Assembly: GCA_963377175.1 (NCBI GenBank)
Contig: CAUJNA010003771.1
Coordinates: forward strand, 2,018,087-2,082,086
Length of the DNA: 64,000 bases
From: Effrenium voratum
Lineage: Eukaryota > Sar > Dinophyceae > Suessiales > Symbiodiniaceae
Direction of reading: 5' to 3'
The position numbers and the translations under genes were made by a program. This document shows positions 1 to 64,000 of the stretch, piece by piece. Within the stretch, counting starts at the first letter, position 1; each line of letters starts with the position of its first letter. The notes under the pieces were generated by a model that worked only from the letters and a program-made list of their open reading frames with translations, was not told the origin of the DNA and ran no database searches.

Positions 1-854
1 CCTGTAGGTCGATAGCTGTAAGAAAAGGAGGAGCGGGGGGCCAAACTCAGTCGCCGAGCTGATGCCGGGATGCTGGAGATGCTGGCTGGTGATCCCGTCC
101 CCCACCTTCACAACTCCTGTTGCTACCATTCTGCTATATCACTCAATTCAAGCTCTAGCATTTCGCACCCTCCGGGTTTCTCTCGAGAGCTTCGACGGTT
201 ATCTTTTTTCAAGGCACTTCTTCTTTGAGAAGGCTTACACGTTGAACGTCGGCTTCTGAGATCACCGCTTCGGTCCCAAGAGCGTTCAGCTCTGAAGGCG
301 CCCGCAAGCAAAGCCTGATGGTCGAGCTTCAGTTTGTTGCAAGGTGTCAGCATCATTTGGGTGCGCCCCTTTTTTAGGGCACCACCAAAATAGTGTTTTC
401 CTTTGCGGCCCACAAAAGGGGGCTTTTACCTGAAAAAAAGTCACCTATACTTGTCAAGGCCCAGGAAAACGGTGTTATTTGGGCCGTCTGACCACTTTCC
501 CGAGTTTCAGGAACGTCTTTCATGTTGATTTCGGATTTCCCTCTTTCCAGCAATGGAAGTGGACAGGGGGCTTCCCCAAAAGGAAAGTCGTCTTTCAAAA
601 CTCTCCTGTCAGCTTCCATGATTCTTGGAGGATATCCCATGTGTCCTTATTTGCTGATGTTTTACATTTAGGTTGAGTGATATTCTTGGTGGACGTATGC
701 AGGTGTCTTACAATTTAGAGGCCTCAAAATGGCTGGTTTTCCTGTGGTCTCCCTTTAAAGGAACCCAACACAACAAAAACGGCGCCCACAAAAAAAAACA
801 GACACCCCGATAAAAAGGGGACGGCTGAGCGCCGCCTTTTTTTTACGCACCAAG
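1..854. other. Non-coding stretch, no gene recognised
   Basis: No reading frame here has both protein-like composition and splice context. The sequence is rich in short words shared by repeats elsewhere in the window, such as CCCTTTAAAG and TTTCCTGTGG near 730-770. It is probably intron or intergenic DNA built from decayed short elements. Confidence 0.4.
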
Positions 855-943
855 GTGGGGTTGGCGCGTTTGGAGAATCGGCTCTCGGAGTTTCAGCTAC
901 AGCTCTTCTGGCAGGCCGGAGGCTCTCGAGGAGACCTTGTTGA
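855..943 (+). CDS. Exon of unrecognised protein
   Basis: A T-rich tract ending in CAAG precedes an open frame reading VGLARLENRLSEFQLQLFWQ and then AGGSRGDLVD. The composition is helix-like, with alternating Leu and charged residues, unlike the surrounding DNA. The frame stops exactly where a CTAGGTCCCC TIR element starts (944), so the element probably forms the downstream intron. The last four exon bases, TTGA, would be the left target duplication. I do not recognise the family. The exon is called only from its 3' splice context, composition and the abutting element. Confidence 0.45.
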
Positions 944-1050
944 CTAGGTCCCCCGGCTAGGTGCCCTTTCTTACCGCTTCTTTTTTGGTTGGGAGGGTTC
1001 CCCTAAAATAGACTACAGAAAAAAGTTTGTACTTTAACTATCTTTAACTT
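944..1050. mobile_element. TIR element family A, copy 1 (right end decayed)
   Basis: It starts CTAGGTCCCCCGG and shares the inner words GGGAGGGTTCCCCTA and AATAGACTA with intact copies at 49992-50104 and 58840-58948. The expected right terminus (GGACCTAG) is missing, so this copy is diverged or truncated. It sits directly after the exon ending at 943. Confidence 0.55.
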
Positions 1051-1806
1051 GTTGGGTGAAACAGTGGACCCACAAGTTAACTGTTTGCAGAGGGGTCAGC
1101 AGCAACCAAGATACCAGGCATGCGTTTTTGTTGTTCTTCTGGCGGCACAACCCATGTTACCTAACAACAGGACCAGGTGTGTGTTGTGCTGTTTTTTCCT
1201 GGGGGCACAACAGTTGCCATTTGCTCAAATGACCTGGGGAATCTTGGTTGGGCAGGTTGGTGTGGGCGACGTCAGCACCATATGCGGCAAGATCTGAAAC
1301 AAGAGCCTGCCCCTGGGGACGGACAGCTTGCCATGCATGCCAGGAGTTCCGAATCAGTCTGGCCGCAGTGGCCACGCAACATTTTTTAAGAGTTCCAGGC
1401 TCGTGTTGCACAAAGGGCTGCCCTGCTCCCTGCTCCCTCGGCAACAAACTGCGCCGTAGCTTCAGCTGGTTGACTGTCGCTCGGGTCAAGCGACCACCAC
1501 GCCAAAGGCCCTTGCAAGGCGGACATCTGGCTTGGCCGTGTCCTTTCTGACATCCTGGGCTTGCTGCGGGGGCTTCCAACACGAACTGTCCTTCCTAAGG
1601 CTTCGAGATGAGTTACACTTCAGGGGCCTCCATTCTGGAATGGGTGCCAAATAAAAATCCAGCTAGATAGCCAAGTTGCGATCGCTGTTTTCAGTCACTG
1701 CTGGTTTTTGGGGTCAAGTGCACGGAAGAAAAAGAAGAAGCCGCGCGATCGCAACTGGCGATCGGTCGGAAGGTGCCAAACCAAAAGGCAACCCACCGCC
1801 TTCCAG
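1051..1806. other. Non-coding stretch with a small hairpin
   Basis: A short inverted repeat lies at 1044-1080 (TTAACTTGT against ACAAGTTAA). No convincing exon was found, although 1400-1560 is moderately GC-rich. Probably intronic. Confidence 0.35.
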
Positions 1807-1886
1807 GGCCACGCTGGGGTGGAGTCCATCACCGCGGCCCTGAACGAGGAGCGCCGCAAGAACGCCCAGGAGGGCGAGGCCGCTTG
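1807..1886 (+). CDS. Exon of unrecognised protein
   Basis: After a CCTTCCAG acceptor, the frame reads GHAGVESITAALNEERRKNA and continues QEGEAA. This is a charged, Ala/Glu-rich helical stretch, and third positions are strongly GC-biased as in the other exon islands here. The donor is unclear; a GC donor after GAGGGCGAG is possible. It could belong to the same gene as the exons at 855-943 and 3458-3600, since all lie on the + strand. No family is recognised. Confidence 0.4.
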
Positions 1887-3193
1887 GGGGTGGGGGTGGG
1901 TGGGAAGCACCGCACCCCCTTGCATTTGCCTTGTATATTAGGGTGGCTCGCTTTGTTTTTTTCGTTGGGGGGGGGCGGGACCCGCAGATTGCCTTTAGAA
2001 TCAATCAAACAGCGGTACTATTAGAAAAAACACCAGCATATTTTTAGTGCCCTTCGGTGAAGGGCACTTGACGTGTTTTTGAATCGACTGACAACTGCCA
2101 CATTTGATGGGGCCAACCTGGAATGGCCCGAACATGGTGTCTTGAGTGTCAAAGCGTGTTATTTGAGTGTCAGTGGGGGTGCGAATCGAGGTCACCTACC
2201 CCTCGGAAAGGTCACTTATGCTAGTGTCGGTGCTTTCCGGGTGAGTGTCATTCGCGTGTCGGCCCAGCGTCGGTCCCCCTGTGTGAGTGTCATTCGCATT
2301 CACGTGTCGCTGCGGCTCGATTTGCCCGGACTGCGGAGTGATCTGCTGGGAGGGCAACCCTGAGGGTCTAAGTGCCCTTTAAATAGCGTAAGTGACCTCT
2401 TCGATTTAGGACTAAGTGACCTTATTTTCAAAATGGATCATAGCACGCAAAAATGAATCGAGGGCACTGAAAGAAGCTTGCACCCATATACTGTATTGTG
2501 TTTGTCCCCTGTTGGCTGAAAGGCAAATCCTATCTTGCTTCCCAGGCTCGTCTCTTTCTGAGGCTCGGTACCCGTTTCAGGGTTGATTTATGCTGTCTGA
2601 TTCTTATTTTGAGACAAACTCGGGTAGTAGGTCGCCAGGTATTATTGCTCAAAGTTTTACCATGGATGGTGTCCCTTTGTCACATAGTATATTGGTAACA
2701 CGCATCACTTGGCTTGTTAGACCACTATATGTCTAAACACGCTTACTTGTATTTGGAGTTGTTCACTTACGGAGGTGTCTTGAAATGGCGAACCCATTTG
2801 GACATGTGTTTTGGTGGCAACACCAAAAGGAAAAGCAGCCAATTCGGGAGATGACTATTTTGTGTGTCTGGTAGGGCTTGAACGTCTGTTTTGAAGGGAC
2901 AACAAAAGAACAACCACCATGTTGAAGCTTACTACTCCCTGAGTCGGACTTGATTTACTTTTCGGGATGAATTGAGTGGAGACGCAAGTGGACCAATCCA
3001 GTCAGGCAGAACTGGGCCAAGAGGGGCTCTCAGATTCGCATGCGTCTCGACCCGCGGTGGAATAAGTTTTGACCCTTTCCTGTACCAAGGCCGTCCCCTG
3101 TAAAGTAATACAGGAAAATAGTCGTTAGTATGGCCCATTTTGGTATGATAGGTTTTGGGCTCTTCAATTTTCAGAGCCATGATTGGACCAGAT
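1887..3193. other. Non-coding stretch
   Basis: At 2050-2420 there are echoed phrases (GAGTGTCATTCGC, GTGTCGG) and the word AAGTGACCT, typical of degenerate local duplication. The phrase ACTCCCTGAGTCGGACTTGA near 2933 recurs with variation at 4470, 32090, 35690 and 52835, so it marks another dispersed repeat. No exon was found. Confidence 0.35.
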
Positions 3194-3302
3194 GGATGTG
3201 GCTCAAAAGCAAAGAGCTAGGCTTACACTGGTTTTAGTATTTGTTTCCATTTACCAAGGTGCCATTTTGGGCACCATGCTTGAGATTATTTGAGCCACAG
3301 CC
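3194..3302. mobile_element. TIR element family C, copy 1
   Basis: The left end GGATGTGGCTCAA is complementary to the right end TTGAGCCACAGCC. The internal phrases GTTTCCATTTACCAAGGTGC and CATTTTGGGCACC recur in copies near 54655, 54814 and 55226. About 109 bp. No clear target duplication is visible at this copy. Confidence 0.65.
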
Positions 3303-3457
3303 AAATGGGTGTGTCAAAGATGGGCCGCTCTCATGTTGGTTGTCCTTTCTATCCCCCTTTAAAGTAACCTCTAAAAGGCTACAACAAAGAACAACTGATC
3401 AAACAAAACAAATGTTCAAAATTGAAAAATGATCAAACGTCACATGTTTTTCCACAG

Positions 3458-3600
3458 GCAAAAACAGCGCGACGTGCCGCGCGCCGTGCCGTGCGCGCTC
3501 GGCCAGACCCCTGCGGTGATCAACCCGCGCTTCGTGAAGAGCTCGCCGGATCGGAAGGCCTTCCCAGGCCGATGGGCCAACGAGACTCGGGACTCGGGAG
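3458..3600 (+). CDS. Exon of unrecognised protein
   Basis: A TTTTTCCACAG acceptor is followed by a GC-rich frame containing QRDVPRAVPCALGQTPAVIN and PRFVKSSPDRKAFPGRWANE. The first base completes a codon from the preceding exon. The 3' boundary is uncertain: a GC donor after TTCCCAG (about 3567) or a later site near 3600 would both work. Basic, Pro-containing sequence; I do not recognise a family. Confidence 0.45.
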
Positions 3601-3656
3601 GGATGCGGTTTCCGTTTTTGTCTCATTGAACCCACCTCGGTTCTGCTTGGATACGT

Positions 3657-3823
3657 GTGAGTTCGGTTGGGTTCCTGGATTTGAATTGGAGAGGTGGTTC
3701 GGATGCGAATGGTTTTGTCCGGTTCACGTGGGGGGTGAGTTCGGTTGGGTTCCTGGGTCCAGTTTTCATTGGAGAGGTGGTTGCGATGCGAATGGTTTTG
3801 TCCGGGTTGAGTTGGGGGGTTGA
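3657..3823. repeat. 78-bp tandem duplication
   Basis: Two adjacent units begin GAGTTCGGTTGGGTTCCTGG at 3659 and 3737. Both contain GGAGAGGTGGTT and GATGCGAATGGTTTTGTCCG, giving a 78-bp period with few differences. Confidence 0.75.
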
Positions 3824-4851
3824 GTTGGATTTGGTCCCTAGACTTTGCTTGAAAGGGTGGAGAGAACACCCGTCACCCCGAAAGGAAACGGCCTGATACT
3901 TTGGATCGACAATCTTCACAGTGATTGGGAGCGGTTGGGATGCATGAAGCATAGCTATGCTTGGGATAAGCCAGTTGTTTCTTCCCCGCGTGTTGGGAAT
4001 ATGGAAAATCGGATTTGCTAACCCTGCATGTTGATCAGAACAGTATCATTTGGGTGATCCTAAATGGGTTCTAACAAATGGGTTCCTTTCGGGCACACAT
4101 GACTGTTTTGCGTGCAAGCTGGAACCCATTTGTTGCGCTAAAAATTGAAGGTGTTTGCGGTAAATATACCGACCACTAAAGCATCAACGTTTGTTTATGG
4201 GTTTCCCACCAACCAACATAATCCCACGTTGAACCCCCAAACGGGCCATCAACAATCAAAGAGTGAGCTAGCTTTCTGCAGAAAACCCTAAAGAAGGAAG
4301 TGGGTAGTCCGAGATCGCCCCATTGGGTTGGCCTTGTTATTGAGGCGACTCGCGCCGAGTGTTTATTTAGGTTGGTGGTCATTTTGGGGCCGAAGGGAAT
4401 ATTGATCAACCCCAATTTGTTGATGGCCGGTTTGGGGGTTCAATGGGGGACTTATGGGGATATCGACCCCCAACTCCCTGAGTTGGACTTAAGTTACTTG
4501 TTAGGCCTGGACTGTAGTGACAAGCAAAACATGGTTCTCTTTTGGGGTGAATCCATCCGAGGAAGCGAGTTCGTATTTGGCGATCCTCAGGTAGAACTCT
4601 CCTGTTGGTTTCCATGGTATGATTCGGGCTTGCAAGTTCTCAGGAAATGTGGGAATGGGGAAAACCCTCCCCCACCACGGAGCCTTTTTGGAAGTGAAGG
4701 TGTGTTTAGCAATATTCCCCACACCGAAGCGCGTTTGAGGGTTGCTGTATCACCCCTGCTGATCACAGGCTCCAATCAGAGAATGTTTTTCCACTGTCTG
4801 GGTGCTAGGTACTGTTCCCAAAAGCAACCCAAAAAAGGCTGGGTGACTCTA
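3824..4851. other. Non-coding stretch
   Basis: A long open frame runs at 4300-4870, but it crosses repeat words (ACTCCCTGAGTTGGACTTAAG) and a TIR element, and its composition is not protein-like. I see no supported gene. Confidence 0.4.
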
Positions 4852-4942
4852 CCTGGAGTCTCCATGACCCTTTAAAAATGGGGTCATTACCCAAAATAAA
4901 GGGGTCATGGACCCATTTTTAAAGGGTCATGGAGACTCCAGG
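4852..4942. mobile_element. Palindromic TIR element (TA duplication) beside an exon
   Basis: The two ends are a perfect 31-bp inverted repeat starting CCTGGAGTCTCCATGACCC, and TA flanks both sides (4850-4851 and 4943-4944). The 91-bp element ends 14 bases before the exon at 4957 and supplies most of the 3' part of that intron. Related but decayed termini occur at 8428, 9470, 21550 and 57330. Confidence 0.8.
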
Positions 4943-4956
4943 TATTTCTTTTCCAG

Positions 4957-5109
4957 ACCGAATGGCGAAAGACTCCCACGGCCATGCTGAAGCCAGGCGA
5001 GAAGTGGGAGCTTATCAACTTCCTGCCCAAAGTCTTTCCGGGCTTCCGGGGATTGCCGGAGGAGTCTGCTCGTCGCCTTTTCTCCAGATGCGAAGTCAAG
5101 CGGGCTGGA
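4957..5109 (+). CDS. Exon, possible start of a cyclic-nucleotide-binding domain
   Basis: The exon lies between a TTTCTTTTCCAG acceptor and a GTGAGC donor and is 51 codons long, phase 0 at both ends. It encodes a Lys/Glu-rich lead followed by INFLPKVFPGFRGLPEESAR and RLFSRCEVKRAG. The pattern L-P-x-F-x-G-L-x-E-E, then R-L, then V-x-R resembles the first helix and strand of cAMP/cGMP-binding domains, where a G-E phosphate-binding cassette would follow in later exons. That cassette was not found, so the domain call is tentative. The exon itself is well supported by two good splice sites. Confidence 0.55.
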
Positions 5110-7322
5110 GTGAGCCTGCTTATTCAGTGTGTTTCACCCTCTAAATTTGTATACCAAACATGTTCACCAAACTGGTCCCGGAGTTCTGTTGTGTTGTTCT
5201 GGAGTTGAGAAAAGCCAAAACAAATCTGTAAACAAACATGTTTTTGGTTGCCCCACTAAAAATGGTGAAACCCAAAAAGCGTTCCCATTTTTGACCAGAG
5301 CCGCTGCCAAACGTTGAAGTGGGAAGGCCGTTGTTCCCAGTGGCATCACGGAAGAGATTCCATTCCCAGCGGCCCTGACGTTGTCATGTGAACACGGCGA
5401 ACTTGGGATCACGATATAGATTTCTGTTTCGAATGGTTGTGACTTGGAGTGCACCAAATGGTATCTTGTCTTGCGGGGCTTTGAATCCCGGCAATCTCCT
5501 GCAGATGCGGCATGGGGGGGGGCGTTGCTCGTTTTGCTTGTCTTCTGTTCGCGTGGTGAATTGTCACAATCTACCCAATTTGCCAGGTAGAAGGAGTTTC
5601 AGGATCAGGTGTGGCTTGCTTTGTGCTTGCTTTCCGGGGTTAGCGTAATGATTGGCCCCTGCAACCCCTCAGTTGTTTGCGTTTGCGTTTTTCTGCTCAT
5701 GTTGCTTTATTGCGTTGTGGCTTTGCACAGGGTTGCAATGGGTCTATGTTTTTGTTTTTTTCTTTTTCGAGTGTGCCCTTTCAAGGTTGGCTAAAATGGA
5801 GACCAAGAGGGTGGGCCCCTTTTTTGACATATACCCTACTGGACCCCCATGTCTGTTTGTGTGCTGGGATTCTGCCGCTGTCACTTTCGGACGACTCATT
5901 GCTCCAGTGCGACGGTCGCAGAGTCGCTTCGACCAAGTGATTTGCGCTTCCATTAGACCAACAAAGTCAGAATCAGAAAGTTATGTTTCCTGTGTACCGC
6001 AGATGTGGGCATTAGAGGCTTTCCAGAATCAGGTATCGACGAGTGCAATGAAGAACACTGGCGCCAAACCAGGTTTTGTTCAGGGGGCTGTTTGTTTGTT
6101 TCCATGAAGGCCTGATATCATCCGCTTTTTGCAAGCCGACCCTGATGAGGCGTTTCCCGTTATATAAACCAACCCCGCAAATCGGGGACCCTTTAAACTC
6201 ATTAAACTGCACACACACACACACACAAACACACGCCCAGCCCACACACTCGTTTACGGAACCAACCCTCGGGCATGCTTTGAGCATAGCCCATAGCTTG
6301 GCTCGTGCGCGGCTTTGTGTCCAGGACGGGATCGGACTGTCGGGTGCAAATGTTGCACGGCAATCCGTCGGGGTATCGAACAAGCTATAGTAGGTAGGCG
6401 GAAACCGTACATGGTAAAACCTAATGGGAAAATCGGATGAACAAACCTCTTAACTTTTTCGGGGGTGTGTCCCGTTTGGTGGGGTTCATTGCACTGGAGG
6501 GTAAGCCCGGTTGAGTCACTGATTCGGAACCCCTGATGCCTGATACTAGTGAGTCTGTCCTTTTTGAGACTCGGACCTTTTGTGGATGGCTTGAAATGAA
6601 AACGAGAGAGGAAGCCACCTTGATTGGCGTTCCTCCTATCTCCATTTTCCTTTCAACAACCCCCAAGACGGGTACCGAGTCTCAAAAGAAGCAAAGCACG
6701 CTCATATCGAGTCATGTGCGGTGTTCTGCAAAATCCATCTTCAACTAAAAAAGCGGTGTTCTGCAAAAAACATCATCTCCGCAAAAGGTGGCCTTAAAAA
6801 AGACAGAGCCCTTTACTGGAGGAGCAGCCCCCCCATTGTTTTGGACCCACCGGGACGAGTCAGGGTTCGGGATCGCTTTCCGATCGAGCTCCCGATGTTC
6901 TCTTGGCTTATCTTCACCGTTCTTGGATCAAGTTTAGTTCCATTGCAAGTTTTTGTTTTCCGCTTCATTGTTAGCAGGGGGCTGCAACAAAACAGCTGTT
7001 TGTTTGCTTCCATTCCAAGGGTTGTGAAGTTATGTTTATTGATTTTACTTGAGTAAGAGCCACATCAAAAATGGTTGGCTGACATGAAACCGCATCCAAT
7101 TAATATATGTCCACCAAAAGGTCTCCAGTATATTAAAATTCAATCTCGCCTTGACACCAGCTGATTTTCAGCTTGGGAGCTTCCTCGTGGCATCAACCTT
7201 TCATGGGGAGGTTCACCTGAGACGATCCGAAGAAATACTACCCCAGAAAAACTCGGGTCCAGATATCATAAGACTACGTGCATTGTGTAGGATGGGAAAC
7301 GTTGGTATCAGGGAAGGTAATT
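5110..7322. other. Intron or intergenic DNA
   Basis: At 5245-5296 there is a decayed relative of the element at 30049-30154 (shared word GCCCCACTAAAAATGGT). A CA dinucleotide run lies at 6209-6230. The phrase TGTGTACCGCAGATGTGGGC near 5990 recurs at about 26085, 50150 and 60595, marking another dispersed family. 5300-5395 is GC-rich and might be an exon, but no frame is convincing. Confidence 0.35.
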
Positions 7323-7415
7323 CTCAGTTGCCCAAAGCGAATCGACCGGACCGGACTTGTTGGTTTCCTGTTTCAATCCGATAGAACCTGATGTTTCCAG
7401 GTCCTTTTGGCAACT
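7323..7415. mobile_element. TIR element of the CTCAGTTGCCCAAAG family, diverged copy
   Basis: The left end CTCAGTTGCCCAAAGC and right end CCAGGTCCTTTTGGCAACT match the copies at 23149 and 41013. The outermost right bases are changed and the target duplication is not clear. Confidence 0.55.
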
Positions 7416-7502
7416 TATATTTTCCGCACCGTGTTTAGCCATGTCACACCCCGAGTTGTTGAAAGTGCCTCCTGGTTCCCAGACCAGTCTTGAGTCTTGC
7501 AG

Positions 7503-7618
7503 GCGGCCTGGTGGCGACGCCGGGGCACAGTGATCACGGTGACGAGGCCATGAAGAGAAATGGCAGGCGCGAGGAGTCGACGGGACAAGCCCTTGATGGA
7601 TGTCGGTTGCCTTGAAAG
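7503..7618 (+). CDS. Possible exon, unknown
   Basis: After a GTCTTGCAG acceptor, the frame reads GGLVATPGHSDHGDEAMKRN and continues GRREESTGQALDGC before a stop. It is GC-rich relative to its surroundings. No donor is convincing, and the frame could be chance. Confidence 0.25.
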
Positions 7619-10329
7619 CGCTGAAGGGGGATCGCTCGTCTTGTTTTTGGGGAAACCCGCATGGATTGTAAGGATTTGTTTGGGCTCCCGAATTTTAAGA
7701 CACGCCCAATGTTCTTGAGGACTTTGGGTCTGGGTGTAAGGAGGAGCCTGGATCCAAACGACGACTCAAAGGACCTTTTTGCCGAAATCACTTGCAAGGT
7801 TCCAATCGGTGAACTATCTTACTATCTTCCTGACCTGGACTTCAAGCTTGTTGGGAAGACCATATTTCAGTGGTAAGCAACAAGTTCAGACTTTCCTACT
7901 GCAACTGGTTTCTCTTGTTGCCTTTGACGCCTGGTGAATGGATTCACCAGGCTTTTGATTCAGTTTTCAGGCCATGGTATCAGATACCCCTCATGTAGTG
8001 CCGTTCTTGAAGGCACCGCCTTGGGCGTGCCCCTTGAACGGATCTCTGGGGGTGGGTTCTTGACGTTTTTTGTTTAATGCGTTCCTTAATCAAGGTTGCT
8101 CCGAGCCCCCAAGAGATAACCCGACTTTGGTAAAACGTTGGCTTGATGTGCGGCTTTCCCTTTTTTATATGGACCGCATCTTTGGTTTGGCAGAAACGTG
8201 GGTTTCCATTGGCTTTAGGTCCAGTTTCTTCGGTATCCTCTTTCCAGGGACCTAAATTCAGGGAGCTCCAGATCACACGCTCGACCCAGACCTGCAGTGC
8301 CTGCTGCTTTCCTTATTTGTTTGACCCAACTGCTGTGAATTCCCCAAGAGGGGGTGGGTGCAAGAAAGAGAGATGGGTGTTTGAGACAGGATTTCTCTTT
8401 TTTCTAGATTTCCTTACCACAGGACTACCTGGAGTCTCCATCACCCTTTGAACATGGTGGCATTGCCCAAAAGAGAGGGGCGACCCCTTTTTGATTCGGG
8501 TCAGAAGGATCATCTTGGGACACGCGTCCGGGATCATGAAACTGGCGAGCGATTCCATCAATTCCAAGGGGGGCGCGCGTAACCGGTAACCTGTACCCCT
8601 GGTGGGGATTCCATTCTGATTTCAGGTTTTGGAGCCCATTGTAACATTTGCCGACACACTCCTTCCGTGACACAGTTTAGTTTTAGACTAACCCTCCATT
8701 CCAACAGTTTCGCCCTGTATCTTCCACATCTATATCTTCCATAGTCATGGTCCACATCTATCTTGGCCCACTCACTTCGGCGCAACAGCTCTTTGTTAAT
8801 TCTTGTGTCTTAGGATAGGGGACCCCGCAAAATGGGTGGTTGACTCTGTGTCCCTTTAAACATCCCACAAGGGGTACCTGACCTGTTGAAAGTGGGGGTC
8901 ATTACCCAGAAGAAAGGGATGTCATCCCATGTTTGATTCGGGTCAGAAGGAGACTCTGAGGGTAGAATCTTAGGACAGTATATATATATATATAGGAGGC
9001 TAAACCACCCTCCAAAAGGGGTACCCTCAAAGCAGAAACTCCCTCTTTCAATTTTTTTGGTTTAATTATTTCTTTTGGGAAGCCCATTTTAGTGGAAAAG
9101 CCCAAGTCTGGACTTTTTGCAAGTGCGGCCAACCCCCCCATTGTTCTGCGCTGAGGCCTGGGGGCAGCTCCGAGCGTTTCCCAGGCATCATTGTCCAGAG
9201 CGGAGCATTACGTTGGAGTACCCAGAGACCATGGAGTCTTTCTTGACTTACCTCTTAAAAAACACAACTTTTCAACCTTGTTGGGGCAACATGGGCTATA
9301 TGTCTGTAAAAGATTAACTTCCCCAGGGCTTGGAGTCTTAAGGGGTAAGTTGAGGGTGCCCCTTTTGGGGCTGGTTTAAGCTCCGTCCCAAGAAATCAGC
9401 CGGAGTCGAAGGGCCCGAATCAACCATGGGTTGCCAACTGATTCTTTTGGGTGACCCCATATTTAGCAGGTCATGGAGACTCCAGGTCTCCAGGTAGGTG
9501 CGGAGATTTGCTCGTTGAGTTCTTTACATTGGGCGGACCGCGAGATGTATCAGGCTCTATTGTGACTCAGGTGAGCTTCGCTTCACATGTCAAGTCTATG
9601 TTGCATTCGGAAGGGACACGCCCAAAGCTGTAGCTGTTGGGGGAACCATGTCCTTGGTGCATCATAGCGGTTTATGCGGGTCAAACACCAACCCAGCAAT
9701 CAATGGAAGGGACGGACATCACACAAGTGTGTATTTTGTCATCATGAGCTGATTTGGATGTTGATCATTGAAATACCCCGCAACCCCATTGTAATTTTTG
9801 AGCCCCTTATAGAATAGTGAGTTACAATGTTTTACAACTATATAATTTTAGCATTCCTTTCACTGGTCTTAGATCACCCCACCACGAACACGAGAGACGC
9901 CCGTGCTCTTTGTAGTGTTCCATAGTTATTTGTCGCTTGGTTGGTTCTTCTTTAGGCCGACATCTATATTCTAACAGGGGCAACTTGTTGTCCCTAGAAT
10001 GCAAACCATCAATCAGGGCTCATTTTCCCAACAACTTAGAACACTAGCACAAAGCATCCTTGTGTTTCTTGTTCCCAGGTCTGAAGTGCCTCTTAGAAGG
10101 AACGTTGACGCCTACCCCCCTCCTCAAAGCCATCCTCAAAAGGTACTTGGACTTTCTTCTGATACTTGCATATTGTGCTGAGGAAGAGGAGGAATCTATG
10201 CACATATCCTGTCCGATTGTATGCTTCCCTTTAACCATCTTTAACCCACAACAGGTAATGGTGACCCCACATTAATCAGCCCGACTTGATTACTAGTGCG
10301 CTTCTCTCCGGGTGCCTGGTTGTTGGACC
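7619..10329. other. Intron or intergenic DNA with decayed elements
   Basis: 8428-8525 starts with the terminus TA-CCTGGAGTCTCCATCACCC, and 8830-8950 and 9440-9495 carry further pieces of the same palindromic family. An AT run lies near 8985. A GC-rich island at 9148-9215 could be exonic, but two frames are equally plausible. Nothing else was recognised. Confidence 0.35.
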
Positions 10330-10490
10330 GAGACCACTTTTGGAGGAGAACACCGCACCCCACCCCCAATTAATAAACTGGGGTTGATGAATATATCATT
10401 ACTTTTGGAGGAGCCCCCACCCACCCAGTACAAGGTTGATGAATATATCATCACTCTTGGAGGGGCCCCCACCCCGCTATCAAAAATATG
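10330..10490. repeat. Short tandem element array (CTTTTGGAGG units)
   Basis: Three imperfect units begin ACTTTTGGAGGAG or CTCTTGGAGGGG, followed by a C-rich stretch and then GGTTGATGAATATATCAT. Related single units occur at 53690-53775 (also with GGGGTTGATTAATAT) and near 44455. Confidence 0.55.
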
Positions 10491-10666
10491 GCCGTGGGTC
10501 AACACCAATGGTACTATTTTGGGGTAGGCGCACAACTCATTTTCTTCTTACTGTTTTAGTGGGGATTGGGATGTTCACTGGGGGTACGGGGTTTTGACCC
10601 ATAGCCATATGGGGTCAACACTACCTCCACATCACGCGTTCGAGTTCGGCCACGTCCCGCGCTTAG

Positions 10667-10770
10667 GCCGCGGAGGCCGCGTCTTTCGCTTTCAACGGCC
10701 AGCTGCGGAAGTGCCAGCGGGCCGCGCAGTGGCGAGACGCGTTGCTTCTTCTGCGCCCGGGCGAAGACAG
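10667..10770 (+). CDS. PPR-repeat exon
   Basis: A GCGCTTAG acceptor is followed by AAEAASFAFNGQLRKCQRAA and QWRDALLLLRPGED. The motif F-N-x-x-L-x-K-C-x-x-x-x-x-W-x-x-A-L-x-L-L matches the two-helix pentatricopeptide repeat as used in dinoflagellate PPR proteins. These are RNA-binding, usually organellar, proteins for transcript processing. Third positions are G/C-rich, unlike the flanks. The donor is uncertain, since a decayed TIR element follows from about 10795. This may be the first visible exon of a gene whose other PPR exons start at 20185. If so, the satellite block lies in its introns, but these could also be two genes. Confidence 0.6.
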
Positions 10771-10794
10771 GGGCTGTGGCCATGCCTTCGGGCT

Positions 10795-10915
10795 CTCAGC
10801 TCAGTTGCCCTGTGGTGCCCGTTCTTTTTCAACTTTTTTTGGGAAAGGTTCCCTTCAAACACTCAACCAGCAAAAAAGGATGCCCTTTTTGGGCGCCATC
10901 TCTTGAGCTTTTCAT
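10795..10915. mobile_element. Family E short element
   Basis: It shares TTTTTTGGGAAAGGTTCCC, CAACCAGCAAAAAAGGATGCC and a C-rich right part with copies near 39538, 40000 and 60066. The other copies end GGGCATCTGAG; this one ends near CTTGAG. Borders are approximate. Confidence 0.5.
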
Positions 10916-12044
10916 TAAGCCAATAGTAGAAAGGCACATATGGCTGGCTAAAAAAAACAGTACCACAATGGGTTGCCCTGGTAAGTGGAAACATGGACCA
11001 AAACCTGCGTAGCCCCTCCTGTTTAATTTTGAGCCACACCCATATCTTTGATTAATCCCAAACTTCTTGTTTTGGTAGGATTGACAGCTTTCAAAGAATG
11101 AGGGAATGACCCGCAACCGTGCCTAGACTCCCAAGCGGTTTTTTGCACGCAGCCGGCTGAACATGGAACATGTTTCCTTTTTGGTTTTTAAGGGGACCGC
11201 TTCCCGAACGTAAGATATAACCAGCTTGCCCTGGGCTTAGAGGAGCCTACCATGTATAGAAGCTTTTCTTAATTGAGGCTTCCTTAGTTCAGGTTTGTGA
11301 AGCATAGCAAGTTTGTGTAAAAATTAGGCGCCTTTAAACCACAAACCACACCCCTTAGGGGAAGCCCTTGGAAGAAATATGTTTTTTTTGTTTTTCCCAT
11401 GCATACGGCTTCCTCCGCCAAAATGAGACCCTAATGTTTCACTTGTGAATATGAATTCCCCAGCATGTAGGCTTGAAAGCCCTGCAAGAACCTGCCGCTT
11501 GAATGAGCCAAGTACAGAAGCAAACGAAACGCGGACCCATTGTTGGGAGTATGGCGTTGAACAGCCCGGCCGACCAACCATTCCTGACGAGGATTTGTTG
11601 GGTGAACGTGGATGGCAAAACTCCCCCACTTGAGTTTAGTCATCTCCTTTAGCCACATAAATCAGAATTTATGCCATCTACTTTTACCCTGGTGCATGTA
11701 GATACCTCCAAAGGGTGGCCATCAATTGAGTGGTTTCCCTTTGGTCTCGCTTCAAACCAACTCCAAGTGAGCTGGTGAGTTAGGGTGGTTGACTTAGCTT
11801 CCCCTAAACTGAGCCCTCCATAGGGCTTCCAGCTCCAACGCGATCAACTCCACAGTGAGGCTTGCACCAGCACAGGGGCAAGTAATGATTGCGTACCCTG
11901 GTTTACCCCCCAGTTCACCTTAAGCTTACCGTCCTGGGTTGCTTTCACTTTTCCTTTTTATTAGTTCCCAACAGCGATCAGATGTTGGGTTACAATCTCT
12001 CTTAGCAGGGTCGAGTGGCGGTGCTTTTTTTGATAAATTTTCAA
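10916..12044. other. Non-coding stretch
   Basis: No exon was recognised. A frame at 11450-11630 opens after CCCCAG, but its composition is poor. Confidence 0.35.
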
Positions 12045-12560
12045 AATGCAAGGGGGGGGGGGCGCGATCCGGAACGGGGTACGCAATCCGGAACGCGGGG
12101 AGGGGGTAGGGGGGTGGCGGTGCTTTTTTATGAGAATTTTTGAAAATGTAAGGGTGGGGGGGGAGGGCGCGATCCGGAACGGGGTACGCAATCCGGAACG
12201 GGGAGGGGGTAGGGGGTGGCGGTGCTTTTTCTGAGAACTTTGGAAAATGTAAGGGTGGGGGGGGGGCTCTATCCGGAACGGGGTACGCAATCCGGAACGC
12301 GGGGGGGCACGATCCGGAACGGGGTACGCAATCCGGAACGGGGAGAGGGTAGGGGGGTGGCGGTGCTTTTTGTGAGAACTCTGGAAAATGTAAGGGTGGG
12401 CGGGGGCGCGATCCGGAACGGGGTACATATTCTGGAACAGGTGGGTTCAGGCGGGGGCGTGGCTGCTTTTTAAGATGTTTTTGAGAATTTGAAAAATGTA
12501 AATGGGTTGGAATATGTAAGTGCGGGTGGGGGGGGCAGCAGCTGGGGGGGGGTGGCACTG
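12045..12560. repeat. ~100-bp G-rich satellite, about 4-5 units
   Basis: GATCCGGAACGGGGTAC (or the near-copy ATCCGGAACGG) starts units at 12066, 12171, 12270, 12311 (a partial unit) and 12411. Each unit also holds a second ATCCGGAACG, a GGGTGGCGGTGCTTTT segment and a TTTGAAAATGTAAGGGTGG segment. The right end decays from 12420. The long open frame on the - strand across it is a proline-rich artefact of the G-rich repeat. Confidence 0.85.
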
Positions 12561-12728
12561 TACGGGGCCCCCTGAAAATACTGGCTATATTGTGCAAATT
12601 CTGGGGTGCTATTCGGGCCTATTCGGGGGTACACATGAACACGTCATGATGCCGGCTGGGCGCGGCCCGCTGCGATGATGGAGCATAACCGCACGGGACA
12701 GCAGGTTGAGGTGGCCAGGTAGAGCATG

Positions 12729-15700
12729 CCCAGGCCCCCAAATTGCGCTGTCTCGGTTGCTGACATTTCATGAATCATTTCTGGTATTTGCTGCTACTCT
12801 CCGCCTGCTGCAAACTGTGCGAGGCCTGCAACACAAACCTTCAAGCTTCTACCTGTTGCCCGTCAAAATCTTAAGGGTTTTCGTTTGCCCCAACTCTCGC
12901 GCGGAAAACCAACAAGACGCACAACTTGTGGCTGCTTGTAGCGACAACCTGACATGCTCATCAGAAATTAGGGGTCGGAAGGCGACAGCCCAAATCTTGC
13001 TCATAGGCCTTTGTGCTTTTGTGGATATGGGTATGAATCTTAATCTATGGTTGCTCAATTTGTGGAGCATTTCAAGACTCATTGATCCATTGTTCTTCAC
13101 CATTGTGTTGACATGCTGTAGTTTAAAGAATCTTTGGCAAAGGTGTTAACCACCAATGTTGCAACATTTCTTTAACAGGCATGGTTTTCAACAGTTGCGT
13201 CAACGTATCCTGACCCATGGAAATTTGCCACCATTCACGTATGCGTATATGGTCTGACCGGGCCCCGGTCAGGCTTGTCCGGGGCCCGGTCTGTACCTAG
13301 CCCCAGTCAGGCCCGACTGGGGCCCGGTCTAGACCTGCAGCCTTCTGCAAACTGCACGAGGCCTGCAACACGGCACGGCAAAGATAAACCTTTAAGCTTC
13401 TACGTTGGCCGTCAAAATCTTAAGGGTTTTCGTTTGCCCCAACTCTCGTGCGCGTACGCTCACCAGCGATGTCTGGAGCCAGCAAAGCCTTGCAAGCATA
13501 ATAGCTGAGTCTGAGTAATCTTGCTTTCTATGGGAAAACCAACAGGACACACAAACATGTGGGGCTGCTTGTGGCGACAGCCTGACGTGCTCTTAGAAAT
13601 TTGAAATTTAGAGGTCGGAAGGCGACAGGCAAATTCTTGCTCATAGGCCTATGTGCTTTTCTGGACATGGGTATGAATCTTAACCCATGCTTGTCACTTT
13701 GTGGGGCAACTTTTGGCACCACAGCGGTTTCAAGACTCATTGATCCATTGTTCTTCACATGCTGTAGTTTAAAGAATCTTTGGCAAAGGTGTTAACCACC
13801 AATGTTGCAACATTTCTTCAACAGGCATGGTTTTCAACATCGTTGCTTCAACGTATCCTAACCTATGGAAACTTGTCGCCACGCACGTATGGGCCGGGTC
13901 TGACCGGGCCCCAGTCAGGCTTGACCGGCACAAAGCACGCTGTCTCGGTTGCTGACATTTCGTGAATCGTTTCTGATAATCGCTGCTACTCTCCGCCGTT
14001 CAGGGCCTGACTGGGGCCCAGTCAGGCCCGACCGGGGCCCGGTCTAGACCTGCAGGCTTCTGCAAACTGCACGAGGCCTGCAACACGGCACGGCAAACAT
14101 AAACCTTTAAGCTTCTTCGCTGGCCGTCAAAATCTTAAGGGTTTTCGTGTGCCCCAAATCTCGTGCGCGTACGCACACCAGCGATGTCTGGAGCCAATGC
14201 TTTGCTTGCAAGCATAATAGCTGAGTCTTAACATTTTGCTTTCTATGGGAAAATCAACAGGACACACAACACGTGGGGCTGCTTGTGGCGACAACCTGAC
14301 GTGCTCAGAAAAATTTGGGGGTTGGAAGGCGACAGGCAAATTCTTGCTCATAGGCCTTTGTGCTTTTCTGGACATGGGTATGAATCTTAACCTATGGTTG
14401 TTCAATTTGTGGGGCAATTTTTGGCACCACAATGGTTTCAAGACTCATTGATCCATTGTTCTTCACATGCTGTAGTTTAAAGAACCGTTGGCGAAGGTGT
14501 GAACCACCAATGACCCATGGAAACTTGTCACCATTCACGTACGGGTACCGGGCCCCGGTATGGTCTGACCGGGCCCCGGGTCCTGACCGGGCCCGGGTCC
14601 TGACCGGGCCTTGACCGGGGCCCGGTTTGGACTGGGCCTTGGTCGGGCTCTAAGTGTACGGGTTTCTGACATTTCGTGACTCGTTTCTGGTAATCGCTGC
14701 TACTCTCCGCCATTCAGTGCCTGGCAGGACCTGACTGAGGGCCCGGTCTAGACCTGCAGCCTGCAAACTGCACGAGGCCTGCAACACGGCAAACATAAAC
14801 CTTTAAGCTTCCACGTTGGCCGTCAAAATCTTAAGGGTTTTCGTTTGCCCCAACTCTCGTGCGCGTACGCACACCAGCGATGTCTGGAGCCAATGCTTTG
14901 CTTGCAAGCATAATAGCTGAGTCTTAGCATTTTGCTTTCTATGGGAAAATCAACAGGACACAAAACATGTGGGGCTGCTTGTGGCGACAACCTGACGTGC
15001 TCAGAAAAATTTAGGGGTTGGAAGGCGACAGCCCAAACCTTGCTCATAGGCCTTTGTGCTTTTCTGGACACGGGTATGAATCTTAACCTATGGTTGTTCA
15101 ATTTGTGGAGCAACTTTTGGCACCACAATGGTTTCAAGACTCATTGATCCATTGTTCTTCACATGCTGTAGTTTAAAGAACCGTTGGCGAAGGTGTTAAC
15201 CACCCATGACCCATGGAAACTTGTCACCATTCACGTACAAGTACCAGGCCCCGGTATGGTCTGACCGGGCCCCGGGTCCTGACCAGGCCCCGGGTTCTGA
15301 CCGGGCCTTGACCGGGGCCCGGTTTGGACTGGGCCCCGGTCGGGCTCTACCGGTATTCGGTGAGACAGTGTACGGGTTTCTGAAATTTCGTGAATCGTTT
15401 CTGGTAATCGCTGCTACTCTCCGCCATTCAGGGCCTGGCAGGACGACTGGGGCCCAGTCAAGCCCGACCGGGGCCCGGTCTAGACCTGCAGGCTTCTGCA
15501 AACTGCACGAGGCCTGCAACACGGCACGGCACTCATAAACCTTTAAGCTTCTACGCTGGCCGTCAAAATCTCAAGGGTTTTCGTTTGCCCCAACTCTCGC
15601 GCGCGTACGCTCACCAGCGATGTCTGGAGCCATGCAAGCATAATAGCTGACTCTGAGTAATCTTGCTTTCTATGGGAAAACCAACAGGACACACAAACAT

Positions 15701-17087
15701 GTGGGGCTGCTTGTGGCGACAGCCTGACGTGCTCAGAAAAATTTAGAGTTCGGAAGGCGACAGGCAAATTCTTGCTCATAGGCCTATGTGCTTTTCTGGA
15801 CATGGGTATGAATCTTAATCTATGGTTGTTCATTTGTGGGGCAACTTTTGGCACCACAGCGGTTTCAAGACTCTTTGATCCATTGTTCTTCACATGCTGT
15901 AGTTTAAAGAATCTTTGGCAAAGGTGTTAACCACCAATGTTGCAACATTTCTTCACCAGGCATGGTTTTCAACATCGTTGCTTCAACGTATCCTAACCTA
16001 TGGAAACTTGTCGCCACGCACGTATGGGCCGGGTCTGACCGGGCCCCGGTCAGGCTTGACCGGCACAAAGCACGCTGTCTCGGTTGCTGACATTTCGTGA
16101 ATCGTTTCTGATAATCGCTGCTACTCTCCGCCGTTCAGGGCCTGACTGGGGCCCAGTCAGGCCCGACCGGGGCCCGGTCTAGACCTGCAGGCTTCTGCAA
16201 ACTGCACGAGGCCTGCAACACGGCACGGCAAACATAAACCTTTAAGCTTCTACGCTGGCCGTCAAAATCTTAAGGGTTTTCGTGTGCCTCAACTCTCGTG
16301 TGCGTACGCACACCAGCGATGTCTGGAGCCATGCAAGCATAATAGCTGACTCTGAGTAATCTTGCTTTCTATGGGAAAACCAACAGGACACACAAACATG
16401 TGGGGCTGCTTGTGGCGACAGCCTGACGTGCTCTTAAGAATTTAGAGGTCGGAAGGCGACAGGCAAATTCTTGCTCATAGGCCTATGTGCTTTGTGGATA
16501 TGGGTATGAATCTTAATCTATGGTTGTTCAATTTGTGGAGCAACTTTTGGCACCACAACGGTTCAAGACTCATTGATCCATTGTTCTTCACCATTGTGTT
16601 GACATGCTGTAGTATAAAGAATCTTTGGCAAAGGTGTTAACCACCAATGTTGCAACATTTCTTTAACAGGCATGGTTTTCAACATCGTTGCTTCAACGTA
16701 TCCTAACCTATGGAAACTTGTCGCCATGCACGTATGGGTACCGGGCCCCGGTGTGGTCTGACCGGGCCCCGGGTCTGACCGGGCCCCGGTCAGGCTTGAC
16801 CGGCATAAAGCACGCTGTCTCGGTTGCTGACATTTCGTGAATCGTTTCTGATAATCGCTGCTACTCTCCGCCGTTCAGGGCCTGACTGGGGCCCAGTCAG
16901 GCCCGACCGGGGCCCGGTCTAGACCAACCTTTAAGCTTCTACGCTGGCCGTCAAAATCTTAAGGGTTTTCGTGTGCCCCAACTCTCGTGTGCGTACGCAC
17001 ACCAGCGATGTCTGGAGCCAATGCTTTGCTTGCAAGCATAATAGCTGACTCTGAGTATTCTTGCTTTCTATGGGAAAACCAACAGGG
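12729..17087. repeat. ~700-bp satellite, six to seven tandem units
   Basis: The phrase CGTCAAAATCTTAAGGG (one base changed in one copy) occurs at 12861, 13410, 14125, 14821, 15561, 16260 and 16949, giving spacings of about 549, 715, 696, 740, 699 and 689 bp. Each unit carries the same ordered blocks: GTCTGGAGCC, CTTTCTATGGGAAAA, GGAAGGCGACA, GACATGGGTATGAATCTTAA, CATTGATCCATTGTTCTTCA, and a GGGCCC-rich palindromic part (GACCGGGCCCCGGTC and variants). Lengths differ mainly in the palindromic part. Open frames inside repeat in every unit and are interrupted, so no gene is called. It may lie within an intron of the PPR gene. Confidence 0.9.
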
Positions 17088-17210
17088 GGCGATCCGGAAC
17101 GGGGTGCGCAATCCGGAACGGGCAGAAGGGGGAGGGGGGTGGCGCTGCTTTTTTTCAGTATCTGGAAAATGCAAGGATCTGGTGGCAGACGCGCGATCCG
17201 GAATGAAAAA
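17088..17210. repeat. Extra copy of the ~100-bp G-rich satellite
   Basis: It begins GGGCGATCCGGAACGGGG directly after the 700-bp unit is cut at AAAACCAACAG. A second GCGCGATCCGGAATG lies near 17191. It is the same unit as at 12045-12560, so the two satellites meet at both ends of the 700-bp array. Confidence 0.8.
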
Positions 17211-17224
17211 AGAGCATAATGATA

Positions 17225-17530
17225 AGTTTTCTATTTGCTCCATTTGTGTGGGCAGCATACGTGCTCGAAGTTTGGCACAAGTTGAGGGGACATTTTGTCA
17301 AGGGACAGGATTTGATTGAGGGGCTGCCTGGTGTGGAACTGAAATGACAAAAATATTGAAATATGTTTGTTTGCTCCGTTTGTGCGGGTAGCATAGGTGC
17401 TCGAAGTTTGGCGCAGGTTGAAGGGAAATTGTGTAAAGGGACAGGATTTGATTGAGGCGATTTCCTGGTGTGGAATGGAAAGGACAAAAACCTTAAGTGT
17501 TTTTGTTTGCTCCATTTGTGGGTAGCATAC
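17225..17530. repeat. 136-bp tandem repeat, ~2.2 units
   Basis: TTTGCTCC(A/G)TTTGTG followed by GG(C/T)AGCATA starts at 17234, 17370 and 17506, exactly 136 bp apart. GCTCGAAGTTTGGC(A/G)CA and GGGACAGGATTTGATTGAGG repeat with it. Confidence 0.85.
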
Positions 17531-17540
17531 ACTGACGGTT

Positions 17541-17900
17541 TCTTTGGAACTTCCATTTGGGAAATGGTTGCTGGCATATTTTGTGTTTTGTCTTATTGCT
17601 TTTTACTTGGAATTCTGCATTTGTTTGGAATGTCCATTTGGGACATGGCTGCTGACATGTTGGGACTTTTGTTTTTCCTCGCTTTTTTTTGACTTCTCGC
17701 GATTTCTCGGCGATCCCGAATGTACTGGGCTCCTTTTTGAACTTTCATGTGGGACATGGTTGCTGACATGTTGTTTTTGTTTGTGTTTTTCGAGTTTCTT
17801 TGGAATGTTGCACGTGCTGCGTTCCGTTTTGCAAACTTTGGAGGTCCTCGGGTTTCCTTCGGACATTTCCATCAGAATGGAACTGTCCCCTACTATTGGC
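17541..17900. repeat. Left arm of a large inverted duplication, with internal ~100-bp repeats
   Basis: CATTTGGGAAATGGTTGCTG, CATTTGGGACATGGCTGCTG and CATGTGGGACATGGTTGCTG recur about every 100 bp. The arm ends in CAGAATGGAACTGTCCCC. The right arm, in reverse orientation, is at 18712-18870. Confidence 0.7.
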
Positions 17901-18059
17901 AATTCTTGTTTTTTTCCAAGACTGAACCTTGGATTTAGTGTGTGTTTTGGATTTGCATGTGGGACATGGTTGAGCTACATGGCCAATCTGACCCTCACTG
18001 TTGAAACAATCAACATTCATTTGGCTAAGCTCCGGGCAAGTGTCTGAAGATAGTTGTTT

Positions 18060-18370
18060 GATTTTCATGCATGTTGTACGAAGTTTATACGCGTTGCCGA
18101 TGCATTGTCTATGCATGTTCTATGCACGTGTTCATGCATATTTTGAAAAAGCGCATAGAAAGCGCGTAGAAACCCAGGGAAAGTGCATAAGAAATACGTA
18201 GATAATTCATAAGAGTCAACGATGCATAAAAAGTGCATGCACAAGTGCATAGGACATACATAGAACATGCATAGAAAACGCGTAGAACACGCATAGACAA
18301 TTCATAGAACATTCATTGACCAACCATGCGTAGAAAACTCAGGACATTCATGGAAACATACAAAACACAG
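18060..18370. repeat. Degenerate short-motif array (GCATAG / CGCGTAG)
   Basis: GCATAGAA, CGCGTAGAA, TGCATAAGA, GCATAGGAC and similar 8-12 base words recur about every 10-20 bases across 300 bp. It lies in the loop of the inverted duplication. The CGCGTAG core also recurs in the array at 38094-38545. Confidence 0.6.
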
Positions 18371-18711
18371 GACATTCACATAGGTTCTAGGATGTATTGA
18401 GGGCTGCTACATGACAGACATGCACGCACCATGTGCTCTATAAATTTGCTGCCAACGGCATGGGTGCATTTGCGAACTAAGAGGAGGGCCAGCAAATGTA
18501 CAACAACCAAGGACCGCAAGATTCAATTTCAACAGGTGGGAGTCTGAGATTAAGCCTTGGCAATTCTAAAATTTAGAATCACCAGTGCTAAGTTAAGTAC
18601 TGGAAACCGAAGATTCAGTCTCGGCAATACTAAGTTTAGGTTTGGCAGCGCTAAACTAAGTTCTGTAAATCTAGGAGTAAGTCTTTACAATATCAAATTT
18701 AAGTAGGGGAC

Positions 18712-18870
18712 AGTCCCATTCTGGGACATTCGCATGAAAACTCGAGGAATTTCGAGGACGGCTAAAAAATCGCAAAAGAACGCAGTAAATGCAAAATTTA
18801 ACAAGAAACAAAAATGAAAAAAACAACATGCCAGCAACCAATTCCCAAATGGATCTCGTTTGAAGCTACA
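18712..18870. repeat. Right arm of the inverted duplication
   Basis: The reverse complement of this segment contains GAATGGGACTGTCCC, a CCTCGAGTTTTC-like stretch, and CCATTTGGGAATTGGTTGCTGG. These match 17541-17900 in inverted order. Confidence 0.65.
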
Positions 18871-20184
18871 AGGTGCAAACTCAAAAAAAACATGAGCACT
18901 CAAACACATGAGAAACAAAAACACAAACATGATGAGATTTCGAGTTTTCCTGTTTTCTCCTTGAGTTGTCAGGTTTTTGCGAATTTTCGGGTTGCTGCTT
19001 TTCCGGATTTGTCGCGCCAGTTGTGTTTTCCAGATTTTGTGCATTTTTGCGTTTTTTGTTGAATGTTTACGCGTTGCGTTTGTCGTTCAAATGTTTATGT
19101 GTTTTTTCCGGATTTTGAGTTTTGAATGTTGGTTTGTGTTCTTTGAGCTTTCGCGTGTTTCGCACTTTTCGATGTGTTAAATTCACAATGTTTGCCGTGT
19201 TGTCATTGGATGAGCCTTGGCATTTGCAAGTTTCATCCCCAATGCCACCCAATTACACGTTACTATGCTTAAGTAAATACTATAGCAGTCTATTTGTTCG
19301 TAGCATACTTCCTACGGAGGGCCTGGACGTTTCGATGTTTCATGGTTTTGTTTTTTCCTCGGTTTTAACAAAACACACGGCGACAAAACAAATGGAATTT
19401 CCCCACAAACCCTGAGCAAAGGCAAGTTCCCAGGAAACCTCGATCGAGAATTCACAAAAACCCAAGACACAACAAAAAAACAACATGTCGCACCACAGCA
19501 ATAGGAGCGAATGACCTGAAACGGAATTAAGTATCACGGGCCATGTAACTTGCAAACTGTGTTCATGTGCATCCATGTGCCCCACACACGCTCACAGCCT
19601 GCCAAAAGCGATTTCCGTCAAATTTCCTCAAAAGTGTACATTGACGTTCTTTTTCTGCATGTACGGAAATTCCAGTACTTTTTGGAGGGCTCAGGTTGAG
19701 CGCAGAGCCTCCTAACGTATTTCGGCAAAGTTCTTGCCCCGCGTACCACCTACCCATACCTACCCCACTCAAACTAGCAAAAAACACGCGTTTCCGCTGT
19801 TCCTTGGAAATATGTGATTTCCGCTCTTAACTGTCAGCTTTATGCGCCAGGCGCATTGCTGCAAGCGCTACCAAATTTGATGCAACAGGGCGCTGAGTTT
19901 AGTGGCAACTTCCTTGGCTAGGTTATGGTGTAGCTGTGGGGTTGCACTGCTGGGTTAATCCTTTTTATTAGGCCGCCCAAACCTTGTGTCTAAGTCGGAC
20001 CCAGTTTTCTCCATTCTTTCCTCACGGGTGTGCGTGTGTGTGCGTTTGTTGTGTTGTTTTGTGTTGTTTTGTGTTGTTTTGTGTTTGTTTGCGTTTGTGT
20101 TTGTATTTGTGTCCCGCCCCAAAAAGGAAAAACGGGTCGCTCAAAAAAGACGAGCTGCGTTGGGGCCGTTGTTTCCACCACCAG
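18871..20184. other. Non-coding stretch
   Basis: AT-richer DNA with TTCGAG and TTTTCCGG words. A GTGTT/TTGTG run lies at 20030-20110. No exon was seen before the acceptor at 20184. Confidence 0.35.
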
Positions 20185-20278
20185 GCACCGGATGTGGTGC
20201 GACCGAGGCGCGGCCATGGAACCGTTCGCCCGGATGTGGTGAGCTTCAACACGGTGGCAGCCTGCAGGAGCGGTGGCG
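20185..20278 (+). CDS. PPR-repeat exon
   Basis: After a TTCCACCACCAG acceptor, the frame reads APDVVRPRRGHGTVRPDVVS and FNTVAACRSGG. P-D-V-V-S-F-N-T-x-x-A-A-C-R matches helix A of a PPR motif. A GT donor at 20279 is possible. It is likely part of the same PPR gene as 20906-20960 and 22562-22677. Together these would encode an organellar or nuclear RNA-binding protein. Confidence 0.6.
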
Positions 20279-20905
20279 GTTTGGTGGTGGGGGTCTTTTT
20301 GCCATTCGTGGAAAATGATCGAATTGAGGGGGGGGGTCGCCGATTCCAACGATGAAGGAGATTCCTATTGGTGGGGGTCTTTTGCCCCCTCGAAGTGAAG
20401 GATTCCTATTTGAGGGTCGCCATGGTTTCCATGTGTCATGGTCAAACGACCGGTTCCTTTACTTGGTTAAGGATCCTTAAGAACTCTTGCAAGGAATCGT
20501 TAGGAATTTTGGCCATGGCACATATGGGTGTCTGTTTCAGGAAAGCCGGGTTATGGCCTGTGTTATCTGCAAACAACAGGCATCCTCGGCGGATTCACTT
20601 AGGGCTACACGGTGTCCTTCTATTTCCGCGGCAGTTGCAAGCCACACCCGTAGACTTTTTCAGCTTTTGAGCTTTTAGTGCAAGAAAGCGCACATGTCCC
20701 ACGAAGTGTAAACAACTTTTGGCAAGGGATCAACGTACCTGGGGCTTCAAGGACCACTAAGTTCTTCCCCCCCCCAGAAAAGAATAAAAACACAATAATA
20801 AAGACACATGAAACACTGATTGCTGGGGGGGCATCAGAACATGGGATGCTGGGATTTTGCCCTTTGACTTGAGCGCATCGTGGCCGTTGCGTTTGAGTCC
20901 TCCAG

Positions 20906-20960
20906 GATGGGCTGGCGCCGCGTGCTGCGAGTGCTTGGATCGGCGCCCAAGCCAGACGTG
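20906..20960 (+). CDS. PPR-repeat exon
   Basis: A GTCCTCCAG acceptor and a GTGAGT donor enclose 55 nt reading MGWRRVLRVLGSAPKPDV. This is helix B plus the loop of a PPR repeat (W-R-R-V-L, then P-K-P-D-V). It would naturally be followed by a V/G-F-N-T helix A, which is what the exon at 21589 provides. The phases of the two exons do not match under simple GT-AG rules, so a small exon or a non-canonical boundary may lie between them. Confidence 0.6.
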
Positions 20961-21055
20961 GTGAGTGACTTGGCCAGGGGAGAGTGAGACCTTGGGCTGT
21001 GGAAGGCATCTGGAGGACTTAGGGACCTGGTGCTCGGGAACTTGGGGGTCCCCTA

Positions 21056-21135
21056 CTAGGTCCCCCAGTAGTGCCCTTTTACCAACTTGTTTGGTGGAGG
21101 TACCCTTTTTCTAACCTCTCTACTGGAGGACCTAG
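21056..21135. mobile_element. TIR element family A, copy 2, target duplication CCTA
   Basis: The left end CTAGGTCCCCCAGTAG and right end TACTGGAGGACCTAG are inverted repeats. CCTA lies on both flanks (21052-21055 and 21136-21139). At 80 bp it is shorter than copies 3 and 4, having lost the middle. It lies in the PPR intron. Confidence 0.85.
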
Positions 21136-21588
21136 CCTAGGAAACCACCAGTTGGATGGTTTACAGGGGTCATTCCAATTCTCATTCCAGCCAGCTTAAG
21201 GACCTGCGAGTAACGTTTGGGGGAGGTAACAACTGACCTGAAAGATGATGGGGTCTTTGCCCAAGTGCGCTCCGGAGTGGTTCGGAGCGGCTGCGGGAAG
21301 GGGTTTCGGAAAGGTTCCGGGAGTTGCAGTTGCGCTGTTGGGGATACCGCCTGAGCTTAGCTTCAGTAGACTAGAAGTGATGTAGTAATCTCTGCGCCTG
21401 AAGTTCAGGACATGGATACTGCATATGATAGCTTCAAGGGACGGGTGAGGAGAAGAGTAGGGCAAGCAGAACATGGGTAGTCGGAGATGTCCATGCCCCT
21501 TAATTGGCTCATTGCCCAAAGATACAAAGGTCATGGCCCCATTGTTCAAGGGTCATGGAGACTCCCATGGGCCTTGTTGAAGTTTGAG

Positions 21589-21735
21589 GCTTCAACACGG
21601 CCATCAGCTGCTCGTGGCACAACGATCTGCTTCTCGCGGACATGGCCTGGCATGGAGTACTGCCGAACGTGGCGTGGCGGCAGTTTGGTCTCTTCTCCAC
21701 GAATTTCAAGGAGCGCGGACAAGGAGGATTAGACG
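21589..21735 (+). CDS. PPR-repeat exon
   Basis: After GAAGTTTGAG the frame reads GFNTAISCSWHNDLLLADMA and WHGVLPNVAWRQFGLFSTNF. F-N-T-A-I-S is the classic start of a dinoflagellate PPR helix A, and G-V-L-P-N-V is the inter-repeat loop. The donor is not resolved; the frame runs to a stop near 21742. A decayed palindromic element (GGTCATGGAGACTCCCA) ends just upstream in the intron. Confidence 0.6.
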
Positions 21736-21741
21736 AGCCCT

Positions 21742-22561
21742 GATGCAGGTCTTCGGGGATTCCCTTGTTGTTTGTACTTTGTGAATCATGGTAATTCGAC
21801 CAAATTGTGTTGGACCCGTCACAACAAAAAGAAACACCGTGCTTCCACTTAATATCGAATTCAACCGAGTATTTCCAGACCTATTGAACAGATCACCAGG
21901 TCAAGCACATGGATTTGGCGAGTGTCCTTTTCAGTGAAACCGTGTCTCGTTCCCTGCCTGGTCGCCGGAACCGAAACCTTTACTCAGAGTGCGGAATCCG
22001 GGTCTCAAAAGTGGAGAGACCCCCCAATTGCCAGAGACTTAGCTCGCCGCTTGCCTTTTGTAGTTTTTTGGTTGGGTTGGGAATTTCATGTTCCATTTGA
22101 GCCAGAAAAAACCAATTAGTTCTGTCATTGTATGGGTTCTAAATATTGAATAGCACGTTTTTTTTTGTTTTTCCCCCCAGAACCTTGAATGTGGATAGAT
22201 GTGCGTGGATCTGGCAACTTCTAGTGTCGTCACTAGACAGGGTCCTTCTTGATGTTGCTCTTGGTCGACAGAGGACAATCAGCCAAATCGCCTGCTTTTT
22301 CAGTGTTCTGGAAGATGCAATAATGTGCCCATATAGATAACATACGTACATTTGCAGTTTTTTCTTTGTGTATTTTCTCCTGTTGAACAACATATTTAGT
22401 TTTTTCAGGGGGGCAAACACCTCACATGGAGGGACATACTTTCCTATGTGGGAAATCATATATTTTTTATCGTGGTTTCCGCCAATGGTCATCCTACGCT
22501 TGCCGGACCTTTTGATCAACCCCCTATCGGTTTTTCCATTTTTCGGCGCATTCGGAGCAAG
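21742..22561. other. Intron, nothing recognised
   Basis: No exon or complete element was identified. A T-rich tract upstream of 22561 serves as the next acceptor region. Confidence 0.35.
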
Positions 22562-22677
22562 GCCGTGACTTTGAACACGGCGCTTCGCCAAACCCGGCGA
22601 TGGCGATCCGCGCTGCTCTTCTGCGACGCAGCGCAGTGGCGGCGCCTGCGCCGCGACGCGGCTCGGACTCGCGGCGG
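22562..22677 (+). CDS. PPR-repeat exon
   Basis: The acceptor is GCATTCGGAGCAAG and the donor GTACCT. The frame reads AVTLNTALRQTRRWRSALLF and CDAAQWRRLRRDAARTRG. Two consecutive PPR signatures (V-T-L-N-T-A-L, then R-R-W-R-S-A-L-L-F) are clear. High G/C at third positions contrasts with the AT-richer introns. A GGGAATG-type element begins just downstream. Confidence 0.65.
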
Positions 22678-22689
22678 GTACCTTGCTGG

Positions 22690-22805
22690 TGCGATACGTA
22701 AGGAATGGGTTGGAACGAACCTGGGGATTCCCGAAGGAAGGACACCAAATCGGGGATGGTTTATCTTGGGGTCATTCCAATTCTCATTCCCTGCTGAGCA
22801 CCCTG
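22690..22805. mobile_element. GGGAATG-family short element
   Basis: The left part TGCGATACGTAAGGAATGGG and right part CCAATTCTCATTCCCTGCTG match copies at 23933-24045, the right half near 21165 and left halves near 23635 and 26830. AGGAATG and CATTCC form the inner inverted repeat. The exact ends are uncertain. Confidence 0.6.
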
Positions 22806-23148
22806 AAGGATGAAAGTAGATCGGGGTTGAGCAAAAGTCCTTTACATGGGACGACCATTGGTTGGAAAATACCAAAAGATATGATATGTCTCATTTAATT
22901 GGAAAGTGGCCCATCGTCATTGAATTGGAGGCCAAACGGAATATTGATCAACCCCCAAATGGAACTGATCCCATGCTTTTAGCATCAACGTCACCCCCTA
23001 AGTGGCAGGTTAAAGGCAACCCATCCCGATTTCTGTTTGTGATCACTTCCAAAACCAGTCGAAACGGTGACCTGAGTAGTACAACTCCCTTCTGTGGGCA
23101 ATTAAAGAGGATGACTAAAACAAATGTTTTAATCTTTTGGCCCCTCAT

Positions 23149-23260
23149 CTCAGTTGCCCAAAGCCGACCTTTTGACCTTTTGGTTTTCCTGTGTTGGTCC
23201 ATATTTATTCAAGACCCCAAAAGCTTAACCTTTTATTTCCAGGCCCTTTGGGCAGCCGAG
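23149..23260. mobile_element. TIR element CTCAGTTGCCCAAAG, target duplication TCAT
   Basis: The left end CTCAGTTGCCCAAAG mirrors the right end CTTTGGGCAGCCGAG. TCAT flanks both sides (23145-23148 and 23261-23264). The interior (CCGACCTTTTGACCTTTTGG, then GGTCCATATT) is nearly the same as the copy at 41013-41123. Confidence 0.9.
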
Positions 23261-23550
23261 TCATATGAGCCACAATCAAGACCCGGGTAGATGGAGGTTA
23301 AGGGGCAGTCCCAGCCAGAAATAGTTGCGGATATCCGCCTTAGTTCTTTACATGGTTCTGGGTAGACCGGGTTTTGATTGTGACTCACATGAGGTTTGAT
23401 TCAATCAACATGTGCAGTATAGGTCCATTTGGAAGGGACGTCGGGGGAAATGCTAAATTTCCCCACAAACATCGCCGGCCATGGAGGGGTCTCCGGCTTT
23501 CGGTTCTGCCCTTCGGCACCCGGCGCTCCCTTTTCGGCTTTTGGCTTGAG

Positions 23551-23598
23551 GCGATCACGGCCTCGAGCTGCGCCAAAGCATGCGCAGAGCGGTGGCAG
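23551..23598 (+). CDS. 48-nt PPR micro-exon
   Basis: Between a TTTTGGCTTGAG acceptor and a GTGCGC donor lie 16 codons reading AITASSCAKACAERWQ, phase 0 at both ends. T-x-S-S-C-A-K-A-C...R-W-Q is a PPR helix A and the start of helix B. The exon could extend further 5' in the same frame (to about 23480) if another acceptor is used. Confidence 0.5.
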
Positions 23599-23710
23599 GT
23601 GCGCGCCAGTGGGATAGATGGATCAATACGTGCTGGTGCGATAGGCAGGGAATGATCTGAGGGTGGAATTGCATACTGTTGACCCAGGATTAATAAACCC
23701 TAAACCCATT

Positions 23711-23774
23711 ATTAGGGGGGTGTTCCCTCCAAAAGTGGTCTGAATCCCCATTAAAAGGGGACACCCCCCTAATA
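23711..23774. repeat. Hairpin-forming inverted repeat
   Basis: ATTAGGGGGGTGTTCCC at 23711 is matched by GGGGACACCCCCCTAAT at 23757 with one change, around a ~29-base loop. The outer flanks (CAGGATTAATAAACCC and CAAATCCAGGGTTAGC) are weakly complementary, so it is probably another palindromic short element. Confidence 0.65.
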
Positions 23775-23932
23775 GTCAACCAAATCCAGGGTTAGCATTA
23801 CTCCTGGTTCATACCTCTTGGCTACCCTGGTTTCCAACCCACTTTATTTGGGACTTTCTATATATATATAGGGGAGAGGGGAACATCAGAGGCCTTTTGG
23901 GTTCATTTGCCCACGGGGTATGTAAAAGGCGT

Positions 23933-24045
23933 ATGCGCAAACACCGCTGGGAATGACAAATGAATGAACCCAGGCTTTGGTCCCCAAACAAAAACCACCA
24001 GTTGGATGGTTGATAAGGGTCCTTCCAATTCTCATTCCCCGCTGA
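23933..24045. mobile_element. GGGAATG-family short element
   Basis: It contains GCTGGGAATGACAAATG on the left and CCAATTCTCATTCCCCGCTG on the right, with CAGGCTTTGGTCCCC and CCAGTTGGATGGTT between them. This interior is shared with the fragments at 21145-21190 and 26860-26885. Confidence 0.6.
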
Positions 24046-24234
24046 GCAGCAAGAGTATTCCAACCTAGTTTGCTTGAGGCATCCCGTTTGCTTCACAAGG
24101 AGTCCTACCCTCTGTTTTCAGGGTGTATTTGCTTAGGGCTGGGATTAGTGGGGGTTTGAAGTTTGATTCCCTGGTTCTGGGTCAACGGGACACTCGCGGT
24201 GTTTTTGGTTCTCGATAGTTCTGACTTCCGGCAG

Positions 24235-24313
24235 GTTGCAGACGAAGTGCTGCTTCGCATGCGGCTTTGCGACCTGCCTACAATTTGCATCCGCAACTCG
24301 GCAGACCTTGTGG
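24235..24313 (+). CDS. Possible exon, unknown
   Basis: A CTGACTTCCGGCAG acceptor is followed by VADEVLLRMRLCDLPTICIR and NSADLV, with a possible GT donor at 24314. It is Leu/Arg-rich and helical. It lies among PPR exons, but no PPR signature is evident. Confidence 0.4.
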
Positions 24314-25509
24314 GTTCTTTAAGTTTCTGGGCGCTTTTGCAGTCCGTAGATGAATTTACCCAGAAGGAAGCCCCAAGGAGACCGAAGGAAGCCAAAGGAA
24401 GTATGTAGGTGTATCCAGACACCCCTTTTTGACACCTAGTGTTTGATCGCCTTTCGGGTTTCGGTGGCTAACGTCCCGCTTTGAAGTTTGAATGAACGAT
24501 GACTCAGCCCGAAAATCGAGTGGTTCCTATGGGCTACATACAAGCAAAACAAAGCAATTGAGCTCACTGAAGTTTGGTTTGGCCATTTCCTCAAGTTAGT
24601 GTTAGCTTCCTTGTTTCCCAGGAGAATCACTTGGTTTCGGGTCATTTGTTTCACTTGGTTTCAGGTCATTTGTTTTCAGGAGAGTCACTGGGTTTCACAC
24701 CCTCACGTTTTGTTTCAGTTTCATTTGTCATGTGAGTGTGAAACCCAGTGTCAGGCCGTTTTTCGGGAGAGTCACTTTTCAGGTCACCCTCACCGTGGTG
24801 TGGGTCTGAGGCACCGGAAGCTGGCGCCGGAGCCTGGACAGGCGCGCTTCGGTTTTCCTTCGCGCCGCGGAGAAAACGGTTAAACCGGGAGCTACGGCGG
24901 GTGCGGCGGTTTTGGCCCCCAAAGGCCCGGATTTCGGAGAGGGATGCAAGAGATTTTGGGGTGTAACCAGATACAAGGCCAGATATTTCCAGAGATTTTG
25001 ATACATTTTGGGGCCCGCTGCCGCGACAATTTCTCGGCTTTCCCAGTAGTACCCAAATTGGTCAGAAAGGTTGCAACAAATCGAGGCGTTCCGTGTCCTT
25101 ACGCGGGGCTGATGCATATAGCTCCTGACTTGCCTCAAGCAAATCGATCTTTTCACCTTTGGGTTTCCCCGTTTGGGTTCATAGAATCAAGGTTCCAAAA
25201 GGTGGTTGATTTCTGGGTCCTAACTGGGCAACTGAGAACTCTTAACCCCGGAAAAAGAGGACCTTCACAGGAATGGCCTCCCTCTTTTTCAATTCACAGC
25301 TGGTTTGGTTGACACCTCCCCCCCTGAGACTTTCGCCCCCCGACCCAAGCACCACCCCCCCAACACCCCAAACCCTGCTTGGGCAGGGAGTCGGCCATCT
25401 ATGAGAGCTGCAAGGCATCCTCTTGGCGCCCGGTGACTCGGCCGCGGCCTTGTGACCATTTTGGGCCTTGTGACCCCTCCCCCGTAAAATGGAATTGGGG
25501 GAGGGGTCG
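24314..25509. other. Mostly intronic; one weak PPR-like island
   Basis: 24600-24740 holds a local duplication (TCACTTGGTTTC(A/G)GGTCATTTG). 24810-24930 is GC-rich and one frame reads AGAGAWTGALRFSFAPRRKR, reminiscent of a PPR helix B, but neither border could be set. Confidence 0.35.
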
Positions 25510-25545
25510 AACAAACAAACAAACAAACAAACAAACAAAAACAAC
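25510..25545. repeat. (ACAA)n tetranucleotide run
   Basis: About eight uninterrupted ACAA units. Confidence 0.9.
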
Positions 25546-25659
25546 TGAACTTATGTGCCTACTCTGGATAGACGGAAATTGCTTTATCCTATTAATCATA
25601 TGTATATATATATACATACACATACGGGCTTCGCCCATCCCGCTGCCACAGTATCTCAC

Positions 25660-25745
25660 AGGGCAGTACGCACCCCTTCAAGGGCATTTCCAGATATCAG
25701 TTTTGGAGGTAGGGAGGTTATGTACCATGACATACATAAGGGCTA
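25660..25745. repeat. Dispersed repeat, inverted relative to 28050-28132
   Basis: AGGGCATTTCCAGATATCAG and TTTGGAGGTAGGGAGGTTAT match the reverse complement of 28050-28132, which holds CTGATATATCTGGAAATGCC. The two copies are 2.3 kb apart in opposite orientation. Confidence 0.65.
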
Positions 25746-27016
25746 TACACTGTGTTGTATGCTTTAAAATTGCGATAATCTGAATATAACATACATGCAT
25801 CCATTTTCCATGCCTCTAAAGTCAAACCTCGAAATGAGCTTGAGCCTTGTGTCCACCCTCAGAAATGGGACAACCATTCAATCAAACAGGGTTGGTAGAT
25901 CAATGCAAGGAACCTTGCGTTCTCCTGCAAACTATATTATGCATAGTGTCGACATAGTAAAATTATCCTTATCACCCCCCCCCCCCCCGCCACTGCTTTT
26001 TGGACCGTATTTGGGAGATTGGACATGGGGAAAAACAGTTGTAAAACAGTTATTAGGGGTTGCTGGATAATATTTGTTGTGTACCACAGATGTGGGTTAA
26101 AGTCGGCAAGTGTAGCAGTTCGGTCATTTTGAGCCTATAGTCGCAAGGACCTCGCCCGTGCACTTTGACGTTTGATGGACCGCCATGCACGTTAAACTCT
26201 ACGGTGTCAACAGAAGAGCAATGTTGGCTTCGGATTACTATCTATGGAGGACCCTACCAGAGGAACCCCCAAAAGGAAGATTGTTTTCCTTCTGAATGGG
26301 CAGCCTCTGATTAGGTCGGAGGATACTCTCTTTCCAGCCCTCATGTCAATGCGCAAGAGGATGGTAGCAACATATTCCTGTCCACTTCCATGATTGTTGC
26401 GAGGCCAGATTGTTGAGTCACTGCCCACAGTTTCCTTAAATGTATGCTGATTTTCCGTGGAGCGAAGTTGAGAAGGGGGCGGCCAGGCTCCTTAAACGTG
26501 TATAGTCTTGCTGGTTCTTGGTTGGACGGACCGCAGATGAGTCGGAATCAAGGCTTCAAGTCACCTGTTCATTGCCAGACTTACCTAGGCCTTTTTAGCC
26601 GTTTGCCTCACTCCCAGAGTAGAGTTGGCTTTGCACTTGGTGGGTTTGCTTGCCATTTTAGTGGTAGACAATAAGATCGGCGACTTTTTCTGGCCAACTT
26701 CAATCGGACCATTGTTTTTTTCTCGGGTTTTCCACCACTTGACCGGAAGTGAGTTTTTTCTGGGCGTTGCAACCGTTTCCGTTAAACTCAAAGGCACAAG
26801 ATGCACAAGCATAGCCATGACCATTTGGCTGGTGCGATAGGTAGGGAATGTGGGAATGAACACAGGCTTTGGTCCCCCAAAGGACACCATTTGGTCAGAC
26901 TCCGTTTCTTGGCAGTTATTGGGAAACCAAGGGGGTTTTCCGTATTAAACCCACACAAGGTTAACCACTTTTTGCGTGTTGGGGTCGTTGCAGCAGCCAA
27001 GTTTTCTCCTTCCCAG
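25746..27016. other. Intron or intergenic DNA
   Basis: A C-run of about 15 lies near 25975. TGTGTACCACAGATGTGGG near 26078 belongs to the family also seen at 5990, 50150 and 60595. No exon is supported. Confidence 0.35.
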
Positions 27017-27105
27017 TCTCTCGAATTGAGGCCTTGGCGCTGCTTCGGCGCTGCGGCTGCCTGCGGGCCCAGGCGAGAAAGCGCCAAGCCCAAGGGAAAG
27101 CCCCG
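27017..27105 (+). CDS. Possible PPR-associated exon
   Basis: After CTCCTTCCCAG, GC-rich sequence reads SRIEALALLRRCGCLRAQAR in one frame, where A-L-A-L-L resembles PPR helix B, and an Ala/Arg-rich peptide in another. Composition and acceptor support an exon. The frame and the donor are not secure. Confidence 0.4.
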
Positions 27106-28510
27106 CCTTTTTTTGAGGCAACCCCTACAAAACATGGGTCAAACTGCCTATAGGGATTCCTCCATTTTGTTGCTTTTTTTTAATGGTTTCCCTTCAATCC
27201 CAAGGTGAAATGGAACACGCCTATGTATGGGAATGCTTGATTTGCTTGCAATGTTTGGGGAATCCACCGAATTGCTTTCTTATTTTTCCAATTTTGCTGG
27301 TTGGTAGAGTAGATGGTGAACAAATGTGGTTCACTTTGGCACTCCTGCAAACGTTGTTATATGTCATCACTAGTTTCATGTTACAATTGAACCTGTTGGG
27401 TGCTCATTTGGGGGCCCCCTCGATCTTGGGTGATATCCGACCCATACCTTTTAGGACCCCTCCCAATGGTTGGGGGGCCCTTCCGAAATCCCGTCAAACA
27501 GTTGGGATTGAGTGATTTGGGCGTTTCTTGTCTCAAAATAGGGAAGCCCTATAGGTGATTTCCCTTCGGTATTTGTTTTAGACACAACCCCAAAACAGGG
27601 TTCGCGAAAAACAACCACACACCCATGCGATTCTCACCAGGACACATCGTGCTATCCAGTTTCATGTCAGAGATTCTGAGCCAGCCTTAACACGTTTAAA
27701 TGTGCATGTTAGCAGTTGCGCTCTTTTCGCACTTTCAAAGTGGGAATCCACAGGCGAGGCCAGGGAGGTTGCGCCAGGTAAGAAGGTAGTAACTCCTGTT
27801 CTGCATACCCTAGTGATGCCGAATCTGTGAGGTAAAAACAATGCCAAGCCACAATCCTCGCGGTGCAAGGGGCCTCTTGTTGAAATGCCAAAACCATCCA
27901 GCACCTGGAGTAGCGATGACACAGTCTGCCTTTCGAGGATGGGAGGGTACAGCACACTGCATTCAACACCGTTTGCAGGTATGGGTTTGGGAGGTATGGA
28001 GGCTTACTTATATATAAATATATCACCTGTAAGCCAATATATATATATATATGCCCCTTAAAGTGGTATACAACCTCCACAACTCCAAAAACTGATATAT
28101 CTGGAAATGCCCCTGAAAGGGGCAGGTGACAAACCCCCAAAGTCTATGCGCGAGCGTGTCTCGTTTGGAGTTGGTACCGTTTGTCTGTGAGTTGTGTGGG
28201 GGGACACCAAAATAATGTTCACAATGTTCACAGGTCCGGGTCCCAAGAAATGACACCCCCAAATAGGGGAACCACCCGGATTGTCGATTTTCTTTCAGTT
28301 TCCCCTGTTTGGTCCCACAGTCAAGGTTCCATTTCTGTCTCCGAACCTTGCAAGTGAGATCCCATGGGTTTCCTTTTGTTTCCAACCCAAAAGGGTCCAA
28401 CCCAAAAGCAAAAAGGTCAGACAGACCTTCACACCCACCCCAAAAAGGCGGTCCAACCAGAAAACACCAAGGGCACTCCCAAAGTCTGACAGTTCTGACA
28501 GTTCCCCGCT
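27106..28510. other. Intron DNA with repeats
   Basis: It contains the inverted partner repeat at 28050-28132 and an AT run near 28040. No supported exon. Confidence 0.35.
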
Positions 28511-28635
28511 TCATTCATGGTTGTTGTTGGGAAACACTTTGCATTTTTACCTATTGTGGTTGAGTAGTTGAAATCCAGCGACTTGACTGCTAAAATGTTA
28601 AAAGTTTTGCTTCCCCCTCCGAGGTGAACCAAGAA
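28511..28635. mobile_element. Family L dispersed element, copy 1
   Basis: CATGGTTGTTGTTGGGAAAC, TATTGTGGTTG(A/T), GTTGAAATCC and GCTAAAAT occur in the same order as at 56893-57012, about 120 bp each. No clear TIR was identified. Confidence 0.7.
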
Positions 28636-28797
28636 TAAATCAGGTCTAGCACTTTCGCCAAAGTCTTACTAGCAAAAAGAGCTTTGTGCGTTGGCTTCGG
28701 AGACAATCTTCAAATTCACAAAAAGGGGGGTCCAGCCAGAAGACACCGAAAGTCCCTGACAGTCCCCCGCTTCGGCCGCGGTTTTTCTTTCGCGCAG

Positions 28798-28915
28798 GTG
28801 GCGGCGATGAGTTTCGGGGCGCTGGCAAAGAGCTCCTGGCGCCAAGGGCTGCTCCTCCGCCAGGCGACGGGCGCCTCGTCGGCGCGGGAGGCGGCCCTCT
28901 GGCGGCTTTTTGGAA
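28798..28915 (+). CDS. PPR-repeat exon
   Basis: A TTTTTCTTTCGCGCAG acceptor precedes VAAMSFGALAKSSWRQGLLL and RQATGASSAREAALWRLFG. S-F-G-A-L-A-K-S-S-W-R-Q-x-L-L-L matches helices A and B of a PPR motif. It is the last PPR-like island before the oxygenase gene. The donor is not certain. Confidence 0.55.
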
Positions 28916-29369
28916 GGGAAACCCAGCAAAGCACCAAAGCGCCCTTTTTGGGGGGGTCAGGTTCCCAAGAAATTCGGAGCCATATGGGTAGCTGATCTTT
29001 TTTCTTTCTGGAGTTGGTTTAAAGGGAAGCAAAAGGAACACCGCCATTTTGGGATGCGCCTTTTTTTTTACGGGAATCGGACCCCTCCAAAATGGCGCAA
29101 TGGTTTCCTGTGGTTTCCCCGCAAAGCCAACCCAAAAAGCATATGGGTACTGAGCCTCAAACACAGACCCACATGGCAAAGCGTTTTAATAGTTGGAAGT
29201 GGTTGGTGGACAGAAATACGAATAATGTCCACGAAAGGGTCCCGCCCCCCCAGGAAAAAAACAACACTAGAATCACTAGAACATATGTTTTAGAAGGCTG
29301 CTAGATTTCAAGAGTTGTAAGGGAGCTGGTTCTACTCACGAAGGCTGGTTTTTTTTGATGGAGTCAGAA

Positions 29370-29770
29370 GTCATCTTTTGGACACCGGCCACCCGCCGTC
29401 TAGCGTCCCACACCTCGTTCGTACGTGCAGATGGATGTTGAAGGATCTCCCCAGGTCGTTGTCGGCGTTTCGGCGTGCGTCTTGGAGCCGAGCCATGGGA
29501 ACATCGAGCGGAGCAATAAGCGACCTGAAAGGTTTGGCGGAAGGATTGTCTCTGGCGGGCTCGCCCTTGGAACCTCCCCAGTTGGTCAGCATGGGCTGGA
29601 AAGTGGGGCAGAGCTTTACAGCTGCAGATGACCCAGATCGCATGGAGTTGCCATGGCGAGCCCCCAGCTTTCTGCAACGGAAGGATCCCAAGTTGCAATG
29701 CACCAGCTGGGAACCTTTGCCGATTCCAGAAGGGCCCGATCGCCTTGCAGGGGTCGTGACCCTTGACTGC
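29370..29770. other. Coding-like region, strand and frame unresolved
   Basis: Frames are open on both strands for more than 300 bases and the region is GC-rich. It lies immediately upstream of the oxygenase exons and may contain an N-terminal exon of that gene. No frame shows recognisable motifs, so no exon is called. Confidence 0.3.
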
Positions 29771-29859
29771 TCTTGGATTGGATCTTTAGACTTTTAGCTT
29801 TGTGGGAAATCAAGGGATTTTTTCCTCTACACCCCAAAGAGCTTAGCAATTTGCGTCAG

Positions 29860-30524
29860 AAACCAAGGACCGGAGTGCTGGATGAAGATGACTGTGCAGA
29901 GCTCATCACTTGCATCAACCAGAAGGGTTTCACCCCAGCCTTGCTGAACATCGGTGGAGGTCGCCAGGTCCTTGATCCCATCGCTCGGGATGGGCACCGC
30001 GCCATTGTGGATAGCCCGGAGCTCAGCGGATGGCTCTTGGAGGTGCTGCTCAGCTGTGTGGCACCAATTATTTTTCCCATGTTTTTGGGTGGCTGCCCCA
30101 CTAAAAATGGTCTTCCCCAAAAAGGGTTCCCTTTTTCCGAGTCACTGAACTGAGGCTGAGGCCCCATCTGCCTCCCAGCTTCCGCCGCGGTCGGCTGGTG
30201 GACCTCAACGAGCGCTGCCGCGTGCTGTGCTACCTGCCGCAGCAGGAGTTCCCCGCCCACTGCGACGGCACCTTCCGGCGCGCCAAGCCGGATAAGCGCG
30301 CGGGGGATCGGTCCATGATCACGGTGCAGCTGTACCTCCATGATGTGGCAGAGGAGAGTGGAGGAGGTACCGCCTTCTTCAAGGACTCCGGAGAGCTGGT
30401 GTGCAGTTATCAGCCAAAGGCGGGCAGCGTATTGATCTTTTCTCAAAATCTGCTTCATGAAGGTTCACTGCTGAAACAGGGCTTGAAATACACCCTGCGC
30501 ACCGAAGCAATGTACAGAATGTAG
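29860..30524 (+). CDS. Prolyl-4-hydroxylase-like 2OG-Fe(II) oxygenase, C-terminal part
   Basis: Two exons are visible: 29860-30044 (acceptor TTTGCGTCAG) and 30155-30524, ending in TAG. Joined, they encode about 184 residues. The first part (L-D-E-D-D-C-A-E-L-I, then N-I-G-G-G-R-Q-V-L) is the usual N-terminal half of the oxygenase fold. The iron ligands are the His and Asp of FPAHCDGTF and the His of NLLHEGS. The Lys of GLKYTLRTE fits the 2-oxoglutarate contact, and LYLHDV and GGGTAFF are core strands. The family hydroxylates proline or related residues using O2 and 2-oxoglutarate; the substrate here is unknown. A start exon was not found. The intron 30045-30154 is GC-AG and is itself a TIR element. 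Removing it gives EVLRPHLPPSFRRGRLVDLN. Confidence 0.9.
30049..30154. mobile_element. TIR element forming the oxygenase intron, target duplication GCTG
   Basis: The left end CTCAGCTGTGTGGCACC and right end TCACTGAACTGAG are partly inverted repeats. GCTG lies on both sides (30045-30048 and 30155-30158). The element's own terminal AG is the splice acceptor, and the left duplication supplies the GC donor. Interior similarity to 35749-35862 (GCACCAATTATTT, GGTCTTCCCC, AAAAAGGGTTCCC) shows it is one of a family. Confidence 0.88.
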
Positions 30525-31132
30525 AGAGCCTGATGGCACGCTTCTGGAGATGTACAGCTTCCCGACCTTGGATAAAGTGGCTCGGGGAGGGCACTGTGCA
30601 GTGGTGCAAATCGATTTCTCTTGAGTTCTGAATCAGAATGTTTAGATTCTGCAAGTAGATGAATCAACTGGCCATTCGAACACATATTGTATCATACATA
30701 TACCGTACATATATATAATCTTAGTATACATATTACTGTAAGACAAACCGATGATACTCCTTTTCCATGTCAGAATCCAAGGCATCGCGATCGCTTTGTG
30801 TCTTGAACATTCACTCGTCACTCTGATTTCATGACCCCTGACTTTGCCGGAAAGCATGGGGGGGTCCTATGCCGTCCGAAAGTTGGGCAACTGGGCAAGC
30901 CGAAGCAAAGCATGGCGCAGGAATCCGCAGGCAAGTGGTGCACGGCTCGCTTTGGAGTAGAAGGTAGGCTCCTTGCTTACCCTTGGATGAATCACCTGTC
31001 AGCTGCATTGAAGAATCCCAACCCTCTCCAACCTCAATTCCACAATCCGAGAATTGATATGCACCAGCAGCAGCGGGAGCCCTCCGGAAGAGGCTGGCCT
31101 CAAGGGTTTCCCCCAAACTTGGCACCTGGCAG
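30525..31132. other. 3' flank of the oxygenase gene and intergenic DNA
   Basis: AT-rich around 30680-30740. No dinoflagellate-type or other polyadenylation signal could be defined. A GC-richer patch at 30840-30960 has an open frame but no splice support. Confidence 0.35.
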
Positions 31133-31643
31133 GTCCTGGTTCCTCGAAAAAGGAGCCTCGGGTTGGTTCCATGTCGGACGAACAAGATCGTTTCTTGGAG
31201 ATTCGAGGAGAAGTGCCGTACGAAAACAAGGTGAAGGTGTCCGGAGGCGTGCTCTCTCAGCCCCCAAGAACACAGGTGTGGGGAAAGACCGCCCTTGCCA
31301 TGTGGAAATGTATGCCTTAAAGGCAAGTGTTTTCTCTGTTTGGAGGGCTTCCCTTGATATCTTTCAACCAAGGGTGCCAATTCTTCTTGTCCATTGCCCC
31401 GAGCCCTTTCATGATACCGATGAGCATAGGAGCCCCTAAACAGGTCAGTTGATACCTTACAAAGTCTGCGGACCTGGGAGATCGCCAAGCAATCCGCTGC
31501 CAGTCTGTGTTGTAGGTAAGGATTGAAGCGAAACCACAAGGAGAACCGAAAATCCATGGCTCCCAGTGGATTTTCGTCACAATTGGAAGGCGTTGGACGA
31601 CCTGGCCTGGAATGCCTGGCTCAGCGATGCTCACTGGACTCAG
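31133..31643 (+). CDS. First exons of an unrecognised gene (starts MSDEQDRF)
   Basis: ATG at 31171 opens MSDEQDRFLEIRGEVPYENK and VKVSGGVLSQPPRTQ, ending at 31275 before GTGTGG. A second 54-nt exon at 31590-31643 (acceptor AATTGGAAG, GC donor) reads ALDDLAWNAWLSDAHWTQ, and both joins are phase 0. A CACCTGGCAG acceptor lies 38 nt upstream of the ATG, a plausible trans-splice acceptor for a spliced leader, as all dinoflagellate mRNAs use one. Later exons are not certain. The N-terminus is acidic and soluble; no signal peptide or known domain. Confidence 0.5.
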
Positions 31644-32717
31644 GCAACTGGGAGTTGAAACCGGACAAGCTGGAATGTAAAACAAAACAAAAAACACAAG
31701 ATTTCTTTTGCCAAAAGGCTCCGGGCTACTGCCCGAGCTTTTACAATGAAGCTACTTGAGGGCCCTTGAAGTGTCCCGGAGAGGGCTCGGACCCTCTCTA
31801 GAAGGGAGTTGGGAATCTAAGCTTATGATCCCAGAGGGTCCCTTGGTACCTTCTAAGGAGGTACTGAACGACCCCTTTTAGCCCCCGAAAGCCATCCTCA
31901 TGAGGTACCAAGGGACCCGGGATGTTGAGTGGCAACAGCTGAAGCAGGTGTTCCTTTAGGTTGGAAAACAGATCTCCGTCCCGGATGGGTTGACTCTCGG
32001 TGGCAGCTGTTCGCCGTTTGGGTCCAGGTAACCCAATGCCAAGCCTTCCGCTTACTTTTTGTCTCCTTTGGCTGGAAACCTGTTCATCACTCCCTGAGTT
32101 CCGCTTCGGATTTGGACTTTTGTAGACTTTTGGGGACTATTCTAGAAACAAGTTTAGTCTTGTTTTGGCTAATGAACTCATGTGAGGTTCAAGCTTTCAA
32201 AACAGGTTTTGAACCAGCGCCGTTCGAGTATGAAGAAACACTCTTTCCGCTTGGATGTTGCGCCTTTCAAGGGAAATCAAAACGCCGTTGCCGATTAACA
32301 TACACATGAGTCTTCATTTTGTTTTCTTAACAGGTATCCAAAGGGGACATGAATCACATGACCCCAGGTGTCTCCAAACTCCGGGCCAAACAGCCATAAA
32401 AAGCCAAGCCTCAGGTTGAACCGATTCGATGGTTCACTTGAGCCACAAGAAAGTCCGGGTAGATGAACGGAAGGGAGAGTCCCATCCAGAATGGAGGGAA
32501 ATATCCGGCCTTTTGGTCCTTAAGGTGGGTTTGGATGGTGCCACTTTGACATCTAGGTGTTATTGGTACACATGGCTATGGTGTTGTTTTGAATCACTCA
32601 AAAGCGGTTGGTGGGCCCCAACGAATTAGTATACATGCCCGCGTTCCGTTTGTAGATTGCTTTGAAAGTAGAACCCAACAATTGCCCTGAAAAGTCAACC
32701 ACCTTCAAGCTTCCCAG
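31644..32717. other. Intron, no supported exon
   Basis: A local inverted pair involves GGTCCCTTGGTACCT (about 31838) and AGGTACCAAGGGACC (about 31904), a perfect 15-bp inverted repeat. The frame at 31929-32309 is open but not protein-like throughout. Confidence 0.4.
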
Positions 32718-32870
32718 CTTTGGCATTGCGGGGCCCCTCGCAGGCTTTGCAGCATCTTGTCCTGTCGCCCAAAAAGGACATCGTGGCCTTGAGCAACTTG
32801 GCACGTGTGACTCGTGGCGGAACTCACACAAGGCCACCCAGTCCCAGTGCTGCAGTGCTGCGGGGTTCCC
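32718..32870 (+). CDS. Possible exon, unknown
   Basis: After AGCTTCCCAG one frame reads LALRGPSQALQHLVLSPKKD and IVALSNLARVTRGG, Leu-rich and helical. Another frame is also open, so the choice rests on composition. The donor is unresolved. Confidence 0.35.
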
Positions 32871-33133
32871 TCTAGAATCAACTACCAACAAAGATGATTC
32901 CTTTCATGGCGACTTGGGTCCGGGAATGGGTTCCTTTTCCTTGCTTCACACACGATTGGCGCAAGCGAACCTGTTTCAGGGCCCCTGTGACTTGTTTGGT
33001 TGTTCAATACCTTGGCACTTTGGTGCTTTGGTACTTCGTGATTCAGCAGTGTGTTTGTTTCTTCTGTTTTACTTTGGGTGGCTTGGTACTTTTGTTCTTC
33101 GGTTCTGATCATGTTTATGTGGTGGTTTGTAAG

Positions 33134-33248
33134 GCAAGCACCATTGTTGCCAACGTGCGGAGCCTTTTGCACTCCGCGCGGGTCTTGAACACTGAAGGCC
33201 CAACTGCCAGGTTGCTCTCCGATTCCAACCTCGAAGTTGTCAAGTTCG
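33134..33248 (+). CDS. Exon of unrecognised protein
   Basis: The acceptor TTTGTAAG and a possible GT donor at 33249 enclose ASTIVANVRSLLHSARVLNT and EGPTARLLSDSNLEVVKFG. Helical, with regularly spaced Leu. It may follow 32718-32870 in one gene. No family is recognised. Confidence 0.45.
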
Positions 33249-34466
33249 GTCGGATTGTTTTTTGCGTTGCCCATGGGCCATTTGAGAGGCACCAGGCGGA
33301 CGAGTTCTAGAGTTCTCAAGGAACTTGGCTGTGGTGTCAAAACCGTTTTGGGATCGATCCCATTTTGGGGTTTTCGGTGCACCACCCATTTTAGAACCTA
33401 TTTTAGTGGGGATTGGCTCACTGGGGGTACGATATGGCTTTTGACCCATGGCCACTTGTTCATTTCACACGAAAACTCTCCGCGGCAAACTAGCCAGCAG
33501 CCGTGCCAACGAGTCGGCGTGCCAACTGGAGGCCAACAGCCTGACTAACCAGCAGTGGCGGGGATGCGTTTCCTTTGTCTACGCAGATTGTGCATGTGTA
33601 TGTGTGTGTGTGCGTGACAGCGCGTTGCCTCACAGACAAGTCGTCTTGGGCCCACGTGTCCGACATCAAAGATGGTTTCTAGAAAAGGTGGCCGCAAGTG
33701 GCTCACGCTTTAGATTGCATTTCATTTGTTTCCCACCTTTCGGATCCTTTATGGTTTTTGGTGGCAGCTGGTTGGTTTGCAACCTGTGCAATTTCCTATG
33801 TCATGCTGTCCTTCACAGGCAACAGCTGCTCATTCTAACAGGGGCTACTTGAATGCTCGGCCAAGCTACAGTATTTTCCACTCTCATCAGCACAAGCTCC
33901 AAATGTGGCCCACATCCAGTGACTTTTGATGAATTTGACAGTCCTTTTTTTAAAGGGAAGTCAAAGGGGGTCCACCCGACCCAGGACACACCCATCCCAG
34001 CAGATCCTAGGCTTCCTTGTGGGAAATGCGTTGATACCGCCAAAGGAGTCACCAGGTCGAAGCAACATTTGGGAAACACCAAGAATTGGATCCCTTTGGT
34101 TTCGCTTTCCAGACCAAATTTACATCCTAAACCTCTCTTAGTGGGGCCTCGGCCTTGTTCTAGCGGAGAGCCCTACTGTTGTAGGCCATACTAAGTGAAG
34201 CCTTCGGCCTTAAAAAGTATGTTCCCAAACGAGGCCTACGCCTCAAAAAGTATGTGTGGCAATCTTGAGCAGCTTTGGGACCACATGTTTCTTGAAGGGT
34301 GTCAGTGTGTTGCTAGTGGGGCTAAGCCGGGCATGTTGGGACTTAGTTGCCGCATTGATGAGAAAGGCAGAACACGTACGTAAATAAAATAACAATATAC
34401 GTGCATGCCAACACTAAACACCTAAAAGCTCCTCTGCAGAAGTATAGCTAGCCTTCGTTCAACCCA
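33249..34466. other. Mixed region, weak exon candidates only
   Basis: 33465-33545 reads TKTLRGKLASSRANESACQL (Gln/Asn/Ala-rich), and 34009-34070 reads QILGFLVGNALIPPKESPG after CATCCCAG. 34262-34380 is also protein-like. None has two convincing splice sites. GGCCTTAAAAAGTATG and CGCCTCAAAAAGTATG repeat near 34208 and 34240. Confidence 0.35.
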
Positions 34467-34584
34467 ATGATTGATGCCGGGCAAGAACTGGTGCCAATTC
34501 AGCAACAATTATTTCGTTGCGCAGAAACAAATCCAGCGACGAAGGACACCAGCTGGACCGTGGACATCGCGTGGAAACCCGCGG
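34467..34584 (+). CDS. Possible start exon, unknown
   Basis: ATG opens MIDAGQELVPIQQQLFRCAE and TNPATKDTSWTVDIAWKPAG, closed by a good GTAAGC donor at 34585. The ATG may be internal to a longer exon. No family is recognised. Confidence 0.35.
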
Positions 34585-35219
34585 GTAAGCCTGAAAAGTT
34601 GAAAAGACGTGGACACGCCTCGAAAAAGCGTGGGCATGCGTGGACCGCCCGGCCAAAAAGCGAGGATAGCACTGAACAACCACACTGGAACAACACGACA
34701 GACAAACTTTTCTTGGGCGCAGCTTTCCTGCAAGAGAGCAACATTAGTTTCACGAGAAAAAGTGCAAATTCACAGACACGTTCTGACATATTCAATGGGG
34801 GAAGCACAGGATCGTGACGCTAAAAAAGCTTGCTCAAAGCGACTCGCCCCTGAATATGCAGTGGTACTGAGAGCAAACGCGTAAACGATGCCTTATCAAC
34901 CGAAACCAGCTGTAGGCAAGGTTGCATATACCATGATGCTCATTTCCGAAGGTGTTGCTAAACAAAGCGGGCATTATTAAGCAAAAGTGGTCCGGCGGGG
35001 GGGGGGGGGGGGTGCGGGGGGTAGGCTTTAAAACAAGGCATGGTTACTCAGCACATATACTGAGCATGATACTCAATGAGGCCTTGTGACCTTTTTAAGA
35101 CTTCTCGTCAGAGGCCCGTCGTTGCAAGGCCTTTGGAATCTGAGAGAACATGGGTATCCCAAGCAAGACCTCCCAAGTGGATATTGCGCCAGAAATACAG
35201 GGTGATTTCCGTCTTCCAG
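34585..35219. other. Non-coding stretch with a G-run
   Basis: A run of about 16 G lies at 34997-35012. ACGTGGACACGCCTCG and GCGTGGGCATGCGTGG echo near 34607. No exon. Confidence 0.35.
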
Positions 35220-35318
35220 GGTGGGCTCACCAACATTGCGGATACCTCCAATAAGGAAACTTACAAGTGGATTTCAACCGCGGTTGCCAACAGCTCACTT
35301 ACTTCGCTGAACACTCAA
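35220..35318 (+). CDS. Exon of unrecognised protein
   Basis: The acceptor TCCGTCTTCCAG and a GTCAGT donor enclose exactly 33 codons: GGLTNIADTSNKETYKWIST and AVANSSLTSLNTQ, phase 0 at both ends. Polar, Ser/Thr/Asn-rich. No domain is recognised. Confidence 0.5.
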
Positions 35319-35748
35319 GTCAGTAGTCCTGGCTCCTGGTTTCATAGGGGCTTGCTTTCCCTGATTTGGGCCGGGCCAAACATGTTTAGTGGCCCCAAAT
35401 GGTGATTACCTTCGGAAAGCTATCCAGGACTACTTTCACGCCATCCGACCTCCCAAGCCAGGTAGAAGCTCTTGTTTTTGAGGGAGCTGACGAGTTCTCT
35501 TTCACTTGGCAAAGCCGCTGAATATGCGTACTTCCTTATATAAGGGTCATGACCCCTCCAATGCACACCCCCGCACCCTCCAATGGAGAACCCCGACTTT
35601 TCAGGGGCCAAAACCACCAGTTTTGAGGGCCCGAACACAAGCGAGAGGACTCATCTTTCAACACCAGAAGCAGTCCCAGGGCCCCTGTCAACTGACCAAC
35701 TCACCCCAGCTCCTGGACTTGAGTCAGTTTTTGGGTTCGGACCATTTG

Positions 35749-35862
35749 CTCGGTTGTTCAGTGGCACCAATTATTTGTCCCTTTTTTTGGTGGCTGCCCA
35801 CGAAAAAATGGTCTTCCCCTAAAAAGGGTTCCCCTTTTTTCCGGGGTCACTGAACAACTGAG
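35749..35862. mobile_element. TIR element, same family as the oxygenase intron, target duplication TTTG
   Basis: The left end CTCGGTTGTTCAGTG and right end CACTGAACAACTGAG differ by one base as inverted repeats. TTTG flanks both sides (35745-35748 and 35863-35866). The interior matches 30049-30154. The sequence just upstream (35640-35748) is open and protein-like, and GTAAAG follows at 35871, so this too may be a transcribed intron. Confidence 0.9.
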
Positions 35863-36263
35863 TTTGGGTGGTAAAGAAAAAGTTGGGTGACCTTCTGTTT
35901 GCAACTCGATCGGAAGTATCCTGTTTCCCTTGTTTCACTTTAAAAAGAGCCCCCAAAAGGCGATCGTGTCAATGGAAAGCACCAGGAAATTCATATTGCA
36001 ATTGTTGATTTGGGGGAGTCCATTGTCCCCTGGCACGACGGGGATCACTGGCGCACTACGGGGATGCAAGGCATGTTGATTGGGGGAACCAACGCATGTT
36101 TCAAAGGGTCAGATTTCAGGAAGTACGGCAAAACAGCTTATTTAGGGGTGCCTTGGGGTCGTGTCCTTTTTCTGTAAGTTCACCCTTTCTCTGAATGTCG
36201 GAACAACAAAAAAGCAAACCCAAAAAAAACAATCCATTGGCCTTTTGGTTTTTCTCGAGGTAG

Positions 36264-36340
36264 CGCCATGGGCGTAAGCGGGCGGGCTGCCCAGTGGTTG
36301 CACGCGCTGGCGCTGGGCGACACGCCTGGAGGAATGGCTT
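36264..36340 (+). CDS. Possible PPR-like exon
   Basis: After TTTTCTCGAGGTAG a GC-rich frame reads AMGVSGRAAQWLHALALGDT and PGGMA before a stop. R-A-A-Q-W-x-x-A-L-A-L matches PPR helix B and resembles the exon at 10667. Its donor is not clear. With 36760-36832 it suggests a second PPR gene or a decayed copy. Confidence 0.4.
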
Positions 36341-36759
36341 GAGTCTTCTTTGCTCGTTGAAGCCAAAACAAACGTTGGATGGGGTTTGTCATTACTATTA
36401 TTATTATTATTATTATTATGATTAGCATACAATATATATATATATATGTAACAAAAGCACTAATGCATGGGATGGGGTGTGATTTTGTTTTGCTCTTTGG
36501 GGGGGTGTATGTCACTTCTGTTTTCCTTTGGGGGTGCGGTGGATGTGGTTTACGCTGTTTCTTTGGGGGGGGTAAGTTTGGTCAGAGTCGTTTTATTTTG
36601 GCTGCTTCTCTTTCCGTTTACTGGTTCCTCGGTTTTGAAGGCGATCGGTGGGATCTGGGGTTGCTGGGGGGGGCCTTATTTTTGGGGCTGGGTTACGCCC
36701 CCCCACCCCCCGGTTCGTTGCCCCGAAGATTGCATGATGCGCAGGAAAGCTTCGAAGAG
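36341..36759. other. Intron with a TTA run
   Basis: An ATT/TTA trinucleotide run lies at 36393-36420 and an AT run near 36435. G-rich, T-rich DNA follows. No exon. Confidence 0.4.
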
Positions 36760-36832
36760 ATGCGGGATTCTTCAATGCGCGGCTGATGGCCTTGACCACC
36801 GGCCAGCAATGGCAGCTTGGATGCCATGTACC
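36760..36832 (+). CDS. PPR-repeat exon
   Basis: The acceptor CTTCGAAGAG and donor GTAAGC enclose a frame reading AGFFNARLMALTTGQQWQLG and CHVP. F-F-N-A-R-L-M-A-L-T-T-G-Q-Q-W-Q-L is a good PPR helix A plus the start of helix B. It follows the PPR-like island at 36264. Confidence 0.5.
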
Positions 36833-38093
36833 GTAAGCATAGGTGTCCTTTTTGGTTGGTTTGCTAAAAAAATAGAGGGTAGGTGGGGCTCATTACCCAT
36901 TTACCAGGGAAACCCATCTATTTGTACAAAACGCCACCTATGACTGTAAGATGCTTTTTTGGTGGTACTCAATCATGAAGACTTTGTCTCATTCTTGTCC
37001 AAATTCGCGAGCTTCCCCCTAGCAGCCCCCAACTGATTTGTCCCATGTCCAACATCCCCAGTGGCCGAAAAGCAGTGGCTGGGGGATTCTGACCATTGGT
37101 CGGCTTGTCGTGTTGATCCCTTGCGGCCGATTGGAGTGCCAGTGCGTTAGGGGGGATTCCTCATCGGACCCGTGATCAATTTTGGTTGTCTCAATATGGG
37201 TCTGTTTTCTTTGAGGGTACCCTCTTTTTGGTGGTTTCAGGCCATACAATCCTGGGAGGTTAATTCCGACTTCCATCACCATGCGCACAAGTTCTTCGGT
37301 CTGGGTTGGAACGGTCACCGATTCAATCTGATGTGTCAAAAGAGGGTTCGGATTTTTTCAATTTGTGGTTTCCTGTTGGTTTCGTTGGCAAAGGGAAAAG
37401 GGGACCCTCAAAAAACACAGACATATTCCCTGGTGGTTTTTGTGCGGCAACCCATTATGGAGGGGATTTGGATCACTTTTGCCGGAAGAACCTCTAATAT
37501 TCTGGAGATTCATGGATTCTGGCGTCAGCAAGCTGGCTCCAGCATCTTGGGGAGAAACGAAAGTGTGAACCATAGGTCTGTCAGAATAGGGGAACATGAT
37601 ATTGTCTTTCCTTTGTTTTCCCTTTACAACCCCAACCAGGGTCCCCAAAAGCTAGACACACCCATTTTTCCAGCAAGGGAGCCCTATTGCGAGTGGTCAA
37701 ACCTACCTAATAACGTTTGTGAGTTCATGGGTGGGAAGTGGTGAAACAATATCCGCATTCAGCAGGTTCAGAAAAGGGACAATGGCAGAGTTGCCTCCTG
37801 AAACGCTTTTTGGAGAAAAACATCGGCCCTGCTTGGTCGTTGGCATCAATCTCGTAGACTGCGGGTCTCAACTAAGAAAACAAACGTCAGGGGTCTCCCA
37901 CGTAATTGTTCCCTGAGCTTTCAGGGAACGCCTCACGCTGGATTCGCTGGAGCCAACGATTGCAAGTGGCGAACTGGATGGGCCAAAACCCTGCCTTGGC
38001 TCCGGCATGTGAGCAGCGGTTTTTAATCAAATGAAAGGGTTTATACAAAAAGGGAACTGCATGTACTTTGCGGAGGCAATCCTGGTTGGGGGC
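36833..38093. other. Mostly non-coding
   Basis: A 190-codon open frame covers 37172-37744, but its lower half uses intron-like words. The part after the CAG at 37238-37240 could be an exon in either of two frames. Nothing is firmly supported. Confidence 0.35.
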
Positions 38094-38545
38094 ATAGGCT
38101 CGCGTAGGCTTCATCGCGTAGGCTGTTGTGTCACCCCTCGCGTAGGCTTTTCGCGTAGGCGTTTGTTGAACAAAACATGACTGTTTGCCACAATTTGCTT
38201 CTTTTGCCTTCCTTCTGTTTGTTCTGCAGTCTTCGCGTAGGCTCTGCGCAGGCCCCGCGTAGGCATTCGCGTAGGCTTTCAAGGCATTTTGGGTACGTAG
38301 ACCTTTTCTAGCAGCCAGATCCTTGGACAGATGTGGGATTCTCACTTGTACTGCATTTCTGATCTTAGAGCCGGAGCTGCCAAAACTGCACTTGTACTGA
38401 AAAGTTGCGATTTTCCTGCCGCAGTGCACTTCGACACTTGAACTCAACATTTGCCCGCGTAGGCATCCGCGTAGGCACCTGGAAGCTGACTTGTGCGCGT
38501 AGGCACCCCTCGCAGGCCGCGTAGGCCTTCGCGTAGGCATGCAAG
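38094..38545. repeat. Cluster of twelve GCGTAGGC motifs
   Basis: GCGTAGGC, mostly as CGCGTAGGC, occurs twelve times, with two degenerate GCGCAGGC/TCGCAGGC forms, in groups of three to five separated by 100-200 bp without the motif. Within groups the spacing is about 12-20 bases. The reverse strand reads as repeated Ala-Tyr codons, an artefact of the motif. Confidence 0.85.
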
Positions 38546-38956
38546 TAGTGTATAGGCCCCGAACCACCCAAAAAAACACTGCTCATGTGTAGGGGACCCC
38601 CCAAAATGGTTGGGGTTTCCTGTTGGTCCCCTTTAAAGCCAACCAAACACCGGCACACAATTTGGCGATGCCTCCATGTGCTTAAGAATAGTTGTATTTC
38701 CCTTGTTGGGCTTAAAAGGAGTTCATCACTACTGATTTGTTTCATTCTTTCCTGGAGCCTTAGCCAACTGGAAGGATGACTCTAAATGGATGGACAGTCT
38801 GAGAGGTGTAAAACAGCCCAAAACAGTCCGAGAAACTGGATGTGCTGAGAGGCGTGCGCCATAAAACCGCCCGAAACACCCCGTTTGCACGATCCCCCCG
38901 TTAAGGGACGCCAAGATCAATCCCTGGGAAGGCATCGCTGTCTCCATCTCTTCCAG

Positions 38957-39035
38957 CGACTTCCCACTGCCTCGCTGTCGGCGGCCGGAGCAGCGAATGA
39001 GGCCATGTGCCTGGCTTGGGATCTCCAGAACTGGT
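38957..39035 (+). CDS. Possible exon, unknown
   Basis: A CCATCTCTTCCAG acceptor precedes RLPTASLSAAGAANEAMCLA and WDLQNW. Ala-rich, GC-rich. A G-run follows and the donor is not defined. Confidence 0.35.
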
Positions 39036-39364
39036 GGGGGGGGGCGCGGGGTCCTTGTTCGAGGGTTCCTGTTTTGGGGGATGTTTTAAAGGGAAACAAG
39101 AGGGAAACCACCCCTTTGGAACCAATCAAGTGTTTGTTCTTTTCGCTTCCCTTTCAACTAATCTGAAAAGAATGATCAGACAAAAACCCAGCGGAGTTGG
39201 GTACTTTGAGACAAATAGTACCAAGGAGCATCTTACAAAACTGCTGTTAGTTTATTGTGAGTTTGGGTGGCACGAGAAGAGGAGCTCCTCAAATCTTGAA
39301 ACAACGACTACGGAGCTCGCACCAGTTTCCCGTTTCCTGTTGAAAACATGTTGTTTTATCCCAG

Positions 39365-39531
39365 GTTTAAGACTCAGAACGGTGTTGTGGCGTGGCCTTA
39401 CTCCAAATTAAGTCATGATCATGGGAGCAGAATGTTCGTATTTCAGCCTCACTGGCACATGGGAACAGTGAGAAGTGTCAACATTGGAAGGGCAACCGGG
39501 TTGTCTTGGATGCCTTATAAGTTGCCCAGTG
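39365..39531 (+). CDS. Possible exon, unknown
   Basis: After GTTTTATCCCAG the frame reads FKTQNGVVAWPYSKLSHDHG and SRMFVFQPHWHMGTVRSVNI, with aromatic and His content typical of a folded protein. The next exon starts 70 bases later, but the phases do not match under the simplest splice choice, so the 3' border is doubtful. Confidence 0.4.
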
Positions 39532-39601
39532 GTACCTAGTTTTCCTTTTTTTGGGAAGGGTTCCCCTTTAAAGTCAAACCAAAAAAGGTACTCTGTTGAA
39601 G
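39532..39601. mobile_element. Short family E element in a ~70-base intron
   Basis: TTTTTTTGGGAAGGGTTCCCC, shortened here, and TTTAAAGTCAAACCAAAAAAGG match the copies at 10795, 40000 and 60066. It fills almost the whole gap between the two exon candidates. Confidence 0.45.
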
Positions 39602-39775
39602 CCTGAGCCGGATTTCTGGGACGCCATGATCTTGGGTGAGCCCTCGACCAAAGTTAAATCCATGAGGCTCTTTGGTTACCGCTCTAACTACCAAGGTTTC
39701 CACGCAAGACCGCAGATGGCCAGGGCTGAGGAAACTTTGCAGTTTATTGCCTCGGTGCCGCGCAACGTGTCTCAG
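39602..39775 (+). CDS. Exon of unrecognised protein
   Basis: The acceptor TCTGTTGAAG and a strong GTAAGC donor enclose 58 codons, phase 0 at both ends. It begins PEPDFWDAMILGEPSTKVKS and ends FIASVPRNVSQ, with MRLFGYRSNYQGFHARPQMA between. Mixed aromatic/basic sequence looks like a folded domain. I do not recognise it. Confidence 0.55.
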
Positions 39776-39999
39776 GTAAGCTGGCTGGGTGTCACGCCAA
39801 AAATACCAACATTGGAACCCTTGATTGATCTCACTATCCAAAGTACACATCCGACAAACATTTCTTGTCCCTTTTAGGCGGGAACGCGATTGCCTGTTTT
39901 TGCTTGCGCATGCTGACCACATGCTCCTGCCAAATAGATTTAATTCATGCCTAGTCCTCCCCCTTAGTGGGACGGCCTGATTTTTGGCTTTGGCCAGGA

Positions 40000-40112
40000 T
40001 GTGGGCTCCACTCACTCCAATTGGGGGGGGTGGGGTCTTGAGCAATGTGGCGGAACCAACCAAAAAAGGATGCCACTTTCTTCCCATGGCCACTGGGCAT
40101 CTGAGATGCTCT
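40000..40112. mobile_element. Family E short element
   Basis: CAACCAAAAAAGGATGCCAC and GGCCACTGGGCATCTGAG match 60120-60190. The left end, near CTCCACTCACTCC, pairs weakly with the CTGAG end. Confidence 0.5.
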
Positions 40113-40578
40113 TCGTTGCGTCAATACAGAGTTTAAGTTATTGCTTTTCCGTCGCCGGTGTAATTTTGTTACATCTAGTGCCTTCCACCGCCTACGATTT
40201 CCCATTCGGTTTCAAGATGTGTGTCCCCTTCCAGGTTGCTCCTTTGGCCGCCTGAAAAAAACGACCGGACGCGGGTTGGCGGTTGGCAAAGGCAATGTTT
40301 TTTGTTTTATGGTTTCCCTCCTGTTTTATGGTTTGTTTTTTGCAAAAGCTCGAAGCTTTGGGGTGATTTGGGGCTGTCGGGGAGGGCTCCGGGTTCAAGG
40401 GCTGCGGGGCATAGCACCTGACTTGGTTTCACTTGGGTTCCTTTGTTGCAAGAACCAATCAAGTGTGGCAAAGTGGGCTGCACGCTTTGGGGTCGGACCA
40501 ACAGGGCGAGTTAAACCAAGACAGAACCCCACGCCTTTGGGTGGGAGGTCCTTCGCTCCAGACTTTTTTTGAGCCCAG
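40113..40578. other. Coding-like patches, no gene called
   Basis: 40100-40235 is open in two frames with fair composition, and 40240-40560 is repeat-like. Splice borders could not be chosen. Confidence 0.3.
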
Positions 40579-40624
40579 GATCAACGCTGGGTTTTGGCGG
40601 AGGGCGCTCAACTTTGCGTCACAG
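40579..40624 (+). CDS. Possible PPR-like micro-exon
   Basis: After TTTTTTTGAGCCCAG a short frame reads INAGFWRRALNFASQ and meets a GC donor. W-R-R-A-L-N-F resembles PPR helix B. It may continue the PPR-like islands at 36.3-36.8 kb. Confidence 0.35.
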
Positions 40625-40832
40625 GCGGTTTTCGGATGGGAAGAGCCACCCCATTGTCAGGAAACCCCCAGTTCGTGGCGTGCCTGAATCTTGTGGAGGG
40701 CAAATGGGAAGCCACCCCCTAACCAAGTGTTCGAACTAAGAGCGGAAATTAGAGACTAAGAGCAGAAGAGAGGGATACCAATATCTGAAAAGATGACACT
40801 AAGAGCGCAAAAAAAGAAGTAGTAACACAAGT

Positions 40833-40969
40833 ATTACTACTACTACTACTACTACTCCTCCTACTACTACTACTACTGCTACCACTGTAGCAGTAGTAGT
40901 AGTACTAGTAGTGGTAGTAGTAGTAGTAGTAGTAGCAGTGGTGTAGTAGTAGTGGTAGGGGTAGTAGCC

Positions 40970-41012
<43 letters not shown>

Positions 41013-41123
41013 CTCAGTTGTTCAAAGCCGACCTTTTGACCTTTTGGTTTCCAATTTTGGTCCATATTGAGTCATGGCCCCAAAAGGTTAACCTTTTAGT
41101 TCCAGGTCCTTTGGGCAAGTGAG

Positions 41124-41180
<57 letters not shown>

Positions 41181-41330
41181 ATAGTACTACTACTACTACT
41201 ACTGCTACGACTGGTACTACTAGTACTACTACTACTACTAGTACTACTACTAGTAGTACTACAATTTTCCTTTGGTACTACGACCACTACTACTTCTACT
41301 TCCACTACTACTAAACTACTACTAGTATTA
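40833..41330. repeat. TAC/GTA trinucleotide array, split by an element
   Basis: It starts as (ACT)n, switches to (GTA)n near 40890, is interrupted at 41013-41123 by a TIR element, continues as (GTA)n to about 41178, then switches back to (TAC)n with impurities. Confidence 0.95.
41013..41123. mobile_element. TIR element inserted inside the GTA array, target duplication GTAG
   Basis: The left end CTCAGTTGTTCAAAG mirrors the right end CTTTGGGCAAGTGAG. GTAG flanks each side (41009-41012 and 41124-41127), though duplication length cannot be proved inside a GTA repeat. The interior is nearly the same as 23149-23260. Confidence 0.85.
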
Positions 41331-42846
41331 CTTCTACCAGCGTGACCCCTGTTACTTCTAGATGAAACTATTTGAAACTATTATTTGAAACTAATTGAAA
41401 CAAATTGAAACTATAGAGCAAGTTAATCATAATATCATCATAATGGGGTTCCACCTGCCTATTTCACGGTGGAGGCTGCTTGACTTCACTGAGGAGGAGG
41501 CTACAGGGCGTCCCGGACCAGGTTTTTTCAGGCTGACTGACTTGCCCGCGTGTCATTGTGTGTCCATGGACGCCAAATGACACAGCGTGATCCAGCGTGG
41601 ATCAATGCGGATTGGCAGCCTGGTGATATCTGGTGATGTCCCACCTGGGTTCCGTGTTTTCAGTTTGGAGCGTCTTCTTTGCTCAGATTGGTAAATGGTT
41701 TCGGTTGTTTTGGTTCCAGGAAAAACCGCAAGCTTCAACTTGGACCTTTAGAATTACAAGCCGGGCATGTATGGATGGGTAATTACGTGTAATTACCTGT
41801 GTGACATCCAGCATCTTCCAGCCGTTCTTAGGGATCCTTCTGTCGAGATACCCGCTATGAGCCGCCCGAAGCCGGGGGAAAGGCCGCTGATGGCCGCTGT
41901 TGGTTTGACTGGAATTGTATATGGAATTGTGGTTGCAAAAAGTGTTCATGTTCGAGTTTGTTGCGAGGGTTCTCTTTTTAAGTTGGTCAAGACAAACGCC
42001 AATTTTGAATCTGCGGGGATCTGCAGGGCCCACATCCCAGGTTGAAACCAACCAAACCCCCTAGCGGGGCACATCGGGGCACACAATAATGAATTATATG
42101 AAATTGAATCAATTGCGCAAGGGAAAGCCGCAATCTGGCAACGGCTCTCGCGCCAAGGCGCCCTTTTTTTCGGATCCGGGTTCCCCCATCTCTTGTTCTG
42201 AACCTCCAAAAGTGGCAGTTTCAGGGGAAACCGCCATAAACCACCAGTCAATGGCAATTACTGGCAACTTTTCAAGGGTAAATCATGGGAAATCCATGGA
42301 AATCCAGTGACCCCTGTTACTTCAGGTTTCTAAATAATTGAAACTTTATGTTCTATATGGAACAATCAAAGCAAGTTAATATAAGTTAATCATAAAATAA
42401 CATAATATCAGGAAGTTTGTGGCATCAGCAGAATGACTTCTTTGGGGATAGCTGATGAGGGGAAGCTGGTGGAAGCTGATAAGGGGAAGCTGGTTTTCTT
42501 CAGCACAGGCCTGCCAGGACTGGGTGTGTGCTTCACTTGAATTCACTTGAGCTTCAGTTGAGCATTTTTGGGGATTGAGATGGTGTGAGGGTAAGTGCGT
42601 GCGCACTCAGCTTTTTATGTGGCGAGATGTGGCAAGGGTCAGATTGGCATATCTGGTGAGGGGTCCTTGGGACGGATACTGGGTATCGTTATGTATCATT
42701 GGGCTTTCTGAGTGGGATACCCACGAACTGGGTGTGGGTGAAAGTTGAGGCTTAGGACATCTTAGAGAATTCAGGGAATCTCCATGAATCACAAAGAAAT
42801 TCAGATATTCTCAGGGTATATCTCAGGGATTTTCAGGGATTCTCAG

Positions 42847-43099
42847 GGCGGGCAGAAGAGCATCCAGTGGAATGAGAAGCTTGGAAGCGGGAGGGCTGCG
42901 CGGCCCCGTGGACGTTGCTGATGCACCCGAGCTCACCCTGCAAGGGCGCCTGGCAGACGTGAATACTGGCGCATACTGGCGCGCCAGCTCGACGCTTCGT
43001 GCGGACCGGATCATGGATTACGAGTACGTCGAACCACGGGCTCAAGTGGCCACGTTCCCCAACAAGGGCCCGTCGAACAATTTCTATGATGAAAAATGA
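42847..43099 (+). CDS. Possible exon carrying one 8-bp echo
   Basis: After GGATTCTCAG the frame runs to a stop at 43099. It reads MRSLEAGGLRGPVDVADAPE and LTLQGRLADVNTGAYWRASS, then DRIMDYEYVEPRAQVATFPN. GC-rich at third positions. The echo ACTGGCGC-AT-ACTGGCGC at 42965-42982 lies inside it. A 10-base insertion there shifts frame, so either the frame adapted, the exon is a decayed copy, or the true exon ends before it. No family is recognised. Confidence 0.4.
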
Positions 43100-45594
43100 T
43101 GAGCTGACCTGGGCTACTGCTTACCCCAACCAAAATTATGCTCTGATTCGGGCCCCATGCTATCCCAAGCTTCGTGATCTGGGCCATTCTGGGCCACTCG
43201 CAGTTCAGAAGTATTCAGAATGAGCTCCCAGGAATTCCCAGGAGTTTCACGCGTTCTCCCAAACTCAGGCAACTTGATTTCGGTGCGGCTGAGTTTCGGC
43301 ACCAGGTTCGATTATGACATATTATGAATTCTTGTGACTCTTGGCTGGGGGATACTGGGGGCTTACTTCGTGGCGGGTAAACGTGGAACTAAAATCTGTT
43401 AAATCTCCTCTTGTGCAAATCTATGGAAATCTCCGCCTTGAGCATCATTTTAAGTTGTGGGGGGCTACGGCGTTTCTTTGGCGAGCAGCGAACCGGTATT
43501 CACCAGTAGCCCCAAATCAATCCCACAAAGTGGATCAAAGTGGGGGGGGGGTATGGGGGGGTGCTTGCAGGCTCCCAAAATTGTTGTTTTGGCAGCCCCC
43601 AGAGACGTTCAGATACGTCAACACGAAACCAATTTAACCCAACACAGCTCTCAAAACAAAAACCTGCAATTCAAAATTGTCCCCAGCAATACTGCCCCAT
43701 GATATCCAATCAAATCCAATCAATATCAATCAATCATCACTGAGGGATATTGAATGATGTTGAGGGACCTATGAGGATCTGATTGTTTCGGGGGGGTCCA
43801 ATGCAGTCCAGTTTTTCAGAGGTCACATGAGTTTCACCACATTTCACCACAACATACCACAACCCAATTATACCCAATTCCTAAACACATCTAAATACAT
43901 CCTCAAAACTACGTAGACCGTCGGAGAAATTTGGAGACATGCGACGGAGAGGAGCCAGGCGCAGGGCCACGCAGGGCCTTAAGACATCTTAAGACGCCAA
44001 CTGAAATGAATTGAAATACTTTCGGGCGTTCGCAAAATTGCTGTTGTGGATTTTTGAGGAAAATTGGGAGGGTGTGAAATGTGAGATATTGTGAGGGTGT
44101 GAATATGTGTGAAATTGTGTGAATATCGGGCTCTTTGTTTTCAAATGGGCCTTGCCACAGATTTCAAAATGCATCCGATTGCATCCGATTCACATAATAT
44201 ATTTCTAGCCTTCCATGGGCACGTATGGCAAGGGCTGGGGGGCGTGAAGAGATGTCAACAGGGCATAACAGGGTCCTAGCTTGCCGGCTTCCTTTTAACC
44301 CAAAACAACGGGGCCTCTTCACCAAACCAAAGTCTAAACCCAGCAGACAGGTTCTCCATGAGGTCTTTGGCTAGCAGGGGAGCATAGGGAGCATTCCATC
44401 AGGGAAATATAGGGAAATATTTGTTCACCACAGTTGTCAAAGCAGGGGCTATTTTGGAGGAGCCCCCCCCCCGTTGGACCATACTAATTATAGAGGAAAT
44501 AGAGGAACCCGTACTATAAACATTTCCGTATTAAAAAGGGGGCCACCCTGATTAGCACGGTCCTCCGAAAAAATGTTTTTCCCACGCTTTCGTGGCGCGA
44601 GAGCATTCTGTAACGTTATGTAACGTTGCTCAGCTTCCTTTGATCAGGGAATACCAGGGATTTCTCGATTCGGTACATAGCCGCCCGGCACTCGTTGATC
44701 TTGTGGGTATTCCATCCTTTTAGTATCTTTTGGTCACCACATGTGGCCACTTTTAGTCAGGGTTCCAAACGGCTATTAGCGTCACTTTGAGCTGGCAAGC
44801 AGAGTTCATCAGAGTTCCCGCCCTTTGGGGCAGTTTCAGCATGTTTTAATAGGTTTGAGCTGTCAACGTGAGGGCGTGTGAGGAGTTGTGAGGACGCCCA
44901 ATGCATCCCAATGCTCCCGGCCGCAGTTGACGATTCTGCGCCACATCATCGAGCTATATCGAGCTCATTTTCAGTGAGCCTGCCACTATTTGCCGGCGTG
45001 AAACTTGCCCCTGGCACTGGAACCGGGCATGTTATGAGTTGGAAATAGTTAGAACCAGGCCGGAGGAATCCGGAATGATCCGGAGGATGTCTTGATGAAA
45101 TCTTAATGTCTTGAGGCTGTTTTCATGTGTTTTCAACTGGCATGGGACGTTTTGAGCTGGTTTGATTAAGTTACCGTCGATCTCGCGTTGATTGATCGGT
45201 TCGTGTACTAAGTCGAGCTTGTGGGGGCCGGGGATGGCCGGGGCATATCGGGGCATCCGCGGTGCGAAACAAGTCATCGCTTCAGACGTGGTCCCACTAT
45301 CCAGATCTACCCAGCCTAATTTGGTTCTCCCAAAGCGCATCAATATATAGCAATATATCGAATTCGATCAAATATCTTTATGGCCGCCCTGTGCCTGTTG
45401 ACCTCGTGGATCCCTGCAATATCTTTGGGCACCACATGTCCACGCGGTGATTCCAAGGCTGTGCGGAACACAGTTGCGCAAAAACATGGGGTGTTCGATT
45501 CCCCCCTTTTGCATCCTTAGCACCTCCTGGGCAACATCGCCAGCATCACCTGCATCATCCGCATCAGCGCCTGCCAAGGATGCGGATGATGCAC

Positions 45595-45710
45595 ACACAC
45601 ACACACATGCGTGCCTACATATACACACATCCATACACGCATATATCTATATATATATATATACACAGACACGCGTACATACATACATTCATACATACAT
45701 AGAGTGGGTC
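45595..45710. repeat. AC/CATA microsatellite
   Basis: An (AC)n run is followed by CATACA and ATAT units. Confidence 0.9.
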
Positions 45711-45777
45711 TCTTTGATTTTTAGGCCGCATCAGTGGGGCAGTTGATCCACACGCGCCCGCCGATCTTGCTTGGCAG

Positions 45778-46066
45778 GACCAGTCCAAAATGGGAGGCAG
45801 CTTCCTGGCTCATAGCCGCTGGAAAGAAGCATTGGCTGATGCTGGTGGAAAAGCTTGGCCCATTGCTCTCCGCGGCAAGCCAGGCAGGCAGAAGAAATCA
45901 CGCAGGCGTATCCAGGCGAAATCTGGCAGATTACGGATTTTAGCTAGTACGGATGGCATGCCATGCCAGGTGCTCGACGATGGCAAGTCCAAGCTGGGTA
46001 GCAGCTCAGCCAGGCAGGCCTTTGATGTGAGGGCGGCAGCAGCTTCCCGTTCAAGGAGACTTTGAA
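45778..46066 (+). CDS. Possible exon, frame ambiguous
   Basis: A TTGCTTGGCAG acceptor leads into GC-rich DNA. One frame reads MGGSFLAHSRWKEALADAGG and a basic tail; another reads SWLIAAGKKHWLMLVEKLGP. Both are protein-like, and I cannot choose. It lies inside the echo field. Confidence 0.35.
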
Positions 46067-46412
46067 GGGCGGAGATTCCAACCTCGCTTGCCGCACCTGC
46101 GCTTCAGCTCCTGGACGCCGTCCGAGATGGCTTTGACACTTGTGGCCTTCCGACTCAGATCAACTCTTGGAGTTAACATCGAGTGGTGGAGTTATAACGA
46201 AGTCCCAGCTGGTTTGGTGAATGTTATGCAATCTGATGCAGGCGATGCATGAACTATCATGAACTCACATGGAATGGCCATGAATCCATGTTTGAACCAT
46301 TTTGAAGCAGAGGTGTCGATAGGTGTCGCGAAGATTCCAACGTATACCAACTCCCCAGTGCACGTGCGCACGATCGCAGTTGCGCACGGTGGCTCAGCAT
46401 GATTCAGCTTAG

Positions 46413-46650
46413 GTGCTGCCACCAGAGCCAGAGGAGAGCAGCGTGCTGCAGATCCTGATCGGTCGGCAGGTGATGGACTTGCGTCAGACCTTGAAGTTCC
46501 GGGTGTGCCGGTATTTGATGGTGCCGCGCGTGCTGCTGGCGAAGAACGCCGGGATGGATCCGGGCGAGGGGGTGACCGTGACGGCGCGCATGGTGCAGTC
46601 TGAACTTTGGCGGCATGGCGCTGCGGGAATTGGTCGCCCCACCTTGCGGG
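46413..46650 (+). CDS. Exon of unrecognised protein
   Basis: After GATTCAGCTTAG the frame reads VLPPEPEESSVLQILIGRQV, then MDLRQTLKFRVCRYLMVPRV, LLAKNAGMDPGEGVTVTARM and VQSELWRHGAAG. Codon third positions are strongly G/C and the order of hydrophobic and charged residues is that of a folded domain. It is the best exon in the echo field and contains no echo itself. The donor is not certain (about 46640-46670). Confidence 0.5.
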
Positions 46651-46977
46651 CGAGTTCTCTGGGAGTCAGCCAGGAATGCCGCCTTTTGGGTGCCTGCTCT
46701 TTTCGGTCTCCTTGAGAAAAACATGTTTTTTGTTGAAACTATGTGAAACGGATTGAAACGGCTTTTCATGGCTTTTCTCCAGGTGTCAACAGTCAACATG
46801 TTTTAGACTTACGGGGGGAAAGTGCGTCTTGGACGGCCAAGCTAGGGCGGAACTGCTAAATGTCCGGAAATTAGATGGGCACCTTTCCAAACACGACCTT
46901 TGACGAAACAACGACCATCAACGACCACATTTCGGTGCTTTTTGCTCAGAGGGTCTCAGAGTCATTTTTTCGGGGCT

Positions 46978-47780
46978 CATGGCAAGCTGTGGCGCCACAC
47001 CCGTGAGAAAGGGAGATGCCATTATCGAGCTGCAGTTTGGCGTCACCCTGGTGGAGGCTCAAGCTGGGCTCGCAGACGGCTGAGAGGTATTGATCGTCCA
47101 ACGTTGTCATTTGTCCTCCCGGAGGAAGGCTCAAGACTTCACGGTGGCAGCGCGGCAGAGCGGCCAGAGGTCATTGACAGCTCGAACGAGCGACACGGAT
47201 GACAGGCTGGCAGAGCTGGTGGCGAGCAGCACGGCGGAGTACCTGCCCATCGGCCAGGGTGCACCACTGCAAATTTGTTCTGACGCGCACTCGCACCTCG
47301 GCTGAGGTCATGTCAATTCATGTCACTTCTTAGCCCGGAAGCTGGTGCCTGTGGGTGTTTGTTGGCTCCTTGGTTTGGGGTTCACACTACGCGGAGACGG
47401 AAAAGATGGCAGATGGCACATGCCTGCAAATTGGCAAGGTGTGTGGAAAGACGCAGATTACCGCAGATTCATCCAGATTCGCAAAGTTGTTGCACAACGT
47501 GACGCCGATTCGCACTCGGACCAGGAGCCTCCGGAAGCCCGCGGCAGCACTGGACATCACCGGCACGGTCCACCGACTTCCGGTGCGCACGGCCCCATGC
47601 CTGGGCTTGGCAGAGCCGGAAGCTGCCCCGACGCTTGCCATATGCCCTCAAATTGGCGAAGTCCTGCGTGGACCGCAGGGCTGCCTCAGACTGGCCCCGT
47701 GGGTGGTGATGAAAACTGCTAGAATCTGCAAGAAATTTCTTGCAGATTCTTGGATAGGCTTGGTGAAGACCCCAGCTTGA
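46978..47780 (+). CDS. Coding-like islands, exon structure unresolved
   Basis: 46978-47080 reads VRKGDAIIELQFGVTLVEAQ; 47120-47260 holds SLTARTSDTDDRLAELVASS; and 47500-47640 holds PIRTRTRSLRKPAAALDITG. All three are G/C-rich at third positions and separated by non-coding words and echoes. They probably belong to the same gene as 46413-46650. Borders are not set. Confidence 0.3.
47721..47750. repeat. Perfect 30-bp palindrome
   Basis: The left arm AGAATCTGCAAGAAA is followed directly by its exact reverse complement, with no loop. It may be a tail-to-tail duplication or a cruciform-forming site. Confidence 0.85.
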
Positions 47781-47950
47781 GCTTGCGTAAACGTGGCGTA
47801 CCGGCTCAACGTGGCTTGACCAAGGTTGTGCCGCTGCAGTCCGTGGTGGCCAAAAATTCTTGGGGCCTGTTCCCCGCTCGCCACATGCGGAAGGGAGCGC
47901 CTCGGCCCATGAGGAGGTAGCCATAGGTAGGCAGATGATGTCAGATGCTT

Positions 47951-48284
47951 TGGCATCAGATCATCGCTAAAAGTCAGCGGGGGGGGGGGGTCGATTGCCT
48001 GACGAGGTCCAATTAGTCTTGAGACTGCTTCGTTTCATGTGCTCGCCCTGTGCCGCGTCCAGAAAACGACAAAGTGTGTGGGTCCCTGGCCACCCAGATG
48101 GGAAGCAAATGGGAAGCAGAAAGAAATGAACCCTGGGACATTCTAGGACTTTGGGCTGTGCGACAGGTATCCTGAATATTCATGAATATGTTCCCTGCGC
48201 GGAAGCAACCTACTCATAGGCGTGGGGATACTAGAGTCCTCTACCACATTATTGCGAGTAGTGTTGCTAGTAGCATTATTACGA
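47951..48284. other. Non-coding stretch
   Basis: It contains a G-run near 47981 and an 11-base echo of TGGGAAGC near 48100. No exon. Confidence 0.4.
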
Positions 48285-48434
48285 CTAGTCTAGCACTAGT
48301 ACTACTACTACTACTCCTGCTACTACTCCTACTAGTACCACTGTTACAAATGCTACTACCACTACTATTCCTGCTACTGCTGCTGCTGCTACTAATACTA
48401 CTACTTAATACTACTACTTAATACTACTACTTAA

Positions 48435-48503
<69 letters not shown>

Positions 48504-48599
48504 AACTACAACTACAACTACAACTACAACTACCTACTACTACTACAACAACAACAACTACTACTACTACTACTAGTATTACTGCTACTGCATTTACTG

Positions 48600-48631
<32 letters not shown>

Positions 48632-48632
48632 G

Positions 48633-48667
<35 letters not shown>

Positions 48668-48690
48668 GCTACGACTACTAGTTCTTAGTT
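48285..48690. repeat. CTA/TAC trinucleotide array
   Basis: A long (CTA)n run with CTG, CAA and TTA interruptions. Together with 40833-41330 it brackets the echo field. Confidence 0.95.
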
Positions 48691-49279
48691 CCTAGTTTTT
48701 TTCAGTTCTTAGTTGCTTCCAGTTTCCTGCTCTTGGCGAATATTTCTCGCTCTTATTGGACGCTCCCCACCCTAACAACCAAACGACAAATCCAAACCCT
48801 CAATTGGAGGCAATCTGAATTTTGCGGGTCCCCCGATTTTTGCACATGCCCAAACCGTCGCTGGGCTGTTCTTGGTGCACTTTTTCTTCAGCTCTGTTCC
48901 TGTTCATGTGGCGAGGGGTTGCACAAGACCAGGTGTTTGCTAATATACCAAGTTTGGGGAAGATAGGTTTACGGCTAGTTGGAGCGCCCGGCCGAAAAGT
49001 GAGTCATCATGCAGGTGCCAAAACCAGGATTCTTTGCTTCAGGTCTGTGACCCTCTGTGCCGCTCCTCTTTGACGCCGTTGCAAGGTCAAGGATACCCAA
49101 AAGGAGCTGCTAGTTTTGACAAGGCCCCAGAGCATAGGTCTCCGTTTGAGGTGAGTTTGTTCGAAATGGATGGGTTCCACTGGTTTTGCTGGGTTTTGTT
49201 TAGCCGCTTACCAGTTTACCAGGGAAACCCCTCTATCTTACCAAAAAGACACCTATCCCGCAGAGTGCTTCATTTCGAG

Positions 49280-49394
49280 CGGTTTACTAGTCGCCGTGGA
49301 CGCCGCCTTTGCCATCAGCTTGGCTCACGGTCATGATGGAACGGCAGCAAGTGCGGGCGCCGCTGCCACAATATGCATATTATACATGTATTAA
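49280..49394 (+). CDS. Possible last exon, unknown
   Basis: The frame GLLVAVDAAFAISLAHGHDG then TAASAGAAATICILYMY ends in TAA at 49392. GC-rich in the first two thirds. A TTCATTTCGAG acceptor is possible. A tail of AT-rich DNA follows. Unrecognised. Confidence 0.35.
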
Positions 49395-49626
49395 ACGAGC
49401 TGTGTATGTAGTCTACAATGTGTGCAGACTCTAGGTGGCACAGCGCAGATGTTCAGGCATGTTTGTCAGTGAGCTCCAGAATCGAAGATCCGCTTCTCAT
49501 AGAGAGAGAGAGAGAGACGATGCACATGAGATGGAATCTCAAAGCTTCAACGACCACGTAGGGGATGTGTCAAAAGGTATGTGCCGAGAATTGGGCCTCT
49601 AGAGCTTATAGGTTATTTTTGCATTC
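49395..49626. other. Intergenic DNA
   Basis: An (AG)n run lies at 49500-49516. CTTATAG at 49605-49611 is a possible spliced-leader acceptor for the downstream start codon. Confidence 0.4.
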
Positions 49627-49705
49627 ATGGCTGCGGCCAAGCCGATCATCGATGCGCACATCCCCAAGACCAAGATCGAGACGAGGCCGTGGGGAATCTA
49701 CCAAA
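49627..49705 (+). CDS. Start exon of an unrecognised gene
   Basis: ATG opens MAAAKPIIDAHIPKTKIETR and PWGIYQ, with strong G/C third positions that stop abruptly near 49705. An AG at 49610-49611, 15 bases upstream, could receive a trans-spliced leader. The donor is unclear. The segment ETRPW recurs in the exon at 52317 (METRPWALGM), perhaps by chance. Confidence 0.45.
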
Positions 49706-49991
49706 AAGACAAAAAAACAAGAATTGTGTTTTTGAGGCAAACAAAAAGCAGAGCCAACATCAAGTCTTTCCAAGTTAGTAAGCTTTTAGCTCAGGGTACA
49801 TCCCAGTTACATGTCTCAAGTGGAGATCATGTCAACCAAATAGCACAAGTCCGCTGGCGTCGCTCACGATCCACACCAGGCTTTTGGAAAGACAGCTCTC
49901 GACTCGAAGTCTTGTTCGTTCCTGCGCAGTGTTGCTCCAAGCCTCTCACAGAATTGTGGTCTCCTCAAGCAGTCAGTATGTTATGTGTTGG
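49706..49991. other. Intron, no exon supported
   Basis: An open frame continues from the upstream exon, but composition drops after 49710. Confidence 0.35.
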
Positions 49992-50104
49992 CTAGGTCCC
50001 CCAGAAGTGCCCTGAAAATCCTTTTTTCAAGGGAGGGTTCCCCTACTAAAACAGCCTAAGAAAAAAGGGTACCCTTATTCTAACCTCTCTACTGGAGGAC
50101 CTAG
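49992..50104. mobile_element. TIR element family A, copy 3, target duplication TTGG
   Basis: The left end CTAGGTCCCCCAG and right end CTGGAGGACCTAG are inverted repeats. TTGG flanks both sides (49988-49991 and 50105-50108). At 113 bp this is a full-length reference copy for the family. Confidence 0.92.
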
Positions 50105-50108
50105 TTGG

Positions 50109-51816
50109 GGTAGACTAAATATGGATCATAATCAGACATATTTTTCTGTGTACCCCAGATGTGGGCCAGATCATAGCCTGCGGGCCCTCCGGACACCGCT
50201 CTTCCTTCAAGTTCTGTGGAACATTTGTCGTGGACGGTGGGTCATGATACAAACTTGAGCGGGCGCTGTTTAGCTGTGGGACATGTTGGAACCATTTTCC
50301 CATTTTCCCTTTCGTTGGGACAATCTTCTCTCTTGTGAAGGCTGGATCAATCGAGGATCGGAATACAGACAGACACATGTTCCTTTGATTGTGGGGACAC
50401 GTAGATAAAACAATAACAAACTGTCCATTCGGTGCCCCAAACTCGAAAGAAGGAGAACCTTCCACCCCGCTTTCCTTTTGAGCAAGTAGGAAGTTGCCCG
50501 GCATCTCTCAGGTCTCCTGCAAAACTATGGTTTTTGTTTAGCAACAAAATGGGTCTGTCTTTTTTGCGGCATTCCAGTTTGTTGGTTTTAAAGGGAAACC
50601 AACAGGAAAATCTACCCATTTTGGGGGTCCCCCAGATAGACTAAATATAGAACAGAGTCAGACAATCTTAATTTAGGTGATGCTTCTTCAGCTCCAGGTG
50701 AATCTTCTTCAGGGGATGCTTCTTCATGTTAGGGATCTGCCCCAGTGGCTCCCTTTGTCGAGAAACATGGGTCCTGAACCCTTCCCCACCCCGACGTGAG
50801 TTTGGGAGACCCCAAAGACCAGCTCGTTTTAAACGCATTCCCGCGCCAGGCATCGGGTGATCCGTTTCGGGCAGACTCATAGGACCGAGGATGAGAAGGA
50901 GGCGAAGCTGTTCCTCGATGCGAACGCAAAGGGAAGCAATGCCAATCCTGTGGAACCGATGTGACTGTTGGTTGTCTGGGCTGCTCAAAGGTCTTTAATT
51001 CTTGCCTTGAGTTATGCAAGGGGTCCCTTTGTAGTGGCTTCCCTATCAGGATTATGGATTAGGATTGGCCAACCGGCCGGCTTGAAAAGCCCAGATTGTG
51101 AGAATGAATGTACCCCCCAAATCGCGCCCAATCCTAGTTGGGGTCTCTACCTGGTTCAACTGGGATGATTAAAGCTTGTATAAGCCTTTACAACCATAGA
51201 GTCAATAGAGCCAAACGTCAATGTGTTTTGGGCACTCATTTGCAGCATGTGAAGTGGCAAGTTGGTATGTAAAAAGGGGTGTTTGGACCATTGCGGACCC
51301 TAAAGATGGTGGCTTTTCCTTCGAGTTTCCCTTCTGAGTGTAGAGAAGGGCCTGAACAAAGCCACACCCAAGCCTTTGGAAGCTTGGCTGGTGTCCGGAA
51401 GAAGCTAAAAACAAATACGACGCGGAATCCTCTAGTGGCACCACAGAAAGACCTAGAAAGACCAGTAGTTGTTCTATGTTTTTCAGTTCCTGCTCCTTGC
51501 CGAACTTGGTGACGTCCGGGTTTCGAAAGCCCTGCACCTCCAGCAGCTGGGGCCGGGGTCGTAGCAAGAAGCACGACCTGAACGGTGTGTTCAAGTCTTA
51601 CCTGAGTTGGCCCATGCGTTTTGAACTCGCTACCAGCAACCCAAGAAGTGCAAAATTCGCATGTCAAAGATCCCAAGTACTGTAATGTACGAAAAAGCAG
51701 TGGTTTGTGGCTGGTAGTTGCTGGGTTCTTCAGTGTTGCAGTTTGTCTTTTGCCTCAGAGTTTGGACAGTTGGCAGTTGGTTTGTGGAGAGGTTGTTGGG
51801 ACCTGGGTGCCGGCAG
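50109..51816. other. Intron or intergenic DNA
   Basis: GTGTACCCCAGATGTGGGCC near 50149 and AACAGAGTCAGAC near 50650 belong to a family also seen near 60560-60620. AAAGGGAAACCAACAGG at 50593 belongs to another. Long frames on both strands at 51230-51680 are not protein-like. Confidence 0.35.
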
Positions 51817-51990
51817 GAGTCTCGCCTTATTGAAAACAGCCTGAGGTCCGGGGTTAGCATCGCATCATCGGATGGATCGATCTCACAAGATCTGAGGTAC
51901 GCGTATCTGCACCAACGGGCAGACCTTAAGGTCTCCCGAGGAATCATCCCGGTGGGCTTCTACTCCTGCATCCCGGCGTTTTCTTTGTCG
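51817..51990 (+). CDS. Possible exon, unknown
   Basis: After GGGTGCCGGCAG the frame reads ESRLIENSLRSGVSIASSDG and SISQDLRYAYLHQRADLKVS, then RGIIPVGFYSC. Good residue mix up to about 51990, then T-rich non-coding DNA. The donor is not identified. Confidence 0.4.
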
Positions 51991-52316
51991 TGTTTTGGTG
52001 TTTGTTGGGTGAAGCCCTTTGAGACTTTGTTTTTCGTTTTTTCTCTTTCTTTTGTTGGGGGTGAGGCACCATTAGGAGGGCGCTACCTCTCTGTGTCGGC
52101 ATCATGTGTCTTTTGTCTTCGTCTTTGGGGTCGTTTGGCAAAGTCAGCAGCACATGAGCCAAGAACAAACACGTGCAGACGACTTTAGTAAAGTGGGGTA
52201 TGCTTTTGCTGAAAGCCATCCAAAACCACGGAAAGCAATCAGGTCTCGCCCAAAAACGATAACCCTATGTCTCCCCCATGTCATGAAGGGCGGTTTTTGC
52301 TGCGCAAAGCTGTAAG

Positions 52317-52380
52317 GCATGAACTTGGACGAGGGCCAGCCCCTCTACATGGAGACGCGCCCCTGGGCACTGGGAATGAG
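52317..52380 (+). CDS. Short exon, unknown
   Basis: Between CAAAGCTGTAAG and GTACTG the frame reads MNLDEGQPLYMETRPWALGM, ending in phase 2. The ATG may be internal. A neighbouring frame is also open, but its composition is poorer. Confidence 0.4.
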
Positions 52381-53057
52381 GTACTGTGGATGGACACAAT
52401 CCGTTTCGCACAAGGTAGTCTTGGTGGCTCCCAGCCCTCCCGTTCAACTTAGTTGTTTAGTTGTTTAGTCTTTCCTGGAATCTAACCCACCAAAGTTTAA
52501 TCTAAAAGCAGGGGATCCGAGGGCCCAGCAACTTCTCCTAGGGGATGTCCACAGGGCATTTCTGACCCAAAGAGGATGGCTCTCAGATTCGGCCGGCCAA
52601 AAAGGCCACCCGCTTCGGTGGCTTGTCCAATGGCTTATCCCAGTGGGCTCCTGGAAACCATGACAGGGCTCCTGAAAAGATCGATGCATTTTGCAACCAT
52701 TTGAAACATGTGGCTTGTTTCAACACCAAAATAAAGTTGGACACCACCATTGACAAGTTGCAATGTTCAGGTGTATAATGTAAGGATCCCTGCATGACGA
52801 AGTTTGGTTTCAAGGTGCCTCACGACCCCATTCACTCACTCCCTGAGTTGATGGACTTCAGACTTTTTGGATAGACCATTTTAGTGGAAAAAAGAGAGAC
52901 CTGTTTTTGGCCAGTCCACTCAGGAAGTGAGTTCATATCAGCTTTATAAACCATGGCGAAGTTTGGTTTCATAGTACCTCACGACTCATATATTGGTTAT
53001 CTATAGACGCCCAATGCTTTTTATGGTTCGCCATGCGACTTGTTCGGCTATTCGAAG
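52381..53057. other. Intron or intergenic DNA with a local repeat
   Basis: GCGAAGTTTGGTTTCA and CCTCACGAC recur near 52798 and 52958. ACTCCCTGAGTTGATGGACTT near 52838, shortened here, is a dispersed phrase. No exon. Confidence 0.4.
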
Positions 53058-53648
53058 GTTACGGTGACTACGACCGGGACGGGGAGCCCAACGGACCGAT
53101 GTACCAAGTCAGCTGGACCGCTGAGAAGGAGGTGATCCCACCCTTGGCTTCTTGGAACGAGTCCTAGGACTCCACGTTGCCATGGAGCCTGAGGTTTTGG
53201 GCTTCGGGGTGCTGGAAGACTCTTTTCCTTAAGGGAAGGGTACCTTTGTCCAGGTACCATGCTTGACTAGTAGGTTACTTTTCCGAATAAGTTAACCATC
53301 CTCTCTTGTCCCACATAAATCCCTGGTTATGCCCCGCTTGCTAGGTAAACAAAACTGTTTGCCCCTTTCGTTTTCCTGCATGCAGTCTGGCCCAGCCATT
53401 TGGTTCACTTCGTTGCTCCCCAAGGTCTGCTTTTGCTTTCCGAGCACATCAACTGACTTGTAAGTTCTATGAGTGAACGGAGGACTTACTAGATTCTCTT
53501 CAAAACGGGAGCTCAAAGCTTCTTAGTGGTCCGAGGACAGCTTGAGCGATGGCTGGTACAAAGACTTGGACGACTTGTGGAGCAATGTCCTTAGCTTCTT
53601 TGAGAAGCGGGGCATGCTCAGCGAGGAGCGGGGATCCGAGCTCTGGTA
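53058..53648 (+). CDS. Two exons of an unrecognised acidic protein
   Basis: Exon 53058-53131 (acceptor TATTCGAAG, donor GTGATC) reads YGDYDRDGEPNGPMYQVSWT and AEKE. Exon 53527-53648 (acceptor AGCTTCTTAG) reads WSEDSLSDGWYKDLDDLWSN and VLSFFEKRGMLSEERGSELW. The phases agree. The second either ends in TAA at 53647 or uses a GTAATG donor at 53646. Asp/Glu- and Trp-rich; no family recognised, although W-Y-K and S-W-T could be part of a small fold. Confidence 0.5.
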
Positions 53649-53689
53649 ATGTTACCCCAGTTTGTTTATACGGGGGTGCTTCTCCCTGG

Positions 53690-53775
53690 TTTTAGTGGTG
53701 GGAATCAGACTACTTTTGGAGGGGCCCCACCCCTCTATATATAGCTAAACTGGGGTTGATTAATATGGGGTCAAT
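53690..53775. repeat. CTTTTGGAGG unit, single copy
   Basis: ACTTTTGGAGGGGCCCCACCC and GGGGTTGATTAATATGGGG, each shortened here, match the array at 10330-10490. An ATAT run lies in the middle. Confidence 0.55.
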
Positions 53776-54654
53776 AATAAGTGGCTTGTAACCCGATCAG
53801 AAGATACTTGGTGGTGCCTTTTTGCAGCATGTGAAACCAGGGTTGCTCCAGTTGGCTGAAAGTAGATGGCATAATTCCATCATTTGGGCATGTTTGTTTC
53901 CCCCCCTTTCCTTGCTCCCAAACATGGCTGGTTGTCCTTCTGGTTTCCCTTTAACACCGCAAAGAATTGGGGCGCTCCCAAAAGAAGACACACAGATTTT
54001 GGTTGCCGCATTTTGGCGTCGATCCCCCAAAGACCCAGGTCAGGAGCTAGGGATGAACGGGGCCCCTTAAAGATTGAGGGATACAAATGGACCATTTGAA
54101 GATCCATCTTTACCAGCGGAATTCTTAGAGGATCTTGAACAATCAGGTGGTTGTTGGATGTATTTGCAAGAAACCCTGGTGAAGAAGGTTCATGGATGAA
54201 CCTTTGCCACGGTTGACCCTCAAAGATACTTGATTCGGTCAAATTAGTAGGCTGCTGGATCATATGGGTTATAGTCATCCATTTGCTGAAATGAATATTG
54301 TCATGTCCCCCCTCTTGGTTTTAACATCACTCTTAGACATATTTTCTATTTTTTCCGGCGGGGCTTTCGCAAATGGAATTAACCCCAGGTTGCTAACCAC
54401 TTCTAGCTTGAAGTACATCATGTGGATTCGCAGTTGCTTTGTCGCTGTCCAAGAATCGGTTCGAACTCCTGTTTGCCCACCAGATTTAGCACCACTCGTG
54501 GGCAACGGACAGGATTACATGAATCGTTCAGGTGTTCCTTCCCTGGTGGAAATTGTTGTGTAGATCGGGGTTCGAACGCCCCCAGCCACCAACAAACGCT
54601 GGCCCAACCACACACGCACAAATTGAAGGCGTTTGATAGTTTCCGAGCGTTCAA
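53776..54654. other. Non-coding stretch
   Basis: Open frames on both strands cross CCCTTTAA-type repeat words. No splice-supported exon was found. Confidence 0.35.
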
Positions 54655-54740
54655 TACGTGGGGTTCACGCTGGTTTAGTCTTTGTTTCTATTTGCCAAGG
54701 TACTAGTACCATTTTGGGTACATGTTGTTGAGCCACAGCC
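54655..54740. mobile_element. TIR element family C, partial copy
   Basis: The right end TTGAGCCACAGCC and the interior GTCTTTGTTTCTATTTGCCA are clear. The left end is decayed. Confidence 0.5.
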
Positions 54741-54813
54741 CTTTCAATACCCCTGCAAATTGAGATGAAACCCTTGAAGGGGTTCCGATTCCCAAAAGTT
54801 GATTCCTCAACAT

Positions 54814-54908
54814 GGGCGTGGCTCAAACACGAGCTGCGAGTACGGTGTTAGCCTTTGTTTCCATTGCGGCAAAGTGCCATTTTGGGGATTCCATTTGTTT
54901 GAGCAGCC
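54814..54908. mobile_element. TIR element family C, diverged copy
   Basis: The left end GGGCGTGGCTCAAA pairs with the right end TTTGAGCAGCC. The interior CTTTGTTTCCATT and GTGCCATTTTGGG match the other copies. Confidence 0.6.
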
Positions 54909-55225
54909 CAGAGATTTGAGGTTCCATAATTTAGTTCTGCCAGTACGGGAATGAACCGTTTCACAGGGGATCCGGGAGTCGCACTTGACACAGGATGCCC
55001 TTAGCAAAAGCAAGGTCATTGCCCAAAAGAAAGGCCTCTCCCTAAGTGGTTTCGCAGCTTGGTATGCAAAAACCTCGAGTCCCCACACCTCTCCCCGAGT
55101 TGCTTCAGGCGATTTTAGTCAAAAGGACATCGTGTTGAGGCCCCAAAGTCCATCGAAAGACCCTGGTGCGAAGGAGACTCCATCCAATTGCTCCAGTTCA
55201 GGGGTCCCCGAACTTCCTTCGACAT

Positions 55226-55339
55226 GGGTGTGGCTCAAAATTTAAGAGCTGGGGTTACGCAGGTGCTGGTCTTCGTTTCCATTTAACTCCACTTACCTAG
55301 TTTTGGGCCATTTTGGGTACGTTTTGTTGAGCCACAGCC
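55226..55339. mobile_element. TIR element family C, target duplication ACAT
   Basis: The left end GGGTGTGGCTCAA and right end TTGAGCCACAGCC are inverted repeats. ACAT flanks both sides (55222-55225 and 55340-55343). It ends nine bases before the exon at 55349, so it lies in the last part of that intron. Confidence 0.88.
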
Positions 55340-55348
55340 ACATATCAG

Positions 55349-55498
55349 GAGACCTTAGAATACCTCGATGCGGACCCCTTCGTTTTATTCGGCATCGACG
55401 ACGCGCTGACGCAGCAAGCCTTGGCGAAGCTAGATAAGTTCCCGGCGCTCATGCGTCTTGGCCCGGAAGGCTTTGTCTCCAAATGGGTTGATACAGTG
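55349..55498 (+). CDS. Exon of unrecognised protein
   Basis: The acceptor CACATATCAG and a GTAAGA donor enclose exactly 50 codons, phase 0 at both ends. It reads ETLEYLDADPFVLFGIDDAL, then TQQALAKLDKFPALMRLGPE and GFVSKWVDTV. Amphipathic helices are evident. I do not recognise the family. It may belong to the same gene as the WW-type exons downstream, but nothing proves that. Confidence 0.6.
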
Positions 55499-56892
55499 GT
55501 AAGATACAAACCATTAATTTCTTTTTTTTAAGGACAGGTCCTTCATGTTTTACCTCCTTGCCCTCCCAACCACCAGACCAACCTAAATTGTGTCAGAAGG
55601 AAATCGGAACAACGTTTGCACATACCGGGTTCTCCGAGAAAAAAAGGAAGCTCTCGCCCGACTATCTTCACCGCACGCCCCCCCTGGGTTCCCAGTTGTC
55701 AGGAAATGCTGTGACGTCTGAAGCCAACATGGGTGGTTTTTCCGCAGGCTTTGTAAGGGGCCACATCCAACTTTGAAGTTGGGGGGCCAACAAATCGGCA
55801 CCTGTGGTCAAAATGGATTTGGGGAGATGGGTGCGTTTCATGTTTTTTTTCTGCAGAACCCGGTATGGAGAGCTCTCCTAGTGTTTCGGGCTTTTTTCTC
55901 AGAGGTAAGAATATAAGGGGATAATTATGTATACTTTCTGGGTGTTTTGAGGATTACCTTTGCGCCTTTGGGCCCGTTAACGGTGAGTTTCCAACTTGGC
56001 ATGTGTGATGCTTAAGTTTGCGGGGGATGGTGTAGGGAACGAGGTTTGACATATAGCTGGGCAACAGTCTCGGCAAAATCTAATGGGCCCCTGTGAATGG
56101 ACCCTGAATTTGTCCCACTCGCATACCCCCCTTACATATCCCTTGCATAGGCAATGCGCTCAGTCTTAGCTTTGCCCATCGTGTGTATGCAAGAGGTATG
56201 TAAGGGGTGTGCAAGTGGCCCATCAGATTTTCCGTAGAAACAGCTGAAGAGAACTGAAGAGCATATTGAAAGGAGCCCCTATTGAAGCGTTATGGGATAG
56301 CCCGCCCCCCCCCCCCCCCGCCCCCATGTGAAACAAATTGTTTGACGGTCTACCCCAATTTCTGTGGAAGACTTGATAAATATAACTGGGTGACCTGCAC
56401 AATTAAGCAAAGGCTTCGGGAATCCCTTCTATGAGAAGGAGCCTCTCCTTTAAAATGACAAATGATTGAGGTCAAGTATTTAAAGCAACTTGAAAGCGCA
56501 AGCCAAAAACAATAGCAAACATAGAATATGGCGACATGGAATGGTTTTACCGCCAACTCATAATGTTCGGGTTGTGACCAGCGTCCCCCATTTAATCGTT
56601 CCCTTGCTTTCGGGGGGAGAACAAACCTCCAATGTGTCACTCAGCACGTTCCACCAAAGGCTTCCCTGCCCCCATTTACCAGATTGGAAGACACCCCCCC
56701 CACCCCCCATTTACCAGTGAGGTTTCTGGAGTGGGGGGGAGGGGGCTTTTGGTTTTGCTCCCAAGTTGGTGCTCAAGAACAACTTGGTTTTCCAGGCACA
56801 TCTAGTTGACACCCAGCGACTTATCCATGGCTGGGGCCTTCACTTTAGGCAGCCAGAATCTTCAAGTTGAAACTTTGCACGATTCCCATCGA
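55499..56892. other. Intron or intergenic DNA
   Basis: A C-run lies at 56304-56320. An inverted pair involves TACATATCCCTTGCATA (56133) and a near-complement TATGCAAGAGGTATGTA (56186). One echo CTGAAGAG-AA-CTGAAGAG lies at 56244-56261, the only example found outside the main field. No exon. Confidence 0.4.
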
Positions 56893-57012
56893 TTCATGGT
56901 TGTTGTTGGGAAACATTTTACATTTTTGCTTATTGTGGTTTGGTGGTTGAAATCCCCACTTAACAGCTAAAATTTAAATTTTTGCTCCCTTTCCAACGTC
57001 AACCAAGGATTC
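56893..57012. mobile_element. Family L dispersed element, copy 2
   Basis: CATGGTTGTTGTTGGGAAAC, TATTGTGGTTTGG, GTTGAAATCC and GCTAAAAT occur in the same order as at 28511-28635. Confidence 0.7.
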
Positions 57013-57099
57013 CCGTTACCTACCGGCTATGAGTGGGATAACAAATGAGTTGAATCCTTAGAAGCAGAGGCTCGGGATGGGAATTCAACAGCTGGGAGT

Positions 57100-57260
57100 A
57101 GAAGCTACAGCTGGGTACCTCGAGTGCCTCGGCTTTGGTTCCGAATCCCGAACCAAACCGAGCGGCTCGGTCAGGTGCGACGGAAGCGTGCCCGTCTTGG
57201 AGGAATGGGCAGCTCGATGCTGTGGGGCTATGCAAAAGGAATCCGGAGAGTCCTTCTGAC
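57100..57260 (+). CDS. Possible exon, frame ambiguous
   Basis: The GC-rich island reads RLWFRIPNQTERLGQVRRKR and ARLGGMGSSMLWGYAKG in one frame, and VRCDGSVPVLEEWAARCCGA in another. No strong splice pair. A decayed palindromic element follows at 57260-57340. Confidence 0.3.
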
Positions 57261-57340
57261 CAAAAGAAACATGGGGTCACCTACCAAAAGACAGGAGTCG
57301 TGTCTGGCCCCCCCATTTTTCAAGGATCATGGAGACTCCA

Positions 57341-58734
57341 CGAACATGTTCCTCTTTGCGAACCCACGCTTGTCCACCAAAAACAGGTTTGGCCGAAGGA
57401 CAATCCGTTCTTTTTGGGGCGATGGTTCGCTTGTCGGATGCTGCTTGTGTTGCAAAAAGCAACAAGCGATGTGAGTTGGCCAAATCGCCGAACAAGGTGT
57501 TCATGAGGAATCGAGACGGGTCAGATGAACCCACATGAGCAATTACAGGCTGGGAGCCTTTTGTTCCTTGAGTATTGCACAAAAGACTAATGACGGAAAA
57601 GTAGCTCAAACGGGTCCCTGGACAGGGCGCTGGTTGAGAAAATTAGAGTTGCGCTGCTTTTGTTGCTGGAGTTGTGGACATTTGACCAACGCGAGCATAA
57701 GTACTGTTTGTCCGCTGTTGCCAGACCGAACGCACCTCTTTGTTCTTTTGCTGTTTTGGGCTTATTTCGTTCCCCTTACCAGCACAACACAGACTTTTTG
57801 TGTGGGTCGCATCGAATCTGTTTGGCAGTGGTTGCACGAGCAGCGCCCACTCCCCACGCCCCATGTGGAATTTGGGGAACTTCGTCGCAGTCTCCGTCTC
57901 ACCCTTTGGACGTGGGGTCATTCCCAAAAGAACGCAGGTGATGTTTGATTCGGGTCAAAAGCTTAAAGAGACAGACTCCTAGAACTACTGCTTGACAGTC
58001 TCAGTCAGATGGAAAGCTACATGGTTCAGTAGCACCCTTGGAGTCCCTTTTTGTTTCGGTTGCCGAAGACACTGAAGATGGCATGGAATCGGCTCCAAAC
58101 AGATATTCCCTTTCCTCACCGAACAGGTCACTGTTTGCAACTAAGAACGCCGCGTTAGCTCTCCGTCAATGTTTCCGTGCTGCTTCGGGGCAAAACAGGG
58201 GCATGTTTTGTTGGTGATCCAGGTGTAGTTGTTCTTTTGGGTACCAAGCTTTTAGCCACATCCTCTGGTAGTTGGGGACACTCTCATTGTGTTTGCCTTG
58301 ATTGCGACTCCAAACTTCGGGAACACACCCCCCAGGGGTGGGTCCAGTTTCCATTTTTGGTTGCCCTTTGAAATACCTGAAAAAGGGCCTCCAAAAGAAC
58401 ATCCCACAAAAGTTCTATCCGGGATGTTGCCGTTGAACAAACGACCTGGCAAGGTCACCAAGGGGGTGCCTCCCAAAAGGGTTTTTGTGACAATCATGGA
58501 ATAATGGTTGTTTAGCTGTATCAGAGACCTTGCATCTAAGATTGTTTCCACCACTAGCCTAGGGGGTGTCATGGGATACGGTCGATCGGTAAGTTAAGAG
58601 AACCGCGTGTTTTGACCAGGGTCTGGAACATGTCTTAAACATTTGATTTGAGAATCTAATTTCTTGTTTCATAAAATTTATTAACGCACTGACGGACCGT
58701 ATAATCAAACCGCCTTAGATTCTAAGTTGCTGAG
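57341..58734. other. Intron or intergenic DNA
   Basis: GGGGTCATTCCCAAAAGAAC near 57913 and GTTTGATTCGGGTCA are pieces of the palindromic TA family. Several long frames lack coding composition. Confidence 0.35.
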
Positions 58735-61700
58735 GCCTACTACCTCCGCATCGACCCCAAAGACAAGAAGATGCTTTGGCTCGTACAGGCCTGGCATGCA
58801 GAGGTTTGACTTGCGATGGATTGGTGTTTTGTTGTTTGACCAGGTCCCCCAGTGCCCTTTTACCCTTTTTGGGGAGGGTTCCCCTACTAAAATAGACTAT
58901 AGAGAAAAGGGCACCCTTATTCTAACCTCTCAATTCTGGAGGACCTAGTTGAGGATACCTGATTTGGGATAGTCTCAAGGAAGCTCGGTGATAAATCCTA
59001 CCATTTGAGGTCCTTTGCATATGCCCTGATAGGTGGGAGGATCTATGAAATGAATGTTCATGTGAAGGCCCAGTCACCCGGTTCCCAGCCGTCCGGTTCC
59101 TAAAAGATTTTCAAGCTATTGGTTGGTTAGTGGGTGTTTCCATTGAACCCACGAAAAGTTAGACCTTTAGCAGGGCAGTTCAGATCGTAGTTGTGTGGGG
59201 CCAAAAGCTGAGGTAGACAAGGTTGACAAGGTTGACATGCTGATTGAAGCGTGGAAGCCAAACAAAGTACAAGAATTGAAGCGGATTTGTAAATTGTATG
59301 TGAATACAGCCTGATTCTAGCAGGTTGGCAAAGTCATAATTGGGTCTGGATTTGTGATGGGTCGCTTTGTTGGGGGTGGCTCAAAGGGAAACCAAAGGGA
59401 AAGCCACACAATTTTAAGACATGCCCAATTGTCACAACTGCTTGGGGTGTAATTGTTGTGTTTATTTCCTTTGCAGGTGTCGCCACAGTTGAACCACCAC
59501 GCGACCAGGCATTGAGCGTATTCCTGATGCTGGCCGAAGGTTCCCCGAACGGAACGCTCGATCAAACAGATACCGAGCTTATTTCTTCTCCAGGCACTAG
59601 GTTGCATTTCTTTACACAATTGCTCCTACCGCCCTGCAGATTAACATGGAACCAGAAAGGGCATCTCTCAATCGGAGATTCCTCCAAAAGAGTGATGGTT
59701 CTTTGGGTGCCATATTGATCTGAAGGGGTGTCATGCTCTCATTAAGGTCTCCACTGATGAGGGATTTTCAAAAATACTCCGCCTCAAGGGCATGTATTCG
59801 GTTGGAATAGGGCAACACCCTGTAACACGAAGGCGACCCTTTAAAACAAAGCTGTTAGCACCTTTAATTTTCGAGATAGCTCAGGTGAAAACGGGAAATC
59901 TTCAAACAGAATCCCACACACACCCATCCCAAAAAATAAAACGGTGGATCACATTGCCAGCTTGGGAGGCAATGCTGGAGACGGAGCTTCCACGACCATG
60001 GACCTGCTACAAAGGCTCGGAAGCTGAAAAGCTTGAAAGTTGAAGGAAGATGTTCAGTCATGTTTTCAGGTTTTTGGGTACCTCACTCACTTCCTTTTTT
60101 ACCATTTTTTGGGAAGGTTTCCCCTTTAAAGTCAACCAACAAGCAAAGGATGCCCTCTTTTTTCGCACGGCCACTCGGCATCTGAGCTCATAATGAAATC
60201 CTCATAATGGGACGTGGGGGAATATGTCGAACAGCTAGCAGTTGGTTTAGTCCACCAACAAGTTCTTGGCCTCCGGGCTGCCTCATTGCAGGTAGACTGA
60301 AGCTGAGAGGTGTGGAACCTAAATCGCATGGGCGGTAGCACCTCGACTCATTGTTTGACTCCATACCTTCTGAATCTGCCTGCGTCTCCCCTTGACTTTT
60401 AAAGACATGTCGCGAGTTGAGTTGCCGGAGTTGAAGATCGAGCCGCAAGGAAGATATCCGCATCGAAGTAAAAGTAGAATTTGAGAGCCACCTTAAAGTG
60501 TGTGAACATAAATCCGCTAGATGATGTTTCCCAGTGATTTCCCCAATTGAAGATTCAGGGTAGGTTAAATCCGGAACAGAGTCAGAACATATGAATTCGG
60601 TGTACCACAAGTGTGGGCCAAGGTAAGTGATAGTTAGTAAGGGACAGTCCAAACCATACATCAATACCAGGGTTGATTTATGGCTCATTTTGTAAAGAAA
60701 AGGCTCATACTGCTTTGGTTGCCAATCCACTTAGGAAGTGACACCCTCTTTAATCTGGACCTGAGTGGATGCTTCCTGGACATGTTGGTTTCAAAAGGAC
60801 CTCAACTTTTCAGAACATGTTGCAAGGGCGCCGCCTGTTCTGCGAGGGGTCTTACATGAGGCCAGCTTGAGCATTACCTTTTGGGTCCAATTGAGTTGAG
60901 CTTCCTTGTTTCATGATTTTGGCCCATAAATGGCTTTCTTTTGGGCTGAGTGGCTCTTGTTTCACTTGCAGTGTTCGGAGTACGGAGGCACTTCTTACCA
61001 ATTGTGCATGTCAGCACTCATGTGAGGTATCGGGAGCATCGTGTGCTACCTGCGGTCTGACTCTGGTCAGGCAGGCGGGTCCCACCCACCAGAGCCCTTC
61101 TGCCTGACCTGTGAAGACTTCCTTTCAAAGTTGGCTGCGGGATTTACCTTCGGGAAAACCCCGTGACCTCAAAAATGGTTGCGCTTTGCTGATTGAGTCC
61201 CTTCATTTGGAGTCCTGTCTCGGTTACCGGCACACCCGGTAGTGTAATACATGAGCCATCGCTAGGTGAAGCTTTGGTTATCACAACTCATCCACAATTC
61301 ATCGAGATGTCGAAGCAGACACTGTCATTTCCGCGTCATTGAGGTTGGTGAGTTTCAAGATCTGCGTCATGTCGACGTAGTGACCACTGTGCTTCATTTG
61401 CCAGGGTTCGGGAACTCAAAGTGCCGATGGCACAGTTCTCCCCACGTGTCTGGAACCTCCCCTGAGCCTCGATTTTTGACCCGGTGGCCTCGGATCTGTT
61501 CGAAAAAAAATGCGCGGAAGATTCTAAGGGCCCAAATGGGCATACCCCAAATGGGCATGCCCCAAATTGGTGATACATGAACCATACAGGATACATACCT
61601 CAAAATGTATCCCTACACAAGGCCTATAGGTAGGGTATGTCCATTTGGGGAATGTAAGTTGGCCCTTAGACAGATCTTTCGGTTGCGGACAGAAGTATTC

Positions 61701-62516
61701 CTCTGCAGAGGAATCTCGTTCTGCTCGGGCTCGTGATTTTGAAAGTTTCTGGGGGTAATCAAAGTCAGACAATGGGGGTGTTTCCGTTCAACCTACCTCT
61801 TAGTTAGGGGGTGACAGTGATCATGGTGTGATAATGACGCCGGTTTTGGGTTCTGTCCTTTACTTTGTAGAGGTTTGCCACGGACGATTCTTGGCGAAAA
61901 TTGGTTACCACTAGCCACAGAGTTGGGCCACACAAACCAGGCCATGGGAAGTTTGGTGCCCAATAGTCACCAGTCACTGGGCGCGATGGCTCCTCTATGG
62001 CTCTCTGGATCAGTATGTGAAAAGCAGCAGGTATGGTGGTTTACAGGGACGCCCCCAAGCATGTTTTTGTTTTTTCTAAATAAAGGCAGCAACTTTGATG
62101 AACTGAAACCTGTGGCTCCCGTATGGCTGCCTTATAGCTTCCCTCCCTAACTTCCTTGTGGCTCTCTGAATCAGAATCAGTACATGGGTGTTTCTCAAAA
62201 TTGCCTCCCTAGCATCGTCGCTTGTTTGCTTGTTGTTTCCCTTTAAAACCAGCCAGGGCTCATATGAAAACCCATGACTCCCGCCCTAGGCTCCTGTATG
62301 GCTCCTGCCCCATGGCTCTATGTTTTGCTCAGGGCTCCGTATGGCTCGCTGAGTCAGTTCTCAAGACCAGGTCACCTGGAAGCATCCCTTCTACGACTAC
62401 TTCAAGCAGCTCAGGGACTTCTGTCGCCAAGCCTCCCCCGAGGAGGTGATGCAGGCGGAACGTCGAGTCGACCAGGGAACCCACATCTTCAAGCTTGGAG
62501 AAGTCGAGGATGTCAG
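58735..62516 (+). CDS. WW-domain protein resembling the CEP164 N-terminal region, three exons
   Basis: Exon 58735-58803 (acceptor AGTTGCTGAG, donor GTTTGA) reads AYYLRIDPKDKKMLWLVQAW and HAE. Exon 59969-60038 (acceptor GCTTGGGAG) reads AMLETELPRPWTCYKGSEAE and KLE. Exon 62371-62516 (acceptor CAAGACCAG) reads VTWKHPFYDYFKQLRDFCRQ, then ASPEEVMQAERRVDQGTHIF. The order L-R-I-D-P...W-L-V-x-x-x...L-P-R-P-W...T-W-K-H-P-F-x-x-Y-F matches the helix plus WW domain at the start of CEP164-type centriole/cilium proteins, where WW binds proline-rich partners. The central strand with paired aromatics is missing, and phases imply an unseen exon between 60038 and 62371. The end of the last exon is uncertain. 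Large introns hold TIR elements at 58840 and 60066. Confidence 0.6.
58840..58948. mobile_element. TIR element family A, copy 4, target duplication TTGA
   Basis: The left end CCAGGTCCCCCAG and right end CTGGAGGACCTAG are inverted repeats with one change. TTGA flanks both sides (58836-58839 and 58949-58952). It lies in the intron after the exon ending at 58803. Confidence 0.9.
58953..59968. other. Intron of the WW gene
   Basis: A local repeat AAGGTTGACAAGGTTGACA lies near 59218. The frame at 59458-59718 is open but not protein-like. No exon is supported. Confidence 0.4.
60066..60195. mobile_element. Family E short element
   Basis: TTTTTTGGGAAGGTTTCCCC, AAAGTCAACCAACAAGCAAAGG (shortened), and GGCCACTCGGCATCTGAG match 10795 and 40000. 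The ends are roughly CTCACTC on the left and CTGAG on the right. Confidence 0.5.
60196..62370. other. Intron of the WW gene
   Basis: It should contain the missing middle of the WW domain, but no small exon with the expected aromatic pair was identified. GGTGTACCACAAGTGTGGGCC near 60599 (one base shorter in print) is a dispersed phrase. CCCCAAATGGGCATGCCCCAAAT echoes near 61546-61566 in shortened units of CCCCAAATGGGCAT. Confidence 0.4.
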
Positions 62517-62823
62517 GTGGTCCGAGCAGTAACTTCGATCATGGCAACTTCCCAACTTACCATGGTGCACGAGATGTCTCCCCTTTTCCATGTTAGAGGA
62601 ACACATGGGTGTTGCTTGTTTGAGGGTACCTTTTTGTGCTTTTGAAGGACACGATCACCAACAGGCACTGTTTTGGGGGTCCCCTAAGAAGAACAGACGC
62701 ACAATAATGAACATGTTGAATTGGCCATGACATGCATTTGCGCATGCTTCATGGTCTTCATGTCCTTTGTGGAAACAACTCATAAATTCAACATAACACT
62801 TGCGGGTAGCGCCCCGCGTGCAG

Positions 62824-62870
62824 ATTGATGAAGAGAAGAAGACTTGCTACTTGCGGAAGTTCATAAATCT
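62824..62870 (+). CDS. Short exon, probably of the WW-domain gene
   Basis: The acceptor GCCCCGCGTGCAG is followed by IDEEKKTCYLRKFIN in one frame and a basic peptide in another. It lies 300 bases after the WW exon and continues the charged, helical style. The choice of frame depends on where the previous exon ends (a GA donor near 62508 would keep the first frame). Confidence 0.4.
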
Positions 62871-64000
62871 ATACGGTACATACTGTTACATGCGTAGCAC
62901 AATTACTTCGTTGCCACTGGGTTGAGTGACCCAGGTGGCCACCCACTTACTAGCTTGGCCGAACATTCAAGTACCCGCTTTTGTCGAGCAGCGGTGTGTG
63001 TGTGTGTGTGCGCGTGCTGTGTTTTGTTGTTTTTGTTTCCCCGTGCGGGTTTACTATAACGGGGTACCTTGAACCCAGAATTCATCGTGATCATGGGGGA
63101 ATACTGTGTGTAGGCAGTAGTCATTTTATTCCCTAGTTTGGCGCGGACCCATTGAGGCATCCTTTCTAGAGTTGCCGTTTCAATAATCTGAACTCGACTT
63201 GCGCCAACCCTCCCCCCAAGCAAAATAAACACAGACATGAATACGCCTTTCAATGAAGCAACACCACAGGGTGGTCCATTTTGGTTCTGCCCACCTGTTT
63301 CTGTGAGGGCCTTATCCCTAAACTCGGTAGATCTTTTCCTCTCAATTGCCCCCAAAAAAAACTTTATCTGGTTTTCCACCCCCCCCCCCCCCCACAAAGG
63401 CCAGGAACCTCAGTTTGCGGGTTTTGGGGCTGTCCAATTCCGACCCCTGGGGTGTCTCATCTTGTGAATTTGCGTCAACACAAGAAGACAACACCCTCTT
63501 CGACCCGGTGGATCGATTTTGGTGCAAGACTGACCCAGGATCTGTTCATGCCCCCTTGTCACAGGCCCTTGGCTGAAAGTTTTTCTGCCAGGTACGGGTC
63601 AACAGACTGCTTTGGAGCAGCTCGGACAGAAGCGGAAGAGTTGCTCGGGCTCCCTTAACTTGGATGTCCGAGGTGGGGCCTATTTTGCACAAAGCAAACT
63701 TGCCTGACATTATTATTTGTGTATTGTGGTGCACACCTGGATGCTTGCTGCCAATAGCCACATGAGGGCCGTCCTAAAACCCCAGTCTTCGGTTTTTATT
63801 ATCGCCGAACAGGGAGAAGTAAAAGTTGTCAAAAGCTGTGCGCGCGCAAGGAGCGCGCAAGTGCGGCCCAAGGGACGCGCAAGGTTACATACAGTTTTGA
63901 AGGGTTTCATGTACTGATGTTGCCTAGCTTCATGAAAGGAGGTGATATTTTCTTGCTGTACTTGTGCCTTTCGAATCAGTCAGACGCCAAACGAAGCCAA
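62871..64000. other. End of window, weak coding signal only
   Basis: A TG run lies at 62995-63010 and a C-run at 63380-63394. 63785-63890 is GC-rich with an Arg/Ala-rich frame (KSCARARSAQVRPKG), but no splice support. Nothing else was recognised. Confidence 0.35.

Follow-up and report, generated by a model that had tools for sequence, protein, structure and literature searches.

In the window, by which we mean the whole 64-kb stretch of DNA analysed, a sharply bounded field is packed with exact duplications of 8-bp words separated by the dinucleotide AT (W8-AT-W8, where W8 is the repeated word). On balance, this field is best read as a dense trail of excision scars, left by a cut-and-paste element that makes 8-bp target duplications and departs through cohesive ends that leave AT behind. 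Transposon footprints are usually encountered singly. Here, more than 100 exact footprints, in addition to mismatched ones, lie within small, sharp domains and carry a readable target motif. Owing to this scar density and motif, the scars alone can show how an unseen enzyme staggers its cut, which target it uses, and what product repair leaves, and relative dating becomes possible. The sharp domains also make it testable what guides the enzyme to regions of a few kilobases.

Between positions 41363 and 47932, 42 exact lag-10 runs of at least 8 bp were counted, 27 of them exactly 8 bp long, which bears out the more than 25 exact 8-bp doublets in about 6.6 kb reported in an earlier, sequence-only reading of this DNA. 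The entire window holds 53 such runs (35 of exactly 8 bp), and a lag scan of the field gave at most 5 runs of at least 8 bp at every other lag from 1 to 40. W8-AT-W8 is readable in 32 of the 42 field runs versus 3 of the 11 outside the field. The spacers of the 27 exact-8 runs are AT (21), GT (3), TG (1), AG (1), and AC (1), and five of the six non-AT spacers (the three GT, AG, and AC) are a single substitution away from AT. The sequence-only reading correctly described AT as the prevalent spacer, but its figure of nine in ten was too high, as about three quarters were measured. Dinucleotide-preserving shuffling of the sequence (300 shuffles) gave means of 0.06 lag-10 runs and 0.007 W8-AT-W8 (maximum 1 each), compared to the 42 and 32 observed. 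With up to one mismatch, 63 W8-AT-W8 events were found at 41362-48170 versus 8 in the remaining window. Whether the format is equally frequent elsewhere was checked locally, and it is not: 9 non-simple exact W8-AT-W8 were found in approximately 250 kb around the field, and none in 10 other loci of approximately 3.1 kb.

Three fields were compared, namely the one in this window, one at approximately 27.6-39.9 kb of C1879, and a short paralog on C735. In these 21.1 kb, the word repeated around AT measures exactly 8 bp 106 times, against 5 words of 5-7 bp and a single longer one, and AT is the spacer in 103 of 128 lag-10 runs. Lag 10 stands alone in the lag spectrum, besides lag 20, which represents stacked events, and small increases at lags 11 and 12; lag 9 stays close to background. 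It is extremely improbable that 10-bp units duplicated in tandem or by slippage, or an error of assembly, produced this pattern. A lag of 10 is about one helical turn, and the two W8-AT-W8-AT-W8 triples in the three fields were possibly extended by slippage. However, a tandem duplication would include the spacer as well, yet 76 of the 128 runs are exactly 8 long, and this length distribution already refutes duplication or slippage of 10-bp units for most events. The target preference, mismatch classes, and paralog sharing described below do not fit an artefact.

The word is flanked by a palindromic preference for A at -3 and T at +3, with weaker G at -2 and C at +2. A-3 and T+3 are present in 20 and 17 of the 32 window events and in 29 and 32 of the 50 C1879 events, respectively, and both anchors together in 35 of 90, against 5.5%. 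The motif is weaker among isolated events only (A-3 26/56, T+3 29/56, both 14/56) than among all events. A held-out piece, fetched once the motif was known, also carried it (A-3 11/23, T+3 10/23, both 6/23, p 0.0016), and one-mismatch events retain the preference (A-3 31/64, T+3 29/64). Both anchors occur in 1 of the 9 background events around the field. Within the word there is no clear preference, with at most 0.016 bit of information at every position; T at W2 (39/149 events) and A at W7 (40/149) are near base level, and the isolated events gave T at W2 in 20/56 (p 0.023 before correction) and A at W7 in 14/56. This motif of ±3 palindrome form, found in two fields and in the held-out piece, is new beyond the sequence-only reading.

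That reading had named the hAT and P families, and neither name is confirmed. The excision product of P is longer, variable, and not AT, and P prefers GTCCGGAC in its duplication, a preference not seen within the word in the fields. Palindromic motifs of Drosophila TIR and LTR elements extend at most 3 bp past the duplication, and those of hobo (hAT) and of the P element (P superfamily), which also makes an 8-bp duplication, are 14 bp long (in the available part of PMC3276498), as is the motif A(G)N-N8-N(C)T of the fields. The hAT elements (hobo, Hermes, Ac/Ds, Tol2) likewise make an 8-bp duplication, in keeping with the 106 words of exactly 8 bp here, and share cut-and-paste movement with the element proposed below; in contrast, nTnnnnAn within the duplication is not clearly present, and the scars do not show the variable hAT-style footprints with P-nucleotides. 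Excerpts of PMC5873905 give 28 kinds of footprint in 128 Ds revertants, versus AT in 103 of the 128 runs here.

Individual events are listed in Table 1. A homolog with only one copy of the word was found in 5 of 28 alignable rows. Paralogs have many events in common, whereas some differ or are private to one paralog, and the scars range from exact to mismatched, which indicates graded ages. In the nested pair, the A of the first spacer sits at -3 of the second event. Because of the ±3 motif, the single-copy homologs, and the scars of graded age, the graveyard of excised transposons proposed in the sequence-only reading is strengthened and is the best-supported reading, although no intact element was found in approximately 337 kb. 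The other proposal, that of programmed excision, in which W8-flanked elements are removed every generation in the sequenced cells, finds no support among the observations and is very unlikely. It would account for the uniform product and for the lack of a filled site, but no second, unprocessed version of a site was seen, and duplication-free homologs show the single word with no insert.

Table 1. Positions of the field, its edges, and features within it (positions in the window)
Feature	Position	Strand	Remarks
TAC/GTA arrays	40835..41337	.	left edge of field
Field	41362..48187	.	63 events with at most 1 mismatch, 32 exact; first start 41362, last start 48170
Event ACTGGCGC-AT-ACTGGCGC	42965..42982	.	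C280 homolog (L043) single-copy; single-copy form 27.0, two-copy form 23.0
Nested pair CCAATCAA-AT-CCAATCAA then, 11 bp on, CAATCAAT-AT-CAATCAAT	43706..43734	.	
Dispersed repeat, part of longer repeat	45457..45593	+	at least 40 other genome copies
Exon-like conserved block	46312..46695	+	84% to C1879; one event, at left end
Overlapping pair TGAAACGG-AT-TGAAACGG and GGCTTTTC-AT-GGCTTTTC	46744..46777	.	both common to C735 and C1879
Exon-like conserved block	46971..47058	+	95% to C1879; no event
Exon-like conserved block	47092..47305	+	94% to C1879; no event
Exon-like conserved block	47499..47686	+	84% to C1879; no event
Conserved block	47808..47933	+	96% to C1879; reading frame common to three copies, stop-terminated
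ACT (TAC) array	48295..48680	.	right edge of field

From the scars we infer an element of the following kind. A DDE-type cut-and-paste DNA transposon, or short non-autonomous derivatives of one, would choose a 14-bp target with weak palindromic symmetry, A(G)N-NNNNNNNN-N(C)T, for its insertion, duplicate the central 8 bp, and depart efficiently after insertion. Its ends would start with 5'-AT, and a cut of the non-transferred strand two bases inside the element would leave both flanks with a 3' AT overhang. Being mutually complementary, these overhangs would anneal and be ligated, which would yield W8-AT-W8 nearly always. The same small domains would be struck over a long time, with every scar offering fresh A and T anchors for later events. 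In the sequence-only reading, one base was left from each end of the element; this is possible, but the uniform product would be better accounted for if each flank carried a self-complementary AT overhang of 2 nt. Similar steps are described in parts of PMC3878927: in Tc1/mariner elements (Sleeping Beauty), 2-3 nt of 3' end-derived overhang remain and give a characteristic footprint, and in piggyBac the flank overhangs anneal together without synthesis. However, Tc1/mariner duplicates 2 bp (TA), unlike the 8 bp of any sequence here, and piggyBac targets TTAA and leaves no footprint, whereas the fields retain the 8-bp duplication and AT. No known element with a W8-AT-W8 footprint was found in the literature searched.

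The sequence-only reading saw no intact element, and the wider search agrees with it: neither a filled site nor a convincing element with terminal inverted repeats was found in approximately 337 kb of the 1.156-Gb genome, in contrast to more than 100 exact scars in 21 kb. The first search looked for 8-mers that recur unchanged at a distance of 30-8000 bp and enclose 14-bp terminal inverted repeats. The best 120 of 567 were unconvincing and comprised TAC/GTA arrays, GGGCCC-type palindromic repeats, AT repeats, a 13-bp tandem repeat, and a 22-bp tandem repeat (L037), as well as two further pairs, 95 bp and 935 bp long. A second search for anchored 8-mer pairs 12-3000 bp apart gave 9,884 pairs, with none convincing among the best listed, and a third, which covered the later loci with spacings of 20-8000 bp, gave none convincing among the best eight of 5,001. 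Interiors of the form A...T are no commoner with both anchors (37/564) than with neither (339/5649). One pair in the right flank, whose word GGTGCACC encloses 776 bp, has an 11-bp inverted repeat and neither of the two anchors. The dispersed repeat of Table 1 was rejected as the missing element; it belongs to a longer repeat, and an alignment of 11 copies showed no clear AT ends.

The lack of a filled site in these 337 kb also favors a process that needs no element, which we regard as unlikely. An integrase- or nuclease-like enzyme, restricted to certain domains, would break A(G)N-N8-N(C)T with 8-nt 5' overhangs, and the ends would be filled, extended by one untemplated A each, and joined as W8-AT-W8, with 10 bp gained per event. 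The prevalence of AT, the sharp domains, and the symmetric target without preference within the word are consistent with this process. On the other hand, joining of two 3'-A ends should often yield a one-base spacer, yet lag 9 is near background; furthermore, when an 8-bp duplication lies within a symmetric target, insertion by a transposase or integrase is usually indicated. We know of no enzyme with such an activity. A somewhat more doubtful form is a DNA-writing process, in which an integrase-like enzyme would act again and again, each time adding 10 bp (AT and a duplicate of the 8-mer at that place), with no element carried or left. It would be confined to sharply bounded domains of approximately 2-12 kb, each scar providing new anchors. 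From the AT dinucleotide excess in the fields (397 in 21.1 kb), at most about one fifth of a domain would have been written, as an upper guess. If no element is involved, the fields would point to a new type of mutator that duplicates DNA locally and reinforces itself.

For the excision scars, confinement to sharp domains is observed, and the target sequence does not explain the edges. The TAC/GTA-type arrays, which the sequence-only reading took as boundaries, do bracket the field in this window, and a similar array also follows the C735 copy (L023 sequence). They are not boundaries in general: the C1879 field is sharp at both sides, and a tandem-repeat search of both its flanks found no such bracketing arrays. 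Edge-to-edge repeats of the C1879 field did not exceed 8-12 bp matches.

Sharp edges might also be expected if excision is real and the fields are foreign DNA whose source genome carries such scars generally, an explanation we consider improbable. The protein relatives P0001, P0002, and P0003, all on ENA contigs, and the lack of protein relatives of a third piece point in that direction. However, a foreign dinucleotide signature is not supported: the deltas of field pieces lie at the 73rd-93rd percentile of neighbouring windows, with AT standing out most, and the 93rd percentile is also reached by a piece next to the C735 copy that carries no scars. Moreover, the partial homolog on C280 is not itself a scar field. 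A search of IMG/VR gave no relative. None of 10 translations (C1879 and C735) matched Pfam at the cut-off, and the best matches below it were thioredoxin (E 0.011) and the integrase core rve_3 (E 0.16), the latter in an open frame adjacent to the C735 copy. Searches for RNA families gave 22 weak matches, nearly all on simple repeats and all below gathering scores, and none at gathering score in the window and three loci. A spliced-leader motif was absent from the window.

Events lie mainly between exon-like blocks, which are mostly spared. This distribution would suit introners with 8-bp duplications that were spliced from RNA, leaving A and T, before a cDNA copy overwrote the gene, a route that is a little more improbable still than foreign origin. 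Splicing would give a uniform product; both introners and gene retroposition are reported in dinoflagellates (part of PMC11453091), and an introner of Aureococcus lengthens the transcript by 12 bp, of which 4 belong to the introner and 8 to the duplication (excerpts of PMC9860276). Introners of dinoflagellates and other algae resemble the proposed element as numerous short DNA elements with target duplications within genes. However, they are present as introns, and those of Symbiodinium have 4-bp duplications (same excerpts), whereas only scars were found here. A cDNA copy is also unlikely because the variable sequence separating the blocks has been retained, and graded ages and paralog-private events would require many rounds of conversion. 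In the last block, a one-mismatch event sits on the stop codon of the shared frame.

In the window (C3589:2018087-2082086), exact repeats at least 8 bp long at a 10-bp offset (lag-10 runs) are concentrated in the field, which holds 42 of 53. An 8-bp word, AT and the same word again (W8-AT-W8) can be read in 32 of these 42 runs versus 3 of the 11 outside the field; shuffled sequence yields 0.06 runs and 0.007 W8-AT-W8. The crowding noticed in the sequence-only reading is thus borne out. When one mismatch is allowed, 63 events lie at 41362-48170 and 8 in the rest of the window. Other lags are low across the 18.6 kb of three fields, except for slight rises at 11 and 12 and for lag 20, where stacked events fall. 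Genome size, a GC content of ~50% and the small number of recognisable domains point to a probable dinoflagellate or comparable protist; the spliced-leader motif does not occur in the window. An equal frequency elsewhere, which was named as grounds for rejection, was not seen locally: ~250 kb surrounding the field contains 9 exact non-simple events, and 10 other loci of ~3.1 kb contain no exact W8-AT-W8.

Searches of the assembly (1.156 Gb, 3,699 contigs) at the DNA level revealed paralogs of the field's right part on contigs C735 (80%), C1879 and C1702. The first paralog search scored 40 of 1,518 candidates, and a rerun with the dispersed repeat left out scored 4 of 4. The C1879 stretch contains 106 events at up to one mismatch, 71 of them exact; its field spans ~12.3 kb with two sharp edges, and the 2.3 kb to its left are without an event. 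A tandem-repeat search found no TAC/GTA array in the pieces flanking this field on the left (L049) and right (L045). The sharp edges of the fields need a cause, for which a chromatin state or a transcription unit is a candidate. All 8 exact events in C735 lie inside the homologous 1.8 kb; the 1.5 kb flanking it to the left and to the right have none. C280 is homologous to only part of the field's left portion and is not itself a field, with 2 exact events and 3 at one mismatch over 7 kb; 3 kb of C2667 contain no AT event. The C1879 (L024/L032) and C1702 (L025/L033) copies have 4,817 bp in common with one base differing, as in a recent duplication or two haplotypes.

The product is uniform in word length and spacer. 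In the 18.6 kb, the longest word on both sides of AT is exactly 8 bp in 90 cases, 5-7 bp in 4 and longer in 1; when the later piece L046 is added and low-complexity words are dropped (21.1 kb), these counts are 106, 5 and 1. Of 128 lag-10 runs, 103 can be read with AT as the spacer, 18 have a spacer one substitution from AT, and 7 fit neither. As the repeated word is exactly 8 bp long in 76 of the 128, the AT of most events does not arise by copying of flanking sequence, a point against tandem duplication.

The sequence flanking the word favours A at -3 and T at +3, with a fainter preference for G at -2 and for C at +2. A-3 and T+3 occur in 20 and 17 of 32 events in the window field and in 29 and 32 of 50 in C1879; both are found together in 35 of 90 events versus 5.5% of random positions. 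The motif is owed in part to stacking, since the spacer's own A and T can anchor neighbouring events (nested, 11 bp apart). It is weaker yet present in 56 isolated events (A-3 26, T+3 29, both 14). In L046, a piece retrieved once the motif was known, A-3 occurs in 11/23, T+3 in 10/23 and both in 6/23 (p 0.0016). According to PMC3276498, palindromic motifs of Drosophila TIR and LTR elements extend up to 3 bp past the duplication, and the hobo and P element motif is 14 bp. Within the word there is no clear base preference; T at its second position in 20 of 56 isolated events has p 0.023 before correction. Both anchors occur in 1 of 9 background events.

A symmetric target with an 8-bp duplication is characteristic of integrase- or transposase-type strand transfer. 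The ends of the putative element may begin with 5'-AT, the other strand being cut two bases inside. Each flank would then keep a 3' AT overhang, and the two overhangs, being complementary, could be ligated, which would explain the uniform product. One base left from each element end, the origin proposed from sequence alone, is a possible alternative, but spacers of one base should then be common, and lag 9 lies close to background. For the AT-overhang step, published accounts offer parallels: Tc1/mariner footprints likewise come from end overhangs, and piggyBac flanks anneal via TTAA (PMC3878927). Ac/Ds footprints are variable (28 kinds among 128 revertants, PMC5873905), whereas the AT product is uniform.

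That no intact element carries such flanks still holds after the search was widened to ~337 kb (310 kb, of which 6.5 kb masked, plus later loci with a 10-kb overlap), where neither a filled site nor a convincing terminal-inverted-repeat element was found. The element may have departed fast, may sit elsewhere at present or may never have existed. PMC searches on dinoflagellate footprints, 8-bp duplications and introners, covering mostly open-access papers, yielded none that describes such scar fields, as judged by titles, the opening lines of abstracts and passages of the papers cited here; among the latter are PMC4561436 (mPing), PMC9860276, PMC7789003 and PMC11453091, the last of which cites a 2023 dinoflagellate introner paper.

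The fields hold 85 exact events (non-overlapping count). AT events with 1, 2 and 3 mismatches number 64, 52 and 47 versus 1.9, 8.0 and 21.1 scaled from background; these counts are upper bounds, since reading a single event out of register also raises non-AT spacers in the same fields (at one mismatch, TG 48 and CA 34). A-3 is kept in 31/64 one-mismatch and 24/51 two-mismatch AT events and T+3 in 29/64 and 22/51; this retention identifies these events as real older scars. Among dinucleotides, AT stands out in the fields (rho 1.02-1.22 versus 0.82 in 70 windows), with an excess of 397 in 21.1 kb. If every excess AT brought a copied 8-mer, by our own arithmetic scars would make up as much as about one fifth of the sequence. 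Homologs were compared in 28 alignable rows, each taking the window, C1879 or C735 as its reference, so that one event may fill two or three rows. Of these rows, 21 are shared, 2 are ambiguous in one locus and 5 have a homolog with a single copy of the word in one or more of the other loci (score differences 3.5 to 6.5), one of these five within a stacked event. Many shared rows join the window and C735, which are 5% apart in aligned columns. Shared and private events together imply a long-running process that continued after the copies parted.

In the stretch common to the window, C1879 and C735, conserved exon-like blocks alternate with variable stretches. The blocks occupy 1,146 of 1,817 bp in C1879 and 1,000 of 1,622 bp in the window and contain 1 of 11 and 2 of 9 events, respectively; two of these three sit on the stop codon ending the last block. 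Such scarcity is what selection on coding sequence would produce. Domain and protein-relative searches gave no identity for the protein of the blocks. The window copy has many deletions relative to C735 and is probably a broken copy.

Coordinates of the fields and of other features observed
Feature	Location	Observation
Field	window 41362-48187	
C1879 stretch covered	25,261 to 42,577	
C1879 events	27,576 to 39,893	first event; final exact event
C1879, past field	39,904; 40,047; 41,926	one-mismatch events only
Word pair GGTGCACC	right flank, C3589 ~2141659 (L017/L018 border, concatenated position 59573)	776 bp apart; 11-bp inverted repeat inside; possible small element lacking the field's anchors
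Open frame adjoining C735 field copy	L023 3954-4343, minus strand	rve_3 integrase-core similarity weak (E 0.16) and thioredoxin match (E 0.011), both below cut-off
Self-complementary stretch	window 47721-47750	perfect, 30 bp; 9 bp of it missing in C735 copy
Dispersed repeat, part	window 45457-45593	at least 40 other copies; inner hairpin; cut off by CA/TA microsatellite
Open frame	window 30105-30521	2OG-Fe(II) oxygenase domain (PF13640, E 1.2e-9)
Palindromic GGTCTGACCGGGCCCCGGTCAGACC-like repeats	window 13251-16919	in clusters
Tandem units	window 12015-12426	~99 and ~140 bp, with G runs
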